DNA from: Parelaphostrongylus tenuis | Lineage: Eukaryota; Nematoda; Chromadorea; Rhabditida; Metastrongylidae | Assembly (NCBI GenBank): GCA_019055375.1 | Contig: JAHQIW010002017.1 | Span: 310,001-374,000 of the forward strand | DNA length: 64,000 nucleotides | Reading direction: 5' to 3' | In this document: one piece after another, positions 1 to 64,000 of the stretch | Layout: each line of letters starts with the position of its first letter | Numbering within the stretch: position 1 is the first letter of the stretch | Position numbers and translations under genes: made by a program | The notes under the pieces: model-generated | What the model saw: the letters and a program-made list of their open reading frames with translations, nothing else | Databases searched by the model: none | What the model was told of the DNA's origin: nothing

Positions 1-37
1 ATTTAAATGGAACCACAATCTGCTGAGCAGCCCGATA

Positions 38-330
38 ACTAAGCGCATGTGTGCTCCGCGTTGCACACAAGGTCAGTGGTCCGATTTCGCACTCATGGCT
101 CATCTAGTCATCTTCCCTGCGGGGTCACAAATTGGCACCAGAGTGGCCTCAGATTTGTCTGGGAGGATAAGCAACACTGACTCGATACAGTGGGAGGCCA
201 CGGCGAGTCATTGTAAAGGCCATGTATGCATTTGTTCACCTGAGAGAAAGTAAAAAATTAAGGCGAATACATGACGTATCCCTTATAATCGATGGACGCC
301 GAGAGCTCTATGCTTTTTTTATTCTTTATC
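38..330 (+). mobile_element. tRNA-derived SINE, family 2, copy at left edge
   Basis: This segment aligns along its length with 37350-37632 and 46621-46925. Shared blocks include TTGTCTGGGAGGATAAGC, a stretch reading ACTGACTCGATACAG, the word GCATTTGTTCACCTGAGAGA and the closing GACGCCGAGAGCTCTATGC. The head corresponds to the tRNA-like head seen clearly in the other copies, although its A and B boxes are eroded here. No open protein frame is shared between copies, which fits a non-coding Pol III SINE. The left end may start before the window. Confidence 0.7.
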
Positions 331-2341
331 ATATTCTGCATGGACCATTTGTTGCTGTTTTCTCAAACTCCGCAGATGCAACTACATTTGTTCCATCCTT
401 GTGAATCCATCTATTGAAGATTTCGCTCTAAGGTTACAATTCGTATGAATATCATAAATCCCTCATAGCGGATCAAACATTTTCACAAATTGATTATGTG
501 TTACTTGTAAGTTTTTGTGAGTGCATATATGTGCGTACAATTATAAATTATGAATCTAAGGCCATATGGATTGTCCAAGAAAAAAGTTATCATCAATAAG
601 AAAAGTTTCATCAACAAACATTCTGTATTGAAACTGATCACTACGTGTGCTTATATGTTACTATACTCGTGGTTCTCCAACCACGAAGATTCAGCTACAA
701 TGATCATGAAGACCCAAAACGCGTAGGCAAACGACTGTCTAAGGTCTACAAATGATTTTTTCTGGAGATCATGACGACGTTGAAGCGTTAATAAATCTTA
801 TAAATCACTCGTATAAGCCCGTTAATGAGGGAATTAGATATTCCTTCCAAAAAAAGTCCTCATTAAGTACGGTGTACATGTTCTGCATAGTCTCTCGTTG
901 TTCGCAGAGATTTCTTTCTACGACAATCCGCATAGTTGCCCGCATTTATCCAATATAATCCTAAGTGCTGACGTGATTTTCCCTTCCTATGAGTCCGACA
1001 TATAATTAAAAGCTTGAGGACCACCACAACCATAGAGCCAAATGTAGCCTCAAGTACCCTGATTTCAAGTCGTGATCGCGTCTATGCAAATTTTTCGTAG
1101 CATTATATGCATAGTGCGCAGCAAAGGCAAGGTGTACACGACATGACGACCTCGCATACCAGCCCTTTCACTGGAGAGACTATAAAAGCGCATTTAGACG
1201 CGACGCCGAATCCGACTTTGCTTAGCAGAGATTTGCAAACCTCACGACTGGCCATACTGTGGTGATCTCAAGAGTAAAGTGCATAGATAGGCAAAAATTG
1301 CCGAAACGTTATCAACTACGAATTTATATCGCATTGTCTATATGTAATGAATAAATTGTCTATTGACATCCTCATGTCCGCTGAACAAGAAAACTACGGA
1401 GTGTACAAGGATAGTTCAGCGAATACAATGCTACATTCTGCTACATATGATACAGGATATTTCTACAGATCGTATAATTAGATATATGAAAGGCAACATT
1501 GATACCACGGCCACACAATCATTGCTCTTAACATAAATCAAAATGTAGTCCTAATGCTTATTACACAAACATATTTCTTGAAGCATCCACTTCAACTTCA
1601 GTACTTTGAAGTCTAATCGTGAAAGGAAGTGATCCCGAATATTGAAATGTAGCTGTAGCTTCCCAACCAGTTTCGCGCAAGCTAGGATTGTGCTTTATAT
1701 TTTCATTGCAAAGTCCAGGTGAGAGTGAATCTACCAGAAATCAACGTCACCGTTATTACAAACTAGTCAGTGGCACGACGACAAACTTCCTGATCCACTG
1801 CGGACGGTGACTGTTGACTGCTATAGTGATCTGGTATCACATTAACATGGCTAGTTTTTCACTAAAAAAGTTTCTTTCCATCAATAAAGTCAAAGTGATG
1901 CTGTGCTGGTCATTTTAAGATTGATGAGGAGAAAGACTGTCGACGTATAAGCATTATTAGCATCATACTGCCATCACATGGCTTCACAATTTTATTCCGT
2001 CCACCACACTTTGTCTTGTGAGTGGATTCTTTTCTGGAACAATAGTAAAAAATCATTTTACAAGGTCAAACTGCCATTATCAGCCACACTACAGTGGATA
2101 GGTTGATTCCCATTTTGATGGACACGGTATTGTATGCAAGAGGAAATTTTCTTTCGATAATGGTTGAGATAGGATTTCCTACAGCGGAGAAAAATTTAAG
2201 TGGCATAAAATGCTGAGTAACAAGAACTATCATTGATTGTTCGTTGAGGCAAATTATACTTACATTGAGTTGTCTTTGAACATGCGCACAGGCTTTCAGA
2301 CTAATTAAAATCTTTGTATCATTTCTTGGTCTGTTTCTTAA
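331..2341. other. no gene recognised
   Basis: AT-rich sequence with no exon I could support. A TATA-like ACTATAAAAGCGC is seen at about 1180 and a weak hammerhead-like motif at about 1290, followed by AATAAATTG at about 1349. The order TATA, ribozyme-like motif, AATAAA would suit a retroelement terminal repeat, but this is inference only. Confidence 0.4.
1281..1311 (+). ncRNA. weak hammerhead-like motif (Penelope-type remnant)
   Basis: The half-motif GCCGAAACGTTATCAACT is followed about 40 nt later by AATAAATTG. The same order of words is found on the minus strand at 47793-47853. The CUGANGA half is not preserved, so this can only be a relic if it is related at all. Confidence 0.2.
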
Positions 2342-2600
2342 ATGCAAGTTGACATCTCGGCTTCGTCTAAAGACCTGTGCTCATTGCGAAAAGAGTTCAG
2401 GCGTCGTAACAAATCGAGCGGAGAATCAGATTTGGAACTGGATTTCAAGATTCGGGGTTCACAACGATGAGAAGCCAATGTTGCGTAAAAGAAGGCGATA
2501 GATGTAGAAGATAAATTGGTTACGCTCTCAGTGGGTGAAAAGGAAAAACAAAACGAAGAACCTGGCCTAAAATGTGCTGAAGACTGTATGACAAATAGAG
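2342..2600 (+). CDS. two 5' exons with putative start codon
   Basis: Exon 2342-2456 opens with ATG (MQVDISASSK...) and is rich in charged residues (KEFRRRNKSSGESDLELDF). It ends in phase 1 before GTTCAC. An 83-base intron ends in GCTCTCAG, and exon 2532-2600 continues GEKEKQNEEPGLKCAEDC up to the good donor GTAATC, again in phase 1. The split codon G+TG gives Val, so the phases agree. The first donor is weak. The minus strand also has a 92-codon ORF here, which I take as a shadow. Confidence 0.45.
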
Positions 2601-5600
2601 GTAATCCATGGGTCAACTTGTGACATTAGTGATTGCAATCAGATTTCACTTGCTGTACTTTCACTTGTTTTGAGAAAATCAGAACGAAAACCTTTTTTCT
2701 TCGGAAGAATACTTATGACCTTGATTCATTTTGAGAGAAGCATTGAAATTATCATACTCGGAAATTTCCCTTACCCTTTGAGCAGATTTAGACGTTAAGC
2801 GATTCTTATCATCGGCTTAAGTCCTGTTTAGCGTTTCTTTTCAATTTTATAGTTGCAAAGCTTGACATTAGGGAGGGCGCCCTAGTTCAGAGTATTGAAA
2901 ATTTTCGACTTCGTTGCTTCAAAAAGCCGAAAATGTTAGGAAGTGCTAGCTCATCTATGAAATATTATTTGCCAACATTCTTTCCAGTTAGACGTTTGAA
3001 CGATGTGCATGCAACTGATGAATTTATGTATTTCTATTTACGTGAATAGTCAAATCCACCCATGTGATTTCCGAACGATGCAAACTCCCAATTTCATCTT
3101 TCGATTTTAGCATATTGAAATCGACATTGCTTATGCGATTTTTAACAAAGTCGACAACACCACGTGAAAACGAGCACTCCGCTCTCTACAAAAATAGGTT
3201 TTTATGCATATCGAAAATGACGATTGTTTTAGCACCACGATGAGTTTTCAGTTCCCAAACTGCGAATTGATAAATAATGGTATGCAGTGACAGTTTCAAT
3301 CGTCGACAGAGTTTCACATCAAAAAAATGGTCCATATTCTCAGTAGAGAGGCAGCTAAGAGCGGACCAAGTCTCCTTCTAATCAGAACTTCAAAATTGGC
3401 TTTATAAAGGTAGAATGGAATCGTCACACACCTCTTCGTGGTTTCGGCACTCCGCATGGTCCCGAGGTCCTCGAAGTGTCGAGGAAATCAAGCGCAGGAT
3501 ACCGTGCCTGAGGGAACGTCAGTGCTACGTGAGCATCTCCCACAGCCAAGAATAGGAATATTAGCAGTGGGACTACGTCCCTCATCGACGATTCTAGAAA
3601 TATGAGTGCTTTTTAGATTTGAGTCCTTTTATTAGAGAAATGATACGTTATTCGGTGTTTCTGATATCATGTCGAGAAACATTTCACATAGGAAAAAGTC
3701 ACTGTGACAAGCATGGCACGAATTTTGTGTTACAGACTTATTTACTGCACTTCACATGAAAATCAGTTTGAAATGCAGCTAATAAATAGTCAAGAAAAAG
3801 ATCTATTTGGTTACTCCATTGTCTAATTTTTGCTTTGATGAAAGAGAGGAAGAAATTAGTGGTAGGAAAGCATTTAGAGACGCATGATAATCCTCTTATC
3901 CTGTGTAGTACACCAGATTTCTTGAACATGGATTGTGACCAAAAAGAAAATCTCCCATTCTAAGGTGAACAGAAGACGGTTCTTATTACTCAAAGGTCCA
4001 GCTCTCTTTAAACCTCGGTATGAGTGAAGAAATGCAAAAGTTCTTTCGAATTGTCCTTTTCTTTGATTAAAACTTGCACGAGGTTGGTACTTGTCTTTTT
4101 TCAAAATTTGATGGCTAACGCTTTGGCGACACCGCCTTTGTTCAGAGCCTTCTTTAAAGTTATACGAGAGAGGTCGCCGGTTCTATGTGACACACTGTGA
4201 AAAATATTTGGCCGAAGCGTGAGCCATTAGATTTTAAGAAAGTAAAAATACCATCCTCGCGCAATTTTCAGTTGAAGGAAGAACAAAGGTTATTCTATAA
4301 AGATGAAAGTTGACCGTAAAGGATGAGATTCAGCATGTACATCTGCGCTTGCCAAAATCCCTCGTAATAAAACATTACAAGTAAAAATTCAGGAAATGGA
4401 TTTTTACCTTCTATCGCGCCATAATGAAAACCTTCCGTATATACGCAGTATTCTTTATGCGTTTGAAAGTTTTCTCAAAGAAATATGGAATATATCGACA
4501 CGTGAGTGGGTCTGATCTTAAAAGAACATCAAGAGCACCGTCCATCTATCGAGCGAGAATCTAGTTTCGTCAGCGATGACACTGTTTCAGAAATATGCAA
4601 ACGACACTGCTCAGGATGATGGGGTCGGCTTTTCTATGCCAAGGCTAAGTTACTAACATAAGTTTCTTTGGGACACAGTCGTCCTTCGTTGGACGTACAA
4701 GTTAAAAAAGTGGACTTGCTAAACTAGCTACTAATGTAGTCATATTAGAGCATTCTGCATGCATACAGTCAGAAGCAAACATTTTATTGAGGGGCTCCCA
4801 TCATTAACGACGAGATTTTTTTTCAAGAAAACATTCTGTTGTGCCCATCTAATGATAAGATTTTACTGCCAAGAAGTGAAAATGGATGAAAAGATGGAAC
4901 GTAATATGCAGAAGTATATTATAACGACCGAGACGACCTACTCCGTGAAAGTAACAATTCGAAATTTCTTATTCAAAAGCCTTTGACGGTGGATGTACCA
5001 CAACTGACTATACCGCATGATCGTCGATGTAAGACCTCACCTAACTAGTTGCAGTTGCAACGCATATCGCTGAATCGAAATGTTGCCTTCGTTATAACTG
5101 ATCCACTTTCCTTCAGCTGATTATTACCAAGATAGAGCTAAAGATCCAAGAGAGGACTTCGTTTTAAGATTTTCAATTTGACCCAGAAACATGAGCTATA
5201 GCAACTAGTATGAATTCGCAAAGGACTAAGTATAAGTAGTTTGAAAGTGAAGGTAGATTATGACGATTAATCCAAGTAATGGTTCATCCAAAAGCAGAAG
5301 TGTGATTCTGACATCAAACAATCATGCAGCATCCATTCTTGAGAGTATCGTAATATAACAACTTAGCTAGCACACCTGGTCGTTCGTTCATGGTCAAACA
5401 TCGGAATTAAAAGTGCTTAAACAATAAGGAACTAGTAAGGACGTATTATGCTAAGAAGGTTCATATCTATTCTATCCCTGTAATTGCCAAAGCCCACTGT
5501 TGTCGAATTTCTTCAAGCTAATCTGATAGCATATTTTGAGCCTTTCATGAGACGTGTCATAGCACTTACACAGTACAATGTACGTGTTTTCGGCCTTCCA

Positions 5601-8600
5601 GCCTCGTCATTTGCACGGTGTCTGTCGGTTCAGTCAGTTCTAGTTCTCAAAAAAAACACTCTAAACAAAAAGCATGATATTTCACGATTATTAGCCAGGA
5701 ACAATCGAATGTACAACCTCACTGCCCGTTTGGTGATTTTATCACTTGGTCGCGTGTGTAAGTATCACGACGTCGGTTCCTCTTAACAGGGGATATCTAC
5801 ACGCGCAGCTGACTGAACTGAAAGGCACCGTGCAACTGACGAGGCTCGAAACATGCGTACTGCGTGTATAATTGCCATGACAGATCTCATGAAAAGCTCA
5901 AAATTTGCCATCAGATTATATTGTTGTGATCGAGATTCCAAAGAAAAAGCACTCGGAACAGAAAGCGTGATATCTACAAGGTTTTTATCAGTGTGATTTT
6001 ACTGAGGAAATACGGAAGTTCAAAGGTTTCTACAATTCTTCATTAGACTAAATCATATCCGTAGAGATATGAAATTCATCCAAAATCAATGGAGTACGAA
6101 GTAATTTGCACTTTGATTTCGTTCACTTGAACAAAGACTGCACTTAAGATGGGAGAGATAATGAGAACTGTGATGACCACAGATTACCCCTCACCAATGA
6201 ATCAAGAATTCTTTATGGGCTATACATCACTAGTCAGCATCTGCACCATCTTTATGTTGCTTACGAGAATGTTCTCAGCAATAAGCGCCAAGAACGAGTG
6301 AACAGGCACTTCAATTCCTACTCTTTTTGGGAAGAGGTGATCCATATTAACTCAATGAAAAGGCGAAGTATGAGAGACGTAGTTTGTCCTCCAGACAATC
6401 TTCATGTTTAAAGGATCAGTATAAAATAGGAAATGAAGTAAGTTCAAAATTGAGAAGCATACAGGAGCATTGATCCAGTGGTGAAAAGACGAAAAACATC
6501 CAATGCTGTGTTAGTAGTTGAAAGAGAAGGTGTTGCTGAGTTAGGAACCTAGCGTTTAATACAAGCAAGATGCAGAGTTTGGAGTTCCACACAGAGTCGA
6601 CAATCGAGGATCAAAGCTGTTGCTACCAAGGACTTGGTTGTGGTAGAAATCGAATAGGTCGGATACTTTATTCATTGCTACGACAACAGCCAAGTAAAAT
6701 TCCTTAGTGATTGGTTGCGTGCTTTTGTGTTCAGCCAATTATATTCTCATTCATTTATCCTGCCTGAAACTCCCTAGACGACAGAGGAAGAATTTGCCTC
6801 GAAAACTTAGCGTAGAAAGGATATCATTTGTATATCAACAGCATCTCAGGCGAACCACCTCACATAGTAGCAAAGATTTTTTCGCAAACAACGGTAAGAG
6901 TGTCCTTTTTAAATTCCTTGAGCAAGAAGTACGCTTTAGGAAAGTATTGTCAAAATCGTCCAAATTTTTGCTTCATCTGTGGTTAGGCGATGTTTAGCCA
7001 CAGAGTAGGTTGTGCACATAATATGCATATATGGCTGTGACAATTTCAATCATAAGAATCTCTTGTCAGTTGAACTCTTGGAATTTTCTTATGTTATAAT
7101 AAACTTCAAATAAACTTGGTGAAACGGTGATCTTCTTGATCCTGTTATTCACAAGGTCAACAGAAATGTATTTTTTTTCAAAGGAATGCATTTGGGTTAA
7201 AACTAATACTACTTAATAGGTAGTGTATAGAATTATCTGTATTTATGAAAAACATAAATGCGCTGAACTGTGTCAATCCAGCAGCGATACGGATCCTTTG
7301 ACAAAGCCGTGGAACGTATCTCGGATTAGACCTCAAATAGAAGTCACGACTTGACTCTTCGGGCGGTTACTTGCAAAATTTTTCTTCGGAACAGAAACAA
7401 ATCATTGATGCCTGGAATAAAAGTAAATGCGCCGTAGACAATATATTCTTTAGTGAAGTAGGTCAATACCACTTAATAAATACGAAATAATGCTTCGATG
7501 AAGCACAAGCCTTGTCTGTGTGAACACTATGGAACCAAATGGCTTTCTTTCTGAGAAATTCCAGTGAGCAAAAATATGTCTGATAAACTAAGCTCGCTAT
7601 GTTGGAATTTGTTGCTTCATGAAAAATCTTCCGAATATTGATGGCATCAAGATATTCTCACTGAAGGAGCAAATTTGAAGGAGGGAGGACCTTCGAAATC
7701 TTTCATATAGCAAGTTCAAAAAAGAACTGAACCACATCTTTTATAGCAACAGTAATGAGTTTTGTTCAAAAGTGGGAGTAATGATTTTCTCCTCGGTCGC
7801 TCCTTTCCCTCTCATAACTCAGGAACCTATTTAGCTAGAGCTATGGGTTGCAGGAGCCTATCGATCTATCATGATTGTTCTTATCCTCTCAAACAAGTCT
7901 GATATCAATTACTCAGATCCGGAGAGATTGAGCTTTACGTTTATCTGGAATGTATGATCGAAACAGCAACCCTAATACAATTCTAAACGTTGAGCTACAC
8001 CTCCCCTATAAATATGAAATTCATTCATTCCTGAATGCTTTATGCTTGAAGATCTGCATCGCAGAAAACCTTTAACCACTACACTATGAGCGTCCTTAAA
8101 CACGGAATCTAGTATTTTTCTATTACAACTTGCGATTCAAACACTTTTACGCTTGACAACACCTCATTGCCGGTAATCAAACTCATGGTCTCTATAAGCA
8201 CTGCAAGTGAAAAAAAGCCAATTTTCAATCAAGCTGCAAACTTTTGCTGCGTCAGTAATGAATAGGCTATGGAAGGCACAATGTGAAATTCACAGGAGCA
8301 TTGTGAAACCACCTAACTCATTCACGACGACTAGAGTTGAGTTCAAGGCGTGTGATGCTGAAGTAAAGTCCTTCTCAATTTTGAAATTGCATATCTATCG
8401 CATATTATTTGGTTGATCTCGATGAAAAGTTCTAAAATCTACATGCAAAATATAATTTCTAATATTATAAAATCCTAGAATCCAATGCACGTAAAGCGTT
8501 TTTTTTTTCAAAGGATGGCAATTTGAACTCGAAAGCAATTGACGAGCAGAACTTTGTGTGTTTTAAACAGTTGATACTAGCTACTGTCTTGACTTCTGGT

Positions 8601-11600
8601 AATTTTTAATTTTTTTCAAACGTTTTGCTCTCAACTTTCAGGATTTCTAATACTAAGTACTTTCAAAAATCGAAGAGTATTAATAGAGTATTGAGAAAAT
8701 TGACATAAATTTAACGAGAGAGTGAAGCCTTCTGTAGAAGAAGTCTATTAAGTCGTCTTGTTTTTTGAGATAGTTCATCACATTGTCATTGCACTGGATT
8801 GTCTCCCATAATCTTTCGCCATCATGAATGTTTTTCTAAGGTTTTATTATGCCCAAAGTGACTTTGGTTCTACCGCTCACTAATAAAATACGAATTTTTT
8901 GAGTGTATAACTCACCGAACGCAGATTTTTGATGTCTCATCTAGATTTTCGGAAAAACATTTTTGTTAACAAGCGAATTACGCAAGTTCTCACATCAGCT
9001 TATATGTTCGAACTATTTAAGTTCCTCATATGAGCTCTCAATACGAGTTTTATAATACTAAATGAACCGTTATGAGTGAAAGAAACGGAAGGTGAGAGAA
9101 AATTTCTGGTTAGTAAAATTTGGTTGGAGTGGAAAACGAATGCCGTAGAAACTGCAAACACAGAGACATGGTCAATGTTTGATTTTGGTATATTTTATGA
9201 CCTTAAAAGAACAGAAGACGGTAGGATATGTGTAATAGCAGAGAAAATAAAAGCAACATTTGGTATATCAGCCATTGGCGTCGTTCTGGCGTTGAAATTA
9301 TAAGAATTAATTGATACATAAATGGATTTTGCTAGTCTGTAGGTCTGGCACACATATTATTGTTATCTGTAGAAGATGAATTTGAATTGCTTTCAGAAGT
9401 TGACTAAGATACGGTTTTCATCAGGAGAGTAGAACTTAAGTACAAGCGGTGAAGCTTACACGCTATGATCTCAGCTCTACCTTTCGCTGAAGGAATGCGA
9501 TTTGAAGGACATTTGAAGAGCATCGCGTGCCAAAACACGGGTAATCGGGTATTTTCGTCCGGCGGAAAGAATCTAGACTGGTTTCCAAGCTATCTACAAG
9601 CCCGCTTTGTGACCAGGCGGCCAACTATGCCGAAGTTATGCAGCTGGATTAATGGCATCACGCTGATAATCTTTTGATATCCCAGATAAACAATATCAGC
9701 GAAACAAGTGAGATGATAACGCAACGTGCGGTCCTGTGCATATTTATCTAAAGAATTTTGAATAGTTTCCAGATGTCCGATGCGTGGTATTTGTTTACAG
9801 AAGAAACCAATATCAAGATTAGACGGCATATCAGTGCACTTTATTGCTAAATTATTGCTTTTTTTATTGTAAGTAAGCAGAGCTCCCGAGAGAACTGACT
9901 ATTAAGATACCGAAAGACGACGGGTTCTGCCCGAGTGACGAGTCTGTAGAGATGAAACACGTGTATCGGGCTGTACAAGAGCCCTAACCAGACCACATGA
10001 CAAGTTGGCTCGAATAATAATGAAAGGAGCTAAATTATTGCCCAAATTTTCAGTTATTGCCACCTGCTATGCCAGCGAGCCCGAAAACTGGAAACTCCAA
10101 GAAAGCTGAATCTCGAGTTTGTGATAATTCGATTTTTTCATTTTCGCGAGAATTTTTATCTTGATAAGATGCAAGTAGACAAATAGATTTTTGTCGTTTG
10201 ATTTCACAAAGCCTATGTAAAACGAGGATTTGATGAAATATTGAGGAATTGGTACAATCCAAGAAAAATCATTTTTGGCAATCGGTGACCAAAATTTTAC
10301 TTGACACACTCATCCAGTGACATCTTAAACACATCAGAAAAAGTCGACATTGTTCGATCCCTAAATATGTTCTGCGTTTATATGGTACCGATCAACCCCC
10401 AGCTGTGTGCATTTCAGTCTATTATTCTCAACAACATATGTATTCTATAAACAAACAATATGTGACCTCAAAGGCAAAACGGATCAAAATGGTGGTTACT
10501 TGTTATATAAAGGATTCTAACCAGTTCCTTGACTACACAAAGAACACGGATTTAGTGATACACATAGCTGTTGATCTATTGCGAAAATATATACTGCATA
10601 TCCGCTTATTTTCATTTGGTGTTCGATCGGAACGCAAACCGGTTACTCGACTCTGTCACAGCTTTCAATCCGGTGAGACCACTTTAGATTTCTATTGACT
10701 ATAAAGCACTAATATGACTATTACACATGAGGCTCGAGACAACCATCATTGATGAAACTGTTGAGTTCATCAACACAATGTCCTTACTGCAAGATCCAAG
10801 AAACACCCGGAAAGTGTCATCGGGTTGCAATACCAAAATGCGTTCATAGTAATCGCGTTCCCACTAGCATCTTCGCTAAATGTCTTCAAATTCCGTAATG
10901 AGTCCTCATTGACAGTCATTAGGCTTTTTTGTAGATTAAGGTGACCTAAACATCGCCGCGCTATGTTCTCCCATCATTCTGACATTTATGTGCTACATTT
11001 CCCGCCAATCTCATAACGGAGATAACAGTTCGAACGCACCAAAGAGAAAAGGTTTGACTCAGCAGTTATACTAACAGAAAAATTGATAAGGCATGCTGGA
11101 TTGAACAGTGAAATGTTGAACAAGGCCCTCCTACAAAAGCTGAAAATTGATGAAACAAAAAGAAAGGAATTGTTCTATTCAAAATCTGGACGAGATAAAG
11201 TCTACTAAGATGAACCAGAACGCAAAAGACTAGTTACGCCGTGGAACGAATGAAACGAGGGACAAAACATAATAATTGAGCCAACAAATCAATTAAAATT
11301 GACCTCTTTTTCACTTATAGACCGGTTCTATGGCTTAAGGCTCTCGCAGTCTTTGGTTCTTTGAACATTTGACCTTTGAGTGCTAGAGTTTCCTTATTCT
11401 TAGGAGAATGTGTATGACTTGGATCTATAATATGGTAATCGACGGATGACTGAAAGCTCATCACCTCCCTAGCACGGCTGTGAAGGTTTCCCATATTTTA
11501 TATGTAAACCCATAAACCATGAATTTGTCGCAGACAGCCTAGACAAGCTAACCACATCTACTTTTTCCATGAGTAGGAGAAGCAAGCGGCTGCAAATGAT

Positions 11601-14600
11601 ATGCAACAACAGGTATATTTCAGAAGATCGACAGATGGAGTTCTTTACTGATGACAAATCCAACTTGATCGAATTGACAGCACTACAGGTCACGAATAGC
11701 GTTAGGTGATGAACAACATTGAAGGTTGCGACATGCATTAGACTTCATCAGACATCGTAAACATGATCAAAAGCACCTACATCTAGACTATAAATAACTT
11801 GCGGTGGACCACCGATGTGTGAAGTCAGTGTTGCTATCTTCCCGAAGAAGTCAAGTAACACTTCAACGATCCAGAAAAGATGGCGAGCTTGGCGAGGTTG
11901 GGGCACGAGATCAAACCAACTATCGTTCTAGTGTGCATTGGAATACAATCCAACTATTGCTTTAGCACAAAAGTCTCTCATGGATGACAAGCACAAGTAA
12001 CGATGCTCATTTACTAGGTTCATCTGGGAATGGATCTTCAAAGCAGGTATGAGAATTATGTTTCAGCGCACCGATGTATTTGAGCAAATGCAATGCATCT
12101 ATACAAGAAAATCCACACTGCTAAATAAATAGAACATCGTGGGCTAAAGACACTGCGCAGTCAAATCTACTAGGTTGGAAAGGAAGTTCTGGGACACTTT
12201 AATAAACATAATAATAACCGCCATGACTATCGTGGGATTATTACAGTTTCTTATGTGGGACTTTGCACCGAAAGCCTAGATATCACTTGTCTTTATTTCC
12301 ACTTTGTTACAATCCCCCGCCATGACCAACGATAGATTCGAAGTTCGTGTTTTATTGCGTCATTATTCAAGAAAGGGTCTTTCAGAGCGAGCTGAACTCG
12401 ATGAAATTAACGAAGTTCAAGGTAGAGGCACAACAAGCAAATATGCTTTTAGACTCTAGTTTCAACGCTTTAACGCCGGAAAACTTGACCTCGAAGACAA
12501 GCCTCGTTCAGGACGTCCAACAAAGTTGAACGACGAAGACTTGATTTCTAGTTTGGAAGATGAATCGTCGTCAAGTGCTCGCGAATTGGCAACGGAACGG
12601 ACCGATTTCAGAAAATCGTAGAGGACGATGGCCTTTGTTTTGAAGAACAGTTATTATTATTCTTGTTTGGAATTCATAAATGAATTTTCATTGCTTCACA
12701 AATGCCCCATTTCCTTCCAACTTAATATAGACCCGCAACTCAATATTGGAAATAGATGGAGTGCCAATTCATGAATTGTAATAACAAACGGCAAACTTTT
12801 GAAAGTTTTGGACTAAGGATGGATCCAATCAACCGCTTTCATTTTGACTTTCTTGAGCGAACACTCAGGTCTCTTTAGATGGCATTCGTGCATTTCGTGA
12901 TGTTAAAAATGATTATAGTTGGAATGAATATGTTACTTCGGAGTCTACGAATTCTTTTAAAAGCTTGCCAATTTTCGAAGTCGAATAAGTGTTTGTATTA
13001 GGAGCATTCCTCGTGTCATGAAGCTGCTACTAAAGTCTAATTAAAACATAGAAACATAGCAACACTGAGTTGATATATCGGTGAGCTACGGTAAGCGATT
13101 GTATGAGCCATTTACAAGTTCAATCAGCTCCACAATGGTACGAATGTAATCAAGTATAGGGCTAATCCTCCATGGAATACTCAGTACCAAACGCTTTTTT
13201 TATTTTTATTTTTTTGAACATCTCTTGGAAATGTTGAGCTTAATGTAATGGTGATTAGTGGATAGCAGAATATTTCAAAAAGAGTAACATATGCAGCTTT
13301 GAAATATAATGAAAATTAGTATCTGCAAGAGGAAGATGTGGGTCCCAATGAAATGTTCGTAGATCAAGGAATATGTGGCACGTGAAATTTGAGACTGATT
13401 TTTCAGAAACTGGCGAGAATGCTACGATATTTCGATAATTTGAAGAATTAAAGACATGATCACTCGTATCACCTGTCCTTACGTTGATCGTCAGATGCCC
13501 CAAGGAGACACCATTCATGCTTCCATTTTTCCTTTAGCATGTGCAAGAGTAGTCCAAAAGAAACTTTACCTCACCTTAACGATTCATTGAGCAACACGCG
13601 TTTCTTTTGAGCTTTCAATAGAACAATTGGAACATCAAGTCTGTTAACATGAAAGAGGCTTCCTTTATTTTTGAAAGTAGATTTCTTTGAACTTATCGCC
13701 ATTACGAAATAGTGTAGAACCGGAATTTTCGGAAGCGATAAGAATCTAAGCCAAAATTTTACATTTTTGCAAGGGCACCCCCGGCAGTTATAGATTTCCA
13801 TCACATCTGGAAACACTTTGCATCCTAGTAAACAAAAGAAAACACTCGAAATAAAAATATAATACTATGAAAATATCAGCCAAAGAGCAATCACGTGTAC
13901 AACATTGTAAATTTGGTGATAATTCCACTTGATCTACAATGTAAATCGTTTCTTCGGCACCTCTTAGTGTGGGGACTGGAGCACCCAAAGAGGATTGGCT
14001 AAAAAGATTGAAAGACAACGGGTTGAGACTGAGAGGTCGAAACACATGTATCGGGCTGTACAAGAGCCTATTTATCAGACCACATGACATGTTGGTTTAA
14101 ATAATAATGAAGAGATCTATTGAAATTTGAGAGTGGCCTTAAGAAAACACTCAAAATTGAGGAACAAAACACTGTTTTTGGAATATTTTTTCATTTAGAA
14201 ATTGCGAAATTCTACATAAATATGGAGGACATACTACTTAGGCACTCTATAAAATTAGGGTTTCATCGTAGTCTTTCTTGGTCCTGGTGATTTTGAGTCT
14301 CATTGGCAAAGATTAGTAGGATCAAAAGATTTCATCTCATTAATCAAAGTTCATTTTGTGCTTAGATGTACTGATCTGAGACTGAAAATGACCGGAAATT
14401 TCTCACAGTAGGTAGAAATCAGCTTATGTCGAGCATTAGTGTTGAATGCCTCTCATTACAGCGAATTGTCAAAGTGTAGAAAAAACTCGATCGACAGAGT
14501 TTTTCCGTTTCCATGTTGTAAGCAATAAGCTAATGTATCCACTATTTCCTACTCCAATATGAATTTCAGAACACTCTCTATCAAGATTTATAAGATAGAG

Positions 14601-16905
14601 ATTGAAGAATTTATAACAACGGAGTTGATAGTATTTACAATCGGCTCAAAAAGGCGGTAAAGAGTTATTTTCAAAAAACTCCTTTTTATAGAATTCATTA
14701 CCGACTATGGTTTCCAACAAGATGAAAATGTTTGGTGAACAGTTGATGTAATGAAGTTGAGTAATTATCTTTTCAAAAACCATCCAACTCATTCGTGGAA
14801 TGCTAACCAAAGGCAAATCAAATAGAAGATGGATATCAGAAAGTGATGTGGAACCTGAAGGCTTTTTTAAGAGATACGAAGATTTCCAACCAGTTTATAG
14901 TTGCCACGACGTCTATGGTGTGACATAGAAGACGAAGACCGAAAGTGGAACTACTTGGAGATACAGCTATTCGATCATATCAGACTTCTACTGTAATACG
15001 CGTTTAAGAAAAAGTCAATCGCGCTCGACGAGTCATACATATGTGGACAGTGCATAAAATATTTTCCAGCATTTAAAAAGGCTCAGACTATACTCTTAGA
15101 ACAATTGGTGCGTGGTGAATTTTCTCAACTGAAAGCTACTATGAGCAACAGATGTGGCCTATTCACACAAATCCGACACACTCAACCTTAGCAAAAATAT
15201 TCTAACACGAAAAATGTCGACTCAAGAGCAAAGTTCTGACCCAGTTGCGCGATATGTGCGGTGATCACAAGGACACGTCCGTCAGGATGCCTCTTATCCA
15301 ATAGCGTTTCAGCTCGACCGGTTGCACTCAGTCGTGACCGGGCACCGTGTAACGTAAAAAACACACTCGCATTGAAAAGAACACTGAAGTTGTGACAGTC
15401 GTCAACAGTAGATAGCAGAATCGTACAGATACGTAGCATTTAGGAATGAAGATAATTCAGAACGTGCTAAATCTTATAATGGAAATCTCATTGATGACAG
15501 TGCGACACGAGTGTTCACCGAAAAGTGGGCCTGTGGTTCATTAAGGAAACAACTTGTTAAGAGGTTGCTTTCGCGTAGGAGGTTTTTACACTTTTTCTAT
15601 ACTCCGTATGACAAAATAATATATCACTGAAGCAAGGGATGAAAAAATGAAGCAATAAAAAGTTTCAGCAGGAACAAATTTATAAAAAAGGGCTAGTTTG
15701 TTGAAACTGATGTCATATATGACTATTAAAACTTTGAAAGATAAGGTTGAAAGAGTATCTTCAAAATGAGGACAAGGCAACATGGGAAAGAACAAGTGCT
15801 GAATTAGATATTCTAAATCATGTCAGCATTCGAAGAGTGCTCATTTAGTATTGCTCAGTGAGTGTCAAAAATAAAGGAGTTTTATGAATTTAGTAATCCC
15901 GACGGATGAGTCATGCAGACGACCTCATCAAGCCTCTCATATGTGACTGAAAATATATCTTACCCGTAGAATTACTAAAGTGATATCACTTTACGATGAT
16001 CAGTAAATGAACGTTATAAACAACATAACAAAGTCGATCAAAAAATAAGAGTTACCAAGGAAAATTTACGAGCCCATATCGGTTCTTCCAATAGTTGTAC
16101 GCTCTTAAATCAATTTAGAGATAGAATACTTTCACCAGCTAGCACTCCAACACCTGCATCTGCTATATTTTTTCAGCGATTTGACAAGCTTCGTCCACGT
16201 TGTTCTTTGAAATGCAGATGCCGATTTGCAAAATTGGCCTAATTTAGGTGACTTCAGGTTTTGATCCTTTTAGCGCTTATTTGGGAAACTTGCTTAATTC
16301 TTTACATAAAAAGTACGCTCAATAATCGTCGAAATTGGAAAGTATGCCAGAGGGTAAAAGAGGCGGGCTATTGCAAATATGATGACGACAACTCTCCACA
16401 TGATAGAACTTGATTAGCAATCAAATAAGGACGGAAGGAAGAGTTTTTACCAGGGATCCTTTAGATACACGACGTCTGGGGAGCAGAAGAATCAGCTTTT
16501 AGTTCAAGCGAGGTAGCATGAAATGTTGGCGATCGTAAATGAACAAATCATATATTTGGTAATGCGAGCTATGAAAAATCCGCGTAGAATTAGGATTACA
16601 ACATCCAGTATGCGACGGGTACTGAGCTTTTTGTGCTACGACTCGATATTATTACCTTCTATTTACTAGTGGTCTTCATTAGCACGAAAGACGCGAATAA
16701 TACTACGCTCTGGGCATGAAACCCTTTATACTTATTATTGTGGCAACGAAAAATGCAGCGAGTAACTTGTTGAAATCCACTATAAAAGCTATTATATTCA
16801 GGTCTTTCGTCTGATCCTTGAAGACCACCCATGTTGAAGGTAGTTAGAATATTGTAAGCTCTCGATTGAAAAGAAGTAAAGAGTGCAAAACTTTACGGAA
16901 TTATA

Positions 16906-16988
<83 letters not shown>

Positions 16989-19900
16989 TATCATAAAGTA
17001 TGGATATCAATCAGAGAGCAATAGCGGGGTGGTTAGTTATGCATTGTACCAGGAAACGAAATACTGATTAGACATTCTGCTCAGCACTCTCTTGTAATCC
17101 ACGGTGCAGTGCCATAACATTGCTATCTCCAAAACTGCATGAAAAATAAACTGTGTCGGCGTTCCAAGAAGCAGGGAAATTCACATGTATCAGCAAAAAC
17201 AATACGGAAAGTGTTTGGAAATCATGATAGAGAACGAGTAGCCGACAAACGCCACTGATGACGACGAAACCGTCGAAAAGCGCTCTGCCGAACTGCTGGT
17301 ACGGATGAAATTTCAACCAAACCCCTTTTAGGACGGCTAACAATCTTGAAGACCCTACATAATTATTTCGATGAAATCTGTATCAAACACTCAATTGAAG
17401 AAGGTGTTTAAGAACCTCTGTGGAGGATGAATGCTAGGAAAAAAATCTAGTGCAAGAAGTACTAAGATAAACCAAGTAGATGTGACAACAGGCCATACAG
17501 AAAATGTAAAACAAATTAGGAATGGTAAAAGACAGTTCAGAGTAGTAAGAATAAAGGGCCCATCTTCCACATTCACTTGCACCTCACGAGCTGGTAAACT
17601 GTCACTTTCGTCTATTTAGTAGTCTGCCGGCCGTTTCGGGAGGCGCCACGTAGTCTCGCGACTAACCGGCTCGACATCCTTCACATAAGTGAGATCCGTG
17701 GGCGACCTGTCATTTGAGGACAAAATTTGAGCCGTGTATGTAATGTCGTTCACTTTTAGAATGGCGAAACTCATGAAAAAGAAAAATGAGAGAGAATGTT
17801 TAAATGATAAATCACCAATGTGAGTCTGGGAAAAAAAGCGTCAGTGAAACCATTTCGAGCGAAAGAAAAAGAGCCGATTTATCGCATTATACATACAAGT
17901 CGGTTAATACGTCTTTTACTTTATCTAGCTATTATTATCGAAACGCCAGCTTTTTTCTTCTTGTAGATTAGATATGAGTAATTAAGATAATTCAGAAGTA
18001 GCTTCTTTGAACTGATACGAGAATCGAAATGAGATTTTCATTGAAAAAGTGCATGAGTTACATGTAGGTGAAAAGAGTTACATGAAGCGTTGGAAACATT
18101 AGCGCTGCTCAAATGCATGGTATCGAGCCCATTCAAACGCCAGCTTTGAAGATCTACGGCTCCATGGAAATTAGCATGCGAAGTTGAAGTTAGAGCAACC
18201 TCTTGAATATCGTCTTGCAATTGATTTACGTCGGAAACAATCTAATTCAAAAATGTGAACTGTGGTATGGACATAGGAGACCGGAAGCTGAATATTTTCT
18301 CTTCCTTGTTCCGTTTTGAGGATATGTCTGCATATTTAGATATGATTAGTAAGTATACAATCTAAATAAGTCCAGGAAGCTCTATGAACACTCTATTCAA
18401 TTTCGTGTCCTTTGCGCTTTTTTCGGATGGGGAAAACCCGAAATCAAGTCCTTGTGGACAATATTTTACAAAATAAAAGTTGTGATGCAGTCATTTTTTT
18501 CAAGTGTGATGATTCCTTTGTAGCAACATGAGTCGACAAGTGAATTCCTGTGCATGAAAAGGCATAAGCACCAAATATTGGAGAACATGCGAAAACAGTA
18601 AAGGAAAAATGTACATTGAGGTGGTTGACAAAAAAATTTCAATCATTGTTGGCGCCTTGTTGAGTGTAACCGCGTAACAAATCAAACTCTATGTATCATG
18701 TTGTTCAAGGTCGAAGATTCCTGTAACCAGATTGGTTAAATGACAACATTATGAAAATTGTTTTTAGATCGAGAAGCTATCTTGAAATGATATAAAACTT
18801 GGTCTAACAATCACTATGATTTATGACAGATGTTAGTGCTGATAGCTGATGGCTGGGAGATGATCATCAACGTGGCTTGATTGCTCGACCATTAGGTAAT
18901 AGCGATTGGCTAAGAACGTGTTTTGACCATATGAACAGAAGGCAGGATGCAGACCGCAAACCATAACTGTTCCATGTACGTGTGGAATTGATAAATGAAT
19001 AGTCACTAAATTCTCTGAATTTAGAGCTCGTCAACCACCTACTTTGCAATTTCATATTCAAGAGAAAACGACAAAAAGCGTCACATTGAAATAACTCGTC
19101 ACTTTTTTTTAGCATTTCAGTCACTTAACCAAAGCGGAACTACACCTTGGAAAACGTGGAACACCTTACAAACAGTTGACCTCATTTTCCTCTCACCTAC
19201 AATCGATATCGTTCCTACACGGATCAAGTTAACGATTCTGTTTAAGCTGTAGTTCGTTATGTAGATTTCACATGGGCGCTTTAACGAAATCAGTTAACAA
19301 TGTGCTACGATTATCCTCTCTCTATCGAAAGCAAAAGAAAAAGAGATATGCCGTTTTCTCTAGATTTTACTTTTACAGTTTATCTTCACATGGAAATTTG
19401 AATGATTTGCGAATTACGGAATAGACCTGATCAAGTATAAGAAACTATCCACTCATTCGGCTGAATTGATCGTGACCTTGATTTACAACAGATTCATATT
19501 TACGTCAGTGTTAGACAATGAAATACCCACAGCTTTTTTGAACAATCGTCATCAATCTGTCAAGGCCAAGAATTACAGACCTCGGGTGTAAAAAACCCAC
19601 TAACTGAAGATGATCGTATCTCATGGACTCAACGTTAATGAAGAAATCTTCAGGGGAATGACTAAATAATCCTAAGGAAAAATGAGGCTAACAGATATTA
19701 ATGCTTCTACGAAATTTGGAGCAAAAATACGTTAGGAAACAGCGAAAGTCTCCTAACAAGCAAAATTAATCATTTTCTGATGCTGTTATTGAAAAATCTA
19801 TGAGGTGCGATGTCAAATAACTTGGTTTTACCTTCATATTCGATTATTTTTTGATACCTTGCGCAAAACAATATACTCTGATCAAATATTCTAAGCCTTT

Positions 19901-22900
19901 CATGAGGTGTGTTATGACACCTGTAAAGTGCTATACACGTATTTTAGCCTTTCAGCTTCATCAGCGGCACGGTGTGTTTCGTTTGAGGCAACTCATTGTG
20001 AGAGGATATTCACCCCCTACATCTAAAGGAATTGAGTACGCAGCTGCTACCCACGCGCACAAGGTGAAAATATCATGTCAGACTGCAGAAATAACAAATC
20101 AGTGCATGTTCAGTGACAAGATCACTCGAAATTGTGGGGATTAACAGTCGATTACTTATAGCTGGCCCATTTAAAAATACCTTTATGTTCGATTGATTTT
20201 TGAGAACTCGTTTTTGGTAACTCAGCTTTACTTCAGAACTTTTCGCGCTCACAATATTGTAACGAATGTTTTTAGCTTGCCTGACGATCATTATTACCTT
20301 TAAAAATGAAAGCCGCCTCAATTTATGTTATCTAAAGAACGCTAGCTGCTCAAAAATCTCTCAAAATCTACATCTATTTCTATCTTTCTATCTATCTATC
20401 TCTTTCGCTTTATATGTATATATATAGGTACGACAAATGGTGAAATGTTTTTGTTTTGAAAAATTCCCTGGATTTCGTCTAACAAATTCTGTAGTGGAAA
20501 GGTTGCACGTGTGGTCCTCTTGAACTGTGAAGACTTTGGAAAACATTCGGCTAGTGGTGTTACTAAGACAAGGTCCGTAAAGTTTTGCATCCCGTCAGTG
20601 GAGATTCTATTCGTTCATTCATCAACAGTGTCTAAAGAATCTACTTCGATCTATTAAATACTACTTTTCTAGCAGTGGTATCACTTCAGAAAGGTCATAT
20701 AAGAATTGAAGTGGTGTGTTACCGGGAGAACGTGTTGCCACTACACATTAAGCTTGACCCTTTCGGGACGACAGCATGAGAGATATCGCACGCGATGTGC
20801 TGTAGTTTGATAAGAGCTCTTTTGTTTAAGCAAAAATTCAGAATTATTTTATTATTCTAATGCTCCATGATTTTCTCTACACGCTTATAAATTTTTTTTT
20901 TGCATGTATAACTTTGAAGTGCGAAAAACTCCGACTGCCAGACGACATTTTTTATACGCATTATTGAGAACTTCGCACAAATAAGAATTAGTATAGTCTG
21001 ATTAATAGCCATGAAGTAGTGTCTACAATCAAAATTTCAAAAACATGATGACGAAATAAATCAGACGAGCAAAACTTTCTGTAAAACCGATTAATCGTGG
21101 TTCTTGCACTGCCTTTCGCATTTCTCCAAATTCGCTCAATGGTCAGTGGTGTAGTTGAGAGCACGTTTTTAATCTGGGAGATTTACCTTCTCGGACATAC
21201 GCTGCTAACAAAGAGAATATTTTATAGTCATATTAAAATAGTAATAATATAGTTCCTGTAGCAATAATAATGGCAGTATCTAATACAACTTTCCGCTGTT
21301 CGAACTCCGTTTTTGTAACCATACAGAAGTCAAATCAGTATTTAATATTCCGTTCACGGTTTTAGCATACCTACATTTCGACTAACAACCTTATAATTAA
21401 TGTTCTGAGTTGTGCTATCGCAGTTCAATATTCTACACACGATAAGGGTTTTTGTGCTCTGACTAATGTACCAATAATTAGAACTCAAACTTGCACAATC
21501 ACACTTTCATGAAAAAGTGAAATAGTCCATGATAGTGAAATAGCGTTGCATTAGACAGTATTTCTTGGCTAATATCTGAAATATAAGCCCAAGCAAATCA
21601 ACCGGAACGGAGTTCTATCAACGCACTTACCACGTTCAACTACATTCGTCCTTTCCTCTTTCAAAATATTTCTCAATGGAATCTGTCTATAGCACATGTT
21701 TCTATATTTAAGCGCATACGATCAAAGTCAATTTGAAACACTGAATAGGTGATTTCAAGTATATATTGGATCTAAACCTTTTCTATGGTTACTGAGAACT
21801 TTATTTGACGATACACTAGCGAAATCGTTTCTTGCCATGAAACAAAGTGGAAGAGTTTCAGGTGTCTTTGAGCAAACCCATAATATAGCTTCTAAAAAGG
21901 CCGTAAACGACTTGAATTTTCTGTCATTCTTCAAAATTCAATACCACAGTGTCTGAAAACAGGTGATTCGCCATTTAAATCCTACTAATAATGAGGGAAG
22001 GCTGCAGAACGCGAACTAGTTGGATGGAACTAGGAGCTTCACTATAGAAATGGCGTTTACTGTGAATGGAGTAATTTGCAAGTTGCTCAGAGATCAAGCT
22101 TCATTTTGTTTTCTTTGAGTACCTGACAACACTGATCTAAAATGGTTTGTCGATTTATGACTGCATTTCTTTGATGACGGTGGTGATTTTCTACATAAGT
22201 TTGTGCTAATGTGCTAAAAATGGCGAGGATTGTTTATTAATGTGGATGACTCTGTTAGAAAGCTGAAGTTTCTTCTGAACTTTGTGATACTTCAACGAGC
22301 TTATTCTAAGACGGTTCAACTTTGAAGAGTATTGAAAATAAAAAATATGAAACAATGAAAGATTAGTAGTTAAGAGGGAGGAGGAAGCTTGGCCGAGTGA
22401 TTGTGATACTCATCGCGGCGCGCAGGAGATTGCCACCCAACCACCCTCTGGTAATCAACAAGGAACGCTCACGCCCTAGCCAGACTATCCTCGAGATTGT
22501 AAGAAAAGTGCACAGCCAATAATTCGCAACGTTCAGGGAGAAGATGAAAAACGAATTGAATGCTAGAACTACTGGAATCGGCACAGTGAAAAAAACTGAG
22601 ACGGATCAAATATTGTGAAAAAATTATTGAACGAACTCAACTAATAACGGTGGTAGTGGTTACTGAAGTAACACAGGAAAGTAGAAAAATATTATTTATT
22701 TTGAAATCCCGAAGAATTTATGAGCAAAATTTAACGGATCGTGTAAAATTACAAGCCTAAGCATCATTTTAGCACAAGAATTCATGTCACTCTGAGGCGT
22801 AGATCACCAAGGTATGAAAACGTACAGTACAGGGTGCTTGAGCATTCACAATGGATTAAATAATGCGGAGTTTGGATAATAATCAACGTCAGAGCCATTA

Positions 22901-25900
22901 AAATGCATAAGAATAGCTGCTTCTTCTTCCTTTGTGTGAACAAACCAGTTGGCCATCAAGGCGGCCCAAAAGCAGTAGCCAAAGTTCGTTACAACTCTTA
23001 CAATACAATTTTGGCATAAAAAGTGGTGCTGTGTGGAAACTGTAATTAGAGTGAAAACATCGATACTACATTGCTACCGCTCCACATTGGAACTTGAATC
23101 ACACTGAGAATGAGTAGTAGTGAAATCGTGCCTCTGGGGTGTCGTGGTAGCACGCGCCCACAATATGGGTGAAACATGGGTTCAACTCCTGTCTAAGACC
23201 GAGTTGTTGCTCATTCAATTCTCATAGGTATATATGGAATGTCATAACACTGCAAAATCGCAGTAAAAACATGAGGAATATTGAAAATTATGTATCACCA
23301 TGGCTGTAGCTTAGGTGGGTTTATAGAGCATATTGTCTACTCGAGCAAACCTGTTATAGATTGGTGGCTTTCAGCTATGATGAAGACACTGAAGAATGTG
23401 ATAATAGGTTAGAAAAAAGTTCCCATTGTTCGATAAAATGTTCAAAATTTATGCATATATTCAGACAACAAGCAACAACAACAACTAGTCTTCAAAATTC
23501 AGGCCATCATTGATCACCACTTTTTGCCATCGCTTCACCAGCTTTCGGATCTGATCGAAGTACCACTCCTTCGGCTTTAAATCAAAGAACTCTTGAAATG
23601 CTTTTTCATCTTCATCGAAAGATTTAAATCGGCGACCTTCTAAGAAGTGTTGTATTGGTCGGAAAAGGCTGTAATCAGATGGAGCAACGTCCCGACTATA
23701 AGGCGATGCGGTAGAATCTCAACTCCGTTCAGTTTCTCAAACTTTGCCTTGGTCTATTTGGTTGTGCGTGGTTTTGCGTTGTCTTGCTGAAACAAAGCGC
23801 GCTTTCGATGACCAAGTTCTGGGTACTTCTTGGCACTGCAGCAGACATAGACAAATTATATATCAATAGATGTGCAAGAAGCAGACCTTTCAAATGATAT
23901 GAAAGTCACATACGATTCATGCGAAAAAAACGACATTCCATCCAAACAATGGAAATTTTCTTTCCAACCTAATAGTGAACGGTGCCTCGGTGATGTAGTG
24001 GTAGCGCGCGCCATCGGTATGCGTGGAACAAGGGTTCAAATCCCGTTTGAGGCCGAGTTTTTGCCCCCTGAAACAAAGCGCGCTTTCGATGACCAAGTTC
24101 TGGGTACTTCTTGGCACTGCAGCAGACATAGACAAATTATATATCAATAGATGTGCAAGAAGCAGACCTTTCAAATGATATGAAAGTCACATACGATTCA
24201 TGCGAAAAAAACGACATTCCATCCAAACAATGGAAATTTTCTTTCCAACCTAATAGTGAACGGTGCCTCGGTGATGTAGTGGTAGCGCGCGCCATCGGTA
24301 TGCGTGGAACAAGGGTTCAAATCCCGTTTGAGGCCGAGTTTTTGCCCACCACTCACTTCTCCTAGGTGTATATGAAACATCACAGCGCTGCAAAATAACA
24401 GTAAAAAATAGGAAATCTTGAGTATTACAAAAGTATCATAAGGTTGTTTATTGGTTTAACATTAAAATAATAATATGCGTCGTTCAAAAATTGATTTCAA
24501 CTAATTTTCTTTCAGTTCTATCATTTGCATTCGTAAGAATCTATGGAAAACTCCACGCGAGTCATCAATCAAGCCTATTTGAATGATAGAGTCGCTCAAG
24601 GGAATTATCAAAAGATTTGAGGCGACTTTTCAGAATAAATCCATCTATGGAAAGAAAAATTCAAATTTACAATTTATCAACTTATTACCGATAAGAAAAA
24701 TTTGATCCCATACACGGAAATCGCAAAAGCAACCGTCGGGTTTTGCTTTGAGAAACGTAAACGATTAGGATCACACGAATGACATCAAGTATGTGCTGAT
24801 CTGGTAGAAGTTTGATGGGTAAGAAATAAAGCACGCAACAACAGCTGAGTTCTAAGCGGTTTGTTCCAAGAAAGGAACTTGACACTCATCTTCAGGTAAA
24901 CTCATGGGCAACACTGATTGCTTTCAGCGTCTATTTTTCTATTGGTCGTTAAATCAATAGCTGTTATAAGACCATCAAGAATTGGAAATCTTGACAGTTT
25001 TCTATCTCCTATCAGTATTTCTTTACTAGAATTTAGCTGACTATGTTATACTACAGCGCTAGTAAATTGCACTGTCAATGAATTACAAATGCTCCCGCCA
25101 AATCGGGACAAACCTCTCCTACCCATTGTTTAGGAATGAGGGATCCATAATGACGCAAGTTCACCATCAGTACCACGACCATTTGTAAATACTAATAACT
25201 AATATGCCTTCACTTGCATACATTCGACGCAGATTCATAGTAAATATTTCCATTCCGGACCTGCAAATGATTTGGAAATTCTTTTAAGATTGACAAAACA
25301 CCAACCAGTTCAGGCTGGAAGATTTCGCGTCCATCAATGGCGTTAATGAATAAATTGCACGGCAATGCTAAACTATAGAGATATGTGTTGTTCATTTCCT
25401 GTTCTATTTGCAGATTTGCTGATCTGTTGAGCGAATCTTGTTTAATGATAAGCGCTAACCAATCATCGTTTCACCGGCTAATGGTTTTTCGGTCACAAAC
25501 GAATTACCTAAGAACTTGAGATTGTATGGGCATCTGCGTCCTTCGTTCTCGATACAATTCTATCGCTACCGTAAAATTTACACTGATTTCCTCCGTGAGT
25601 AAATGTGGGCTATACATCTATACGATTGCTCTGTGATAAAGGAGTACTGATTGTTCAATTCTCTATTATGATCACTTTCAACAATCTCACCCCTATCAAA
25701 AAACTTCTTATCAAAATGGTAAACAATGCAATTAACAGATAAGATACTATAACGGTATGTCTCAATTGTCAGTTACTTCGATTAAGCAGCGGTCGTCTTT
25801 CAAATCGCATCATGACACAAGTGGTCGAGTCAGTTTACTTTCACTTTTCACTCCACATAAAAGATTACGCATCCGCCTATTCAACTGTTTTTGCCGGAAA

Positions 25901-28900
25901 TGGAATAAGCTTTCATGAAACTAAAATGAATTTAACATCAAAGATGGTTTGATAGCTTCAGATCACAGCAGAGTTCACAATCAGACGATGTGAACCTGCA
26001 GGAGCGCGTAAAAGAAATGCATGAACAAGTGGGAACACTATCCTCATTAACTACGGTAAGGGATTCGACTTTATCATGCTTCGTTTGTAATGGATGAATG
26101 CAGTTCTGACCTCTAAATTTGATATCCTACCAATGAATTAAGTCCGTGGTGCTATCTTTATAGACAAGTGTCGTACCAAGTCACCGATCCCGGTATCACG
26201 GAAGACTTAGTGGCTATTGAGAGCGAGATTGAAATATCGATCAGTTTGCGCCACATAAGCCCTTGTTGTATTTAATAGATAAATACTATGTTCTCATGAG
26301 TTCTAAGAGCACTGATCCAATTAGCTGCTTGAAGTAGCCTTTTTACTGACGCAGTTGAAAGTCCGCCTGCACGGACCTTATAATTGGTCATTACCTGGGT
26401 CAGTATGGCGTACTGCACTAGTACTGCTGATGCCTATTGTTTATTTTCGTTTTCTCTTGCCAACCAAATCCAGAATGGTAACGAAAAAGGTTTTAAACTT
26501 TGGTTAAATAAATGAGGCGTTTAGGCGCAGTTTCCACCCCATTTAACAAAGAACTCGTCTTCTTTGATAGGGTTTACTATCATCCAGTTATAGAAAGAAG
26601 GGTTACATCTATAATGTCCAATTTATGCAAGATCCAGTAAATTTTTAGGCTGTAAAAATATTTCTCTTTATGGTCGAAATGTTGTACGACATTTCTCATC
26701 CACTGAAAACAACAAAAATCTATTATTTCATCATAACAAGCGACTTAAAATATGTCGCCCTATGCAAAATTGCATAGTTGCCGTTATATAATCTTTATGG
26801 AGGTATAAATGAAGGTAGATACTCTCAACCAGTTCATGCAACATATCAACTGCCGCAATGCTTTCATTAGCACCTTTTGGAAGGCCTAAAACGTTTCATC
26901 AGGCTATGAGAAATCTTTGAGTGATGTCTCAAAATTGTCGACTGGAAGGTATTGCTATATGCCGTCTACCAGCTGGTAGCGACCTGCTGAAGACTACTCT
27001 AGACCGCAACATCAAGTGATTTTTCACGTGACGTGAACCGAATGGCATATGGGAGTGATAAAGAAAGCAAGAACTCGAAAACTACGTCTATCATTCGAAA
27101 TGCTATACATGACCTCTCGAAAGGTTCAAAACATTCTACCACGATATTTGAAGAAACCGTCTATCTGTCTAAAAAACTTCCACTAAACTTCCGCAAATTA
27201 TTTGGAAGCTTCAATCTCGGAGATTTTGAAAGTATACTGGCTTTTGTGGGAATCTTTTTTTAGCGCTATAGCACTAAAAATAGAAATGTGTTTTAGAAGT
27301 GATGCGCGTTATCGCGTATATTTTTCGTAGGGCAGAGCTCTTTTCCAAAAAAAAATAGGTAACTATTCGGCAGCGTGAGTCTTGGGAAATTCAAAGCTGG
27401 GCTTGTTTTCCGAAAACACTTTTTGAATACGCTGTAGCAAAGAAAAAAATGAAATTGAGTTTCACAGAGCAATAGTAGTAATCCATTAGCGTAAGTCTTG
27501 GCAATTTCAACACTGCATTTGTTTTCTGAAAAGACCTTTTAGCTGCGCTACAGCAACGATAAAATATTAGCTTCACATCTACCACGCATTGCCTTTTTGC
27601 TAAAGCATGTGAGTGACAGAGTGTAGCGATCGTGCGCACGATCGTGGCGCAGCGCAGTTCACATGAGACGGCACGATTCACATGAATTCTTTTTGTAGAT
27701 CATTGAGTTCTTTCCCCACTTTGGGAAAAACCTCGGATAAAACGCACGACTCTGGTGCTCCAATATTTACTCTACATTTCCATATGTTTTCCGTGCACAG
27801 ACCTAAGCTAAGGCTCGCGCACATTAGCTGTTTAATTTGATAATGTAATAAGCCTACAAAAACAGAAAGGTAGACAAAAGTTTCTTCTACAGTTAAAATG
27901 CAGAAAAGCTAAAAACCTCTGCGAGATGGAGAGAAAATCTTCAAGTAAATGATGAAAATGCGTGTGTCAATGCGCGGCGCATGTGGAACACAATTTTATT
28001 GCACCTTCTACAGCACTGTGAAAAAAGTCTTCTAAGGAATATGGTAATTTCTGGAACCCTCGAAGTTAAGCTATTGACTGATAACTAAAAGCTTACGGAA
28101 TGAGCACTGTTCTGCGAAAAATACGCGCGATAACGTGTGACGCGTGTGAGACACAATTTTAGTTCTAGTAATACAGCGCTTTGCATTAGCCTTTCCAAAA
28201 GACAAGTACATTTCCAGAACCATCGAGATTCAAGCTTTCGACTAGTTATTTGAGCTCCAGAGAAATACTGATTTTTTTGAAGGCTCATGTCCTTCGTTGC
28301 AGAGATTTCGAAGCTTTTATCCAGTTTTCGTCCCCATAAATCGTTTTCTTTGCTCTGCCATTCACCCAGCACTTGTGTTAATGAGCCGTCCCCACCACAT
28401 GATGTTCGATGCTCAAGTGTATTTTATTTCATAGAAAGAATCAACTCGATGATACCGCATGAAACTATGATGTTTAGAATATACAAGTGATTTTTATACC
28501 CTACGGAATTCTAACCACTGACATCTCAGATCACGCTATTGCTCACTCTATTGATGGTCGTTTTGTATATTCTCGAGGTTATGTGTAGTCCTCGTATCGG
28601 AACAAAAAGTGTGCGTTTTTCTGCCGTTTCAACTTCTTGCTCTAGCAACTAGCTACAGTTGTATTGTACTGATCTTAGTTAACTCATTAGAAGCGGAGAA
28701 ATGTGATTTCTCTATGAGTACAGTGTTATGTTGCTTGCATATGTAGTTAGTTATTAATTGAAAAGTTGGAAGACATCGATTAAATATCAACGACATGGTC
28801 TTTAGTCGAAATTTCCAAGTTTACCGACTGCTGTTGTGATACAACGAAAAGACAGTGAGGACGAGAAAAAAAGCGGAACACAACGAGACGAAGATAGAGA

Positions 28901-31900
28901 GAGAGACGAATGGTTGGGTAAAATTTACTATACACCGTTAGAAGTTCAATTTAACCACTACAAAAGAGAAGTTTACGGAGCATCTCAGAACACAATATAA
29001 GATAGAAAATTTGGCTCCATTCATTCAATGATTTCACAATAAAAAGGTTTATTCGTTCAGTAGGCACAACTCAAACCGTCATTTTCCATCGAAAACAATT
29101 ACATTAGAGCTAGATGTGAAAAAGGCTGAGGACGAGAAGCAACGAAAGGACAGAGAAAGAGAGAAGGAGGCTAAGGAGGTAAGAGAATGTTATTTTTATT
29201 GTATATGTGTATTTCAAGAGCTCTATACAAAGCCAAGGTACTCAATCCGATGAAAAACTCACGATTTTTACAGCAGTGAAGAAGAGTTCCTTACATTGAT
29301 GACATTACAGAAAATAGAAAAATCTAACCGAATGACTGGAAGTGGTCGACATGCGAAAAGAGATGTTATCCTTGTATTTTGATATTCTTCATTTCCAGAA
29401 AGCAGCGGCTGCATTAGTGGCATTACCGCTTGGTGCCCCACCAACCTATGCAGAATCAAAGAAGGTTAGAATTTTAGCCATCGCTTGCCTCTCAAAGCAA
29501 TGCAATTCTGTTTCCACCTAGAGAATGATGCCAACGTTTATGATATTTCCGTACCGCCATGATCTACAGTAATGGGAACAGTGGAACCTCTAAGCTAGAG
29601 AGAAACGTCTAGCTACAGCTACAGCTTTTACCTCATCTTTGACCTCTTTTTCCACACTGCGAATAACTCTCGGTAACCTGGTTTCTCGAGATTATCGTTC
29701 TATTCATCTCCTCATGGAATAAAGAGAGATCTGGCAATAGGTTTAATAGCCTTACGCTTTTGAGGCTCATTCATACTTTACTCACACATATTACTGTGTA
29801 AATGCGGCATTTTGCAGGATATGTTCTCTTATATATCAAGTTGAACTGCGTGTATCACCCGCCACCTGAAGTCCCGTTGATCGTCGAGTGACTCGAGCGG
29901 GTGCCAGCAACACTTCCATTTTTGCCCGTCGCGTGCGAGAGTAGCCCAGTGGGTCCTCCTCGCTCAAGGGATTCGCTGAGCATCACATCTCTCCTCTATG
30001 TCTTCCGTGAATAAATTGGACTAACGGGCTGGTGGTCTTCTTGTAGAGCGCTTGATATCCCGAGAAATTCGGTAACGGCTCTCGTCTATCGGTTGTCGTT
30101 AAAGCGCATCAGGTGTACGGCCCACCTTGTTTTCGATACCTGGCGCCTAGAACGGCTTCTCTGATTTTTGATCGTTGACGCAAGTCGAAATTTTGGATTC
30201 TTTCTCTTATTTGCGAGATACGGGATATCCCTAGCATTGAACATTCGATTGCGCATTCAATAACGCTAGGTGATCTTTCATTCGACTCACGTAGCAACCA
30301 GGTTTCTGCTGCATCCGTTAAGGCAGGGATATTCGTCGAGTCGGAAAGGTGGGCGCGGAGTCGGATGTTCTTTGTCCCCTTCACTACATCTTCGATGCCC
30401 TTAACGTTCTCCAAGCCGCTCGTTTCCTCCTGCTCAACTCTGGAGCTAGGTTCTTCATCATGTTGATTTCACGACCTAAATAGACGTATCTGGAGCACTT
30501 GGAGATTGTCGTTCCGTTGAGCGTGAATGGGGCATTCAAAACTCATCCATTCCTCATGGACATCGTTTCCGTTAGATTTAGTTGAAGACCAATCTTTCCA
30601 CAGGCGTTATCGAAATCTGTCAACATTCGTTCCGCTTGGCGGATGTTTGGTGATATGAGAACGATATCGTCAGCAAAGCGAAGATGGTTTGATTGTCGAC
30701 CGTCAGTTGTCACTCCCATAACGTCCCATTCTAATGTTCGCATGACGTTTTGTAGGGTGGCAGTGAATAGTTTTGGTGAAATTGTATCGTCTTGTCGAAC
30801 CCCTCTTCTTACGTCAATGGTAATATTGTTGTTGAAGAGAGATATTTTTGCCGTGAAATCTTTGTAAAGCTCACGAAGGATCATTATGTACCGAGTAGGG
30901 ACGCCCCGGTTATCCAGAGCCTCTATAACCGCTTCTGTTTCCGCTGAATCGAAGGCTTTCTTCAGATCGATGAAAGTGAGACAGAGTGGTTGATTGTACT
31001 CTCGTGAAACTTCAATGAGTCTTGTAATCGTGTGGATGTGGTTTATGGTACTAAATCCTTTTCAAAACCCTGCTTGTTCTCATGGTTATCCTTCGTTCAG
31101 CATTCTATCATTCTTTTTTAGGATGGCTCAAGTGAAGAGTTCATAGACATCGGACAGCAAGCAGATAGGGCGATAATTGCCTATGTCGTGAAGGTCTCCC
31201 TTTTTGAACAAAAATGCGGTCTTGCTGGTTTTCCATTGAATGGGACCTTGCATTCTGACAGGTAGCGAGTGAAGAGCGGAGCCAGGGTGTCGATAAAACT
31301 AGCGGCAGGTTTTTCATGTGCCCTGGCCTAATGACCGGGTGTTGTTCTGTTCTTAACCGACGATGTAGCATGTCGGATTTTGGAAGGGAGGGGGGACCGG
31401 TGGAACGGCAGGTTCATCCTCTTTCAATTCATATGACGGCGAGAGGACATGGCTAGCGGAGATCCGAGTAGTACTGGTTGATAATTTTCTCATAACTCTT
31501 CTGGAAGCTGTAAGTGTCTGCTCAAGACATGAGAGCAGTCATTTTGGTCTTACAATTGGCGAAGCCTCGCTGGACTTGCGAATTCTCTTCCAGGTTTCTG
31601 CAGCTTCTAGCATAACTGCTGCTCGTCTCTCGTTGAGGTCTTCTCTTATCGCATCTCTACAGCGTTTCGCAAGATCGGACGTAAGGTTTCGCTTGCCTGT
31701 AGCTCGTGTGATTCCACGTTGACGTATCAGCTCGAGTGTCTGCAAAGATAAGCGTCTCTTCGTGACTTTAAGACTCTCGGCTTTTACAGCGTTAACGTGG
31801 GGATATTCAACGAGCCGGTCGTATTCTTAGTCGATGTTGTCGACAAGGCTATCTTCCCAGGAGCCGCGTATTGATTTCAATATATTCCAGTTTACGGTAG

Positions 31901-34900
31901 TCCGGGACTTTGCTCTTCGAATTTAGCGGCTTTCTCTCCATTTGCGAAAAGCGGAACGTTGCGATAGTCCAATCCCGTGTAGAGCTTAGGAACAACAGCA
32001 ATATCGGTTATGCATAATCTCAAATTTACTAGGATGTGGTCTGTTTCGTTATGGTACTCTACATTGGGAGACTCCCACGTCCATCGCTGAGAGTGAAGCT
32101 TTTGGAATTGAGTTCCCTGGATGGTTTGAGTCGTCATGATAAGCTCACGAAGCCTCTTACCCTATTCATTCCTTTCTCCGTGAGTCTCAATGTGGCGCTC
32201 TTCAGACGATCTTCTTTGTCCAATTTTTGCGTTAGAATCTCCGACAATGACTCTAAAGAATATATAAGATTCTCTGAAAAATTTTCTGAGATCCACAAAG
32301 AACGCTTCGACTTTGTCTTCGTCATACCTTGATGTTGTTGTTGCTGCATAAGCAACGAAGATCATCAAAGCCGGCATTAAAGCACATCGTTCTAACCGTA
32401 ATCGTACGATAGCGGTTGTTAGTTGTTCAAATGAATCGATGTTCCACGGTCAAATTCGATTTGACGAGGACGACAACGCCGCCGACACCTCTGCTATCGC
32501 ATGTTTCGAGAAACAGTTCTTCTCCGATGTCATAAACAGCGTGAAAAGAATTGCGTCTTCTCGTCGCAGCCAGGCCAATGACGTCATACCGTATTCCTAA
32601 TGCTTGAATCAATAGATCTTCCACAGCGAATTCGTAAGTAAGTGTTCTTGCACTGTGGGTACAGACCGTCATTTTAGTCCGTTTTGATTTTCGGCGGCCT
32701 AGTTGGGCCCTGAGATTTTAGCGGCCTCTCCGTACTCGTCCTACCTGGCGCTACCGTGCTGGGGGCTCTTTTGGGGATAAGGGATTGAGGTTCATATTTG
32801 TTACTGTTTTTAGCATTTTGATACCCAATGTATAGCTTGCTAGGGTCTAAACGTGGGGGCTGGGTACTCACGAGTAGCTTGTCATTCTCTTTTGAAGGAG
32901 CGGAAGGAGGTTATTTGTTAGAGGCCACTCCTATCCGCCTCGCATGTACTTCCCAGTCGCTTGATTGCAGGCTTTTGGCCGACTTTACTCGTAGAAATAG
33001 AGTTTTGTTAAATCGGTGCTACAGAAGCAGGGAGGTCGTCCTCTGGATCCACCTATGTCACCAGGAAGCACACGGTCGCTTTTGGTTCGCGTTTATTCCC
33101 CTATCCACCACCTGGGGATGCGCCACGTGCTCGCGCAACTAACCGGAGGGATCTCTTGGAAGGGAGATCCGTGGAGCTGCGTATACAACTTTCAAAAATT
33201 AAGAGATAGAGCTCAGTCCTACATAGCAAAGTAAAATGTAATCACTCGCATCAACATACATACGTGGTCAACTTTGATCCATCTTTCACATTTACCAGAC
33301 AAATATACCTATAGGGCACAAATAGTAAAAATTAATTAACTTGTATTTCTTTACCCCTTCGAGATCAGTCAATGCCTCGATAGTCGCTTCTTGATGTTTC
33401 AAATTCTTACCTTAATTGTGCTATGTCTGTAAAACTTTTCTTAGGATGTCGTACTGGCAAGCAATGTGATGACAAACAACCGCCCACAAACACGTAAGCT
33501 TTCTTCATGAGAGTTCTAATGAGTTAACTAATGAAAGGCATTCTGTTTTGTTCTGTTTTTAGCGCAATTGCCAGGCCACGAGGCACTCACTAAAAAATCC
33601 AGCGATTCGGTGAGAAAAGGTTTTATTGCCATGTCATCTCTTGACCTTAACCATTCATCCGCTTTTTGTAAATACACAAATCCATTTCCAGCTAGACCAT
33701 TCAAAGCAAAGCGCTAGCACTGCTCCGCTTCAAGTAAGTTTAGCGATGTAAAAGAGATAAAGTGGAGAGTGTTTTTGCTGTCATGAGAGTTATGCTGATT
33801 TATTCTAGAATTTTTTTGGAGTTATTTTGAATGTTTATTACGAGGTTTTAGAAACATTTGGTCCACCAGGCGAAACCATCGACTGATGGTGATGGACCAG
33901 TGTCATTGAACACTATGCCATCACCACATACCACATACGCCTCCCTCCTTGCTACAATGCAGGGCTTAATGTGGGGCGGGGGTCACTGACGAGGAGGCCG
34001 AAACCTCCGAAACACCGGTGTATGGCCCTGGCGTACCAACCTCGTTTAGGCTAAAAGCATTCTTTTTTTTTTGGAGTTATTCTAGAATTATTCTAAAAGA
34101 GGAAAATTTGTTTCAATTTATAAATCTGCAAATATAATTTCAAATTTTTTTCAGATATAGTACTTACAATGATCAAAGTAATAATGTCATGATGAAGCCT
34201 TTAAGTCACGATCTAATGCAGTTCTTGACATTAGAGTGAAACGAACTGTTGATTTGTTGATTGATTCGAGAATTTAGCTGTTTTGTTTGAACTCAGTTTT
34301 GCTTCTTATCAAAGACTTGCAGTGTTAACGTTACTTTCCAAAATTTCGAATCAGGAAATATCTCTGCGTAGACATAGGCCTTCGTTATGATCCTGTTAGG
34401 ATGCCAAAAATCTCTAGTTACGAAATTGAACAATTTTTTTCATATGTCACGATCCAACATCATAACTGTTCACTATTTGCTTCTGCTTCGATTTCGTTGC
34501 ATGGTTAGATTCCTATCTATCAAAAATAAAACACCCCATGGTTTTTATGAGTTGTGCCAAGACTGTATGAGTGAGTAGCATTACAAAAAGGATTTTACTC
34601 AAGCAAGGCGCATTGAAAGTCTTATAAATTTTCAGACAAGAGTTACAACTCCCTCCATATCTACTACTCAGAATGAAAGCAGAGTAGAATTATCAAAACT
34701 AGCTGATTTGACAATTCTTGCACCTCAATCTATGCCTTCAAATCCAGCACCAAAGCAAAGAGTAGAAAGGCTCGAAACACCTATACTAACTCAAACACCA
34801 ACAACTGTGGCATCAGCTCCCTCGTTATCGGTTACTGCGAAGTCACCCAGTTTATCGTCATATAAATACACAATAAGTTCCCAAACTGGGCGGCGGTCGC

Positions 34901-37900
34901 CATCACGGACATCGAACAAAATTGCTGGTAACACCAATAAGCAGAAAACAGGGGTTTCTGGCGGATCATCAACCACTACTGGAATGGTGCGGTCGTTATC
35001 ATCGTCATCTATATCGCAGAAAACACATACGGACACTGAGTCGAAGCTTGAGACTGCAAAGGTGCATTTTTGACTGCATTTGTCACTTTACAAAGGCTAG
35101 TGATTGAGATCAAATATTACAAAAACAATTATGCAATAGTAAGCATAAATGTGTATTTTAGCTTCGCTTTCACAATAACTCCTGGATTTATAAATATTAT
35201 GTCGTTCCATAAGTTTTGGCACAGAGCACTAAACCAATTTAGTTAATCATAAGTGACCGAAATTGCAATTGTACTATCTTGGTGTCGTAAAAGGCGCATT
35301 TTTTTGCTAATATTTTGGTATACAGGTTGCCTATATTTGCTTTAAGATAGAGCTGTCTTGAAGAGTAAATTCGCTCACTATCCATGCACGAATTGCACAT
35401 AAGGAAATGCTAGTGAAGCGTCGCGTAGCAGTAATGGAGGTTCCTGTGGACGGCCCGAGCGCCACTGATCATCCAGAAGGTTTTCTCCAGCTTTGAACTT
35501 TGCGAACCCCTCCTTGACCACACTTTCCTCGGCCCTTTAATCACCTCAAGTTCCATTAATCTAAAGCCCGCTCAAACAGCATTCTTCCCTACGTGCTGTA
35601 TGTGCATGAGCGAATCTACTCTTCAAAGAGCTCCATCTTAAATCAAGTATAGGCATGTTATGTACTAAAATGTTCACAAGAAAATGCGCAATTGAATCAT
35701 ACTACAATCTACAATAACGGAATTTTAGTTAAATCTACTTAGTGAATATACTTTCAGGGCCAAAACATATGAAATGACCCAATATTTTGCTGAGAGATCG
35801 CGTTACATATCTATGATGAGGTACTGTGTATGATACGGACGTACCTGCGCTCTTGGCACTTCAACTTCTTTATTTGGATGTCAGTCTATTGACTCATTTC
35901 TCCACATTCCATCAAAGCGTTCTGGCCATTCATTAAAACTTATCACTGAGATGCGATTTTCCTGCTCATCAAGCGGAGTATCCATAGATTTTTTCCATAT
36001 TACTATATGGCTATCAAATATTTATCATGCGGATCCCAGTACTTCTAGCATTCCATTCATTTACTCGTATTGATTTTCCTTAAAGCTCTTCAAACATTTT
36101 GAGTGCTGTTTCTACTACTGCTTGAAAATTCGTCTTCTTCATGGTTGTCGTGGAATGCTGGTCGAATCGAATCTATTTGCAATCGCGAAGTAAGCCAGGC
36201 TATGGCGCTTCCAAGTGACTACAAAACAGTGCTGGCTAGGAACTAAACCAGAATTGCGCTTCTCATTAACCCGCTGATCACGAGCATCACTAAAGACTAG
36301 GCTACCACTTCTTACTCTTTGAATTAACAAGTGGCACCTTATTGATCCGTCTTCACAGTATTTCCTTTTTCATTAAGCGGATTCCACTACTTTTAGCATT
36401 CACTTCGTTTTTTTCTTCTTTTTCTTGAACGTTAAAGAACTCTGGTTGAACACATCTCCTTGCAATCTCGAGGGTAGCCTGGCTGTGGCATCGCGTCCCG
36501 TATTGATTTAGCTATTAGAAATCAGTAAAGGAGCGGCGATTTGGTATTTTGAGATCACCTAGATTGTTCAAATCGCTTTTTTCTGTCCAGAAAGAGGAAC
36601 TTAGATCAGGAAATGATAGACTTTGAAGGGTGAAATTTTAGACTAACCAAAAAACTAAAGCTCATGTACCGAAATTAGATAATAGAAGTGGTGATGACAC
36701 ACTGTCATTGTACACTGTGCCATCATCACATACTCCTACCTCCTTGCTACAATGCAACCCTTTATGTGGGGCGTGGATCACTGACGAGGAGGGCGAAACC
36801 TCCGAAACACGCGTGTATGGCCCTGGCATACCAACCTCGTTTAGGCTTCAAAACATTCTGTTTTGAAATTATTCAGATCATATTGTTTTACAAAGTTCAG
36901 AGCTCAATGGTGTCTACATAGGCTTAGTGGGCTAACATTTTGAAATGCCGTATTAGTGGTACCTAAAACATCCCGGCTGCGTGCTAATGCAGCTTCTTAA
37001 GTAAAATTATTAACAGTTTTATCAGTTTTTCTACCAAATTATGACACAAGTAATGCAACTCTTTGGACATTTTGATAATCATGTGTATTTGAGGCACCAC
37101 CCACTCCTGCGCAAGCCATGCCGCCAAAGCGGAGCACTTGGGTATAGAAGGGGTGGGTGCTTTCACAAATTCACTATATAATAGTAAATGTTGCATCAGC
37201 GTACTAAAGACGCCACAAGATTAATTGCTCAATATCGTATTCCTTATACTTTTACGTAATTAATTAATCATCATTTTGTTGTAAATGAGGCAAATATCGC
37301 GCATATAAGGAAGATTTTTGAAACTAGATTTCTACGTTCTGCTTATATGACTAGAGCGCTGTGGCGCAGTAGTTAGAGGTGCCTACGTCACGCGCAATGT
37401 GGATGGTTCGATCTCGCTGTAATGGTTTACCAGGTCATCAATCCCCCCGAAATCCCTAGATTGGTACCAGGCGCAGCAATGACTCGATACAGCGGTGAGG
37501 CCACCTCGAGTCACTGTAGAGGCCAGATATGCATTCAGTCACGTCAAACGAAGTCAAAAAATGGAAAACGAATGCATGGCGCATCCCTCAGGGGTTGATC
37601 AACTCCGAGTGCTCTGTCCTTTTATGCTTTAACATATGACGATACTAAATAACTATGTGTTCAGCAGGAGTAACATTGTACAGTTTCATTCTATGAAGCA
37701 GATCGTATTAGCCATTTGGGCGGGATTATGTAATTGATCTAGACATTTTTTAATTGAAGAATATGATCATTTGGTTGAAATTTATTGCCACATGTTTTAC
37801 CTGTAGTTTTAAATCGTCGGCCAACTGGTGTGGACAGCTAAAAACTCCATTTGTCCACACTGGTCGTACATTGGGGGCCTACAAGGGACAGACAAAACAT

Positions 37901-40900
37901 CATAGTTCTCATAAGCTTCTCTTTTGTCAGCTACTTTTGGGGAGAAAAAATCATCTGATACTTATCGGATTCTCCATCATTGCTTAGTTCCAAGCTTCCA
38001 TATGCTCAACTTTTTCTCAGCTTGGGTGATCACGCTTTTCGATCCTCATTAGCTGCGTCTTGTAACTGGGCATCCAGAAACACCCTTTCGTGATGACTGG
38101 TAAACGGTTAGGTGAAATTGGACATTACTGCTGGATATATTTCGTTTTCTTGATAAGCTTTCTTCAATTCAGGTACGATGAATGTCGTCCCTGTACCAAC
38201 AGCATAGAAAAGATGATATTGCGCAATTTCAACTTTGATTTTAACGAAGGACACGTTCAAATGCGTCACATTGTGATACATAAGCTGGCTATCATAGAGA
38301 AGCTCTCTGACAGCATCACGAATATCACTCAGCCTTATTAGCATTTGTTTCTATGTGCGCTGACTTTTTGAACGAATATTTCTTTTTTCAGGGAACACGA
38401 AAATAAGCTGAAGTTTCAACTATGACATCATACATGGATTAATTATGGTTTCTTATAATTGAGAGCTGCCTGTGTATCAGTAAAGATTTTCTATAATTTT
38501 ATAACCAGCGGACTTCATTATTACAACCTATTACTCTTTGAGAACTTGATCACAGCTCAGTAAGCTATGTGTAGGCATCAGAACTTGAATACAATAAAAC
38601 AAAAAACCTCATCTCTCTTATTCCAAAGGAGCCTCAAGGCGGCATCGTCGTTCTTGGTGATAGATATGGATGCCTTAATGGTGTGTTCCACAGCAAATTA
38701 GAGCACATCATAGTAAATGATCATAGATGAGTACAGACAAGGTACTAAAATCTTGGAACCATTTCAGGCTGTCTGAGCATGCATGGGTTAAGGTGGATCT
38801 ATCTGTACATACATGAAATGAAAATCGTTTATGACCATATTTATTCGTAATAACTTACGATTTGAAAAGACTTACTGTCGATGATGGATATGGATGTACC
38901 TCAGTGGAGTAAATTGAAGGTTTTGCCTGACTGATTTTGCTGTTGTTTCAAAATTCCACACAGATTTGGTAGCCTCTTTCGTACAATAATTCTTTTGTCA
39001 CTGGAAAACGAAAAAGTCACTCGATAAAAAAAGAAACAGAATTTTGAAACATCGTAGAGTATGAAGCATTCACATCACTGGTCGGCTCTTAGAAAATGCC
39101 CTAATGATCAACAAAGATGAAGAATTGAATCGACATATGCAGCATGTTCACCTTAACTCTTTCAAAGCTAGAAGTGGAACGCAGAGCAATGAAGATAAAA
39201 ACGACCTCATAAAAAAATATAATTCGGGGTGCCGTGGCCAAGTGTTGTGATGTTCGACGAGACGAGCATGGAGCTGAGCTCCACCCCTCCACACCCCCCA
39301 CCCCCACCCCAAACCCTCTTCGGTAGTCAACAACGTCCTCTGGAACGCCACAGCCAGGCTATCGCCGAAATCGCGAAATCGCAAGAATACTCGCTCATCC
39401 AGTATTCTACGATCTTCAAAAAGAAAAAAAAACGCGTTGAATGTTAGAAGTACTGGGATTCACGCAGTAAAAAAAAACACTGTGAAGACGGATCTCTCAA
39501 GTACCTATGGAATCTCAGGTTAACCGGCCATGTATTGATTTTAACGAAAACTAATGAACAAAAGCTGTTCTTTTTTTTGGATATTTCGGGATGTCAAACG
39601 CACAGAGGTACAACCGCCAATTCGATAGTCGCAATTCTACATGAAGAGCCGTAGAATAGCTAAGATCTACGGTTTTTTATTCTGGAAAAATATGAGTCCT
39701 CAGAGTAAAGACAACATACTGGGCTGCTCTTACTCGCGACAGAAATAAATGAAAAATTCACTGCTACTAACTTGCGTTCAGTGGGACTGTGAATGATGTA
39801 CCACCACTGACCCTGCTAGCATATACGGACTTGAATAACAGTACATCTATCGCTACCAATCTCATAAAAAGTCAAGTAAATAAGAACTTGTGCTTTTAAA
39901 CGCGACTGTTCCACAAAGAAGCGTGCATAGCCAGCTACGGGTGACCAGCGTACGCCGTTAAGCCACCATAACGATTAGTAAGTCATAACATTTGATTGGT
40001 TATTTAGATATGGCTCAGTCGATCACGGTATAGCTTATTTTTAACTTCTTCGAGAAAATGCCAGCTAGCTCGTAACCGATTGTATGACTCTATGTTGAAC
40101 GCAAGATTGTGTAATTTGTCTCAACGGTTAGAGAAAGAGATTACATGAACTCGGGCATAGTTCTTTACCTACTCTCTTGCGAAGGGAAAACTGAAAGTCA
40201 AGCAAGGCACTCCACTGAACACGTATGGAGCTCAAAGATTTAGTGGAGAGGTTTTCAAGCAAAAGTCAGTTTGTCGCACATGAATCTGAAACATCAAATG
40301 GAGAAGTCCTCGAAAATTTTTGGACAATCTTGAAGAATAGAATGAATCGTAAGGAAGATTGTCTCGTGGTCATGTATGACCTCGAGTTATTCCTCAGGCT
40401 GATTTTATCGAACCTGAGCAAGACACATTTCTGACCCATTCAAGACTTTGTATAATTGATTTCTAATGAATAACTGAGGGCTCTAAAAAAATAAGAAAAT
40501 AGTGAAAGACTAAAAAAAAAAGTTTAGCTATGCGCTCCAAAAGTGCGTCAAGCTTTTTCTTATGAAAGTGTTCGACCGAGTAAATTGTTCGCTAAAATTG
40601 ACCTTTCGAGGTTTTCGAAAAAATCCGCCGAAACACCAGTCACTTGGGTATCAAGTAAATTTTGTTAGTGACAACTCATGTCACTCATAAAGAAAACAGT
40701 GAAATGTTGATCAATGCCGGTCGGTCTTCGCAGTGTATAGCAATTTGGTGGGGATGAAAATTTGTTAAAGAGTTTCTCATCCAGAAAAGTTCACGAAAAT
40801 AATTTTTCATGTATTTTAAGAAGTAATTTGTTGCTTTTAGCCGACTTTACTTCAATTCGTCGATAAGGATTGCCTCCAATGCTTTCGTCCGGCAGGTTTT

Positions 40901-43900
40901 CAACGTCGCAACGTCCTTAAATTATAATAATAAGAGTTTGAAAAACCTCGTATCAGCATGCCAATAAAAATAGGATAGTGATCATCCACATCGAAGCTCA
41001 ATGAAAATTGGAATTCAAGGGCTACTTTCGCGCATGTCACTTGTATTTACTAATTCGTCTACTGCAATATGATTTGTGATCGGAGGCCTAAAGAATAACG
41101 ATAATCGCCTCCAAACCGTTAACTGCCGAATGATACTAAGTCATTTCAGCGTAGCTGGGTCTCGTATAAAAGAGCAGTGCTGAGGACACTACTTCGTTCG
41201 CGTGGTGATCCGCTCCACTCGGTTCGTCTCGAAAAACAACTGCTGTGAACAAGTGATTCGAATCACCGTGGATCTATTGAAAGCAAAACCGCTGAAACTT
41301 CTGTAGTAATAAATACTCACAAAAAACCTTCGCTCATCAATTAACAAAGAATGTTATAAGCTGACTACTAGATGGTGGCTGGGTAGGATCTTATCCAGAA
41401 TAATCATATGAACGTGTTCAACATAGCTCAGTGACGTTACGACATCGTCAATAAACTAGTGTATCCTATTTCTAAGGAAAGGATCGATCTCCGTACGAGT
41501 CCTATCACTCAGAAAAGATTATTCTTCACGTAAATAATCACTCCAACGAATCAGTAAAAATTAATCAAATGCAAAACGAAGAGCAAACACTGAGTGCTGG
41601 TGCGTTTCATTTCTTTTTTTAGTGCTCGTTCTATCTTGTGGTGTGATTGCATTTCATAGATGGTAGCAACAAATAACAAGTAAATTATTCCGATCAATAT
41701 TATTGGATGACGACATGTGCAGCCACTTAACGATAAGAAATTTGTTTAGGTTCGATCCATTCCACAACCTTTATATCTGGATCGATAGAAGTGACTTGAT
41801 CGTCTTGGTTGCTTTGGTATGCTATCTTCACATTTTACTACGTGGATCCCAGCACTTCTAGCATTCAATTCGTTTTATCGTATGCATCCTCCACAAATGT
41901 TCTCGAACACTTCGCGTATTGTTTTGTCTGCTGCTCGAGGATTCTGCCGTCTTCAAGAATGACGTGGAGTAATGGTTAGGAAAGTCTACTTCCAACCTCT
42001 TCAGAAACTCGAGCTGAGGTGTTCCACAATGCACTAATGATTGTAAGAGGGTGTTGGGTGAGGGGTAGGACTAGTACCTTGCTTCTTCCTGATAGCTTGT
42101 TTATTAACCACTTGACTACACTTGAGCCGCCTTCCCTACCAATTTTTTGAAGGCAGTAGTTCCACACGAAGCTTATTTCTCAATTGCCTGGGATGAATCT
42201 AACGATCTTGATCGAGCAAAACTGATTCTTCAGTACATAAATTTGGAGTCAATAGGTGATATGTACTTCACTGTTCTCTTGCAGCACCATGGGATACTAC
42301 CATGCCAATTTAATCATCTTCGGAGTATTCTCAAAACCTCACCTGTATTTTGTGTAGTAGCTAATGAATTCTAATAGGACACCGTTAAAAGTTTTTTTCG
42401 AGCCAGAACTTGTTATGACTGTTTTAAACTTTTAAACTACGTTTGCTTCTTGAGAAGCACGATATCACCGTTCGCGCTGCCATTCTAGTAGTGTGTCTAT
42501 AATCAAATCATGACGCTTATTCCGATCTTTGGCTAAGTGCTCTCATCTTCGTATTTTTTTTTGTCGCAACGTTTTTGATTCCTCTCCATGTTTTGCAACT
42601 TCTAACACCTGTTTCCGCGTTGGTAAATACCCATTTAATGTTTCACCTATTCGTAGCTCATTTAACTAAATACAACGCAACAATCGTAATGCTGCTCAGA
42701 CTTTGCTTTTCAGGCAATGTTGTCAAGTTTCCATCTCATATTTGAAACTAAACTTAGTCATATAACTCCGTGAAAATATAACTTTTTCACTTAAAGTGGA
42801 ATGCTGTAGTTGTCCTTCTATTTTCACTTACTTTCAACTGGCCTATCTTTCGTAAAGCTTTTTTGAATTACCTAAAAATTGGCAGAGCATAACATCACCA
42901 ACTTTACATGTACGATTTGTAATGAGTATCACTTTTGTTGTAACTTAGTGCCATTTCAAATCCTTTTCTTAACTAACAGCTTAAGGTGTAATTATTAAGC
43001 GTTATTTTACAATGATGGTGGTTGAAATGTCTCTCCCAATGAGGAACTTTTTCTCATTTCGCCTCATTATTTTACATGTAGTGGAAAATCAACACATAGA
43101 TGCTAAGATAAGGCGTTTGCTGGTAATCAATCTCTGGAAGATGCGTCATGCATTCGACTTCATCTCGTGTAGCTGGAAGCAGTGGAATGCATATCTGGTT
43201 TGAACAGTGACTTGTGATAGTATACTGAGGTTGTATTGATGTACTGCAGTAATAACCCGACTTGAAATTGCTATGGAATGCTAGTGATTAGTTGTCTGCA
43301 CTAGTCGAAACCCTTTCCTCAATGCGATTTGTTAACTTACCTGGATTAAGACTGTGTAGTAATCGTGCATGATACGTGAGATTTTCACTACCAATCTCAG
43401 GTAGCCTTTGTGATTGCGATGGCAGTGGTGGTTCACAAGCTTAGCACGAAATTCCGTGAATCGTTAAGAAGTGAGTACATCACCTATTCGTACACTTATG
43501 ATATTGCTCGTACATTTAAGATTTATTTTTCATGACTACCGGATCATTTCCGCCCTTTTTTAGCTGAAAACGATGAGACAGCGAGATCTGATCAAAGTAC
43601 AAATGCTGATCCGTTGTACTTCAGTAAAAGTGATATCAGCCATGCGGAACCTATAGAAGTGAGGATAGAAAGACCATGGCATACTTTGTCGCATCTCGAC
43701 AAAATATGGTGCTACAGGTGTGCAATGGAGACAGTTTTTTTTTGGAAGCACTGCTAGTGGTTAAACTTGTATGTTGGACGGCGACAAATGAAATCGGTCT
43801 CTTTGGCTGAGTAGGAAACTTTATAGAAGTGTCAGTAATCACTCGGTAGCTCAAATCTCTGGCTACAGCCCCACGTCACCAGTTTTTTAGAACCCCTTTT

Positions 43901-46900
43901 GATCACTTATTATGCTTTACACGATCACGCCTTTTTTTCTTATCTCGCTCATAGTTCGCCGAACGAAACTTCGCCCTTAGGATGCTAGCAGTCTTTCGAT
44001 AGCACAACTCTCAAAAATCCAAAAATACGTTTGCTTTTTGAAAAAGCTCTTTTGATGGCGCTGTAGGAAAAATAAAGACTTGTGTATTACAGCTCGTCGG
44101 GCAAAGCTCTTTCTCTGAACTATCAGTAATCATTCGATAGGGTAGATTCCAGTGATTCCAATGCTGCGCTCCCTAGGAAAGACCGTTTCGTTGCAGTGTA
44201 TCACGGATAATAAGATAGAGCTTCACATACATGCCGACCTTGTTCACCGGCCAACTCACAGAGGGGGTTAAGGGGGCGAGGCGATCGATCTATATATGTT
44301 AGATATGTGGGATGTAGCTTGTTTTCAGTCGCAAATTTTTTCCACTTAAAAATAAACTCCATATAAAAATAAGGCTCAGAAACTGCGAAACTTTCTCTAC
44401 ACATTCATATGCTTTTTGTGCTTCTAGCGAATTATGCGCGTGAAAAAAATGAAAGTACGCGGAGGGTGTAAAACATAGATTTATTTCAAATTTCACACCG
44501 TTATAAAAGGGTGTTTTAAGAAAGCAGTTTCGTAGAACTGTAGCCCGGGATTTATGCTTTCGGATGACTACTAGCACTCCTACGAAAACTTCTTATCCGG
44601 AGAAAGGGATGGGCTTTTCATTTTCCACCGTCTAATATATGAAGAACCCTAACGTCATTCATCGGAGTAATGGCTGAGTGTTCCTCCTATTTTTTGTGCA
44701 CTCTACAACTTCCCTTGGTATAATTGCTAGAAAAGTGATCGCTAAAGCTTAGGATTTCACTAAGTGCCCGTCGCATTGTCTCGTTTTTCATGTCCCTGCT
44801 GTAATGGTTCAACTCCGACATCAGCTTCATAACTGCATTCCATTGAAGCTTTTGCGTTTTCGATGTTATGCGATAAGTTTAGTCTTCTTTCGAGATACAG
44901 AGTAAAAATTGCGACATGTCATTTTTGTTTTAAGTCGTTAAAAACAACTTGAAAATAATGCTAAGAACGTATTGATGCAAGAAAAGTTCTTTTCTCAATC
45001 TAATAGCTGAGAGTCTCTAAGAAATTGGTGGTTCAGTTTTCATAGAGAACTCTTTTGAATTAAACTCTCAATTTTCCATTTTCTAGAAAAGCACTTGCTG
45101 AACGGACTGAAAAACATACTGTGACGGATGATGAGGTCAGTTTAATGAGATCAATGACAGGATGTCTACACAATAACCACAAAATATCGAGACAAGAGTA
45201 AAGCTTGGATCCTTCAATGTCATGGATGCGACCGCCCGTTCTCTTCCTGGGGTGGAGCGCCTTCGCACGACACCATCGAGCCCCTCACCACGTCTTTCTC
45301 TCTGCCGTGTTTCAAACTATATGGTAGCAGTCAGCAGTCACCTGTAAAGCCATTGTTCTAGGGGCAAAAGCTTTCATTAAACTACATCTAAGCCGATGGT
45401 AGAATACGACTGACAGAAGGACAAAATGAGGGCCTCGATGATGTCGTGCGAGGGCACGCTGAGCCGTAGGGACATAGTAGCAGTCGGAGTCTGTGACTCA
45501 GTAACATCCAGTTCAAAGAATGGCTCGTATATCAGCATTCCTGTGTCCACATCTCACATCGTACCATCTCATCAAAACAAAAATGCATAGTGAACAAAAG
45601 TTGAAACAATTATTAGAATAGCCGAGGAGTTGGAAGTTCCATATGTTTGAAAGAGATACCTTGGTTTTAAAATCGCAGCGTATATATATATATATATTGA
45701 TATGTGAATATGTATATATATATATATATCATTTGTTTTATCTCACCCGCCATCACAGTGTTTTTTTTTCACGATGCGGATCCCACTACTTCTAGCATTC
45801 ATTTCGTTTTTCGTCTTCTTCTTGAACGGTCTAAAATGCTGGTTGCTAGTCTCCATGCATTCTCGAGAATAGCCTGGCCGCGGCGTTACATAGGGCGTTG
45901 TTGTTGATTGCCGGTGAGTTGTGGGGAGGGGGGGACGTGGAGCTTGGGCTCTGCGAGCGCCGCGATGAGCAGCACAACCACTCGGCCACAGCGCCACATT
46001 ATATATAATATATATATGCATATGTGTATATATATATAATATGTACAAAACAGTCCTGAGCGTTTAGTACGTTTAGTAGTGAAATATAATAAAATATCAA
46101 AAACAATTTCAAAATATCTTAAAATCTCCAAGTTTGCAATTACTGTTTTGTAAAGGAAATCTCATAAAGCAAGAAGAATATCGTAGAGTAAATATTGTAA
46201 TCTAAAGGTTTTCAGCCAATTCTGAATTTTGTCTGGAAGAAAACGCCATGTGGAGCGACAAGTGCATTAGCTGATGCTCACCAGGTAGCGAACTCACTTG
46301 TCAGCTTTTTGAAAAGTCGAAAATGCATGAAATCTACTAATGAGGCGAGTCTGAGATGATCTATAGATGTCAGTTCTTAAACCTTCAGTATTAACCTTAC
46401 TGATTTATTAGACCAACACCTAAAACAATGAACAGAAAAGTTTCCCTCAGAATTGCTTTCTTTCGCTTCTACACATCTACGAAGTCGCATGCACTAGTTT
46501 CAACGATGACCGCACACGTTTCAGCTGTAATTATGTCCTAAGAGTGTGTCAAAACGGTTTTGAGTGCGTCTACGGTAATGTAGTGAGTAGCCGAAACATT
46601 TTCCTCTATGATGAACTACATAGAGCGCATGTGGCGCAGTGGGTTATAGGTGCTGTGCGTTGGACACAAACTCAATGGTTTGATGTCGCGCTCATGGCTC
46701 CCAAGCCATCCATCCTTCCGGGCTCATTAGATTGGTAACAGACTGGTCTCGGACTTGTCTGGGAGGATAAGCAGCACTGACTCGATCCAGCGGGAGGCCA
46801 CCGCGAGTCATTGCAAAGGCCAGATTTGCATTCAATCACCTTAAACGAAATTGGAAATTGAAGACGAATGCATGGCGCATCCCTCAGGGACTGGTCAACG

Positions 46901-48835
46901 CCGAGAGCTTCATCCTTTTATTTATGGACCACACGGAGCAGACCATTGGGTTGAGATCCGGAACCTTTGACGGCAAAATATCCTTATCCCAAAATTGTGG
47001 ATACTGCTCCTGATAGACAGATAAAAAATATTACATCAATCCTAAAATGAGCAAATTACAACACTAGCAGAACTTTTCTAGCATCCTGTAAATTCAGTGA
47101 GTTCTAGCAATACTTAAATGAGTTGAATGCATAACACATCTTCCAGAAATTTATCAACGTCGAACATTCTATCTCTTGATAGGTCTTTCTAAATTAGCTA
47201 ATAGCTAAGATTGACAAATGAAGTTTATTAGGCTACACTTCGACGTCGTCATCTCTGTGCTAACCAATAATCCGAGTCGATTGACCACAGCCCTTTGATG
47301 TTGCTGTGGCCCTCGCTTTCGAGATCATTCGAGTCAAATTTTCTTGGATGGAACAGTTTTCGAATTAGGAATCTCACTCGGCAATGATTTTATATAAGAA
47401 ATGGTTGTTCTGATACGACAATGGCTCAGTAGGTGAATTCGATGTGGTGATATATCACACTTGGAATTTACTCACTTTGTAAAGACATTTTATACAGCAC
47501 GATTATTGTTACCATCTAATACGACATACTTTTTTCTACAGCAATGCATAATGTCACCAGCCTGCATCATTATTGATCAACATTTTACCAACTAGATATA
47601 GTTCATATGAGGGTGCTCTATTCCACTCAAATCAACCTTGTGATAAATCTTATTTAGAAGACAATCATTTAAGAACAGTCGAACTTGAATTACTGCGCCT
47701 TTGAGAAAGTAGAATGTGCTGAAACTTTGGAGGATGAGGAGCTGCTTGCAATATCGGATTATTCCTTGTTTTCTTCCCAAGCCAAACACGAGATACTAAA
47801 ACACAATTTATTCAAATAGTTGACGTTTCGGCAGCTTCGCCTTTTTCAGAGCTTGGAAATTTACCTGGGTTGGAGGCTCTCGCGATCATGAAGGCGAGAC
47901 CTCCATGGCGAGGTCCAGATACTGCACTATTGTGTGGACCGGCACGTCTGGCTACTTCGAGATGGAGTAAGCCAATAACTAAATTTTTGCGTTCTGGATC
48001 TGAAAAAGGCGGAAGTGCCGAAACGTCAGCTGTTGATAAATTGTGTTGTAATACCTCATGTTTGGCTCAAGAAGAAAATAAGGAATTACTGAAGACTGTC
48101 GAGTTTGATAGACAGGAGGTCATGGTAATATCGGTTAGAGTTGATTATGCAATAAAACTGCGCTGATGGGTAGTTATTGAACGGATGCAATCGTATGTTG
48201 GCATGCGTACCCATTATGAGTATTTGTATTCATGTGGAATGTGTGAGTGGCTATTTTACGGCTCAATGCATCATAAACGCATGCAGGATCAGCTTATTTG
48301 CTTTATTACAGTCCCCTGAATATATTTATGATAGATGGTTCTTTACAGGATTCTCTAAACATGCGATTTGGAGAACAAGTGGATTCAGTAAACAAATGTG
48401 AATCAGCGATTTTGAACACTGATCAGACACAACTGTCCATTTCCACCTTGTTGAGCTGTTCGGATAAGAAATCTGCTTCCATTAACGGATTTCCGCTAAG
48501 TTCTGAATCTACTAAGACCAAAAAAGAGCAGCGAGATATCACTTCACTTACATGCACCAGTGAGTCGAAAATCATATCACCATAATCAATAGCTAAAATA
48601 AAATAGAACGCGATAGTCCACCAGTGACAGAAACTAGGTTTTTTACTATCATAGCAGAAATCTTTCAGCTGGAGAGAACCAAACGATGACCACACCGCGT
48701 AACGAAGAAGTTGAACAAACCCAGTTGACGACCACACCGCGTAATGAAGAAGTTGGGCAAAATCAGTTGGTAACCACACCGCCTAATGAAGAAGTTGATC
48801 AGTTGAATAAAACGTGGGAAGATTTGAACTTTTGA
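2342..48835 (+). CDS. very large multi-exon gene (composite model), product unidentified
   Basis: This model joins the plus-strand exons listed separately. It starts at ATG 2342 and ends at TGA 48833-48835. The first four exons (2342-2456, 2532-2600, 3386-3409, 5117-5160) total 252 nt in frame. Exons at 10054, 11029, 11966 and 15741 are each phase 0 to phase 0. The seventeen exons from 24516 to 48835 total 1887 nt, or 629 codons with the stop. Splice sites are mostly nematode-like. The predicted product is hydrophilic: charged and coiled-coil-like first, then Ser/Thr/Pro-rich, then a mixed globular segment, then three C-terminal 14-residue repeats. I do not recognise the family. It could be two adjacent genes, broken somewhere in 12-24 kb where few exons are visible, and exons are probably missing. 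Introns are full of transposons and ribozyme-bearing repeats. Confidence 0.45.
3386..5160 (+). CDS. two short exons (3386-3409 and 5117-5160)
   Basis: The first is a 24-nt exon after TCTCCTTCTAATCAG, encoding ELQNWLYK, with donor GTAGAA. The second, 44 nt long, follows CTTTCCTTCAG and encodes DYYQDRAKDPREDF with donor GTTTTA. Both take two bases from the preceding phase-1 exon, so they continue the frame begun at 2342 and close in phase 0. Their shortness makes each uncertain alone; the support is the splice-site quality and the phase chain. Between them (3410-5116) I see no other supportable exon. Confidence 0.3.
5573..5616 (-). ncRNA. hammerhead ribozyme-like motif, family A, copy 1
   Basis: Read on the minus strand: stem I GTGCAA pairs with TTGTAC over six positions. 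The core reads aTGACGA, with C3 changed to A. Stem II is GGCT/GGCC closed by a GGAA tetraloop, followed by GAA and a short near-palindrome for stem III. The flanks GACTGAACCGACAGACACC and CTCATGAAAGGCTCAAAAT recur in the other family A copies. The changed C3 and one extra base next to stem III suggest reduced or lost self-cleavage. Confidence 0.6.
5830..5865 (+). ncRNA. hammerhead ribozyme-like motif, family A, copy 2 (stem II lost)
   Basis: The intact core CTGACGA (5836-5842) follows the stem I strand GTGCA. Stem II is collapsed to GGCTC before GAA and ACATGCGT. Stem I can still pair with CTGCGT using two wobbles. The same flanks as copy 1 are present (GACTGAACTGAAAGGCACC upstream; GACAGATCTCATGAAAAG downstream). 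It lies head-to-head with copy 1, about 215 bp away. Probably inactive because stem II is deleted. Confidence 0.55.
5931..9910. other. no gene recognised; possible intron of the large gene
   Basis: Several 60-97 codon ORFs occur but show no domain, no repeat relationship and no convincing splice pattern. A short ATG frame at 9072 runs into a good donor (GGAAG|GTGAGA) and could be a first exon of something, but nothing continues it. I report nothing further here. Confidence 0.35.
9930..9970 (+). ncRNA. hammerhead ribozyme-like motif, family A, copy 3
   Basis: Stem I CCCGA (9930-9934) pairs perfectly with TCGGG (9966-9970). The core is gTGACGA (C3 changed to G). Stem II GTCT/AGAT carries a GTAG loop. 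GAA (9954-9956) leads into the perfect palindrome ACACGTGT as stem III, then A17 after GU (NUH = GUA). Only C3 departs from the consensus. The downstream sequence GGGCTGTACAAGAGCC is shared with copy 4 at 14.05 kb. Confidence 0.7.
10054..10116 (+). CDS. exon of the large plus-strand gene
   Basis: A strong acceptor (CCCAAATTTTCAG) precedes 21 codons, LLPPAMPASPKTGNSKKAESR, which end at CGA|GTTTGT, a donor form common in nematodes. The exon is phase 0 on both sides, compatible with the exon ending at 5160 and with 11029. The composition (Pro, Ser, Lys) resembles the low-complexity parts of the later exons. Confidence 0.45.
11029..11199 (+). CDS. helical exon of the large plus-strand gene
   Basis: The frame stays open for 57 codons, phase 0 to phase 0, beginning FERTKEKRFDSAVILTEKLI and containing HAGLNSEMLNKALLQKLKID before a Lys-rich end and donor AAA|GTCTAC. 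The residue pattern is amphipathic-helical. The acceptor (GATAACAG) is poor, so the left edge may lie elsewhere. No family recognised. Confidence 0.45.
11569..11688 (+). CDS. exon of the large plus-strand gene, left edge uncertain
   Basis: The frame includes MSRRSKRLQMICNNRYISED and ends MEFFTDDKSNLIELTALQ before donor CAG|GTCACG in phase 0. The frame extends upstream of the Met, so the true acceptor is not fixed; CTACTTTTTCCATGAG is the best pyrimidine-rich candidate. The next exon, at 11966, starts in phase 0, consistent with this end. The opposite strand has an 89-codon ORF that I regard as its shadow. Confidence 0.4.
11966..12046 (+). CDS. Ser-rich exon of the large plus-strand gene
   Basis: The acceptor ACTATTGCTTTAG opens 27 codons, HKSLSWMTSTSNDAHLLGSS plus GNGSSKQ, and closes at CAG|GTATGAG, a consensus donor. 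Phase is 0 to 0. Both splice sites are good and the length is a multiple of three. The intron that follows was entered by a mariner element. Confidence 0.5.
12172..12660 (+). mobile_element. mariner transposon remnant (5' end with N-terminal transposase)
   Basis: A terminal repeat starting TAGGTTGGAAAGGAAGTTC matches the ends of the mariner copy at 23.4-24.0 kb. From ATG 12322 a 100-codon frame runs to TAG 12619-12621, interrupted once by a TAG where the family has Trp. Diagnostic words are the helix-turn-helix-region block FNAGKLDLEDKPRSGRPTKL and the following NDEDLISSLEDESSSSAREL. The catalytic DDE part and the 3' repeat are missing. It sits in an intron of the plus-strand gene and cannot transpose on its own. 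Confidence 0.85.
13459..13620 (-). mobile_element. 3'-end fragment of an RTE-type retrotransposon
   Basis: This segment aligns with the 3' end of the RTE copy at 29.86-30.0 kb. Shared words in plus-strand order include CGTATCACC, CGTTGATCGTC, a stretch around CTTCCATTTTT, then GTGCAAGAGTAG against GTGCGAGAGTAG, and ATTCATTGAGCAACAC against ATTCGCTGAGCATCAC. It is a 5'-truncated insertion, as expected for target-primed retrotransposition. Confidence 0.6.
14029..14055 (+). ncRNA. hammerhead ribozyme-like motif, family A, copy 4 (degenerate)
   Basis: The core is shortened to CTGAGA. Stem II is reduced to GGTC, followed by GAA, ACACATGT and ATCGGG. Downstream GGGCTGTACAAGAGCC and ACCACATGACATGTTGG match copy 3, so homology is clear although the fold is broken. 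Confidence 0.5.
14110..15740. other. no gene recognised
   Basis: AT-rich, with scattered short ORFs and no repeat family or exon I can support. Confidence 0.35.
15741..15821 (+). CDS. possible coiled-coil exon
   Basis: These 27 open codons, containing RLKEYLQNEDKATWERTSAE followed by LDILNH, end at CAT|GTCAGC. The length is 81 nt, phase 0 to 0, compatible with neighbouring exons of the large gene. The acceptor is weak (TTTGAAAG), so the left edge is doubtful. The heptad-like spacing of Leu, Ile and Trp with charged residues suggests a helix. Confidence 0.3.
16908..16985. repeat. (TA)n microsatellite
   Basis: About 38 uninterrupted TA units. The minus-strand 70-codon ORF across it (Ile-Tyr repeats) is an artefact of the repeat. 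Confidence 0.95.
17431..17592 (+). CDS. doubtful exon candidate
   Basis: An ATG frame starting MLGKKSSARSTKINQVDVTT stays open to SRAG and meets a donor-like GCTG|GTAAAC. The basic, polar composition resembles the large gene, but there is no upstream splice support and an RTE fragment begins just downstream. Confidence 0.2.
17625..17735 (-). mobile_element. 5'-end fragment related to the RTE element at 33.1 kb
   Basis: Plus-strand words GGCGCCACGTAGTCTCGCG, ACTAACCGG and GAGATCCGTGG correspond in order to GCGCCACGTGCTCGCGC, ACTAACCGG and GAGATCCGTGG at 33119-33177, the 5' leader of the full RTE copy. No coding part follows, so a 5' leader without its body is present here. Confidence 0.6.
17740..19860. 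other. no gene recognised
   Basis: Only short ORFs. A minus-strand 85-codon frame at 18867-19124 looks slightly protein-like (starts MTEMLKKSDELFQC) but has no domain or splice support. Confidence 0.3.
19928..19970 (-). ncRNA. hammerhead ribozyme-like motif, family A, copy 5
   Basis: Minus strand: the full core CTGATGA (19964-19958) is followed by stem II AGCT/GGCT with a GAAA tetraloop, then AAA where GAA is required (G12 to A), stem III ATACGTGT, A17, and stem I GTGCCG with TAGCAC (GTGC/GCAC pairs). Shared flanks are CACACCGTGC upstream and CACCTCATGAAAGGC downstream. One core change from consensus. Confidence 0.6.
20376..20430. repeat. (TCTA)n and (TA)n microsatellite
   Basis: Imperfect TCTA/TTTC units followed by a short TATATATA run. 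Confidence 0.8.
20600..22380. other. no gene recognised
   Basis: No exon, RNA gene or repeat family that I could tie to another copy in the window. Confidence 0.35.
22384..22615 (+). mobile_element. tRNA-derived SINE, family 3
   Basis: The head CTTGGCCGAGTGATTGTGAT resembles the A box and D arm of a Leu/Ser-type tRNA. Further on come GACTATCCTCGAGATTG, then a tail GAATTGAATGCTAGAACTAC, the short word GGCACAGTGAAAAA and GAGACGGATCAA. The same order recurs at nine or so other places in the window on both strands. Non-coding; the 73-codon minus-strand ORF here is incidental. Confidence 0.75.
23131..23300 (+). mobile_element. tRNA-derived SINE, family 1, copy 1
   Basis: The tRNA-like head reads GCCTCTGGGGTGTCGTGGTA, with a B box GGGTTCAACTCC about 35 nt later. 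The body has TAGGTATATATGGAATGTCA and CTGCAAAATCGCAGTAAAAA. It is the same head and body as 24256-24430. Confidence 0.7.
23405..23973 (-). mobile_element. internally deleted mariner element with C-terminal transposase
   Basis: The minus strand encodes the C-terminal third of a mariner transposase: a segment with GHRKRALFQQDNAK (second catalytic Asp within QQD), then frame-damaged sequence, then AFQEFFDLKPKEWYFDQIRK and LVKRWQKVVINDGLNFED with its natural stop at 23485-23487. Terminal repeats are TAGGTTAGAAAAAAGTTCCC at 23406 and the inverse of TTAGGTTGGAAAGAAAATTT near 23953-23973. The 5' leader joins directly to the C-terminal part, so roughly the first two thirds of the coding region is deleted. 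It abuts a family 1 SINE. Confidence 0.8.
23787..24347 (+). repeat. 281-bp tandem duplication
   Basis: The block from CTGAAACAAAGCGCGCTTTC at 23787 recurs at 24068. The period is 281 bp and the copies look identical over the whole unit. Each unit carries mariner 5'-end sequence plus the tRNA-like head of a family 1 SINE. The duplicated 65-residue frame is therefore not a gene. Identity implies a recent event or an assembly artefact. Confidence 0.9.
23975..24067 (+). mobile_element. tRNA-derived SINE, family 1, copy 2 (head only)
   Basis: The head GGTGCCTCGGTGATGTAGTG has an A box, and the B box GGGTTCAAATCCC matches the Pol III consensus. It stops at TTTTTGCCCC, where the second unit of the tandem duplication begins, so the body is missing. 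Confidence 0.7.
24256..24430 (+). mobile_element. tRNA-derived SINE, family 1, copy 3
   Basis: The head is identical to copy 2, with B box GGGTTCAAATCCC and the closing words TTTGAGGCCGAG that pair with the GCCTCGG start. The body continues CTAGGTGTATATGAAACATC and GCTGCAAAATAACAGTAAAA, matching copy 1. Confidence 0.75.
24516..26055 (+). CDS. exons 24516-24532 and 25962-26055 of the large gene
   Basis: A 17-nt microexon (FYHLH plus two bases) lies between the strong acceptor AATTTTCTTTCAG and donor GTAAGAA. The next exon, after GATAGCTTCAG, completes the Ser codon and encodes SQQSSQSDDVNLQERVKEMH then EQVGTLSSLTT before donor ACG|GTAAGG. It looks like a short coiled coil. Phases join exactly, and the end (phase 0) fits 28806. 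The microexon is less certain than the larger one. From 24533 to 25961 I see nothing else. Confidence 0.5.
27250..28330. repeat. dispersed repeat family R4, several modules
   Basis: Repeated small modules built around words such as GCGCTATAGCACTAAAAATA, ACGCTGTAGCAAAGAAAAAA, GCGCTACAGCAACGATAAAA and AATACAGCGCTTTGC, each followed by TTTTCCAAAA-like runs. The same words occur at 43.8-44.6, 48.9-50.6, 56.2-57.0, 58.4 and 63.4-63.8 kb. The 95- and 96-codon ORFs inside are incidental. Confidence 0.5.
28806..28917 (+). CDS. charged coiled-coil exon
   Basis: After GACATGGTCTTTAG, 37 codons plus one base: SKFPSLPTAVVIQRKDSEDE, then KKSGTQRDEDRERDEWL, ending at G|GTAAAA. Starts in phase 0, matching 26055, and leaves one base that forms Glu with AG of the next exon. 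The RDEDRERDE run is a charged helix of the sort found in long coiled coils. Confidence 0.6.
29108..29178 (+). CDS. charged helix exon
   Basis: The acceptor AATTACATTAG is followed by 71 nt encoding (E)LDVKKAEDEKQRKDREREKE then AKE, and a consensus donor GAG|GTAAGA. Almost every residue is charged, typical of a single alpha-helix or coiled coil. The phase chain with 28917 and 29399 is exact. Confidence 0.65.
29399..29464 (+). CDS. exon upstream of the RTE-bearing intron
   Basis: The acceptor TTCATTTCCAG opens 22 codons, KAAAALVALPLGAPPTYAES plus KK, ending AAG|GTTAGA. Phase is 0 to 0. It continues the charged helix into an Ala/Pro linker. The 4-kb intron that follows holds the RTE element in antisense orientation; the next exon resumes at 33445 in the same phase. 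Confidence 0.65.
29835..33170 (-). mobile_element. RTE-clade non-LTR retrotransposon, decayed, near full length
   Basis: Minus strand, about 3.3 kb. An N-terminal leader peptide starts near 32871. The AP endonuclease domain is at 32.67-31.9 kb, with RYDVIGLAATRR, GEELFLETCDSRGVGGV, VIVGDSNAKIGQRR, RWTWESPN and a DHILVN block. The reverse transcriptase at 31.1-30.5 kb has RRGVRQDDTISPKLF and the catalytic FADDIVLI near 30665. The C-terminal block around WAVHLMRF and DQRDFRWRVI is near 30.1-29.85 kb. Several frameshifts and stops (for example TAG for Trp in the C-terminal block) break the single ORF into pieces. It is inserted antisense in an intron of the plus-strand gene, so it is probably immobile but could be a splicing or antisense burden. 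Confidence 0.9.
33445..33733 (+). CDS. three small exons (33445-33493, 33563-33609, 33692-33733)
   Basis: The acceptors are AAAACTTTTCTTAG, TTCTGTTTTTAG and TCCATTTCCAG. The donors are GTAAGC, GTGAGA and GTAAGT, all near consensus. The exons encode DVVLASNVMTNNRPQT, PQLPGHEALTKKSSDS and LDHSKQSASTAPLQ, with phases 0-1, 1-0 and 0-0. Introns are only 69 and 82 bp. This run of three matching splice pairs is the strongest evidence for a real gene here. The composition moves toward the Ser/Thr-rich region. Confidence 0.8.
33885..34060 (+). repeat. hammerhead-bearing repeat, family B, copy 1
   Basis: About 175 bp aligned with 36688-36850. It opens with a hairpin (GGTGATGG ... CCATCACC enclosing AGTGT/ACACT), continues through CTCCCTCCTTGCTACAATGC and TAATGTGGGGCGGGGGTCA, then the ribozyme, and ends GCGTACCAACCTCGTTTAGG. 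It lies in sense orientation in the intron between 33733 and 34636. No tRNA boxes and no coding potential. Confidence 0.8.
33980..34028 (+). ncRNA. hammerhead ribozyme, family B, copy 1 (all core bases present)
   Basis: Stem I GGGTCA (33980-33985) pairs with TGGCCC (34023-34028), six pairs with one G-U. Core CTGACGA is at 33986-33992. Stem II GGAGG/CCTCC is five perfect pairs with loop CCGAAA. GAA is at 34009-34011. Stem III is the ten-base palindrome ACACCGGTGT, and A17 follows U16.1 (cleavage triplet GUA). All invariant hammerhead nucleotides are present. The very short stem III is typical of metazoan and retroelement hammerheads, which often work best as dimers. Confidence 0.85.
34636..35061 (+). 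CDS. Ser/Thr/Pro-rich exon of the large gene
   Basis: The longest exon: 142 codons, phase 0 to 0, after acceptor AATTTTCAG and before AAG|GTGCAT. It starts TRVTTPSISTTQNESRVELS, passes through KLADLTILAPQSMPSNPAPK and a GRRSPSRTSNKIAGN segment, and ends in poly-Ser (MVRSLSSSSIS) before KTHTDTESKLETAK. The composition indicates a disordered region with likely phosphorylation sites (RRSPS). No domain recognised. The 81-codon minus-strand ORF is a shadow. Confidence 0.75.
35265..35715. mobile_element. MITE-like element with long terminal inverted repeats
   Basis: Left arm words GCGCATTTTTTTGC, TATTTTGGTATAC, TTGCCTATATTTG, TAAGATAGAGCTG and GAAGAGTAAATTCGCTCA recur in reverse complement and order on the right (ending near 35692), for example TGAGCGAATCTACTCTTC, AGCTCCATCTTA, AAGTATAGGCATG, GTACTAAAATG and AAAATGCGC. 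The arms are about 90-100 bp, the centre about 230 bp, and there is no coding. It lies in an intron of the large gene. Confidence 0.75.
36026..36325 (-). mobile_element. tRNA-derived SINE, family 3, minus copy
   Basis: Plus-strand reading begins with the inverse tail GCGGATCCCAGTACTTCTAG, then CATTCCATTC, and further on AAGCCAGGCTATGGCGC, the inverse of the GCCACAGCCAGGCTA block. The head is eroded. Confidence 0.6.
36365..36510 (-). mobile_element. tRNA-derived SINE, family 3, truncated minus copy
   Basis: Inverse tail GCGGATTCCACTACTTTTAG, then CTTTTTCTTGAACG, TTGCAATCTCGAGGGTAGCC and TGGCTGTGGCATC. It stops before the tRNA-like head. Confidence 0.6.
36688..36850 (+). repeat. hammerhead-bearing repeat, family B, copy 2
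   Basis: Aligned over about 165 bp with 33885-34060, including a starting hairpin (GTGATGA/TCATCAC), CTCCTTGCTACAATGCAACC, TTTATGTGGGGCGTGG, the ribozyme, and ATACCAACCTCGTTTAGG. Same orientation, about 2.8 kb downstream, in the next long intron. Confidence 0.8.
36775..36823 (+). ncRNA. hammerhead ribozyme, family B, copy 2 (all core bases present)
   Basis: Stem I GGATCA pairs with TGGCCC with one mismatch. Core CTGACGA is at 36781-36787. Stem II GGAGG/CCTCC has loop GCGAAA. GAA is at 36804-36806. Stem III is the palindrome ACACGCGTGT, then A17. Compared with copy 1, the two central bases of the palindrome and one loop base differ while pairing is kept. Paired or fold-neutral changes of that kind suggest selection for structure or a recent active source. 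Confidence 0.85.
37350..37632 (+). mobile_element. tRNA-derived SINE, family 2
   Basis: A tRNA-like head: GCGCTGTGGCGCAGTAGTTA gives an A box matching TRGYNNANNNG, and GATGGTTCGATCTC is a near-perfect B box. The body has CTCGATACAGCGGTGAGGCC, CGAGTCACTGTAGAGGCC and GAATGCATGGCGCATCCCTC, as in 46621-46925. It is in an intron of the large gene. Confidence 0.8.
38108..38344 (-). pseudogene. protein-like minus-strand ORF, unidentified
   Basis: A 78-codon frame with a natural-looking residue mix (contains FVKIKVEIAQYHLFYAVGTG and FIVPELKKAYQENEIYPAVM). After a stop the frame stays protein-like for about 30 more codons (around CFWMPSYKTQ). It may be a gene fragment or decayed transposon piece. The opposite strand is also open, so either could be the shadow. 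Confidence 0.2.
39228..39512 (+). mobile_element. tRNA-derived SINE, family 3
   Basis: Head GGGTGCCGTGGCCAAGTGTT; then GAACGCCACAGCCAGGCTAT; tail GTTGAATGTTAGAAGTACTG, GCAGTAAAAAAAAACACTGT and GAAGACGGATC. Same block order as the 53449 and 63183 copies. Confidence 0.75.
40841..40895 (+). CDS. exon of the large gene
   Basis: The acceptor TTGTTGCTTTTAG opens 18 codons, PTLLQFVDKDCLQCFRPA, plus one base before GTTTTC. It starts in phase 0 (from 35061), and its last G joins TA of the exon at 42157 to give Val. The residues are more hydrophobic than in earlier exons, suggesting the start of a folded domain. Confidence 0.55.
41150..41340 (+). promoter_or_regulatory. TATA box and poly(A)-signal pair, possible solo LTR or promoter
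   Basis: CTCGTATAAAAGAGC near 41163 is followed about 150 bp later by AATAAATACT. The spacing recalls a retroelement terminal repeat or a compact promoter, but there is no matching second copy in the window. Confidence 0.2.
41841..42135 (-). mobile_element. tRNA-derived SINE, family 3, minus copy
   Basis: Inverse tail GTGGATCCCAGCACTTCTAG and CATTCAATTCG at the left; inverse of a tRNA-like head at the right (minus strand GGCGGCTCAAGTGTAGTCAA then GTGGTTAATAAAC). It ends about 20 bp before the acceptor of the 42157 exon. Confidence 0.55.
42157..42344 (+). CDS. exon of the large gene, folded-domain segment
   Basis: After CCAATTTTTTGAAGGCAG, 188 nt encode (V)VPHEAYFSIAWDESNDLDR, AKLILQYINLESIGDMYFTV and LLQHHGILPCQFNHLRSILK, then TSP, ending CCT|GTATTT. 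The mix of aliphatic and polar residues is that of a globular helical domain. Phase is 1 in and 0 out, joining 40895 and 43401 correctly. An alternative donor three codons later is possible. Family not recognised. Confidence 0.6.
43401..43470 (+). CDS. exon of the large gene with hydrophobic helix
   Basis: The acceptor CACTACCAATCTCAG opens 70 nt, VAFVIAMAVVVHKLSTKFRE then SLR, with strong donor A|GTGAGT. The ten hydrophobic residues could be a buried helix; they are too short for a firm transmembrane call. Phase is 0 in, 1 out. Confidence 0.55.
43564..43717 (+). CDS. exon of the large gene
   Basis: The acceptor CGCCCTTTTTTAG opens 154 nt: (T)ENDETARSDQSTNADPLYF, SKSDISHAEPIEVRIERPWH, TLSHLDKIWCY, ending AG|GTGTGC in phase 2. 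An earlier donor (GAA|GTGAGG at 43659) is also good, but only the later one keeps phase with the next exon at 45087, where A completes Arg. Alternative splicing is possible. Confidence 0.55.
43815..44560. repeat. dispersed repeat family R4
   Basis: Contains GTCAGTAATCACTCGGTAGC at 43830 and CAGTAATCATTCGATAGGG about 297 bp later. Between them are CTCTGGCTACAGC, CACGTCACCAG and GATGGCGCTGTAGGAAAAAT. The right half (GGGCGAGGCGATCGATC, TCTCTACACATTCATATGC) matches 50280-50450. No coding potential. Confidence 0.55.
45087..45135 (+). CDS. exon of the large gene
   Basis: The acceptor CCATTTTCTAG opens 49 nt, (R)KALAERTEKHTVTDDE, ending GAG|GTCAGT. One base completes the Arg codon begun at 43717; phase 0 out. 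Charged and helical. Confidence 0.55.
45678..46045 (-). mobile_element. tRNA-derived SINE, family 3, minus copy flanked by (TA)n
   Basis: (TA)n tracts flank the element at 45680-45730 and 46000-46040. The SINE itself is about 45772-45996: inverse tail GCGGATCCCACTACTTCTAG, TCTCGAGAATAGCCTGGCCG, and inverse head ACAACCACTCGGCCACAGCG. The 101-codon minus-strand ORF is SINE sequence. Confidence 0.75.
46216..46284 (+). CDS. exon of the large gene
   Basis: The acceptor AAAGGTTTTCAG opens 23 codons, PILNFVWKKTPCGATSALAD plus AHQ, ending CAG|GTAGCG. Phase is 0 to 0, between 45135 and 48349. Confidence 0.6.
46450..46615 (+). repeat. short repeat shared with 52340-52455
   Basis: TTTGAGTGCGTCTACGGTAA, TGTAGTGAGTAGCCGA and the upstream CACGTTTCAGCTGTAATTAT parallel TCTGAGCTCGCCTACGGTAA, AGTAGTGAGTATCCGA and CGTTTCCACCGTAATTTT at 52340-52420. 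Probably pieces of a Tc1/mariner-type element or a nested unknown repeat. Confidence 0.45.
46621..46925 (+). mobile_element. tRNA-derived SINE, family 2
   Basis: Head AGCGCATGTGGCGCAGTGGG with A box TGGCGCAGTGG and degraded B box GGTTTGATGTC. Body TTGTCTGGGAGGATAAGCAG, ACTCGATCCAGCGGGAGGCC, CGAATGCATGGCGCATCCCT and a CGCCGAGAGCTTCATCCTTT end, shared with 1-330 and 37350-37632. Confidence 0.8.
47793..48055. repeat. inverted pair of Penelope-type hammerhead-like motifs
   Basis: Left arm (minus strand): CTGAAAAAGGCGAAGCTGCC, GAAACGTCAAC, then AATAAATTGTG. Right arm (plus, from 48000): CTGAAAAAGGCGGAAGTGCC, GAAACGTCAGC, then AAATTGTGTTG. Each has GAA, a minimal ACGT stem III and C17 (GUC). The arms are about 60 bp and 150 bp apart. 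The core has A where G8 should be in both copies, so activity is doubtful. The arrangement resembles the terminal motifs described for Penelope-like elements, but no reverse transcriptase or GIY-YIG nuclease is present nearby. Confidence 0.5.
48349..48559 (+). CDS. penultimate exon of the large gene
   Basis: The acceptor GGTTCTTTACAG opens 211 nt in phase 0: DSLNMRFGEQVDSVNKCESA, ILNTDQTQLSISTLLSCSDK, KSASINGFPLSSESTKTKKE and on to TSLTC. The consensus donor CCA|GTGAGT leaves phase 1. An earlier acceptor (TTTATTACAG at 48311) would add about 13 residues. Polar, Ser/Thr-rich tail region. Confidence 0.65.
48669..48835 (+). CDS. last exon of the large gene with three 14-residue repeats
   Basis: The acceptor AGAAATCTTTCAG opens 167 nt to TGA. 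After GENQT come MTTPRNEEVEQTQL, TTTPRNEEVGQNQL and VTTPPNEEVDQL, then NKTWEDLNF and the stop. The repeat unit is 42 nt. Two bases complete the Thr codon split from 48559. Acidic, disordered C-terminus. No clear AATAAA within 100 bp downstream. Confidence 0.7.
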
Positions 48836-48964
48836 AAGTTAGCGATTTAATGGTTCTGATGTGTGGTTGTTCTATAGATAAGAGTTGAGTTATAAGGTAG
48901 AAAAAGTGGTTTCTTACTGATTAGGAGGGAACAAATGAAAATCGATCTCATTTGCTAGAGAAGA

Positions 48965-50560
48965 GCTTTTCATAGGAGTGTTAGCAAGCAATCGAAAGCT
49001 GAGACTCGAGGCTACATCTCAACGTCGCCGGTTGTCAATACACCCCTTTGTAACGCTGTACCATTCAAAATAAAATCATGTTTGGGCACTCTTCCGTTAG
49101 CTGAAGGCCGCTTCGACCCTTCAGAAAGAAATTATGTTGCGCTTGTTCTTGGCGATTAAATAACCATCTGATAGCTTAAATCAAAGGAATTCTGACACTC
49201 TATTTGATCTTCAAAACAGCTTTGCTTTTGCGCTGAAAAAACAAAAATAGTTATTTCCCGCTGATCAAAGCCTTTCCTTTAAAGTTTCAGTAATTAATCG
49301 ATAGATTGGATCTCAAGAGTTTCAGTCATTCGGTTTCGAATATCGACCACGTATCACGCTGTAACAGCCAAAAGAACATTAGGCTTCACAAACCCGGAAA
49401 AAAACATTCAGCGCAAAACCCAATTTTCTTCTGGTCTCTATGAAGCACTAAGAAGTTCGTTCGTAGAACAAAACATTCATAGAAATCTTGAGATTTGATC
49501 TATTGTTGGGATCTTGAAACTATAAGAGAAGGCACCTGGTCAGAGAGAAATCTTTGGATGAGGAACAGATAATTATTTTGCTCTTTCAGCGCAATAACAA
49601 GGCCTTTATGAAAGTAAAATGCAACATTCAATTTCTTTTGATCTAAGCTATCGACTGGTTGCTTGGTTATTGGAATCAATCGAAAAATACGCTTTTCTCA
49701 ATAAATCGAAGTGAAGGAACGATAGTTGAAGTGATCCTTTTTTTGCAAAACCCAATATCCTCCTGACTGTTACAGCGCAATACCAAATCCATGATAAAAA
49801 CCAAATAAACCATTGAAATCTATAAGATTTGATCTATCGATTGCCTAGTGAAACTCCGCAGGAAATGCTCTGATCAGCGAGAAATCTTTCAATAAGAAAC
49901 AAAACTTTATTCGTGCTCTTTCAGCGCAAGAAGGAGGCTTTTTGAAGATGAGATAATCATTCAAATTCTTTTGATCTATGCTATCAAGCGACTATCTGGA
50001 CATTGAGAAAGAGCAAGAAATACGTTTTTAACACGAAGTCGAAATGGCCCTCAGATAACGAAAAGTACCCATGTTTTACAACACCACCTGTTTTTTACTT
50101 TTATCGCGCTTATTTAACTCTGGACGAATCTCCTCCCTCAGAGTGCTGAAATTTTTTTAGAGTAATGTTTCTTCATTCCAACGATGTGCTTATTTTCTGG
50201 ACATAAGGGTTTACAGAGCAAATAAGATCAATTTTACATTTTGCGCAACGTTGTTTACTGGCATTTCGATAAGACGAGGGTCGTGGAAGGGGGCGTGGGG
50301 GAGGCGAGGCGAGGCGGAACGATCGATATAATGTTATTCAACTGGGAAATTCTCCTCCGCTTCAAACGAAATTCCAGGTAAAACGATTGACTAAAATACT
50401 AATAAAATTCTCTACATATTGATATGCTTTTGGTCTGCCAGTGAATTATTCTCGTGATAAAAATGAAGGCGTAAGGCGAATGTGTAACATAATTATGATC
50501 TGGATGCTACAGCGTTATGAAGGGATGTTTTTGAAGTTCTTCTCCAACGAATGAGAGCGG
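48965..50560. repeat. dispersed repeat family R4, longest stretch
   Basis: Contains several related modules: AGCAAGCAATCGAAAGC at about 48983, TTTGTAACGCTGTACCATTC, CAGTAATTAATCGATAGA at about 49288, GATCTAAGCTATCGACTGG, GATCTATCGATTGCC, and a right end GGCGAGGCGGAACGATCG that matches 44270-44290. About 1.6 kb without coding sequence. Confidence 0.5.
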
Positions 50561-50569
50561 TTTCTCATT

Positions 50570-51450
50570 TGTTCCTTCACAATCAGAAAGAACCAAAAAA
50601 TGCGCAGGGGTCGAAGAAATCACTAAGCAAAAGAAATATGAATGTGTAAGTGAAAGTGTGCAGCAGTTGTGTCATCTTCGTCCTTAGTTCTTGGTCTCTT
50701 TTCTTTTTGGTGTGCAGTTGGGAAATGTGAAAATATCGCAGATATGAGTGGACACATTAATCACTGCTTCTTTTGAAGGAATGATTACATTTTAGAGGCT
50801 CACAATGTGACAATTCGACGGATAATACGAAAACTTTTGAACAATAAATATGCTTCTAGTGCTTGATTTTAGAGTGATCCATACGCCAATCTTCATTTAT
50901 CTTGCTTTCTCATTAAATTGCTGTATATTCTGCTGTCTTAAATAATATTAATGGAATAAACGATTTCCTCCATATAGTCACTGGCATGTAACTAAATCTG
51001 GATTCACTGTCACATAGTCAAATGTCCAGCCAAGCACGCTACTGTAAAGCCAGGTTCAGTTTAATATTACCATTGGTCTTTCGACCGAACGCAAAGTGAA
51101 AAGGTCGCATCAAAATCAAAACCTCCGGGTTTTTCTTTGCCGGTGTTATTACTACATTTGCGTAACTACTCTTCATAGCATTTGATAATTCTAGCTAAAA
51201 AGTACTTTCAACCTGTGCAGTAATGTGACCGGCTCCAAGGACATAGCTTACGAGAGGCTCAATATAAAGAGGCACAGTTTCGTTGTATAATACTAAACAT
51301 CAAACAGCATGAATCGATAGGAGTAAGGAGTATTCAGTACCAAATCAATCGGAGGATATTACGACTGTGTATACATCGACTGACCATGTACACAGTTTTT
51401 CTGTGGTTGAGTCTTGTTCACTACAGGATTAGATGACTCAAAAGTTCTGA
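50570..51450. other. no gene recognised
   Basis: AT-rich intergenic sequence between the end of the large gene with its R4 repeat and the next exon set. Confidence 0.35.
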
Positions 51451-51459
51451 AGTTTTCAG

Positions 51460-51606
51460 GAGGCGTGTTTAGCAGGAAGTAACGACAGAGCCTTGATGGA
51501 GTCAGCCACGACTTTCGCCTTAATTCCGTCGGTAGATACGTCCACCTACTTCAATCTCAGTATAGAGCAAAAATTAATTTGTCCTCTCAATGGCTCCCCT
51601 TTTTAA
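51460..51606 (+). CDS. exon candidate of an unidentified downstream gene
   Basis: The acceptor TTCTGAAGTTTTCAG opens EACLAGSNDRALMESATTFA then LIPS. A donor TCG|GTAGAT follows after 24 codons; otherwise the frame runs on (VDTSTYFNLSIEQKLICPLN) to TAA at 51604-51606. Either an internal exon of 72 nt or a terminal exon. A different frame stays open downstream to 51860 and may be a shadow. Confidence 0.35.
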   Translation, partial: EACLAGSNDRALMESATTFALIPSVDTSTYFNLSIEQKLICPLNGSPF

Positions 51607-52339
51607 GTCCAGCTACTTGGTCAGGGAATAATTACACGGCAATCGGCTCACCACATAATCAAGCAGCTGGAAAATTTATCGTTACTTTTTTCAGAAGACT
51701 AATGAACACGTTGCTGCGCGAAATCATGGACTCCAATCTATGGAGAACCAGCAAGGCTCTGTCGATAGGAAAAACAGGAGCATACAAGAATGTCGTGGTT
51801 CAAAAAATCACTCCTATTTCCTCAAGATGTCAAGCAAAAGGCGATGAGATTAGATCATAGTGTAATTGAGTGTGAAATCAGTAGTCTAAAATATCTTACG
51901 TCTAGGCTGTGAAAAAGAAAACGTTTTGCGTCGGCTCAGCAAGCTAAGTCATTTCTGTTAACCACGCATGTTGGTAAAGAATACTGAGGTTTGTAAAAAG
52001 CCAAAATTTTAAATTTCCCTGCAATATCGTCGCTTTGCAAAGGACGGCGCTCCTGCTATCACTTCTTTGATCAAAACACTAGTCAAGCGAAACGAATATT
52101 AGGCGATTTTGACAACATACATGAGGAATCTGACCTTCTACAAAGGAAATTTATGTGAGCGAAGATTCATATATTCGTTCCGTTCACGTTCAGTTCGACG
52201 AATAGCTCGCAAATGCATATATACAAGGTACGCAAGAAGTTCTGATAATTTCTTCAGACAGTTCAGCAGTAAAAAGCACTGTATGAGCAAATGAGTTCAT
52301 CCACCTTAAGAAATAAATAACGAAGTCGTCTGTAAAATT

Positions 52340-52455
52340 TTTAACGCTGTTCGCACTCGTTTCCACCGTAATTTTGCCCACGCATGGCAAACACGTTCTG
52401 AGCTCGCCTACGGTAAAGTAGTGAGTATCCGAGACTTTATCCTAAAGTATGAACC
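52340..52455 (+). repeat. short repeat shared with 46450-46615
   Basis: The second copy of the unit described there; it directly borders the decayed transposase to its right. Confidence 0.45.
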
Positions 52456-53390
52456 ACAAATCAATTAGGTTGAAAACGAAAGAGTTTTACGGCCAAGTGT
52501 CTTTACGCCAAAACTCGCAGCAACTCTTGACGGATGGCAATAGTTGAGCGGACCGAATGCGCAAAACGGCAGTCCTGTTGAAGCGTAAATCCGTCGGCAC
52601 CAAAGTGCTGAATACTCCGATGCTTTAGTGCGTCCCGTGTAAGTTATTTCCGATAGCTGGTAGCGTTGATTTCGACGTCTCTGTTGGAGAAAATTCGCGG
52701 CGTGTTTCCGATGGCGCAATTGCTATCACAGACCATCATAGAGGTCGCAAAACGACTGAGGCTCGTGGTTTTTGCTACTGTGGACTTCTGCTGACCCTTT
52801 TTGGAAAGTTGAGTCGATTCTGGAGATTGTAGAGTCATTCGCTCGTGAATATCATATGATGCATAGAAAGCACCTTCGACGTACGAGTAGCAGCTATCAA
52901 ACGAATCTTTCGGCGAGCCTTTGAAAGCCTTTTTTAATCCATCTTTTTGTCCAGAAAGTAAACACGAGCGATCCTGTAGTCGTGCAGCTACAGCTTATTT
53001 TTGACAATGTTTCGGACACTGCGCTTGCTCATTACAAGCTTCTCGAGCTATTTACGAGGTGGTTGAGCAACCATTTGGAGGACGACCCTCAATCCCTCCA
53101 GTCTTTCTGAAACGTTTAACGGCTTTGTAGACATTTACTGGTTCGAAAACAGTCGATTAGAAGAATGTCAAGCGCTTTCATTCTCGTCTCGCTCATATCA
53201 ACTGCTGCGATAGTGATTTTTACTATCTATAACTTGGGCACACCTGAAAATAAACAAATAAGTAAAACACATTCGGATCAAAATCGAACAAAGAATTCAA
53301 TAAATTTTTCAACATTTATAAAAGAAATATACTCGTGTTAAATTGACAAAATGCAAAATTATCAGAATTTTTCGCGCACCCTGTATAAAT
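52456..53390 (-). mobile_element. decayed Tc1/mariner-superfamily transposon
   Basis: The minus-strand element begins at the terminal words ACAGGGTGCGCGAAAAATTC, next to a TA-rich target. Coding order along the minus strand is MSETRMKALDILLIDC, then RRFRKTGG-like helix-turn-helix sequence and GRPPNGCSTTS, HERMTLQSPESTQLSKKGQQ, and FGADGFTLQQDCRFAHSVRS, which carries the catalytic Asp of a DDE transposase. Frame changes and stops occur throughout; the 3' terminal repeat is not found. Non-functional. Confidence 0.75.
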
Positions 53391-53394
53391 ATGC

Positions 53395-53397
<3 letters not shown>

Positions 53398-53441
<44 letters not shown>
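53398..53441. repeat. (TA)n microsatellite
   Basis: About 20 TA units next to a SINE. Confidence 0.9.
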
Positions 53442-53442
<1 letters not shown>

Positions 53443-53448
53443 AGAGTT

Positions 53449-53710
53449 TTGTGGCAGAGTGGTTGTGATGCTGGTCGCGCTGCGTGCGCGCTTAACGCCG
53501 CCTCAACATCCTCCGGCAGTCAACGACTAGCTTTTTATGGAACGCCACAGCCACGCTATCCTCGAGTTTGCAAGGAAACGGCTTAACTAGTTTTTTACGA
53601 CGCTCTCATATATAAATTTATTCAAGAAGAAAACAAAAGAAAAGAATTGAATGCTAGGAGTATTTGGATTTGCACAGTAAAACAACACTGTGAAAACGGA
53701 TCAATAAAGT
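53449..53710 (+). mobile_element. tRNA-derived SINE, family 3
   Basis: Head TTTGTGGCAGAGTGGTTGTG, with A box TGGCAGAGTGG. Then CTCCGGCAGTCAACGACTAG, GAACGCCACAGCCACGCTAT, CCTCGAGTTTGCAAGGAAAC. Tail GAATTGAATGCTAGGAGTAT, GCACAGTAAAACAACACTGT and GAAAACGGATCAATAAAGTG. The clearest family 3 copy. Confidence 0.85.
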
Positions 53711-54014
53711 GCCATGTATAAATATATACACCGAAAATGTAATAGAAGGAGAATCTTGTCTCATGAAAATCAGAAGCAAGAACACGATTTTTCAAAGTCC
53801 TAAACATTGGCGTCAAAAGATCATATGTTGATCTTAGAAAATAGAATTAGCCGAGAATTGACCAAAAGTAACATAAGACAACATTAGTACAAATTTGAAA
53901 GATCATGGAAGAGACACAGAAACAGTGATCGGTGCCATTCAATCCCTGTCGGATGTGCCATGTAGTTGGCTTGATCAAGCATATGTTACCATATTAGCTA
54001 TTTGTTCTATTCAG

Positions 54015-54159
54015 AGATTTTTACTCTGGCAAGATCGGGATTTCAACAAACAGTGGTGATAAGCGATATTAATCACAGTGTAACTAAAAAGGAATCTAAT
54101 GAATCACCTGTCAGTAAAATAGGAGAAAAGCGACAGACATCTTCACCGGACGTTCAGAG
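54015..54159 (+). CDS. exon of an unidentified downstream gene
   Basis: The acceptor TTTGTTCTATTCAG opens IFTLARSGFQQTVVISDINH, SVTKKESNESPVSKIGEKRQ and TSSPDVQ, ending AG|GTGTTT in phase 2. Good residue mix and both splice sites. The acceptor could shift by two bases. No family recognised. Confidence 0.45.
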
Positions 54160-54683
54160 GTGTTTCTCCAATTTTGTGCTTTCCATAAAGCTTTTATCTA
54201 AGGAGATATTCTGAGATATTCTGGTGAATAAAGAAAGCTGCAGTCAAAGTGTAGACACCTGAAAAAAACCCCGCAATCTACTTGTTTCTTATTGTGACAT
54301 TACTGCGAATTTCGCTAGGTTCTCCTGATAGTATATCACGCTAATCTTCTATTAAGAAGAATAAGCTATCTCTCCAAAGCCTTGAATTTCAAATCATTTC
54401 ACAGGCTACAGAGACGTAGTTGAATTTGATAGATGTGACTGAGGATGCGTTCCTGATTTCAGTGATGAGTAATTTAAAATAATCAACACTGACCATGTAC
54501 ATTTTGGTGAAAATGTTTATTTCATAATAGCTATTCGGTGTATCACAAGTTGCATTGCAAGCCTGCGTATATCGGCTGGACTTTATTCCAAGAATGATGA
54601 CGATTATGGTGCCAGTAACATGCTTTCTATTATCGTTTTGAACGTGACGCTTATTCTAATCACTTTGCCTAAATTTGCTACAG

Positions 54684-54754
54684 GCAAGGAAAAGCGGTGG
54701 CAGCGATCCCGACGCCTATATGCAATGAAAGAAATCGGTGGCATCCATGGAAAG
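54684..54754 (+). CDS. exon of an unidentified downstream gene
   Basis: The acceptor AAATTTGCTACAG and donor AAAG|GTATGT are both near consensus, and length is 71 nt. Two frames are open: one continuing phase 2 from 54159 (QGKAVAAIPTPICNERNRWH) and one basic (KEKRWQRSRRLYAMKEIGGI). I prefer the first on phase. Confidence 0.4.
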
Positions 54755-55844
54755 GTATGTAATGTCACTCATGTGACGGTTTCTATAAACGATATTCAGA
54801 GGCTACATATAAATATGAGTTTCTCCTACGTGAAACAAATTATAGAAAAGTGTAGCAGTAAGTTATGTGGGAACGGTCTAGAAGTGAAGTGATATCCTCA
54901 AAAGGCGTCCGATAAAAGTAAGAGAAGTCATGGAAGTGATATAATGTATTCGCCATAGTTACCGGCAGAATTTTCTACCTCATCTTTTTTCCAACTTTAA
55001 TTCCAACGAGTTTCTTTTGAGATTGGAAACATATTGTTAGTGGAAAAAGTATCCGACTGATTCTATGCCAAAATCCTGAACACTGAGAATCGCCTCGAAA
55101 ACGATAAGAGTGAACAAGAAGAGATGTCATGCGAAAAGAAATGTTGGAAACAACGATGTTCAAAGACAAATATTGAATAGTCTGTTATCTTTTTGCATAC
55201 AATCTACTACAAAGCTTACGGTTTCCTTATCACCAAACTATCATAACTCCTAGAGAAGTTATTTAGTGGTTGAGCAGCATTAACTTGACGAGCCACGAAA
55301 CAGAATCGCCAAAGAACACGAAACAGAATCTCGACAAGAAAAAGAAGATTGTCGAGTGAGTCGTTCCTAGATCATTTATGTCTTTTTCCCAAGAAATAAA
55401 CGATGTGATTTGGCGCAAACATCTTTCGGTAGTTTGACATTGTTGAGAACATTTTAAGCCAAAAATCCTCGCCTATGGATGGCTCTCCAATGATCGAGGT
55501 AAATTGTAGGATTATGAACGACAAATAGACGTAATGGTTGAAGCGTCAGCACCGTATCGAACGTTATTTAACAAGGAAATCATATGAAGCTAGGTTATCA
55601 TTAGAATCTTTGTCTTCATCATTGTCAGTTAATCATTCGAAGAAAACGTACATGTGCACTCTTTGACCATATTTGCGGCCCACCAGTGAACTGCTAACTG
55701 GCTCGATTGGGTGTGATGAGCTCACCATTCTTCTCTGCGGGTTGACACTCTACTAGTTTGTCTGGAAAAACAGCTATCACTCAATCTATTCATGAACAGG
55801 CAACCGTAGGTAGTTGTACACACCAAGTATGCATTCTAGTGTTA

Positions 55845-55915
55845 CGAAGGAAATCGAATGCATGGCGCCTTCATTAGGACTTGATCAGTGCCAAAAGTTC
55901 TATCCCCAGTCTTAA
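55845..55915 (+). mobile_element. fragment of SINE family 2
   Basis: ATCGAATGCATGGCGCCTTC, GGACTTGATCAGTGCC and AAAAGTTCTATCC correspond to the 3' part of the family 2 SINE. Confidence 0.5.
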
Positions 55916-56037
55916 TTTGACCTGGTGGATAATAGTCGTCGATTGCACACGATACTTCAAAAAGAGATCCCACCATTTAAGTACTAAACATCACATCGTT
56001 CATATTCAAATTTTCAAAGTTTCTGTGATTTTTTCAG

Positions 56038-56074
56038 AATACTATCACAATATCTTGTGCTAAAAGATCGATTG
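56038..56074 (+). CDS. small exon
   Basis: The strong acceptor TGTGATTTTTTCAG and donor TTG|GTAAGC enclose 37 nt. In the frame ending phase 0 it encodes ILSQYLVLKDRL, which joins 58988 (phase 0) directly. The other open frame is less protein-like. Confidence 0.4.
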
Positions 56075-56089
56075 GTAAGCTATAAATAA

Positions 56090-56205
56090 ATAAATATATA
56101 TATATATATATATATTATATCTGTTCAAGACGTAGACGGTAAAGCGAATTGAATGCTTGATGAGATGTTCAAAGTGAGAAAAACACTGCGAAGACGGATC
56201 AATTA
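56090..56205 (+). mobile_element. (TA)n tract and SINE family 3 tail
   Basis: About twelve TA units, then GAATTGAATGCTTGATGAGA, GAGAAAAACACTGCGAAGAC and GGATCAATTAAAGTG, the 3' end of family 3. Confidence 0.6.
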
Positions 56206-56224
56206 AAGTGCTTTATATCTTTTC

Positions 56225-57000
56225 AAAAGGGTGCTAGTGATCCTTTGAAAGCTTAAATTTTTGGTTATAGCCATACGTGGTTGGTTTTTTAAAAGGACCT
56301 TTTATAACGCTCTAAAATTCAAAGTAAAAACATGTTTCACATCAGCTGCGCAGTTCAACTACTACATCGCTGGAAGCACAAAAACCTCATGAACGTGTAG
56401 AAAAGTGCTGCATTTTCAATGTCAGAAGTTGAATCTGGAGCTTCATTCAAAGCGGAGAAGCAATTCATAATTGAATAGCAGACATCGCACTTTCATGTGA
56501 GAAGATCGATGATGACACGAGCTCCCTTACCGCCTCACTCTGAGGCCCGTGTTTTGAACAAAGAACACATGATCGCGCATGTGAATAAATCTTATTACCT
56601 CTGCTACACTGCACAGAAACGGTCTTTCCGAAAAGTAAGCATAGTAATGAAATCACTGATTCTTACAATATCGAATGATTACTAATTGTCTAAAGAAAGA
56701 GCTGTAAGGCAATGTGTAGAACACAAATGTTTTCCTTGTCCTGCATATCTGATAAAAAGAGCTTTTCCAAAAAGCAAACACATTTTTGAGTTCCTCGAGA
56801 ATTGTGCTTTCCAGTCTGGATATGCAGTCTACGGAAGAAATTTTGTCCAGCGAAATATAAGCGACATAAGAAGAAGAAGCGTGGTAGTGTGAAATAAATT
56901 TTTTTTGCATTTTACAGCGTTATGAAAGGGCATTTTGAAAAGTCAGAGATTTGAGCATTCGAATGATTATCAATTATCCTCAGAAAAGTTCTTGTCTACC
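56225..57000. repeat. dispersed repeat family R4
   Basis: GGTGCTAGTGATCCTTTGAA, TTATAGCCATACGTGG, TTTATAACGCTCTAAAATTC, AATGATTACTAATTGTCTAA and TTTTACAGCGTTATGAAAGG match R4 modules at 43.8, 48.9 and 63.4 kb. Confidence 0.45.
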
Positions 57001-57044
57001 GGCAAAGGTCGTTTTTCATTTATTTCTGGATAACGGAAATCAAC

Positions 57045-57048
57045 TATC

Positions 57049-57080
<32 letters not shown>

Positions 57081-57215
57081 ATATATAATTAACATGTACA
57101 TCTAATATATATAGTACATATATGTATACATATATATATATAATATGTATATATATAGATATATCATAGATGCATTATACATATGTATATATATAAGACA
57201 TCGAGGAATTTTTCA
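57045..57215. repeat. (TA)n-rich simple sequence
   Basis: Imperfect TA and TATG repeats directly left of the palindromic tRNA-like pair; another short TATA run follows at 57545. Confidence 0.9.
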
Positions 57216-57254
57216 TTGCCACTTTTCAAGTGACAACAAAATATGGATTACCCA

Positions 57255-57545
57255 TTAATGCAGAGTGATATGCAAAGCTTCCGCGTCAGGCGGGAATAGA
57301 ACCGCATCTCACTCTTTCCGGGAATGCGTGCTCTATCCATTACACTAGTGACGCCCATTTCTGTACAACACTCCTACGCTGCGGCTGGCGGCTGATAGAT
57401 AGATGCGCTGTAGCGTAAAAAGAGCGATGTGCAAAATCGGCGTCAGTAGTGTCACGGATAGAGCACGTATTTCCGGAAAGAGTGAGGGGCGGTTCTAATC
57501 CCGCCTGACGCGAAAGTTTTGCACATCACTCTACATCAGTGGGTA
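57255..57545. repeat. palindromic pair of tRNA-like units
   Basis: Two tRNA-like units in inverted orientation about a short centre. The minus unit (57274-57355) reads GCGTCACTAGTGTAATGGAT at its head and ends GCGGTTCTATTCCCGCCTGA CGC; the plus unit (57443-57513) begins GCGTCAGTAGTGTCACGGAT and ends GGCGGTTCTAATCCCGCC TGACGC. The plus unit's GCGTCAG and CTGACGC pair as a 7-bp acceptor-like stem; the minus head is one base off this. An A box (TAGTGTAANGG) and a near B box are present. The anticodon-like loop CCGGAAA lacks U33, so these are not functional tRNAs. The outer flanks (CAGAGTGATATGCAAA) are also inverted. Confidence 0.75.
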
Positions 57546-58987
57546 TATAATATATATATTTGGAACATCATACCACCGCTATAAACGGTTAAATAAAAAA
57601 AATATGAAATGTGGATAGTCAACGATGTCTATAGAAAACGCTATGCCAACGGTACTTCTGAAATTCTATAAAGGAGATTATATTGTGCTCCTTTGATCTA
57701 AAAAATCAAAGAATAATCACTCTGTAAGATTTCGCAGTGGTTTTAGGATATTTTGAAGGATATCTGTGTCTATCGTAGCTCAACTAATTTCGTTCACATT
57801 AAACGACTGTCCACCAATCAAACATTCCGAGACTTCAAAGAACCTGTTGTGGAACTGCCATTGGTGGTTTCCTATAATTCAGCTAAAATCAGCTGCACAC
57901 ATATTCTTTTTCGTGAGCTCCACTTAATATACTGTCGTGATGCATAGCGAGTCTCGAGACAACCTATAAATTGTGGTACATAGACCAAAGCTCTTGGGTA
58001 TCGCCCCCAAACACATGTAGATTCAACGGGTGGGCTTTTCGCTCTTGTCTGAAAGCCTTCGTATGGTCGCATTCACATACACTTGCCTGGAGGCGGGTAG
58101 TATTCTGTATATTAGAACATGCCTCTACTCGATCAGAACTTATACACTATGTGGGAGGTACATAAGATGCTATTCAGAGTTTCTACAAATAATCCTGAAA
58201 CAAGCATTAACATAGCATAAGCGAGTCTAGATAGCTTTACCAAAAAAAAAGTGAATTTGACAGAAAATATATCCATCGCATTGAAAGATTCTCGATTCTG
58301 GAATCACAGAGTACTACTGACTACTCATAACTGTTTGACTCTCAGGACCTTCTATGACTATACTGAATATCCGCGGTGCAAGTCCTGTAAGATGACGTAG
58401 AGACCACTCAATTTATCAAAACAAATTTTTTTTCCAAAAAAGTGAAACGTAATAAAATGTTTGCTGCTACAGCGCACTGGAGATAGCCTTTACAGATACA
58501 AACACAGTGCTCAGATCGCCGAGATTTAGCTTTCGAGCCATTATCAGAAGTCTGGAAGAATGACTCTACTCAGTGAAAAAGTTGTATAAATAATCGTGTA
58601 CTCAGAGAGAGGCACTCCATCCAAACCAAAATCAATGAATCCATGCCAAAACTTAGCACTGCCCACATTTTTTGAATCCCAAGCCCTAGTTTAAGAGACG
58701 ATACTAAAAACCATTTCATAATTTGCAATTGCAGATCTGAAGTAGCACTTTTAGTGGAATATAGTCTGACAGGAGGATCTTTGTGAAGAGTAGAAGTTGA
58801 TCTAAATAGTGTTGATAAGCAAGATTTGATTTTTTCGTGATGTCACAGAAAATTAGTACATTGTATCCAAAAGTGCTATTTTATCAAGCATCTGCGGATA
58901 CACGAATTGTCTTAAATGCTCGAACATAATTTGATTAATCGATAAAGCCAAAAGTATCTTTGATATAAAGTGGGTTTTACATTTCAG

Positions 58988-59130
58988 ACAGATGTAGAAT
59001 TTACGAGATTGTCGGCTGTTCTGTTCCTACCAGGCGATGGATCACTCCGGCCATTCACACTAAACGTCCCTGATGGCATTCCATTCACAGTGAACGTGAT
59101 CAACAGTCAGTACAGCGTTGAGTTTCAAAG
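58988..59130 (+). CDS. beta-rich exon of an unidentified downstream gene
   Basis: The acceptor GTTTTACATTTCAG opens 143 nt: TDVEFTRLSAVLFLPGDGSL, RPFTLNVPDGIPFTVNVINS, QYSVEFQ, ending AG|GTATGC in phase 2. Alternating hydrophobic residues suggest beta strands. One of the most convincing exons in the window. No family recognised. Confidence 0.65.
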
Positions 59131-59444
59131 GTATGCGATGCCTCGGATCATCGTTTGGAAGATTAACTTTGAGGGGATATAGCCATAGCTGCTGCAAAAT
59201 GACAAAATATTTCTTACGCCAGTTTTTTATTTGCTATTAACTATTCGTAACTGCAATTCGTGCATAAATCGTTCTCTACTTCCTGAAGGAAATAATACTG
59301 TGAGGCAAGTTCACCGTATCCAGCAAATATTTGAGTCGATATTAAATTCGATTTTCAGAATAAACCGATAGGGATAGATGAAAATCCTCACATGCATTGC
59401 ATAAAAAAGGGAATTTTCGGTCAGTTTTTGAAACACTTTTGCAG

Positions 59445-59540
59445 CTCAAGAGGTGGATTTCATCAGCCTTGGTTTAAAGATCCAAAATGTCCTTTCTATC
59501 AGTACAACTTGTGCACTACTGGTACTTCAGAACCAATGAT
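59445..59540 (+). CDS. Cys-containing exon following 58988
   Basis: The acceptor AAACACTTTTGCAG adds C to complete Ser from the previous exon, then SRGGFHQPWFKDPKCPFYQY and NLCTTGTSEPMIN. The right edge is uncertain: GTTTCG at 59541 could be a donor, or the frame runs on through a repeat to TGA at 59593-59595. Two Cys and aromatic residues suggest a small folded, perhaps extracellular, segment. Confidence 0.55.
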
Positions 59541-59602
59541 TAACGTTTCGGGGATCTCGTCTTTGTCAAAGCATGGACGAAGTCGAGATCGCTGACGTTA
59601 AG
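59541..59602. repeat. inverted repeat with Penelope-type hammerhead-like motif
   Basis: Minus strand: TTTGACAAAGACGAGATCCC followed by CGAAACGTTAATC; plus-strand partner GACGAAGTCGAGATCGCTGA then CGTTAAGC. GAAACGU is the minimal GAA plus ACGU signature seen at 47.8 kb. The CUGANGA half is not intact. Relationship to the 47.8 kb pair is inferred from the signature and the inverted layout. Confidence 0.3.
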
Positions 59603-60023
59603 CATCAAATCTAAAAGGTGGTATACCCGTGCAAGCTTTATTCTGAGAAAAGGACATTTCGTAAGATTTGAAGAGCACTCCTGAAATTGATTCATCTTAC
59701 TAGAATGAGACACTAAACTGGCAAGCATTTTGTCAAGTCTATGAGCTTAAAATATTTACTACTTCATTGTTTCTCAAAGTCAAATCATAATGAAGTGTCA
59801 GGCAACATTTCACAGAATGATCAGTACTTGCTACAGTATGAAAGTCGATCGAAGAGTTGATGACGGATCAAATGTCGAACTAAATTCAACATGGCGATAT
59901 AGTTGTCTTTAAATGTATTCGTTTCCAATCATTTTCGCAATAAATTATTTGATAAATTTTAAAGTCACAATCCGACAACGTATTTTGAGCCTTTCATGGA
60001 GGTCTGTTATGGGTACTTATACA

Positions 60024-60066
60024 GTGAAAGACACGTGTTTCGACTGTCCAGCCGCGTCAGTTCCAT
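60024..60066 (-). ncRNA. hammerhead ribozyme-like motif, family A, copy 6
   Basis: Minus strand: stem I TGGAA/TTTCA (five pairs), core CTGACGc (A9 to C), stem II GGCT/AGTC with loop GGAC, GAA, perfect palindromic stem III ACACGTGT and C17 after GU, the classical GUC site. One core change. Flanks GACTGAACGAAAAGGCAC and CCATGAAAGGCTCAAAATAC are shared with the family. Confidence 0.65.
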
Positions 60067-60345
60067 TGTGCCTTTTCGTTCAGTCAGTTCCTCGGGGATC
60101 TACCTCTTTATAAAAGAACCGACGGCAAGTTTTTTGTACTCGACATACGGTGAAATAATCACCGTGGAGTCGATTACAATATTTACACATGCCCTCGTAA
60201 CAATATACGCCATGCAATCGATAACCAATCATTCTGAACGAACGCAATGGTGATTATATCACCGTACGTCAAGTGTAAAAAGTTCATTGTCAATTCCTCT
60301 ATATAGGGGTAAATATTCGAGAAACTGACTGAACGAAAGGGTATC

Positions 60346-60388
60346 GCACAACAGACGAGGCTGGAAGGCCGAAATACGTACTATACAA
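60346..60388 (+). ncRNA. hammerhead ribozyme-like motif, family A, copy 7
   Basis: Core CaGACGA (U4 to A), stem II GGCT/GGCC with GGAA tetraloop, GAA, ATACGTAC. Stem I (GCACAA with ATACAA) has lost most pairing. Same flanks (GACTGAACGAAAGGG; ACAGACCTCATC). It lies head-to-head with copy 6. Confidence 0.55.
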
Positions 60389-60744
60389 ATGCCCATAACA
60401 GACCTCATCAAAGATTCAGAATACACTGTCAGATTACGTTGATCTTGAGAGTGGTCTTAAAGTAGCTGCTTGCAATGTGTGTTACATAATAGATCCTGTT
60501 GCGGAAGCGATAATAGCAACTAATGTTGCTTATTATGAAATAACAGCTACTATGAAAGGAACACAACCAGCATCAATTTCATGAAACATTTTCAAAATTC
60601 CTCATCATAACAACAGACGTTAGTTAAGAGCAAGGTTTACGAGTTTGCTGAACGAGTTACAAAAAGATTGCGACGCTATCGAACACTTCTCTATGTAAGG
60701 GGTGTAAGGGGATTTCCGGGAACTGATTGAAACGAAAAGGCACC

Positions 60745-60787
60745 GTGCAACTGACGAGGCTGGAAAGTAGAAACACGTATCTTGCAC
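60745..60787 (+). ncRNA. hammerhead ribozyme-like motif, family A, copy 8 (best preserved)
   Basis: Stem I GTGCAA (60745-60750) pairs perfectly with TTGCAC (60782-60787). Core CTGACGA is intact. Stem II GGCT/AGTA keeps a GGAA loop but the pair next to the core is G-A. GAA is intact, stem III is ACACGTAT, and C17 follows AU (AUC). All named core bases are present; only the base pair at the bottom of stem II is damaged. Confidence 0.7.
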
Positions 60788-60849
60788 TGTTTAATTACAC
60801 ATATCACACCTTATTCAAGGTTCAAAAACATTGTCAGATTATACTGTTT

Positions 60850-61930
60850 ATGAGTGAGGTATGAAAAATGACTGTTTTGAAGTTGTTTTTCCTGAAGGAA
60901 CTAAATTGGTGCGAAATTAATCACGGTTCCACATTGTGAATTTTCAAATCATCATAATCAGACTCGAACACATCTTTCTTAATCACAATAGGAACCATTG
61001 CAATTAACACATATCTGTCAGCCAGAACAAGTTTGCTAATTCCTGTGGCATAAAATTGGTGCCTGAGGAATCGCCGAACTCCTGAGAAGCACTTTCACTA
61101 CCTTGTTGATTGTGAAAGCGTTTGGCCTGCCAGAAATTGTCGAGATACCTAAAGGAAATCCTTCCTTGGCGTGAGGTCCAGTGAACATGAGAGATGAGAC
61201 AGAGCCTAGCTACTGAATTTGTATAACTTTTAAAGCGCTCATTGCGCGACGTGTGGCGCCTGGTGTGAGTTGACTGTGATCAAATTTCAATTACTAATGC
61301 GCAAACCTTTTTCTTACATACTTGCATACTTGGATGGTCCGTCCTTTATCAGTTGTGCGAACACCACTACATATTTCATTTATGCCATTGCCTCGCGATA
61401 GTTGTCCATGGCGTTGGTTCAATTCGAGTATGGCGCCTGGTGTGAGTCTCATAGCGTGACCTGTAAAACATCGGCAGCTCATCTAGCAACAAACAGTTTC
61501 AGTTCCAAAGAAAAGGAATGATAGTCTAGACGCAGGCTACTGTCATATGACATATCGTTACACCATTCGAAGAGTGCGCAGGTGCAGTCGTGTGCAGTTG
61601 GAAACTGTTTGATCTTGTGAAAAGTCCTGTAATAATCGGCGTCTAACTTGTTGTAATGAATAATTATCTCATTATATACTCACGTTGAATGCGATATGAG
61701 TTTTTGATGGGCCAAAGTTTAAGATCCTATAAGCGCTGCGACATGACCATTGCTATTGCATTTTATGAAAGTCTACACAATTCTTTGGGCCTTCTAAGTG
61801 CTTTCTAATAGGTTTGGGAAAAACGTTCTGAGAAAATTCTTGCAAGACATTTATTTATGCACCTTTTACACTCAAACAAAGGTAAAACTAATAGCCAAAG
61901 TACTTCGCCTTCAACTTCAAGCACTTCCTG
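60850..61930. other. no gene recognised
   Basis: Short ORFs only. GTGGCGCCTGGTGTGAGTTG at about 61252 recurs as ATGGCGCCTGGTGTGAGTCT at about 61431, a small direct repeat about 180 bp apart. Confidence 0.35.
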
Positions 61931-61934
61931 CTAC

Positions 61935-62069
61935 CTCTCCGACAAAGACTTTTGCCAGTTGTGTCTTCGCCCCAAGCCAGATTGATGCGTTCTCTTGCCA
62001 TCGTTGCATTTGAACCCAACAGCCATTCGTGCATAATCAACAGCCTTTTGCTCGCTTGTTAGCTCCATT
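61935..62069 (-). CDS. minus-strand exon candidate
   Basis: Minus strand: the acceptor ATCTACTTATTTCAG is followed by (x)MELTSEQKAVDYARMAVGF, KCNDGKRTHQSGLGRRHNWQ and KSLSE, then donor-like AG|GTAGCA. Basic, His- and Cys-containing, with a natural residue mix; could be a nucleic-acid-binding segment, but no family is recognised. The plus-strand 71-codon ORF overlaps it and is judged the shadow. Confidence 0.35.
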
Positions 62070-62421
62070 CTGAAATAAGTAGATAAATTATATACCAATC
62101 AGCGCGGGAGAAGATGGGCTTTCAAAGAAGTCTAAAAACACAAAAAATGGCCGGCGCACAAAAAAAGTTACAAGCATTTCCTCAGAACTTATTCCTCAAC
62201 CTTTTACAATGCAAGAATGAAAACTACCACGCACAGTCTACAAAGTCGTATGAAAACTGATATTTTACTGCGATTGATACATGCATTGTAGCATTTGAAA
62301 GATCACGAACCAACAATTGGCACATATAGTTGCACCTAGCTTGTGCAGGCTCACGAATAGGAAAATATTTCGGTCCCTTATGCAAACTAATAATGAATGA
62401 GTAAGTCAACAATCAAAAGTT

Positions 62422-62493
62422 AGGGGGCACGCGGAGTTGAACCACGGAGCTCTCGATCTGCAGTCGAATGCTCTGCCACTGAGCTATACCCCC
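62422..62493 (-). tRNA. tRNA-Cys (anticodon GCA)
   Basis: Minus strand, 72 nt. The 7-bp acceptor stem GGGGGTA/TGCCCCC has one G-U. D arm is AGCTCAGTGGCAGAGC. The anticodon stem TTCGA/TCGAG closes loop CTGCAGA with U33 and anticodon GCA. T arm CGTGG/CCGCG has loop TTCAACT; discriminator is U. A box and B box are intact. A TTTT run lies four bases past the 3' end, as expected for Pol III termination. No intron and no encoded CCA, so a eukaryotic nuclear gene. It appears functional. Confidence 0.95.
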
Positions 62494-62884
62494 TTGTTCA
62501 CCAAAGAAACGAGTAATATCCGTTCCATAGAGGTCATGAACTGATGGCCTTTGAACATTAGTAAGAATGAGTAGACCAGAAGACTTATCAATACAGCATT
62601 TGAAAGTAAGAGAATGGGGTGTTGCACTCAGGTACTCTCGATCCGTAGATAAATGATAATACTATTGAGTCGAGAGAATGATTAATAAAGCATCAGTAGA
62701 ACTTCCATGTGTTTTAATGGCCAAGTTTGTGTATACTTTCTCTAAATAATGCTCGAAAGCCATCGCTAAAAAGTCAGTGCCTTGACTTGAGCTTCCTAGC
62801 AAGCTTATCAGCAATCATCGTAGTGAAGGCTGGATTTGTAGGGCACTCCAGTGTCGCATCTAATGTCACAAGGCTGAGGCCGCG

Positions 62885-62975
62885 GTTCAAGAAGAAGACG
62901 AAAAAAACGATTAAATGCTAGAAGTATGGGATGCGCAAAGTAAAACAGTGTAAAGACGGCCGTCTACGGGTGCTT
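62885..62975 (+). mobile_element. SINE family 3 tail
   Basis: GATTAAATGCTAGAAGTATG, GCGCAAAGTAAAACAGTG and AAAGACGGCCG match the family 3 tail; the head is not recognisable. Confidence 0.5.
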
Positions 62976-63182
62976 GCACCTAGCAGCAATCGGGTCCGAA
63001 CTTGGTTGACAGAGAGATAAAACAAAGGTCTGAGTCGTGCATTTGGTGATAAGCGAGTTCCCAAAGAGGATTATCACTGGTTCAAAGATCAACTGAGGCA
63101 CCGAGTCTTGCTCTTATTCCACTCTGCACTTTTGTGGTAAACATTCAACTTAATTTCAGAAGATACTCCTACGGATACGCCA

Positions 63183-63420
63183 ATGGGGCTCCGTGGTCGA
63201 GGAGTTGTGGTATTCATCACGGCGCTCGAAGACCGAATCTCACCCCAAACACTCCGGCAGTCAACAGTGAAGGCCCTCTGAATGTCACAACCAGGCTATC
63301 CTCGAGATTGCAAAGAGACGTGCTCAACCAGTAATCTACGACTCTCACGAAAAGTACGAAAAAGAAAAGAGTGTTAGCTGCACAGTGTTGCGCACAGTAA
63401 AAAATACACTGTTGCTATCT
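63183..63420 (+). mobile_element. tRNA-derived SINE, family 3
   Basis: Head GGGGCTCCGTGGTCGAGGAG; then CACTCCGGCAGTCAACAGTG, CACAACCAGGCTATCCTCGA and GATTGCAAAGAGACGTGC; tail GTGTTAGCTGCACAGT and GCACAGTAAAAAATACACTG. All blocks in family order. Confidence 0.75.
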
Positions 63421-63474
63421 TTCTGTTAGACGGCGACAAGTAAATTTAGACCTTATCCGCTGGAAAAGAAGCTT

Positions 63475-63805
63475 TCATAAATGCTAATAACCATTCAAAG
63501 GCTTATATCTCTGGCTAGAGCAGTACATGGCCAGTTTCTCCTATCACCTTTTGTAACGCTGCAAACTCCAAAATAAAATCATGTTCTACACGACTACTGT
63601 TTTTTCCTTGTCTCGCTTTCATTTCGCGAGACAATACTCTCTCTTGGACTGCTAATACGATTTCGATAGCAAAAGCTTCGAAGAGCTCAAAAAGGTTTTT
63701 TTTTGAAAACTCTTTTGATAGCGCTGCAAGGGAAAAAAAGACTTGTGCTTTAGGTACGCCCCGGACAGACTCTTTCTTTGAACTACTAGTAATTACTTGA
63801 TAGCG
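63475..63805. repeat. dispersed repeat family R4
   Basis: TAATAACCATTCAAAGGC and TAGTAATTACTTGATAGC are about 297 bp apart, the same spacing as the matching pair at 43.83-44.13 kb. TTTTGTAACGCTGCAAACTC and GATAGCGCTGCAAGGGAAAA lie between. Confidence 0.55.
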
Positions 63806-63819
63806 TAAGCTTCAATGAG

Positions 63820-63885
63820 GCATGGCGCATTTCACAAGTAGGGATCTACACCGAGAGCTTCATTCTTTATCCTTTCAACAGCTAA
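63820..63885 (+). mobile_element. fragment of SINE family 2
   Basis: GAGGCATGGCGCATTTCACA then CACCGAGAGCTTCATTC matches the 3' end of the family 2 SINE. Confidence 0.5.
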
Positions 63886-64000
63886 ACACGTGGCTAAAAG
63901 TTGACAGTATTTTGATTCTTACATAAGGATGGATTTTTTAGCGTCGACTTTGATAACGTAAGTGGAAAACCATAATATTTCTTGAATCAAAAAATCTTGA

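Follow-up and report, generated by a model that had tools for sequence, protein, structure and literature searches.

The window analysed here, a 64-kb stretch of the Parelaphostrongylus tenuis genome, carries on its forward strand a short insertion enclosed by a 13-bp target site duplication and containing the motif of a type I hammerhead ribozyme, and an older copy of the same element lies 2.8 kb away. The duplications, the 5' hairpin and the individual ribozyme parts listed below are read from the sequence itself. PLE stands for Penelope-like element and RT for reverse transcriptase.

33813..34076, + strand: retrozyme-like insertion, 264 bp, 47.7% G+C, delimited by the flanking target duplication
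33800..33812: left target site duplication TTATTCTAGAATT, 13 bp
34077..34089: right target site duplication TTATTCTAGAATT, 13 bp
33840..33851, + strand: ACGAGGTTTTAG block, able to pair with AACCTCGT one unit earlier where copies stand in tandem
33887..33926, + strand: 5' hairpin of the unit, TGGTGATGG (33887-33895) with CCATCACCA (33918-33926), paired in the circular fold too
33979..34029, + strand: type I hammerhead ribozyme motif (descriptor, alignment, pair counts, predicted dimer fold)
33979-33985 with 34023-34029, + strand: hammerhead stem I
33986-33992, + strand: hammerhead core CTGACGA
33993-34008, + strand: hammerhead stem II, 5 bp
34009-34011, + strand: hammerhead GAA
34012-34021, + strand: hammerhead stem III ACACCGGTGT, palindromic
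34022/34023, + strand: cleavage base A34022, predicted cut after it
34034..34076, + strand: 5' half of a putative RT-start module, TACCAACCTCG followed by a T-run (site B); a PLE 3' end has it too
36689..36864, + strand: older copy of the element, 83.6% identical, hammerhead at 36781, stem III ACACGCGTGT
4012..4151, - strand: decayed PLE-type terminal piece, hammerhead-like with core CTGAACA, then GTACCAACCTCGT and CCGAGGT
47700..48140 (outer limits approximate): pair of decayed remnants of the minimal PLE-type hammerhead, arranged head to head, one from 47853 (-) and one from 47996 (+); each reads CTGAAAA where the core should be CTGANGA

The hammerhead motif and its insertion

A sequence-only reading of this DNA had proposed a complete hammerhead in a short repeat, and a scripted descriptor, applied under a strict test, finds all of its parts at 33979-34029; the palindromic stem III, the GUA cut site and the five-pair stem II are each where that reading had seen them, and the repeat has its own 5' hairpin. 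A CUGANGA...GAA core, an NUH cut site, three stems and an open stem I place the motif in type I. When both strands are scanned, the descriptor gives exactly two motifs in the window, at 33986 and 36781, both on the + strand and both belonging to one repeat. In 150 dinucleotide-shuffled windows there are 20 loose matches (in 14 shuffles) and a single strict one, while both real matches are strict; the probability that the two motifs arose by chance is small. The covariance-model match whose absence was to count against the hammerhead does not appear: the Rfam hammerhead models give nothing at the gathering threshold on the window, and nothing at E up to 10 on 601 bp around the site or on five of the loci described below. 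Because the same run also misses the minimal hammerheads adjoining PLE genes in loci L083, L086 and L087, we give this silence little weight.

The repeat had been measured at 175 bp, which corresponds roughly to the part held in common with the 36.7-kb copy (183 columns, 83.6% identity), but the true insertion is 264 bp. It represents about one lap of a unit of ~277 bp, with both start and end in the T-run region (site B), and its boundaries are uncertain by a few bases because TTATT is common to element and target. Compared by eye with tandem copies, it is missing about 20 nt at site A, just downstream of ACGAGGTTTTAG. It is continuous across the ribozyme cut site at 34022/34023, and an unbroken copy at this point would need a template with a closed junction, whether circle or multimer. 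The flanks searched around 36689..36864 hold no common word of at least 8 bp. At the centre of stem III the window copy reads ACACC/GGTGT and the 36.7-kb copy ACACG/CGTGT, a double change that keeps the palindrome. We considered whether these two copies, on the same strand, might be the pLTRs of one PLE and rejected this reading: nothing in Pfam matches the single longer open frame that lies between them, tblastn with the PLE fragment of locus L083 finds no PLE pieces in the window, and the copies differ by 16%.

Several other features lie in the window. An RT fragment at 30543-31061 (-) matches RVT_1 (E 3.3e-18) in a G+C-richer stretch with more open frames to about 32.7 kb. Its frame has 826 protein matches; among the 120 listed, 119 are named, all from strongylid nematodes (genera Angiostrongylus, Necator, Ancylostoma, Haemonchus and Nippostrongylus), and one is unnamed, so that by its sequence relatives the fragment appears to belong to an abundant strongylid retroelement, which we take to be RTE-like. 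At 23787-24347 there is a perfect 281-bp tandem duplication (100% identical), either a recent event or an assembly artefact, and at 48667-48798 a 42-bp repeat in about 2.6 to 3 copies, with a period that is a multiple of three. A tRNA gene at 62422-62493 (-) (Rfam, 60.4 bits) reads as tRNA-Cys by its GCA anticodon. Long imperfect inverted repeats at 57249-57545 and 60033-60379, with ~70-nt loops and 87% and 72% complementarity, are perhaps non-autonomous DNA transposons. A 44-nt repeat occurs in four copies (36020, 36368, 41833, 45767), and by eye its reverse complement resembles a 57-nt family at 22538, 39419, 53629 and 63349.

A ribozyme apparently built for dimers

Stem III has no loop, and one molecule can form only 3 bp of it with a CCGG loop. 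For a single core a non-hammerhead fold is predicted at -18.5 kcal/mol against -16.0 for the hammerhead, while for two cores together the prediction is a double hammerhead, with 10 bp in stem III, at -52.3 kcal/mol, against 2 x -18.5 separately; the 36.7-kb copy behaves alike (dimer -38.1 against 2 x -11.9). The stability of the 89-nt stretch is no better than that of shuffles (z -0.33). With its loop-less palindromic stem III the ribozyme should therefore act mainly as a dimer. On these predictions the description "complete hammerhead" is correct as a motif, and a lone copy would be expected to be weak and tandem transcripts strong. Reportedly, Lunse 2017 deals with dimeric hammerheads. The pairing of palindromic stems III in dimers is known (figure legend in Perreault 2011, PMC3088659). 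A viroid-like, rod-shaped circle was also considered and set aside: folding as a circle improves on shuffles by a moderate margin only (z -2.2 and -2.6), with a paired fraction of 0.56 and 0.58 against 0.60 and 0.61 in shuffles.

A first scan of the genome (481.5 Mb, 5105 contigs) gave 1440 candidate places, 40 of which were scored, yielding 68 matches. Exact matching of the family pattern CTGANGA-N12..18-GAA-N10-ATGGCC finds 1525 places (768 + 757), and its reversed control finds 0. The stem III palindrome is perfect in 71 of the 100 listed matches, in 70 of these as ACACCGGTGT, and imperfect in 29; N7 is C in 89, A in 6 and T in 5. A looser pattern, in which base 5 of stem III is not C, has 488 matches against 52 in the control, and by edit distance 66 of the 100 listed are family members. 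The central pair of stem III in those 66 is GC in 38, TG in 11, GT in 4 and unpaired in 13; GG, the single-step intermediate, is found in none of them. Two adjacent bases are unable to pair with each other inside a single hairpin, and the CG to GC swap therefore points to a helix between two ribozymes; it marks an older subfamily and so may go back to one event, and TG and similar central pairs can arise by one transition.

Pair counts were made on 32 sequences picked from about 75, copies with a one-base stem III insertion being left out. A reading with a five-pair stem II and a five-pair stem III has 96.1% paired cells and a covariation score above all 500 shuffles, which relatedness among the copies inflates; the whole 19-pair model is weaker, its score being reached by 13 of 500 shuffles. 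Conservation of the core is modest: among 32 copies not chosen by motif, core changes number 3 in 384 against 185 in 6016, and an equally low count occurs in 268 of 20000 sets drawn at random and in 6 of 164 slid shapes. Over 61 copies, a set that includes loci picked by their core, N7 varies at 13% and the fixed bases of CTGA.GA at 1%.

These figures bear on the reading that the hammerhead is a dead relic carried along, or that the element is a satellite-like repeat without self-cleavage. The preference of a single core for a non-hammerhead fold, the modest core conservation and the imperfect palindrome in 29 of the 100 listed copies speak for this reading, which we nonetheless consider improbable, given that core and cut site are kept at 1525 places, that N7 is freer to vary than the fixed core bases in the partly core-picked set, and that the double change at the centre of stem III leaves 38 GC and 0 GG among the 66 listed.

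Head-to-head insertions with two fixed ends

We examined 82 loci comprising 68 insertions, a sample that is not random: L001-L028 were taken from among the 68 matches that scored best against the window copy, L029-L052 are copies with a one-base insertion in the ribozyme, and L053-L082 are matches in contig order. Tandem copies are present as head-to-tail units of about 277 bp, the monomer being 277 bp in L022. Divergence between units is 0.071 within an insertion (31 pairs) and 0.098 between insertions (2594 pairs), a difference reached in 0 of 1000 permutations; this likeness fits a circle and a linear multimer alike and does not separate them. In L046, three listed minus-strand ribozymes have the rare N7 = G and the plus-strand one has C, as if the arms had been copied from different RNA molecules.

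In 53 of the 68 insertions the arms are arranged head to head. The search for duplications masked exact element words and used as control the left flank paired with the right flank of another insertion. A flanking repeat was found in 44 of the 68 insertions overall, with 13 bp the commonest length. Repeats of 9-15 bp flank 36 of the 53 head-to-head insertions against 45 of 672 swapped-flank pairs, and repeats of at least 11 bp flank 28 of 53 against 14 of 672; 17 of the 53 have no 9-bp flanking repeat. One insertion seems to be represented by two alleles, L035 and L036, and the flanking repeat of L029 is probably element sequence.

The ends of these insertions follow a simple rule. We call the position at which the unit reads ..ACGAGGTTTTAGAAACAGTCGATTTAATGGAT site A, and the T-run with GGAATT, about 50 nt upstream of A, site B. 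Among the 36 repeat-flanked head-to-head insertions, 31 combine an A end with a B end (18 with A left and B right, 13 the reverse), the remaining 5 have one end elsewhere, and none has A/A or B/B ends; with repeats of at least 11 bp only, A/B ends occur in 23 of 28 and A/A or B/B ends in 0. The limits of the sites were set after the first loci had been seen, and the rule was noted before the third batch (L053-L082), in which 9 of 10 head-to-head insertions with repeats obey it. No end coincides with the hammerhead cut at unit position 260 (0 of the 72 ends of the 36 insertions). Two ends lie near it, at unit 256 in L022 and 253 in L023, 4-7 nt short, and are possibly starts near a cleaved 3' end.

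By these properties the element falls among the non-LTR retrozymes, with a type I hammerhead, head-to-tail units within the range of 150-450 bp, no LTRs, and target duplications that, where present, exceed 4 bp (9-15 bp in general and 13 bp for the window copy). It also has the inverted arms and the ends at two adjacent internal start sites (the tail) of a PLE, in 31 of 36 insertions, while an open reading frame for RT and a GIY-YIG endonuclease is absent from the element, its unit being too short; PLE reading frames lie elsewhere, apart from it. The earlier suggestion of a retrozyme-like mobile unit is thus borne out by the 1525 pattern matches, the ~277-bp head-to-tail units, the target duplications and a unit whose length leaves no room for an RT gene.

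An alternative is that a LINE, such as the element of the 30.5-kb RT fragment, moves the retrozyme by twin priming, and that its likeness to PLEs is due to chance. The fragment lies 3 kb away, and twin priming also yields inverted arms. Against this stand two fixed start sites, each used once per insertion in 31 of 36 cases, together with a tail; a poly(A) tail is missing from the insertion termini inspected, and the same genome holds a PLE of matching layout, described in the next section. We therefore regard movement by a LINE as very improbable.

Penelope-like elements in the same genome

The PLE fragment of L083 matches GIY-YIG (E 1.7e-7) and, below threshold, RVT_1 (E 0.039). It has 241 relatives, of which the 120 listed carry varying sets of the precomputed domains RVT_1, GIY-YIG and PF26215, the named rows among them being strongylids; no PDB relative was found at E up to 0.1. 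By tblastn with this fragment, PLE pieces occur in 16 of 87 loci, or about 11 separate places once overlaps between loci are allowed for, five of the loci having been retrieved specifically for their PLEs. The L083 PLE consists of inverted 1.4-kb arms, 99.5% identical, and is enclosed by a 12-bp duplication. Of these arms, one ends within the loop, at ..CATTTTCAAA, and its partner continues through CCGAGGTTTCAAGAAAGTCGG.., past CGAGGTT, so that the end rule of the retrozyme is seen in a PLE as well, in this one PLE only.

PLE 3' regions with a hammerhead are found in L083, L084, L086 and L087, and in the last three the hammerhead, a minimal one, shares the strand of the PLE frame and follows it at a distance of about 260 nt. 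The hammerheads encountered with PLEs belong to the minimal type (GAAACGTC, with a 4-nt stem III), unlike the type with the 10-nt palindrome. Retrozyme and L083 PLE have in common the order TACCAACCTCGT, loop, CGAGGTT, and folding pairs both blocks in two retrozyme modules and in the one PLE module tried. With one mismatch allowed in each block, ACCTCGT...CGAGGTT lies downstream of 5 of 9 PLE-type hammerheads located by pattern, against 166 of 5000 random stretches; the second block in L048 belongs to a neighbouring retrozyme copy, so that without L048 the count is four, and three more of the five matches need a mismatch. Aligned over the whole module, the retrozyme scores well against the L083 PLE 3' region (3 and 4 of 500 shuffles as high), while the match to the other five PLE-type 3' regions tried is weak or absent (12 to 317 of 500 shuffles as high). 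Two retrozyme units also lie at L083 7903-8413, ~113 bp beyond the PLE and not within its target duplication, an adjacency that may be a coincidence.

The common ACCAACCTCG...CGAGGTT module and end rule, and the hammerheads in PLE 3' regions of four loci, could mean that there is no separate retrozyme and that the repeat is a solo pLTR or deletion derivative of one hammerhead-bearing PLE family. We think this unlikely, because the PLE hammerheads have the 4-nt stem III and not the 10-nt palindrome, the retrozyme units in L083 sit beyond the PLE and its duplication, and none of the about 11 PLE places in the loci has a PLE with the ~277-bp unit as its pLTR.

Discussion

We conclude, with a probability of about 0.78, that the element is a non-autonomous non-LTR retrozyme of a strongylid nematode that is mobilised by Penelope-like elements. 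Its insertion ends and duplications match the PLE tail signature. The sequence-only reading had recognised the mobile unit, but the dimer design, the true ends and the link to PLEs escaped it.

A cycle that fits these observations would begin with the transcription of tandem copies. Dimers would then form between neighbouring hammerheads by way of the palindromic 10-nt stem III, and their cleavage would give RNAs of ~277 nt that are re-closed to circles or kept as multimers, as the design and the predicted folds would allow. A PLE protein, with its RT and GIY-YIG endonuclease, would recognise the 3' module of this RNA, in which AACCTCGT and ACGAGGTT form a stem that closes a T-rich loop, and both target strands would be cut, with one cDNA started from site B in the loop and the other from site A just past the stem; the observed end positions and duplications suggest that the cDNAs pass the hammerhead junction and that some copies exceed one unit. 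The two cDNA arms would join head to head, the layout that is observed, and repair would leave the duplications of 9-15 bp. The window copy would be a single arm of about one lap. A more specific picture, to which we give even odds, is that of a retrozyme RNA with a portable Penelope RT-start module, in which the typical insertion is a two-ended event on a ribozyme-closed circular RNA, one DNA end being committed to A and the other to B.

Published work on PLEs, as far as the parts drawn on here extend, offers a precedent for these steps. For a lizard PLE in vitro, RT starts at two adjacent internal sites of the RNA, both DNA strands are cut and extended, and the gap between the start sites equals the genomic tail (PMC11167929). 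Rotifer PLEs have inverted pLTRs, a 31-bp tail and duplications of 8-10 bp (PMC3846280). In the lizard assay the hammerhead is dispensable for insertion (PMC11167929), which calls for caution over the dimer-cleavage step of the proposed cycle.

Animal non-LTR retrozymes are a known kind of element (Cervera and de la Pena 2020, PMC7229834), and the sections of that paper used here agree with the present case in small tandem units, a type I hammerhead, G+C below 50%, high copy number, target duplications and co-resident PLEs. What differs is the nematode host, the prevalence of insertions whose two arms stand head to head and go back to two fixed start sites, of which those sections make no mention, a 3' module shared with a PLE, and a loop-less 10-nt palindromic stem III. 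With PLEs and their pLTRs, as portrayed in the same parts of PMC11167929 and PMC3846280, the element has in common two adjacent internal start sites, inverted arms, short target duplications, a tail and a hammerhead upstream of the start sites; it differs in having no RT or endonuclease gene and in a hammerhead distinct from the minimal PLE type of this genome. Dimeric hammerheads of the newt satellite and of PLE variants likewise have a palindromic stem III that closes fully, with 10 bp, only between two ribozymes (PMC3088659, from the portion cited), and here the same device occurs in a nematode repeat. The W-elements of Schistosoma are similar in that a type I hammerhead sits in a short repeat of a parasitic worm, but they are flatworm elements for which the portion of PMC8490949 cited here describes no PLE end signature. 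Plant LTR retrozymes, with a type III hammerhead and 4-bp duplications, are a different class from the type I element with 9-15 bp described here.

Among the open-licence papers listed in literature searches (at most 20 per list), no title or abstract opening reports retrozymes in nematodes, though an earlier report is possible, and the string "nematod" is absent from the texts of PMC7229834, PMC7761336, PMC6155905, PMC10085705 and PMC11722881. As far as we have seen, three things appear to be new: the host group, an architecture in which arms lie head to head and start from two fixed sites, and a tie to PLEs at the level of sequence.

What copies animal retrozymes has been a matter of candidates: in the passage of PMC7229834 that deals with it PLEs are only "a strong candidate", and a 2024 review, in the part we cite, still names both LINEs and PLEs. 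With a PLE signature in the insertion ends and a PLE of similar module and layout in the same genome, the question of the copier becomes directly testable on a template of ~277 nt, and the rule of one A end and one B end constrains how a PLE acts on its two DNA ends. If the more specific picture of a portable RT-start module holds, natural PLE reactions on a minimal template would be recorded in this genome by the hundreds or in still greater number, and PLEs would be the long-suspected engine of animal retrozymes.
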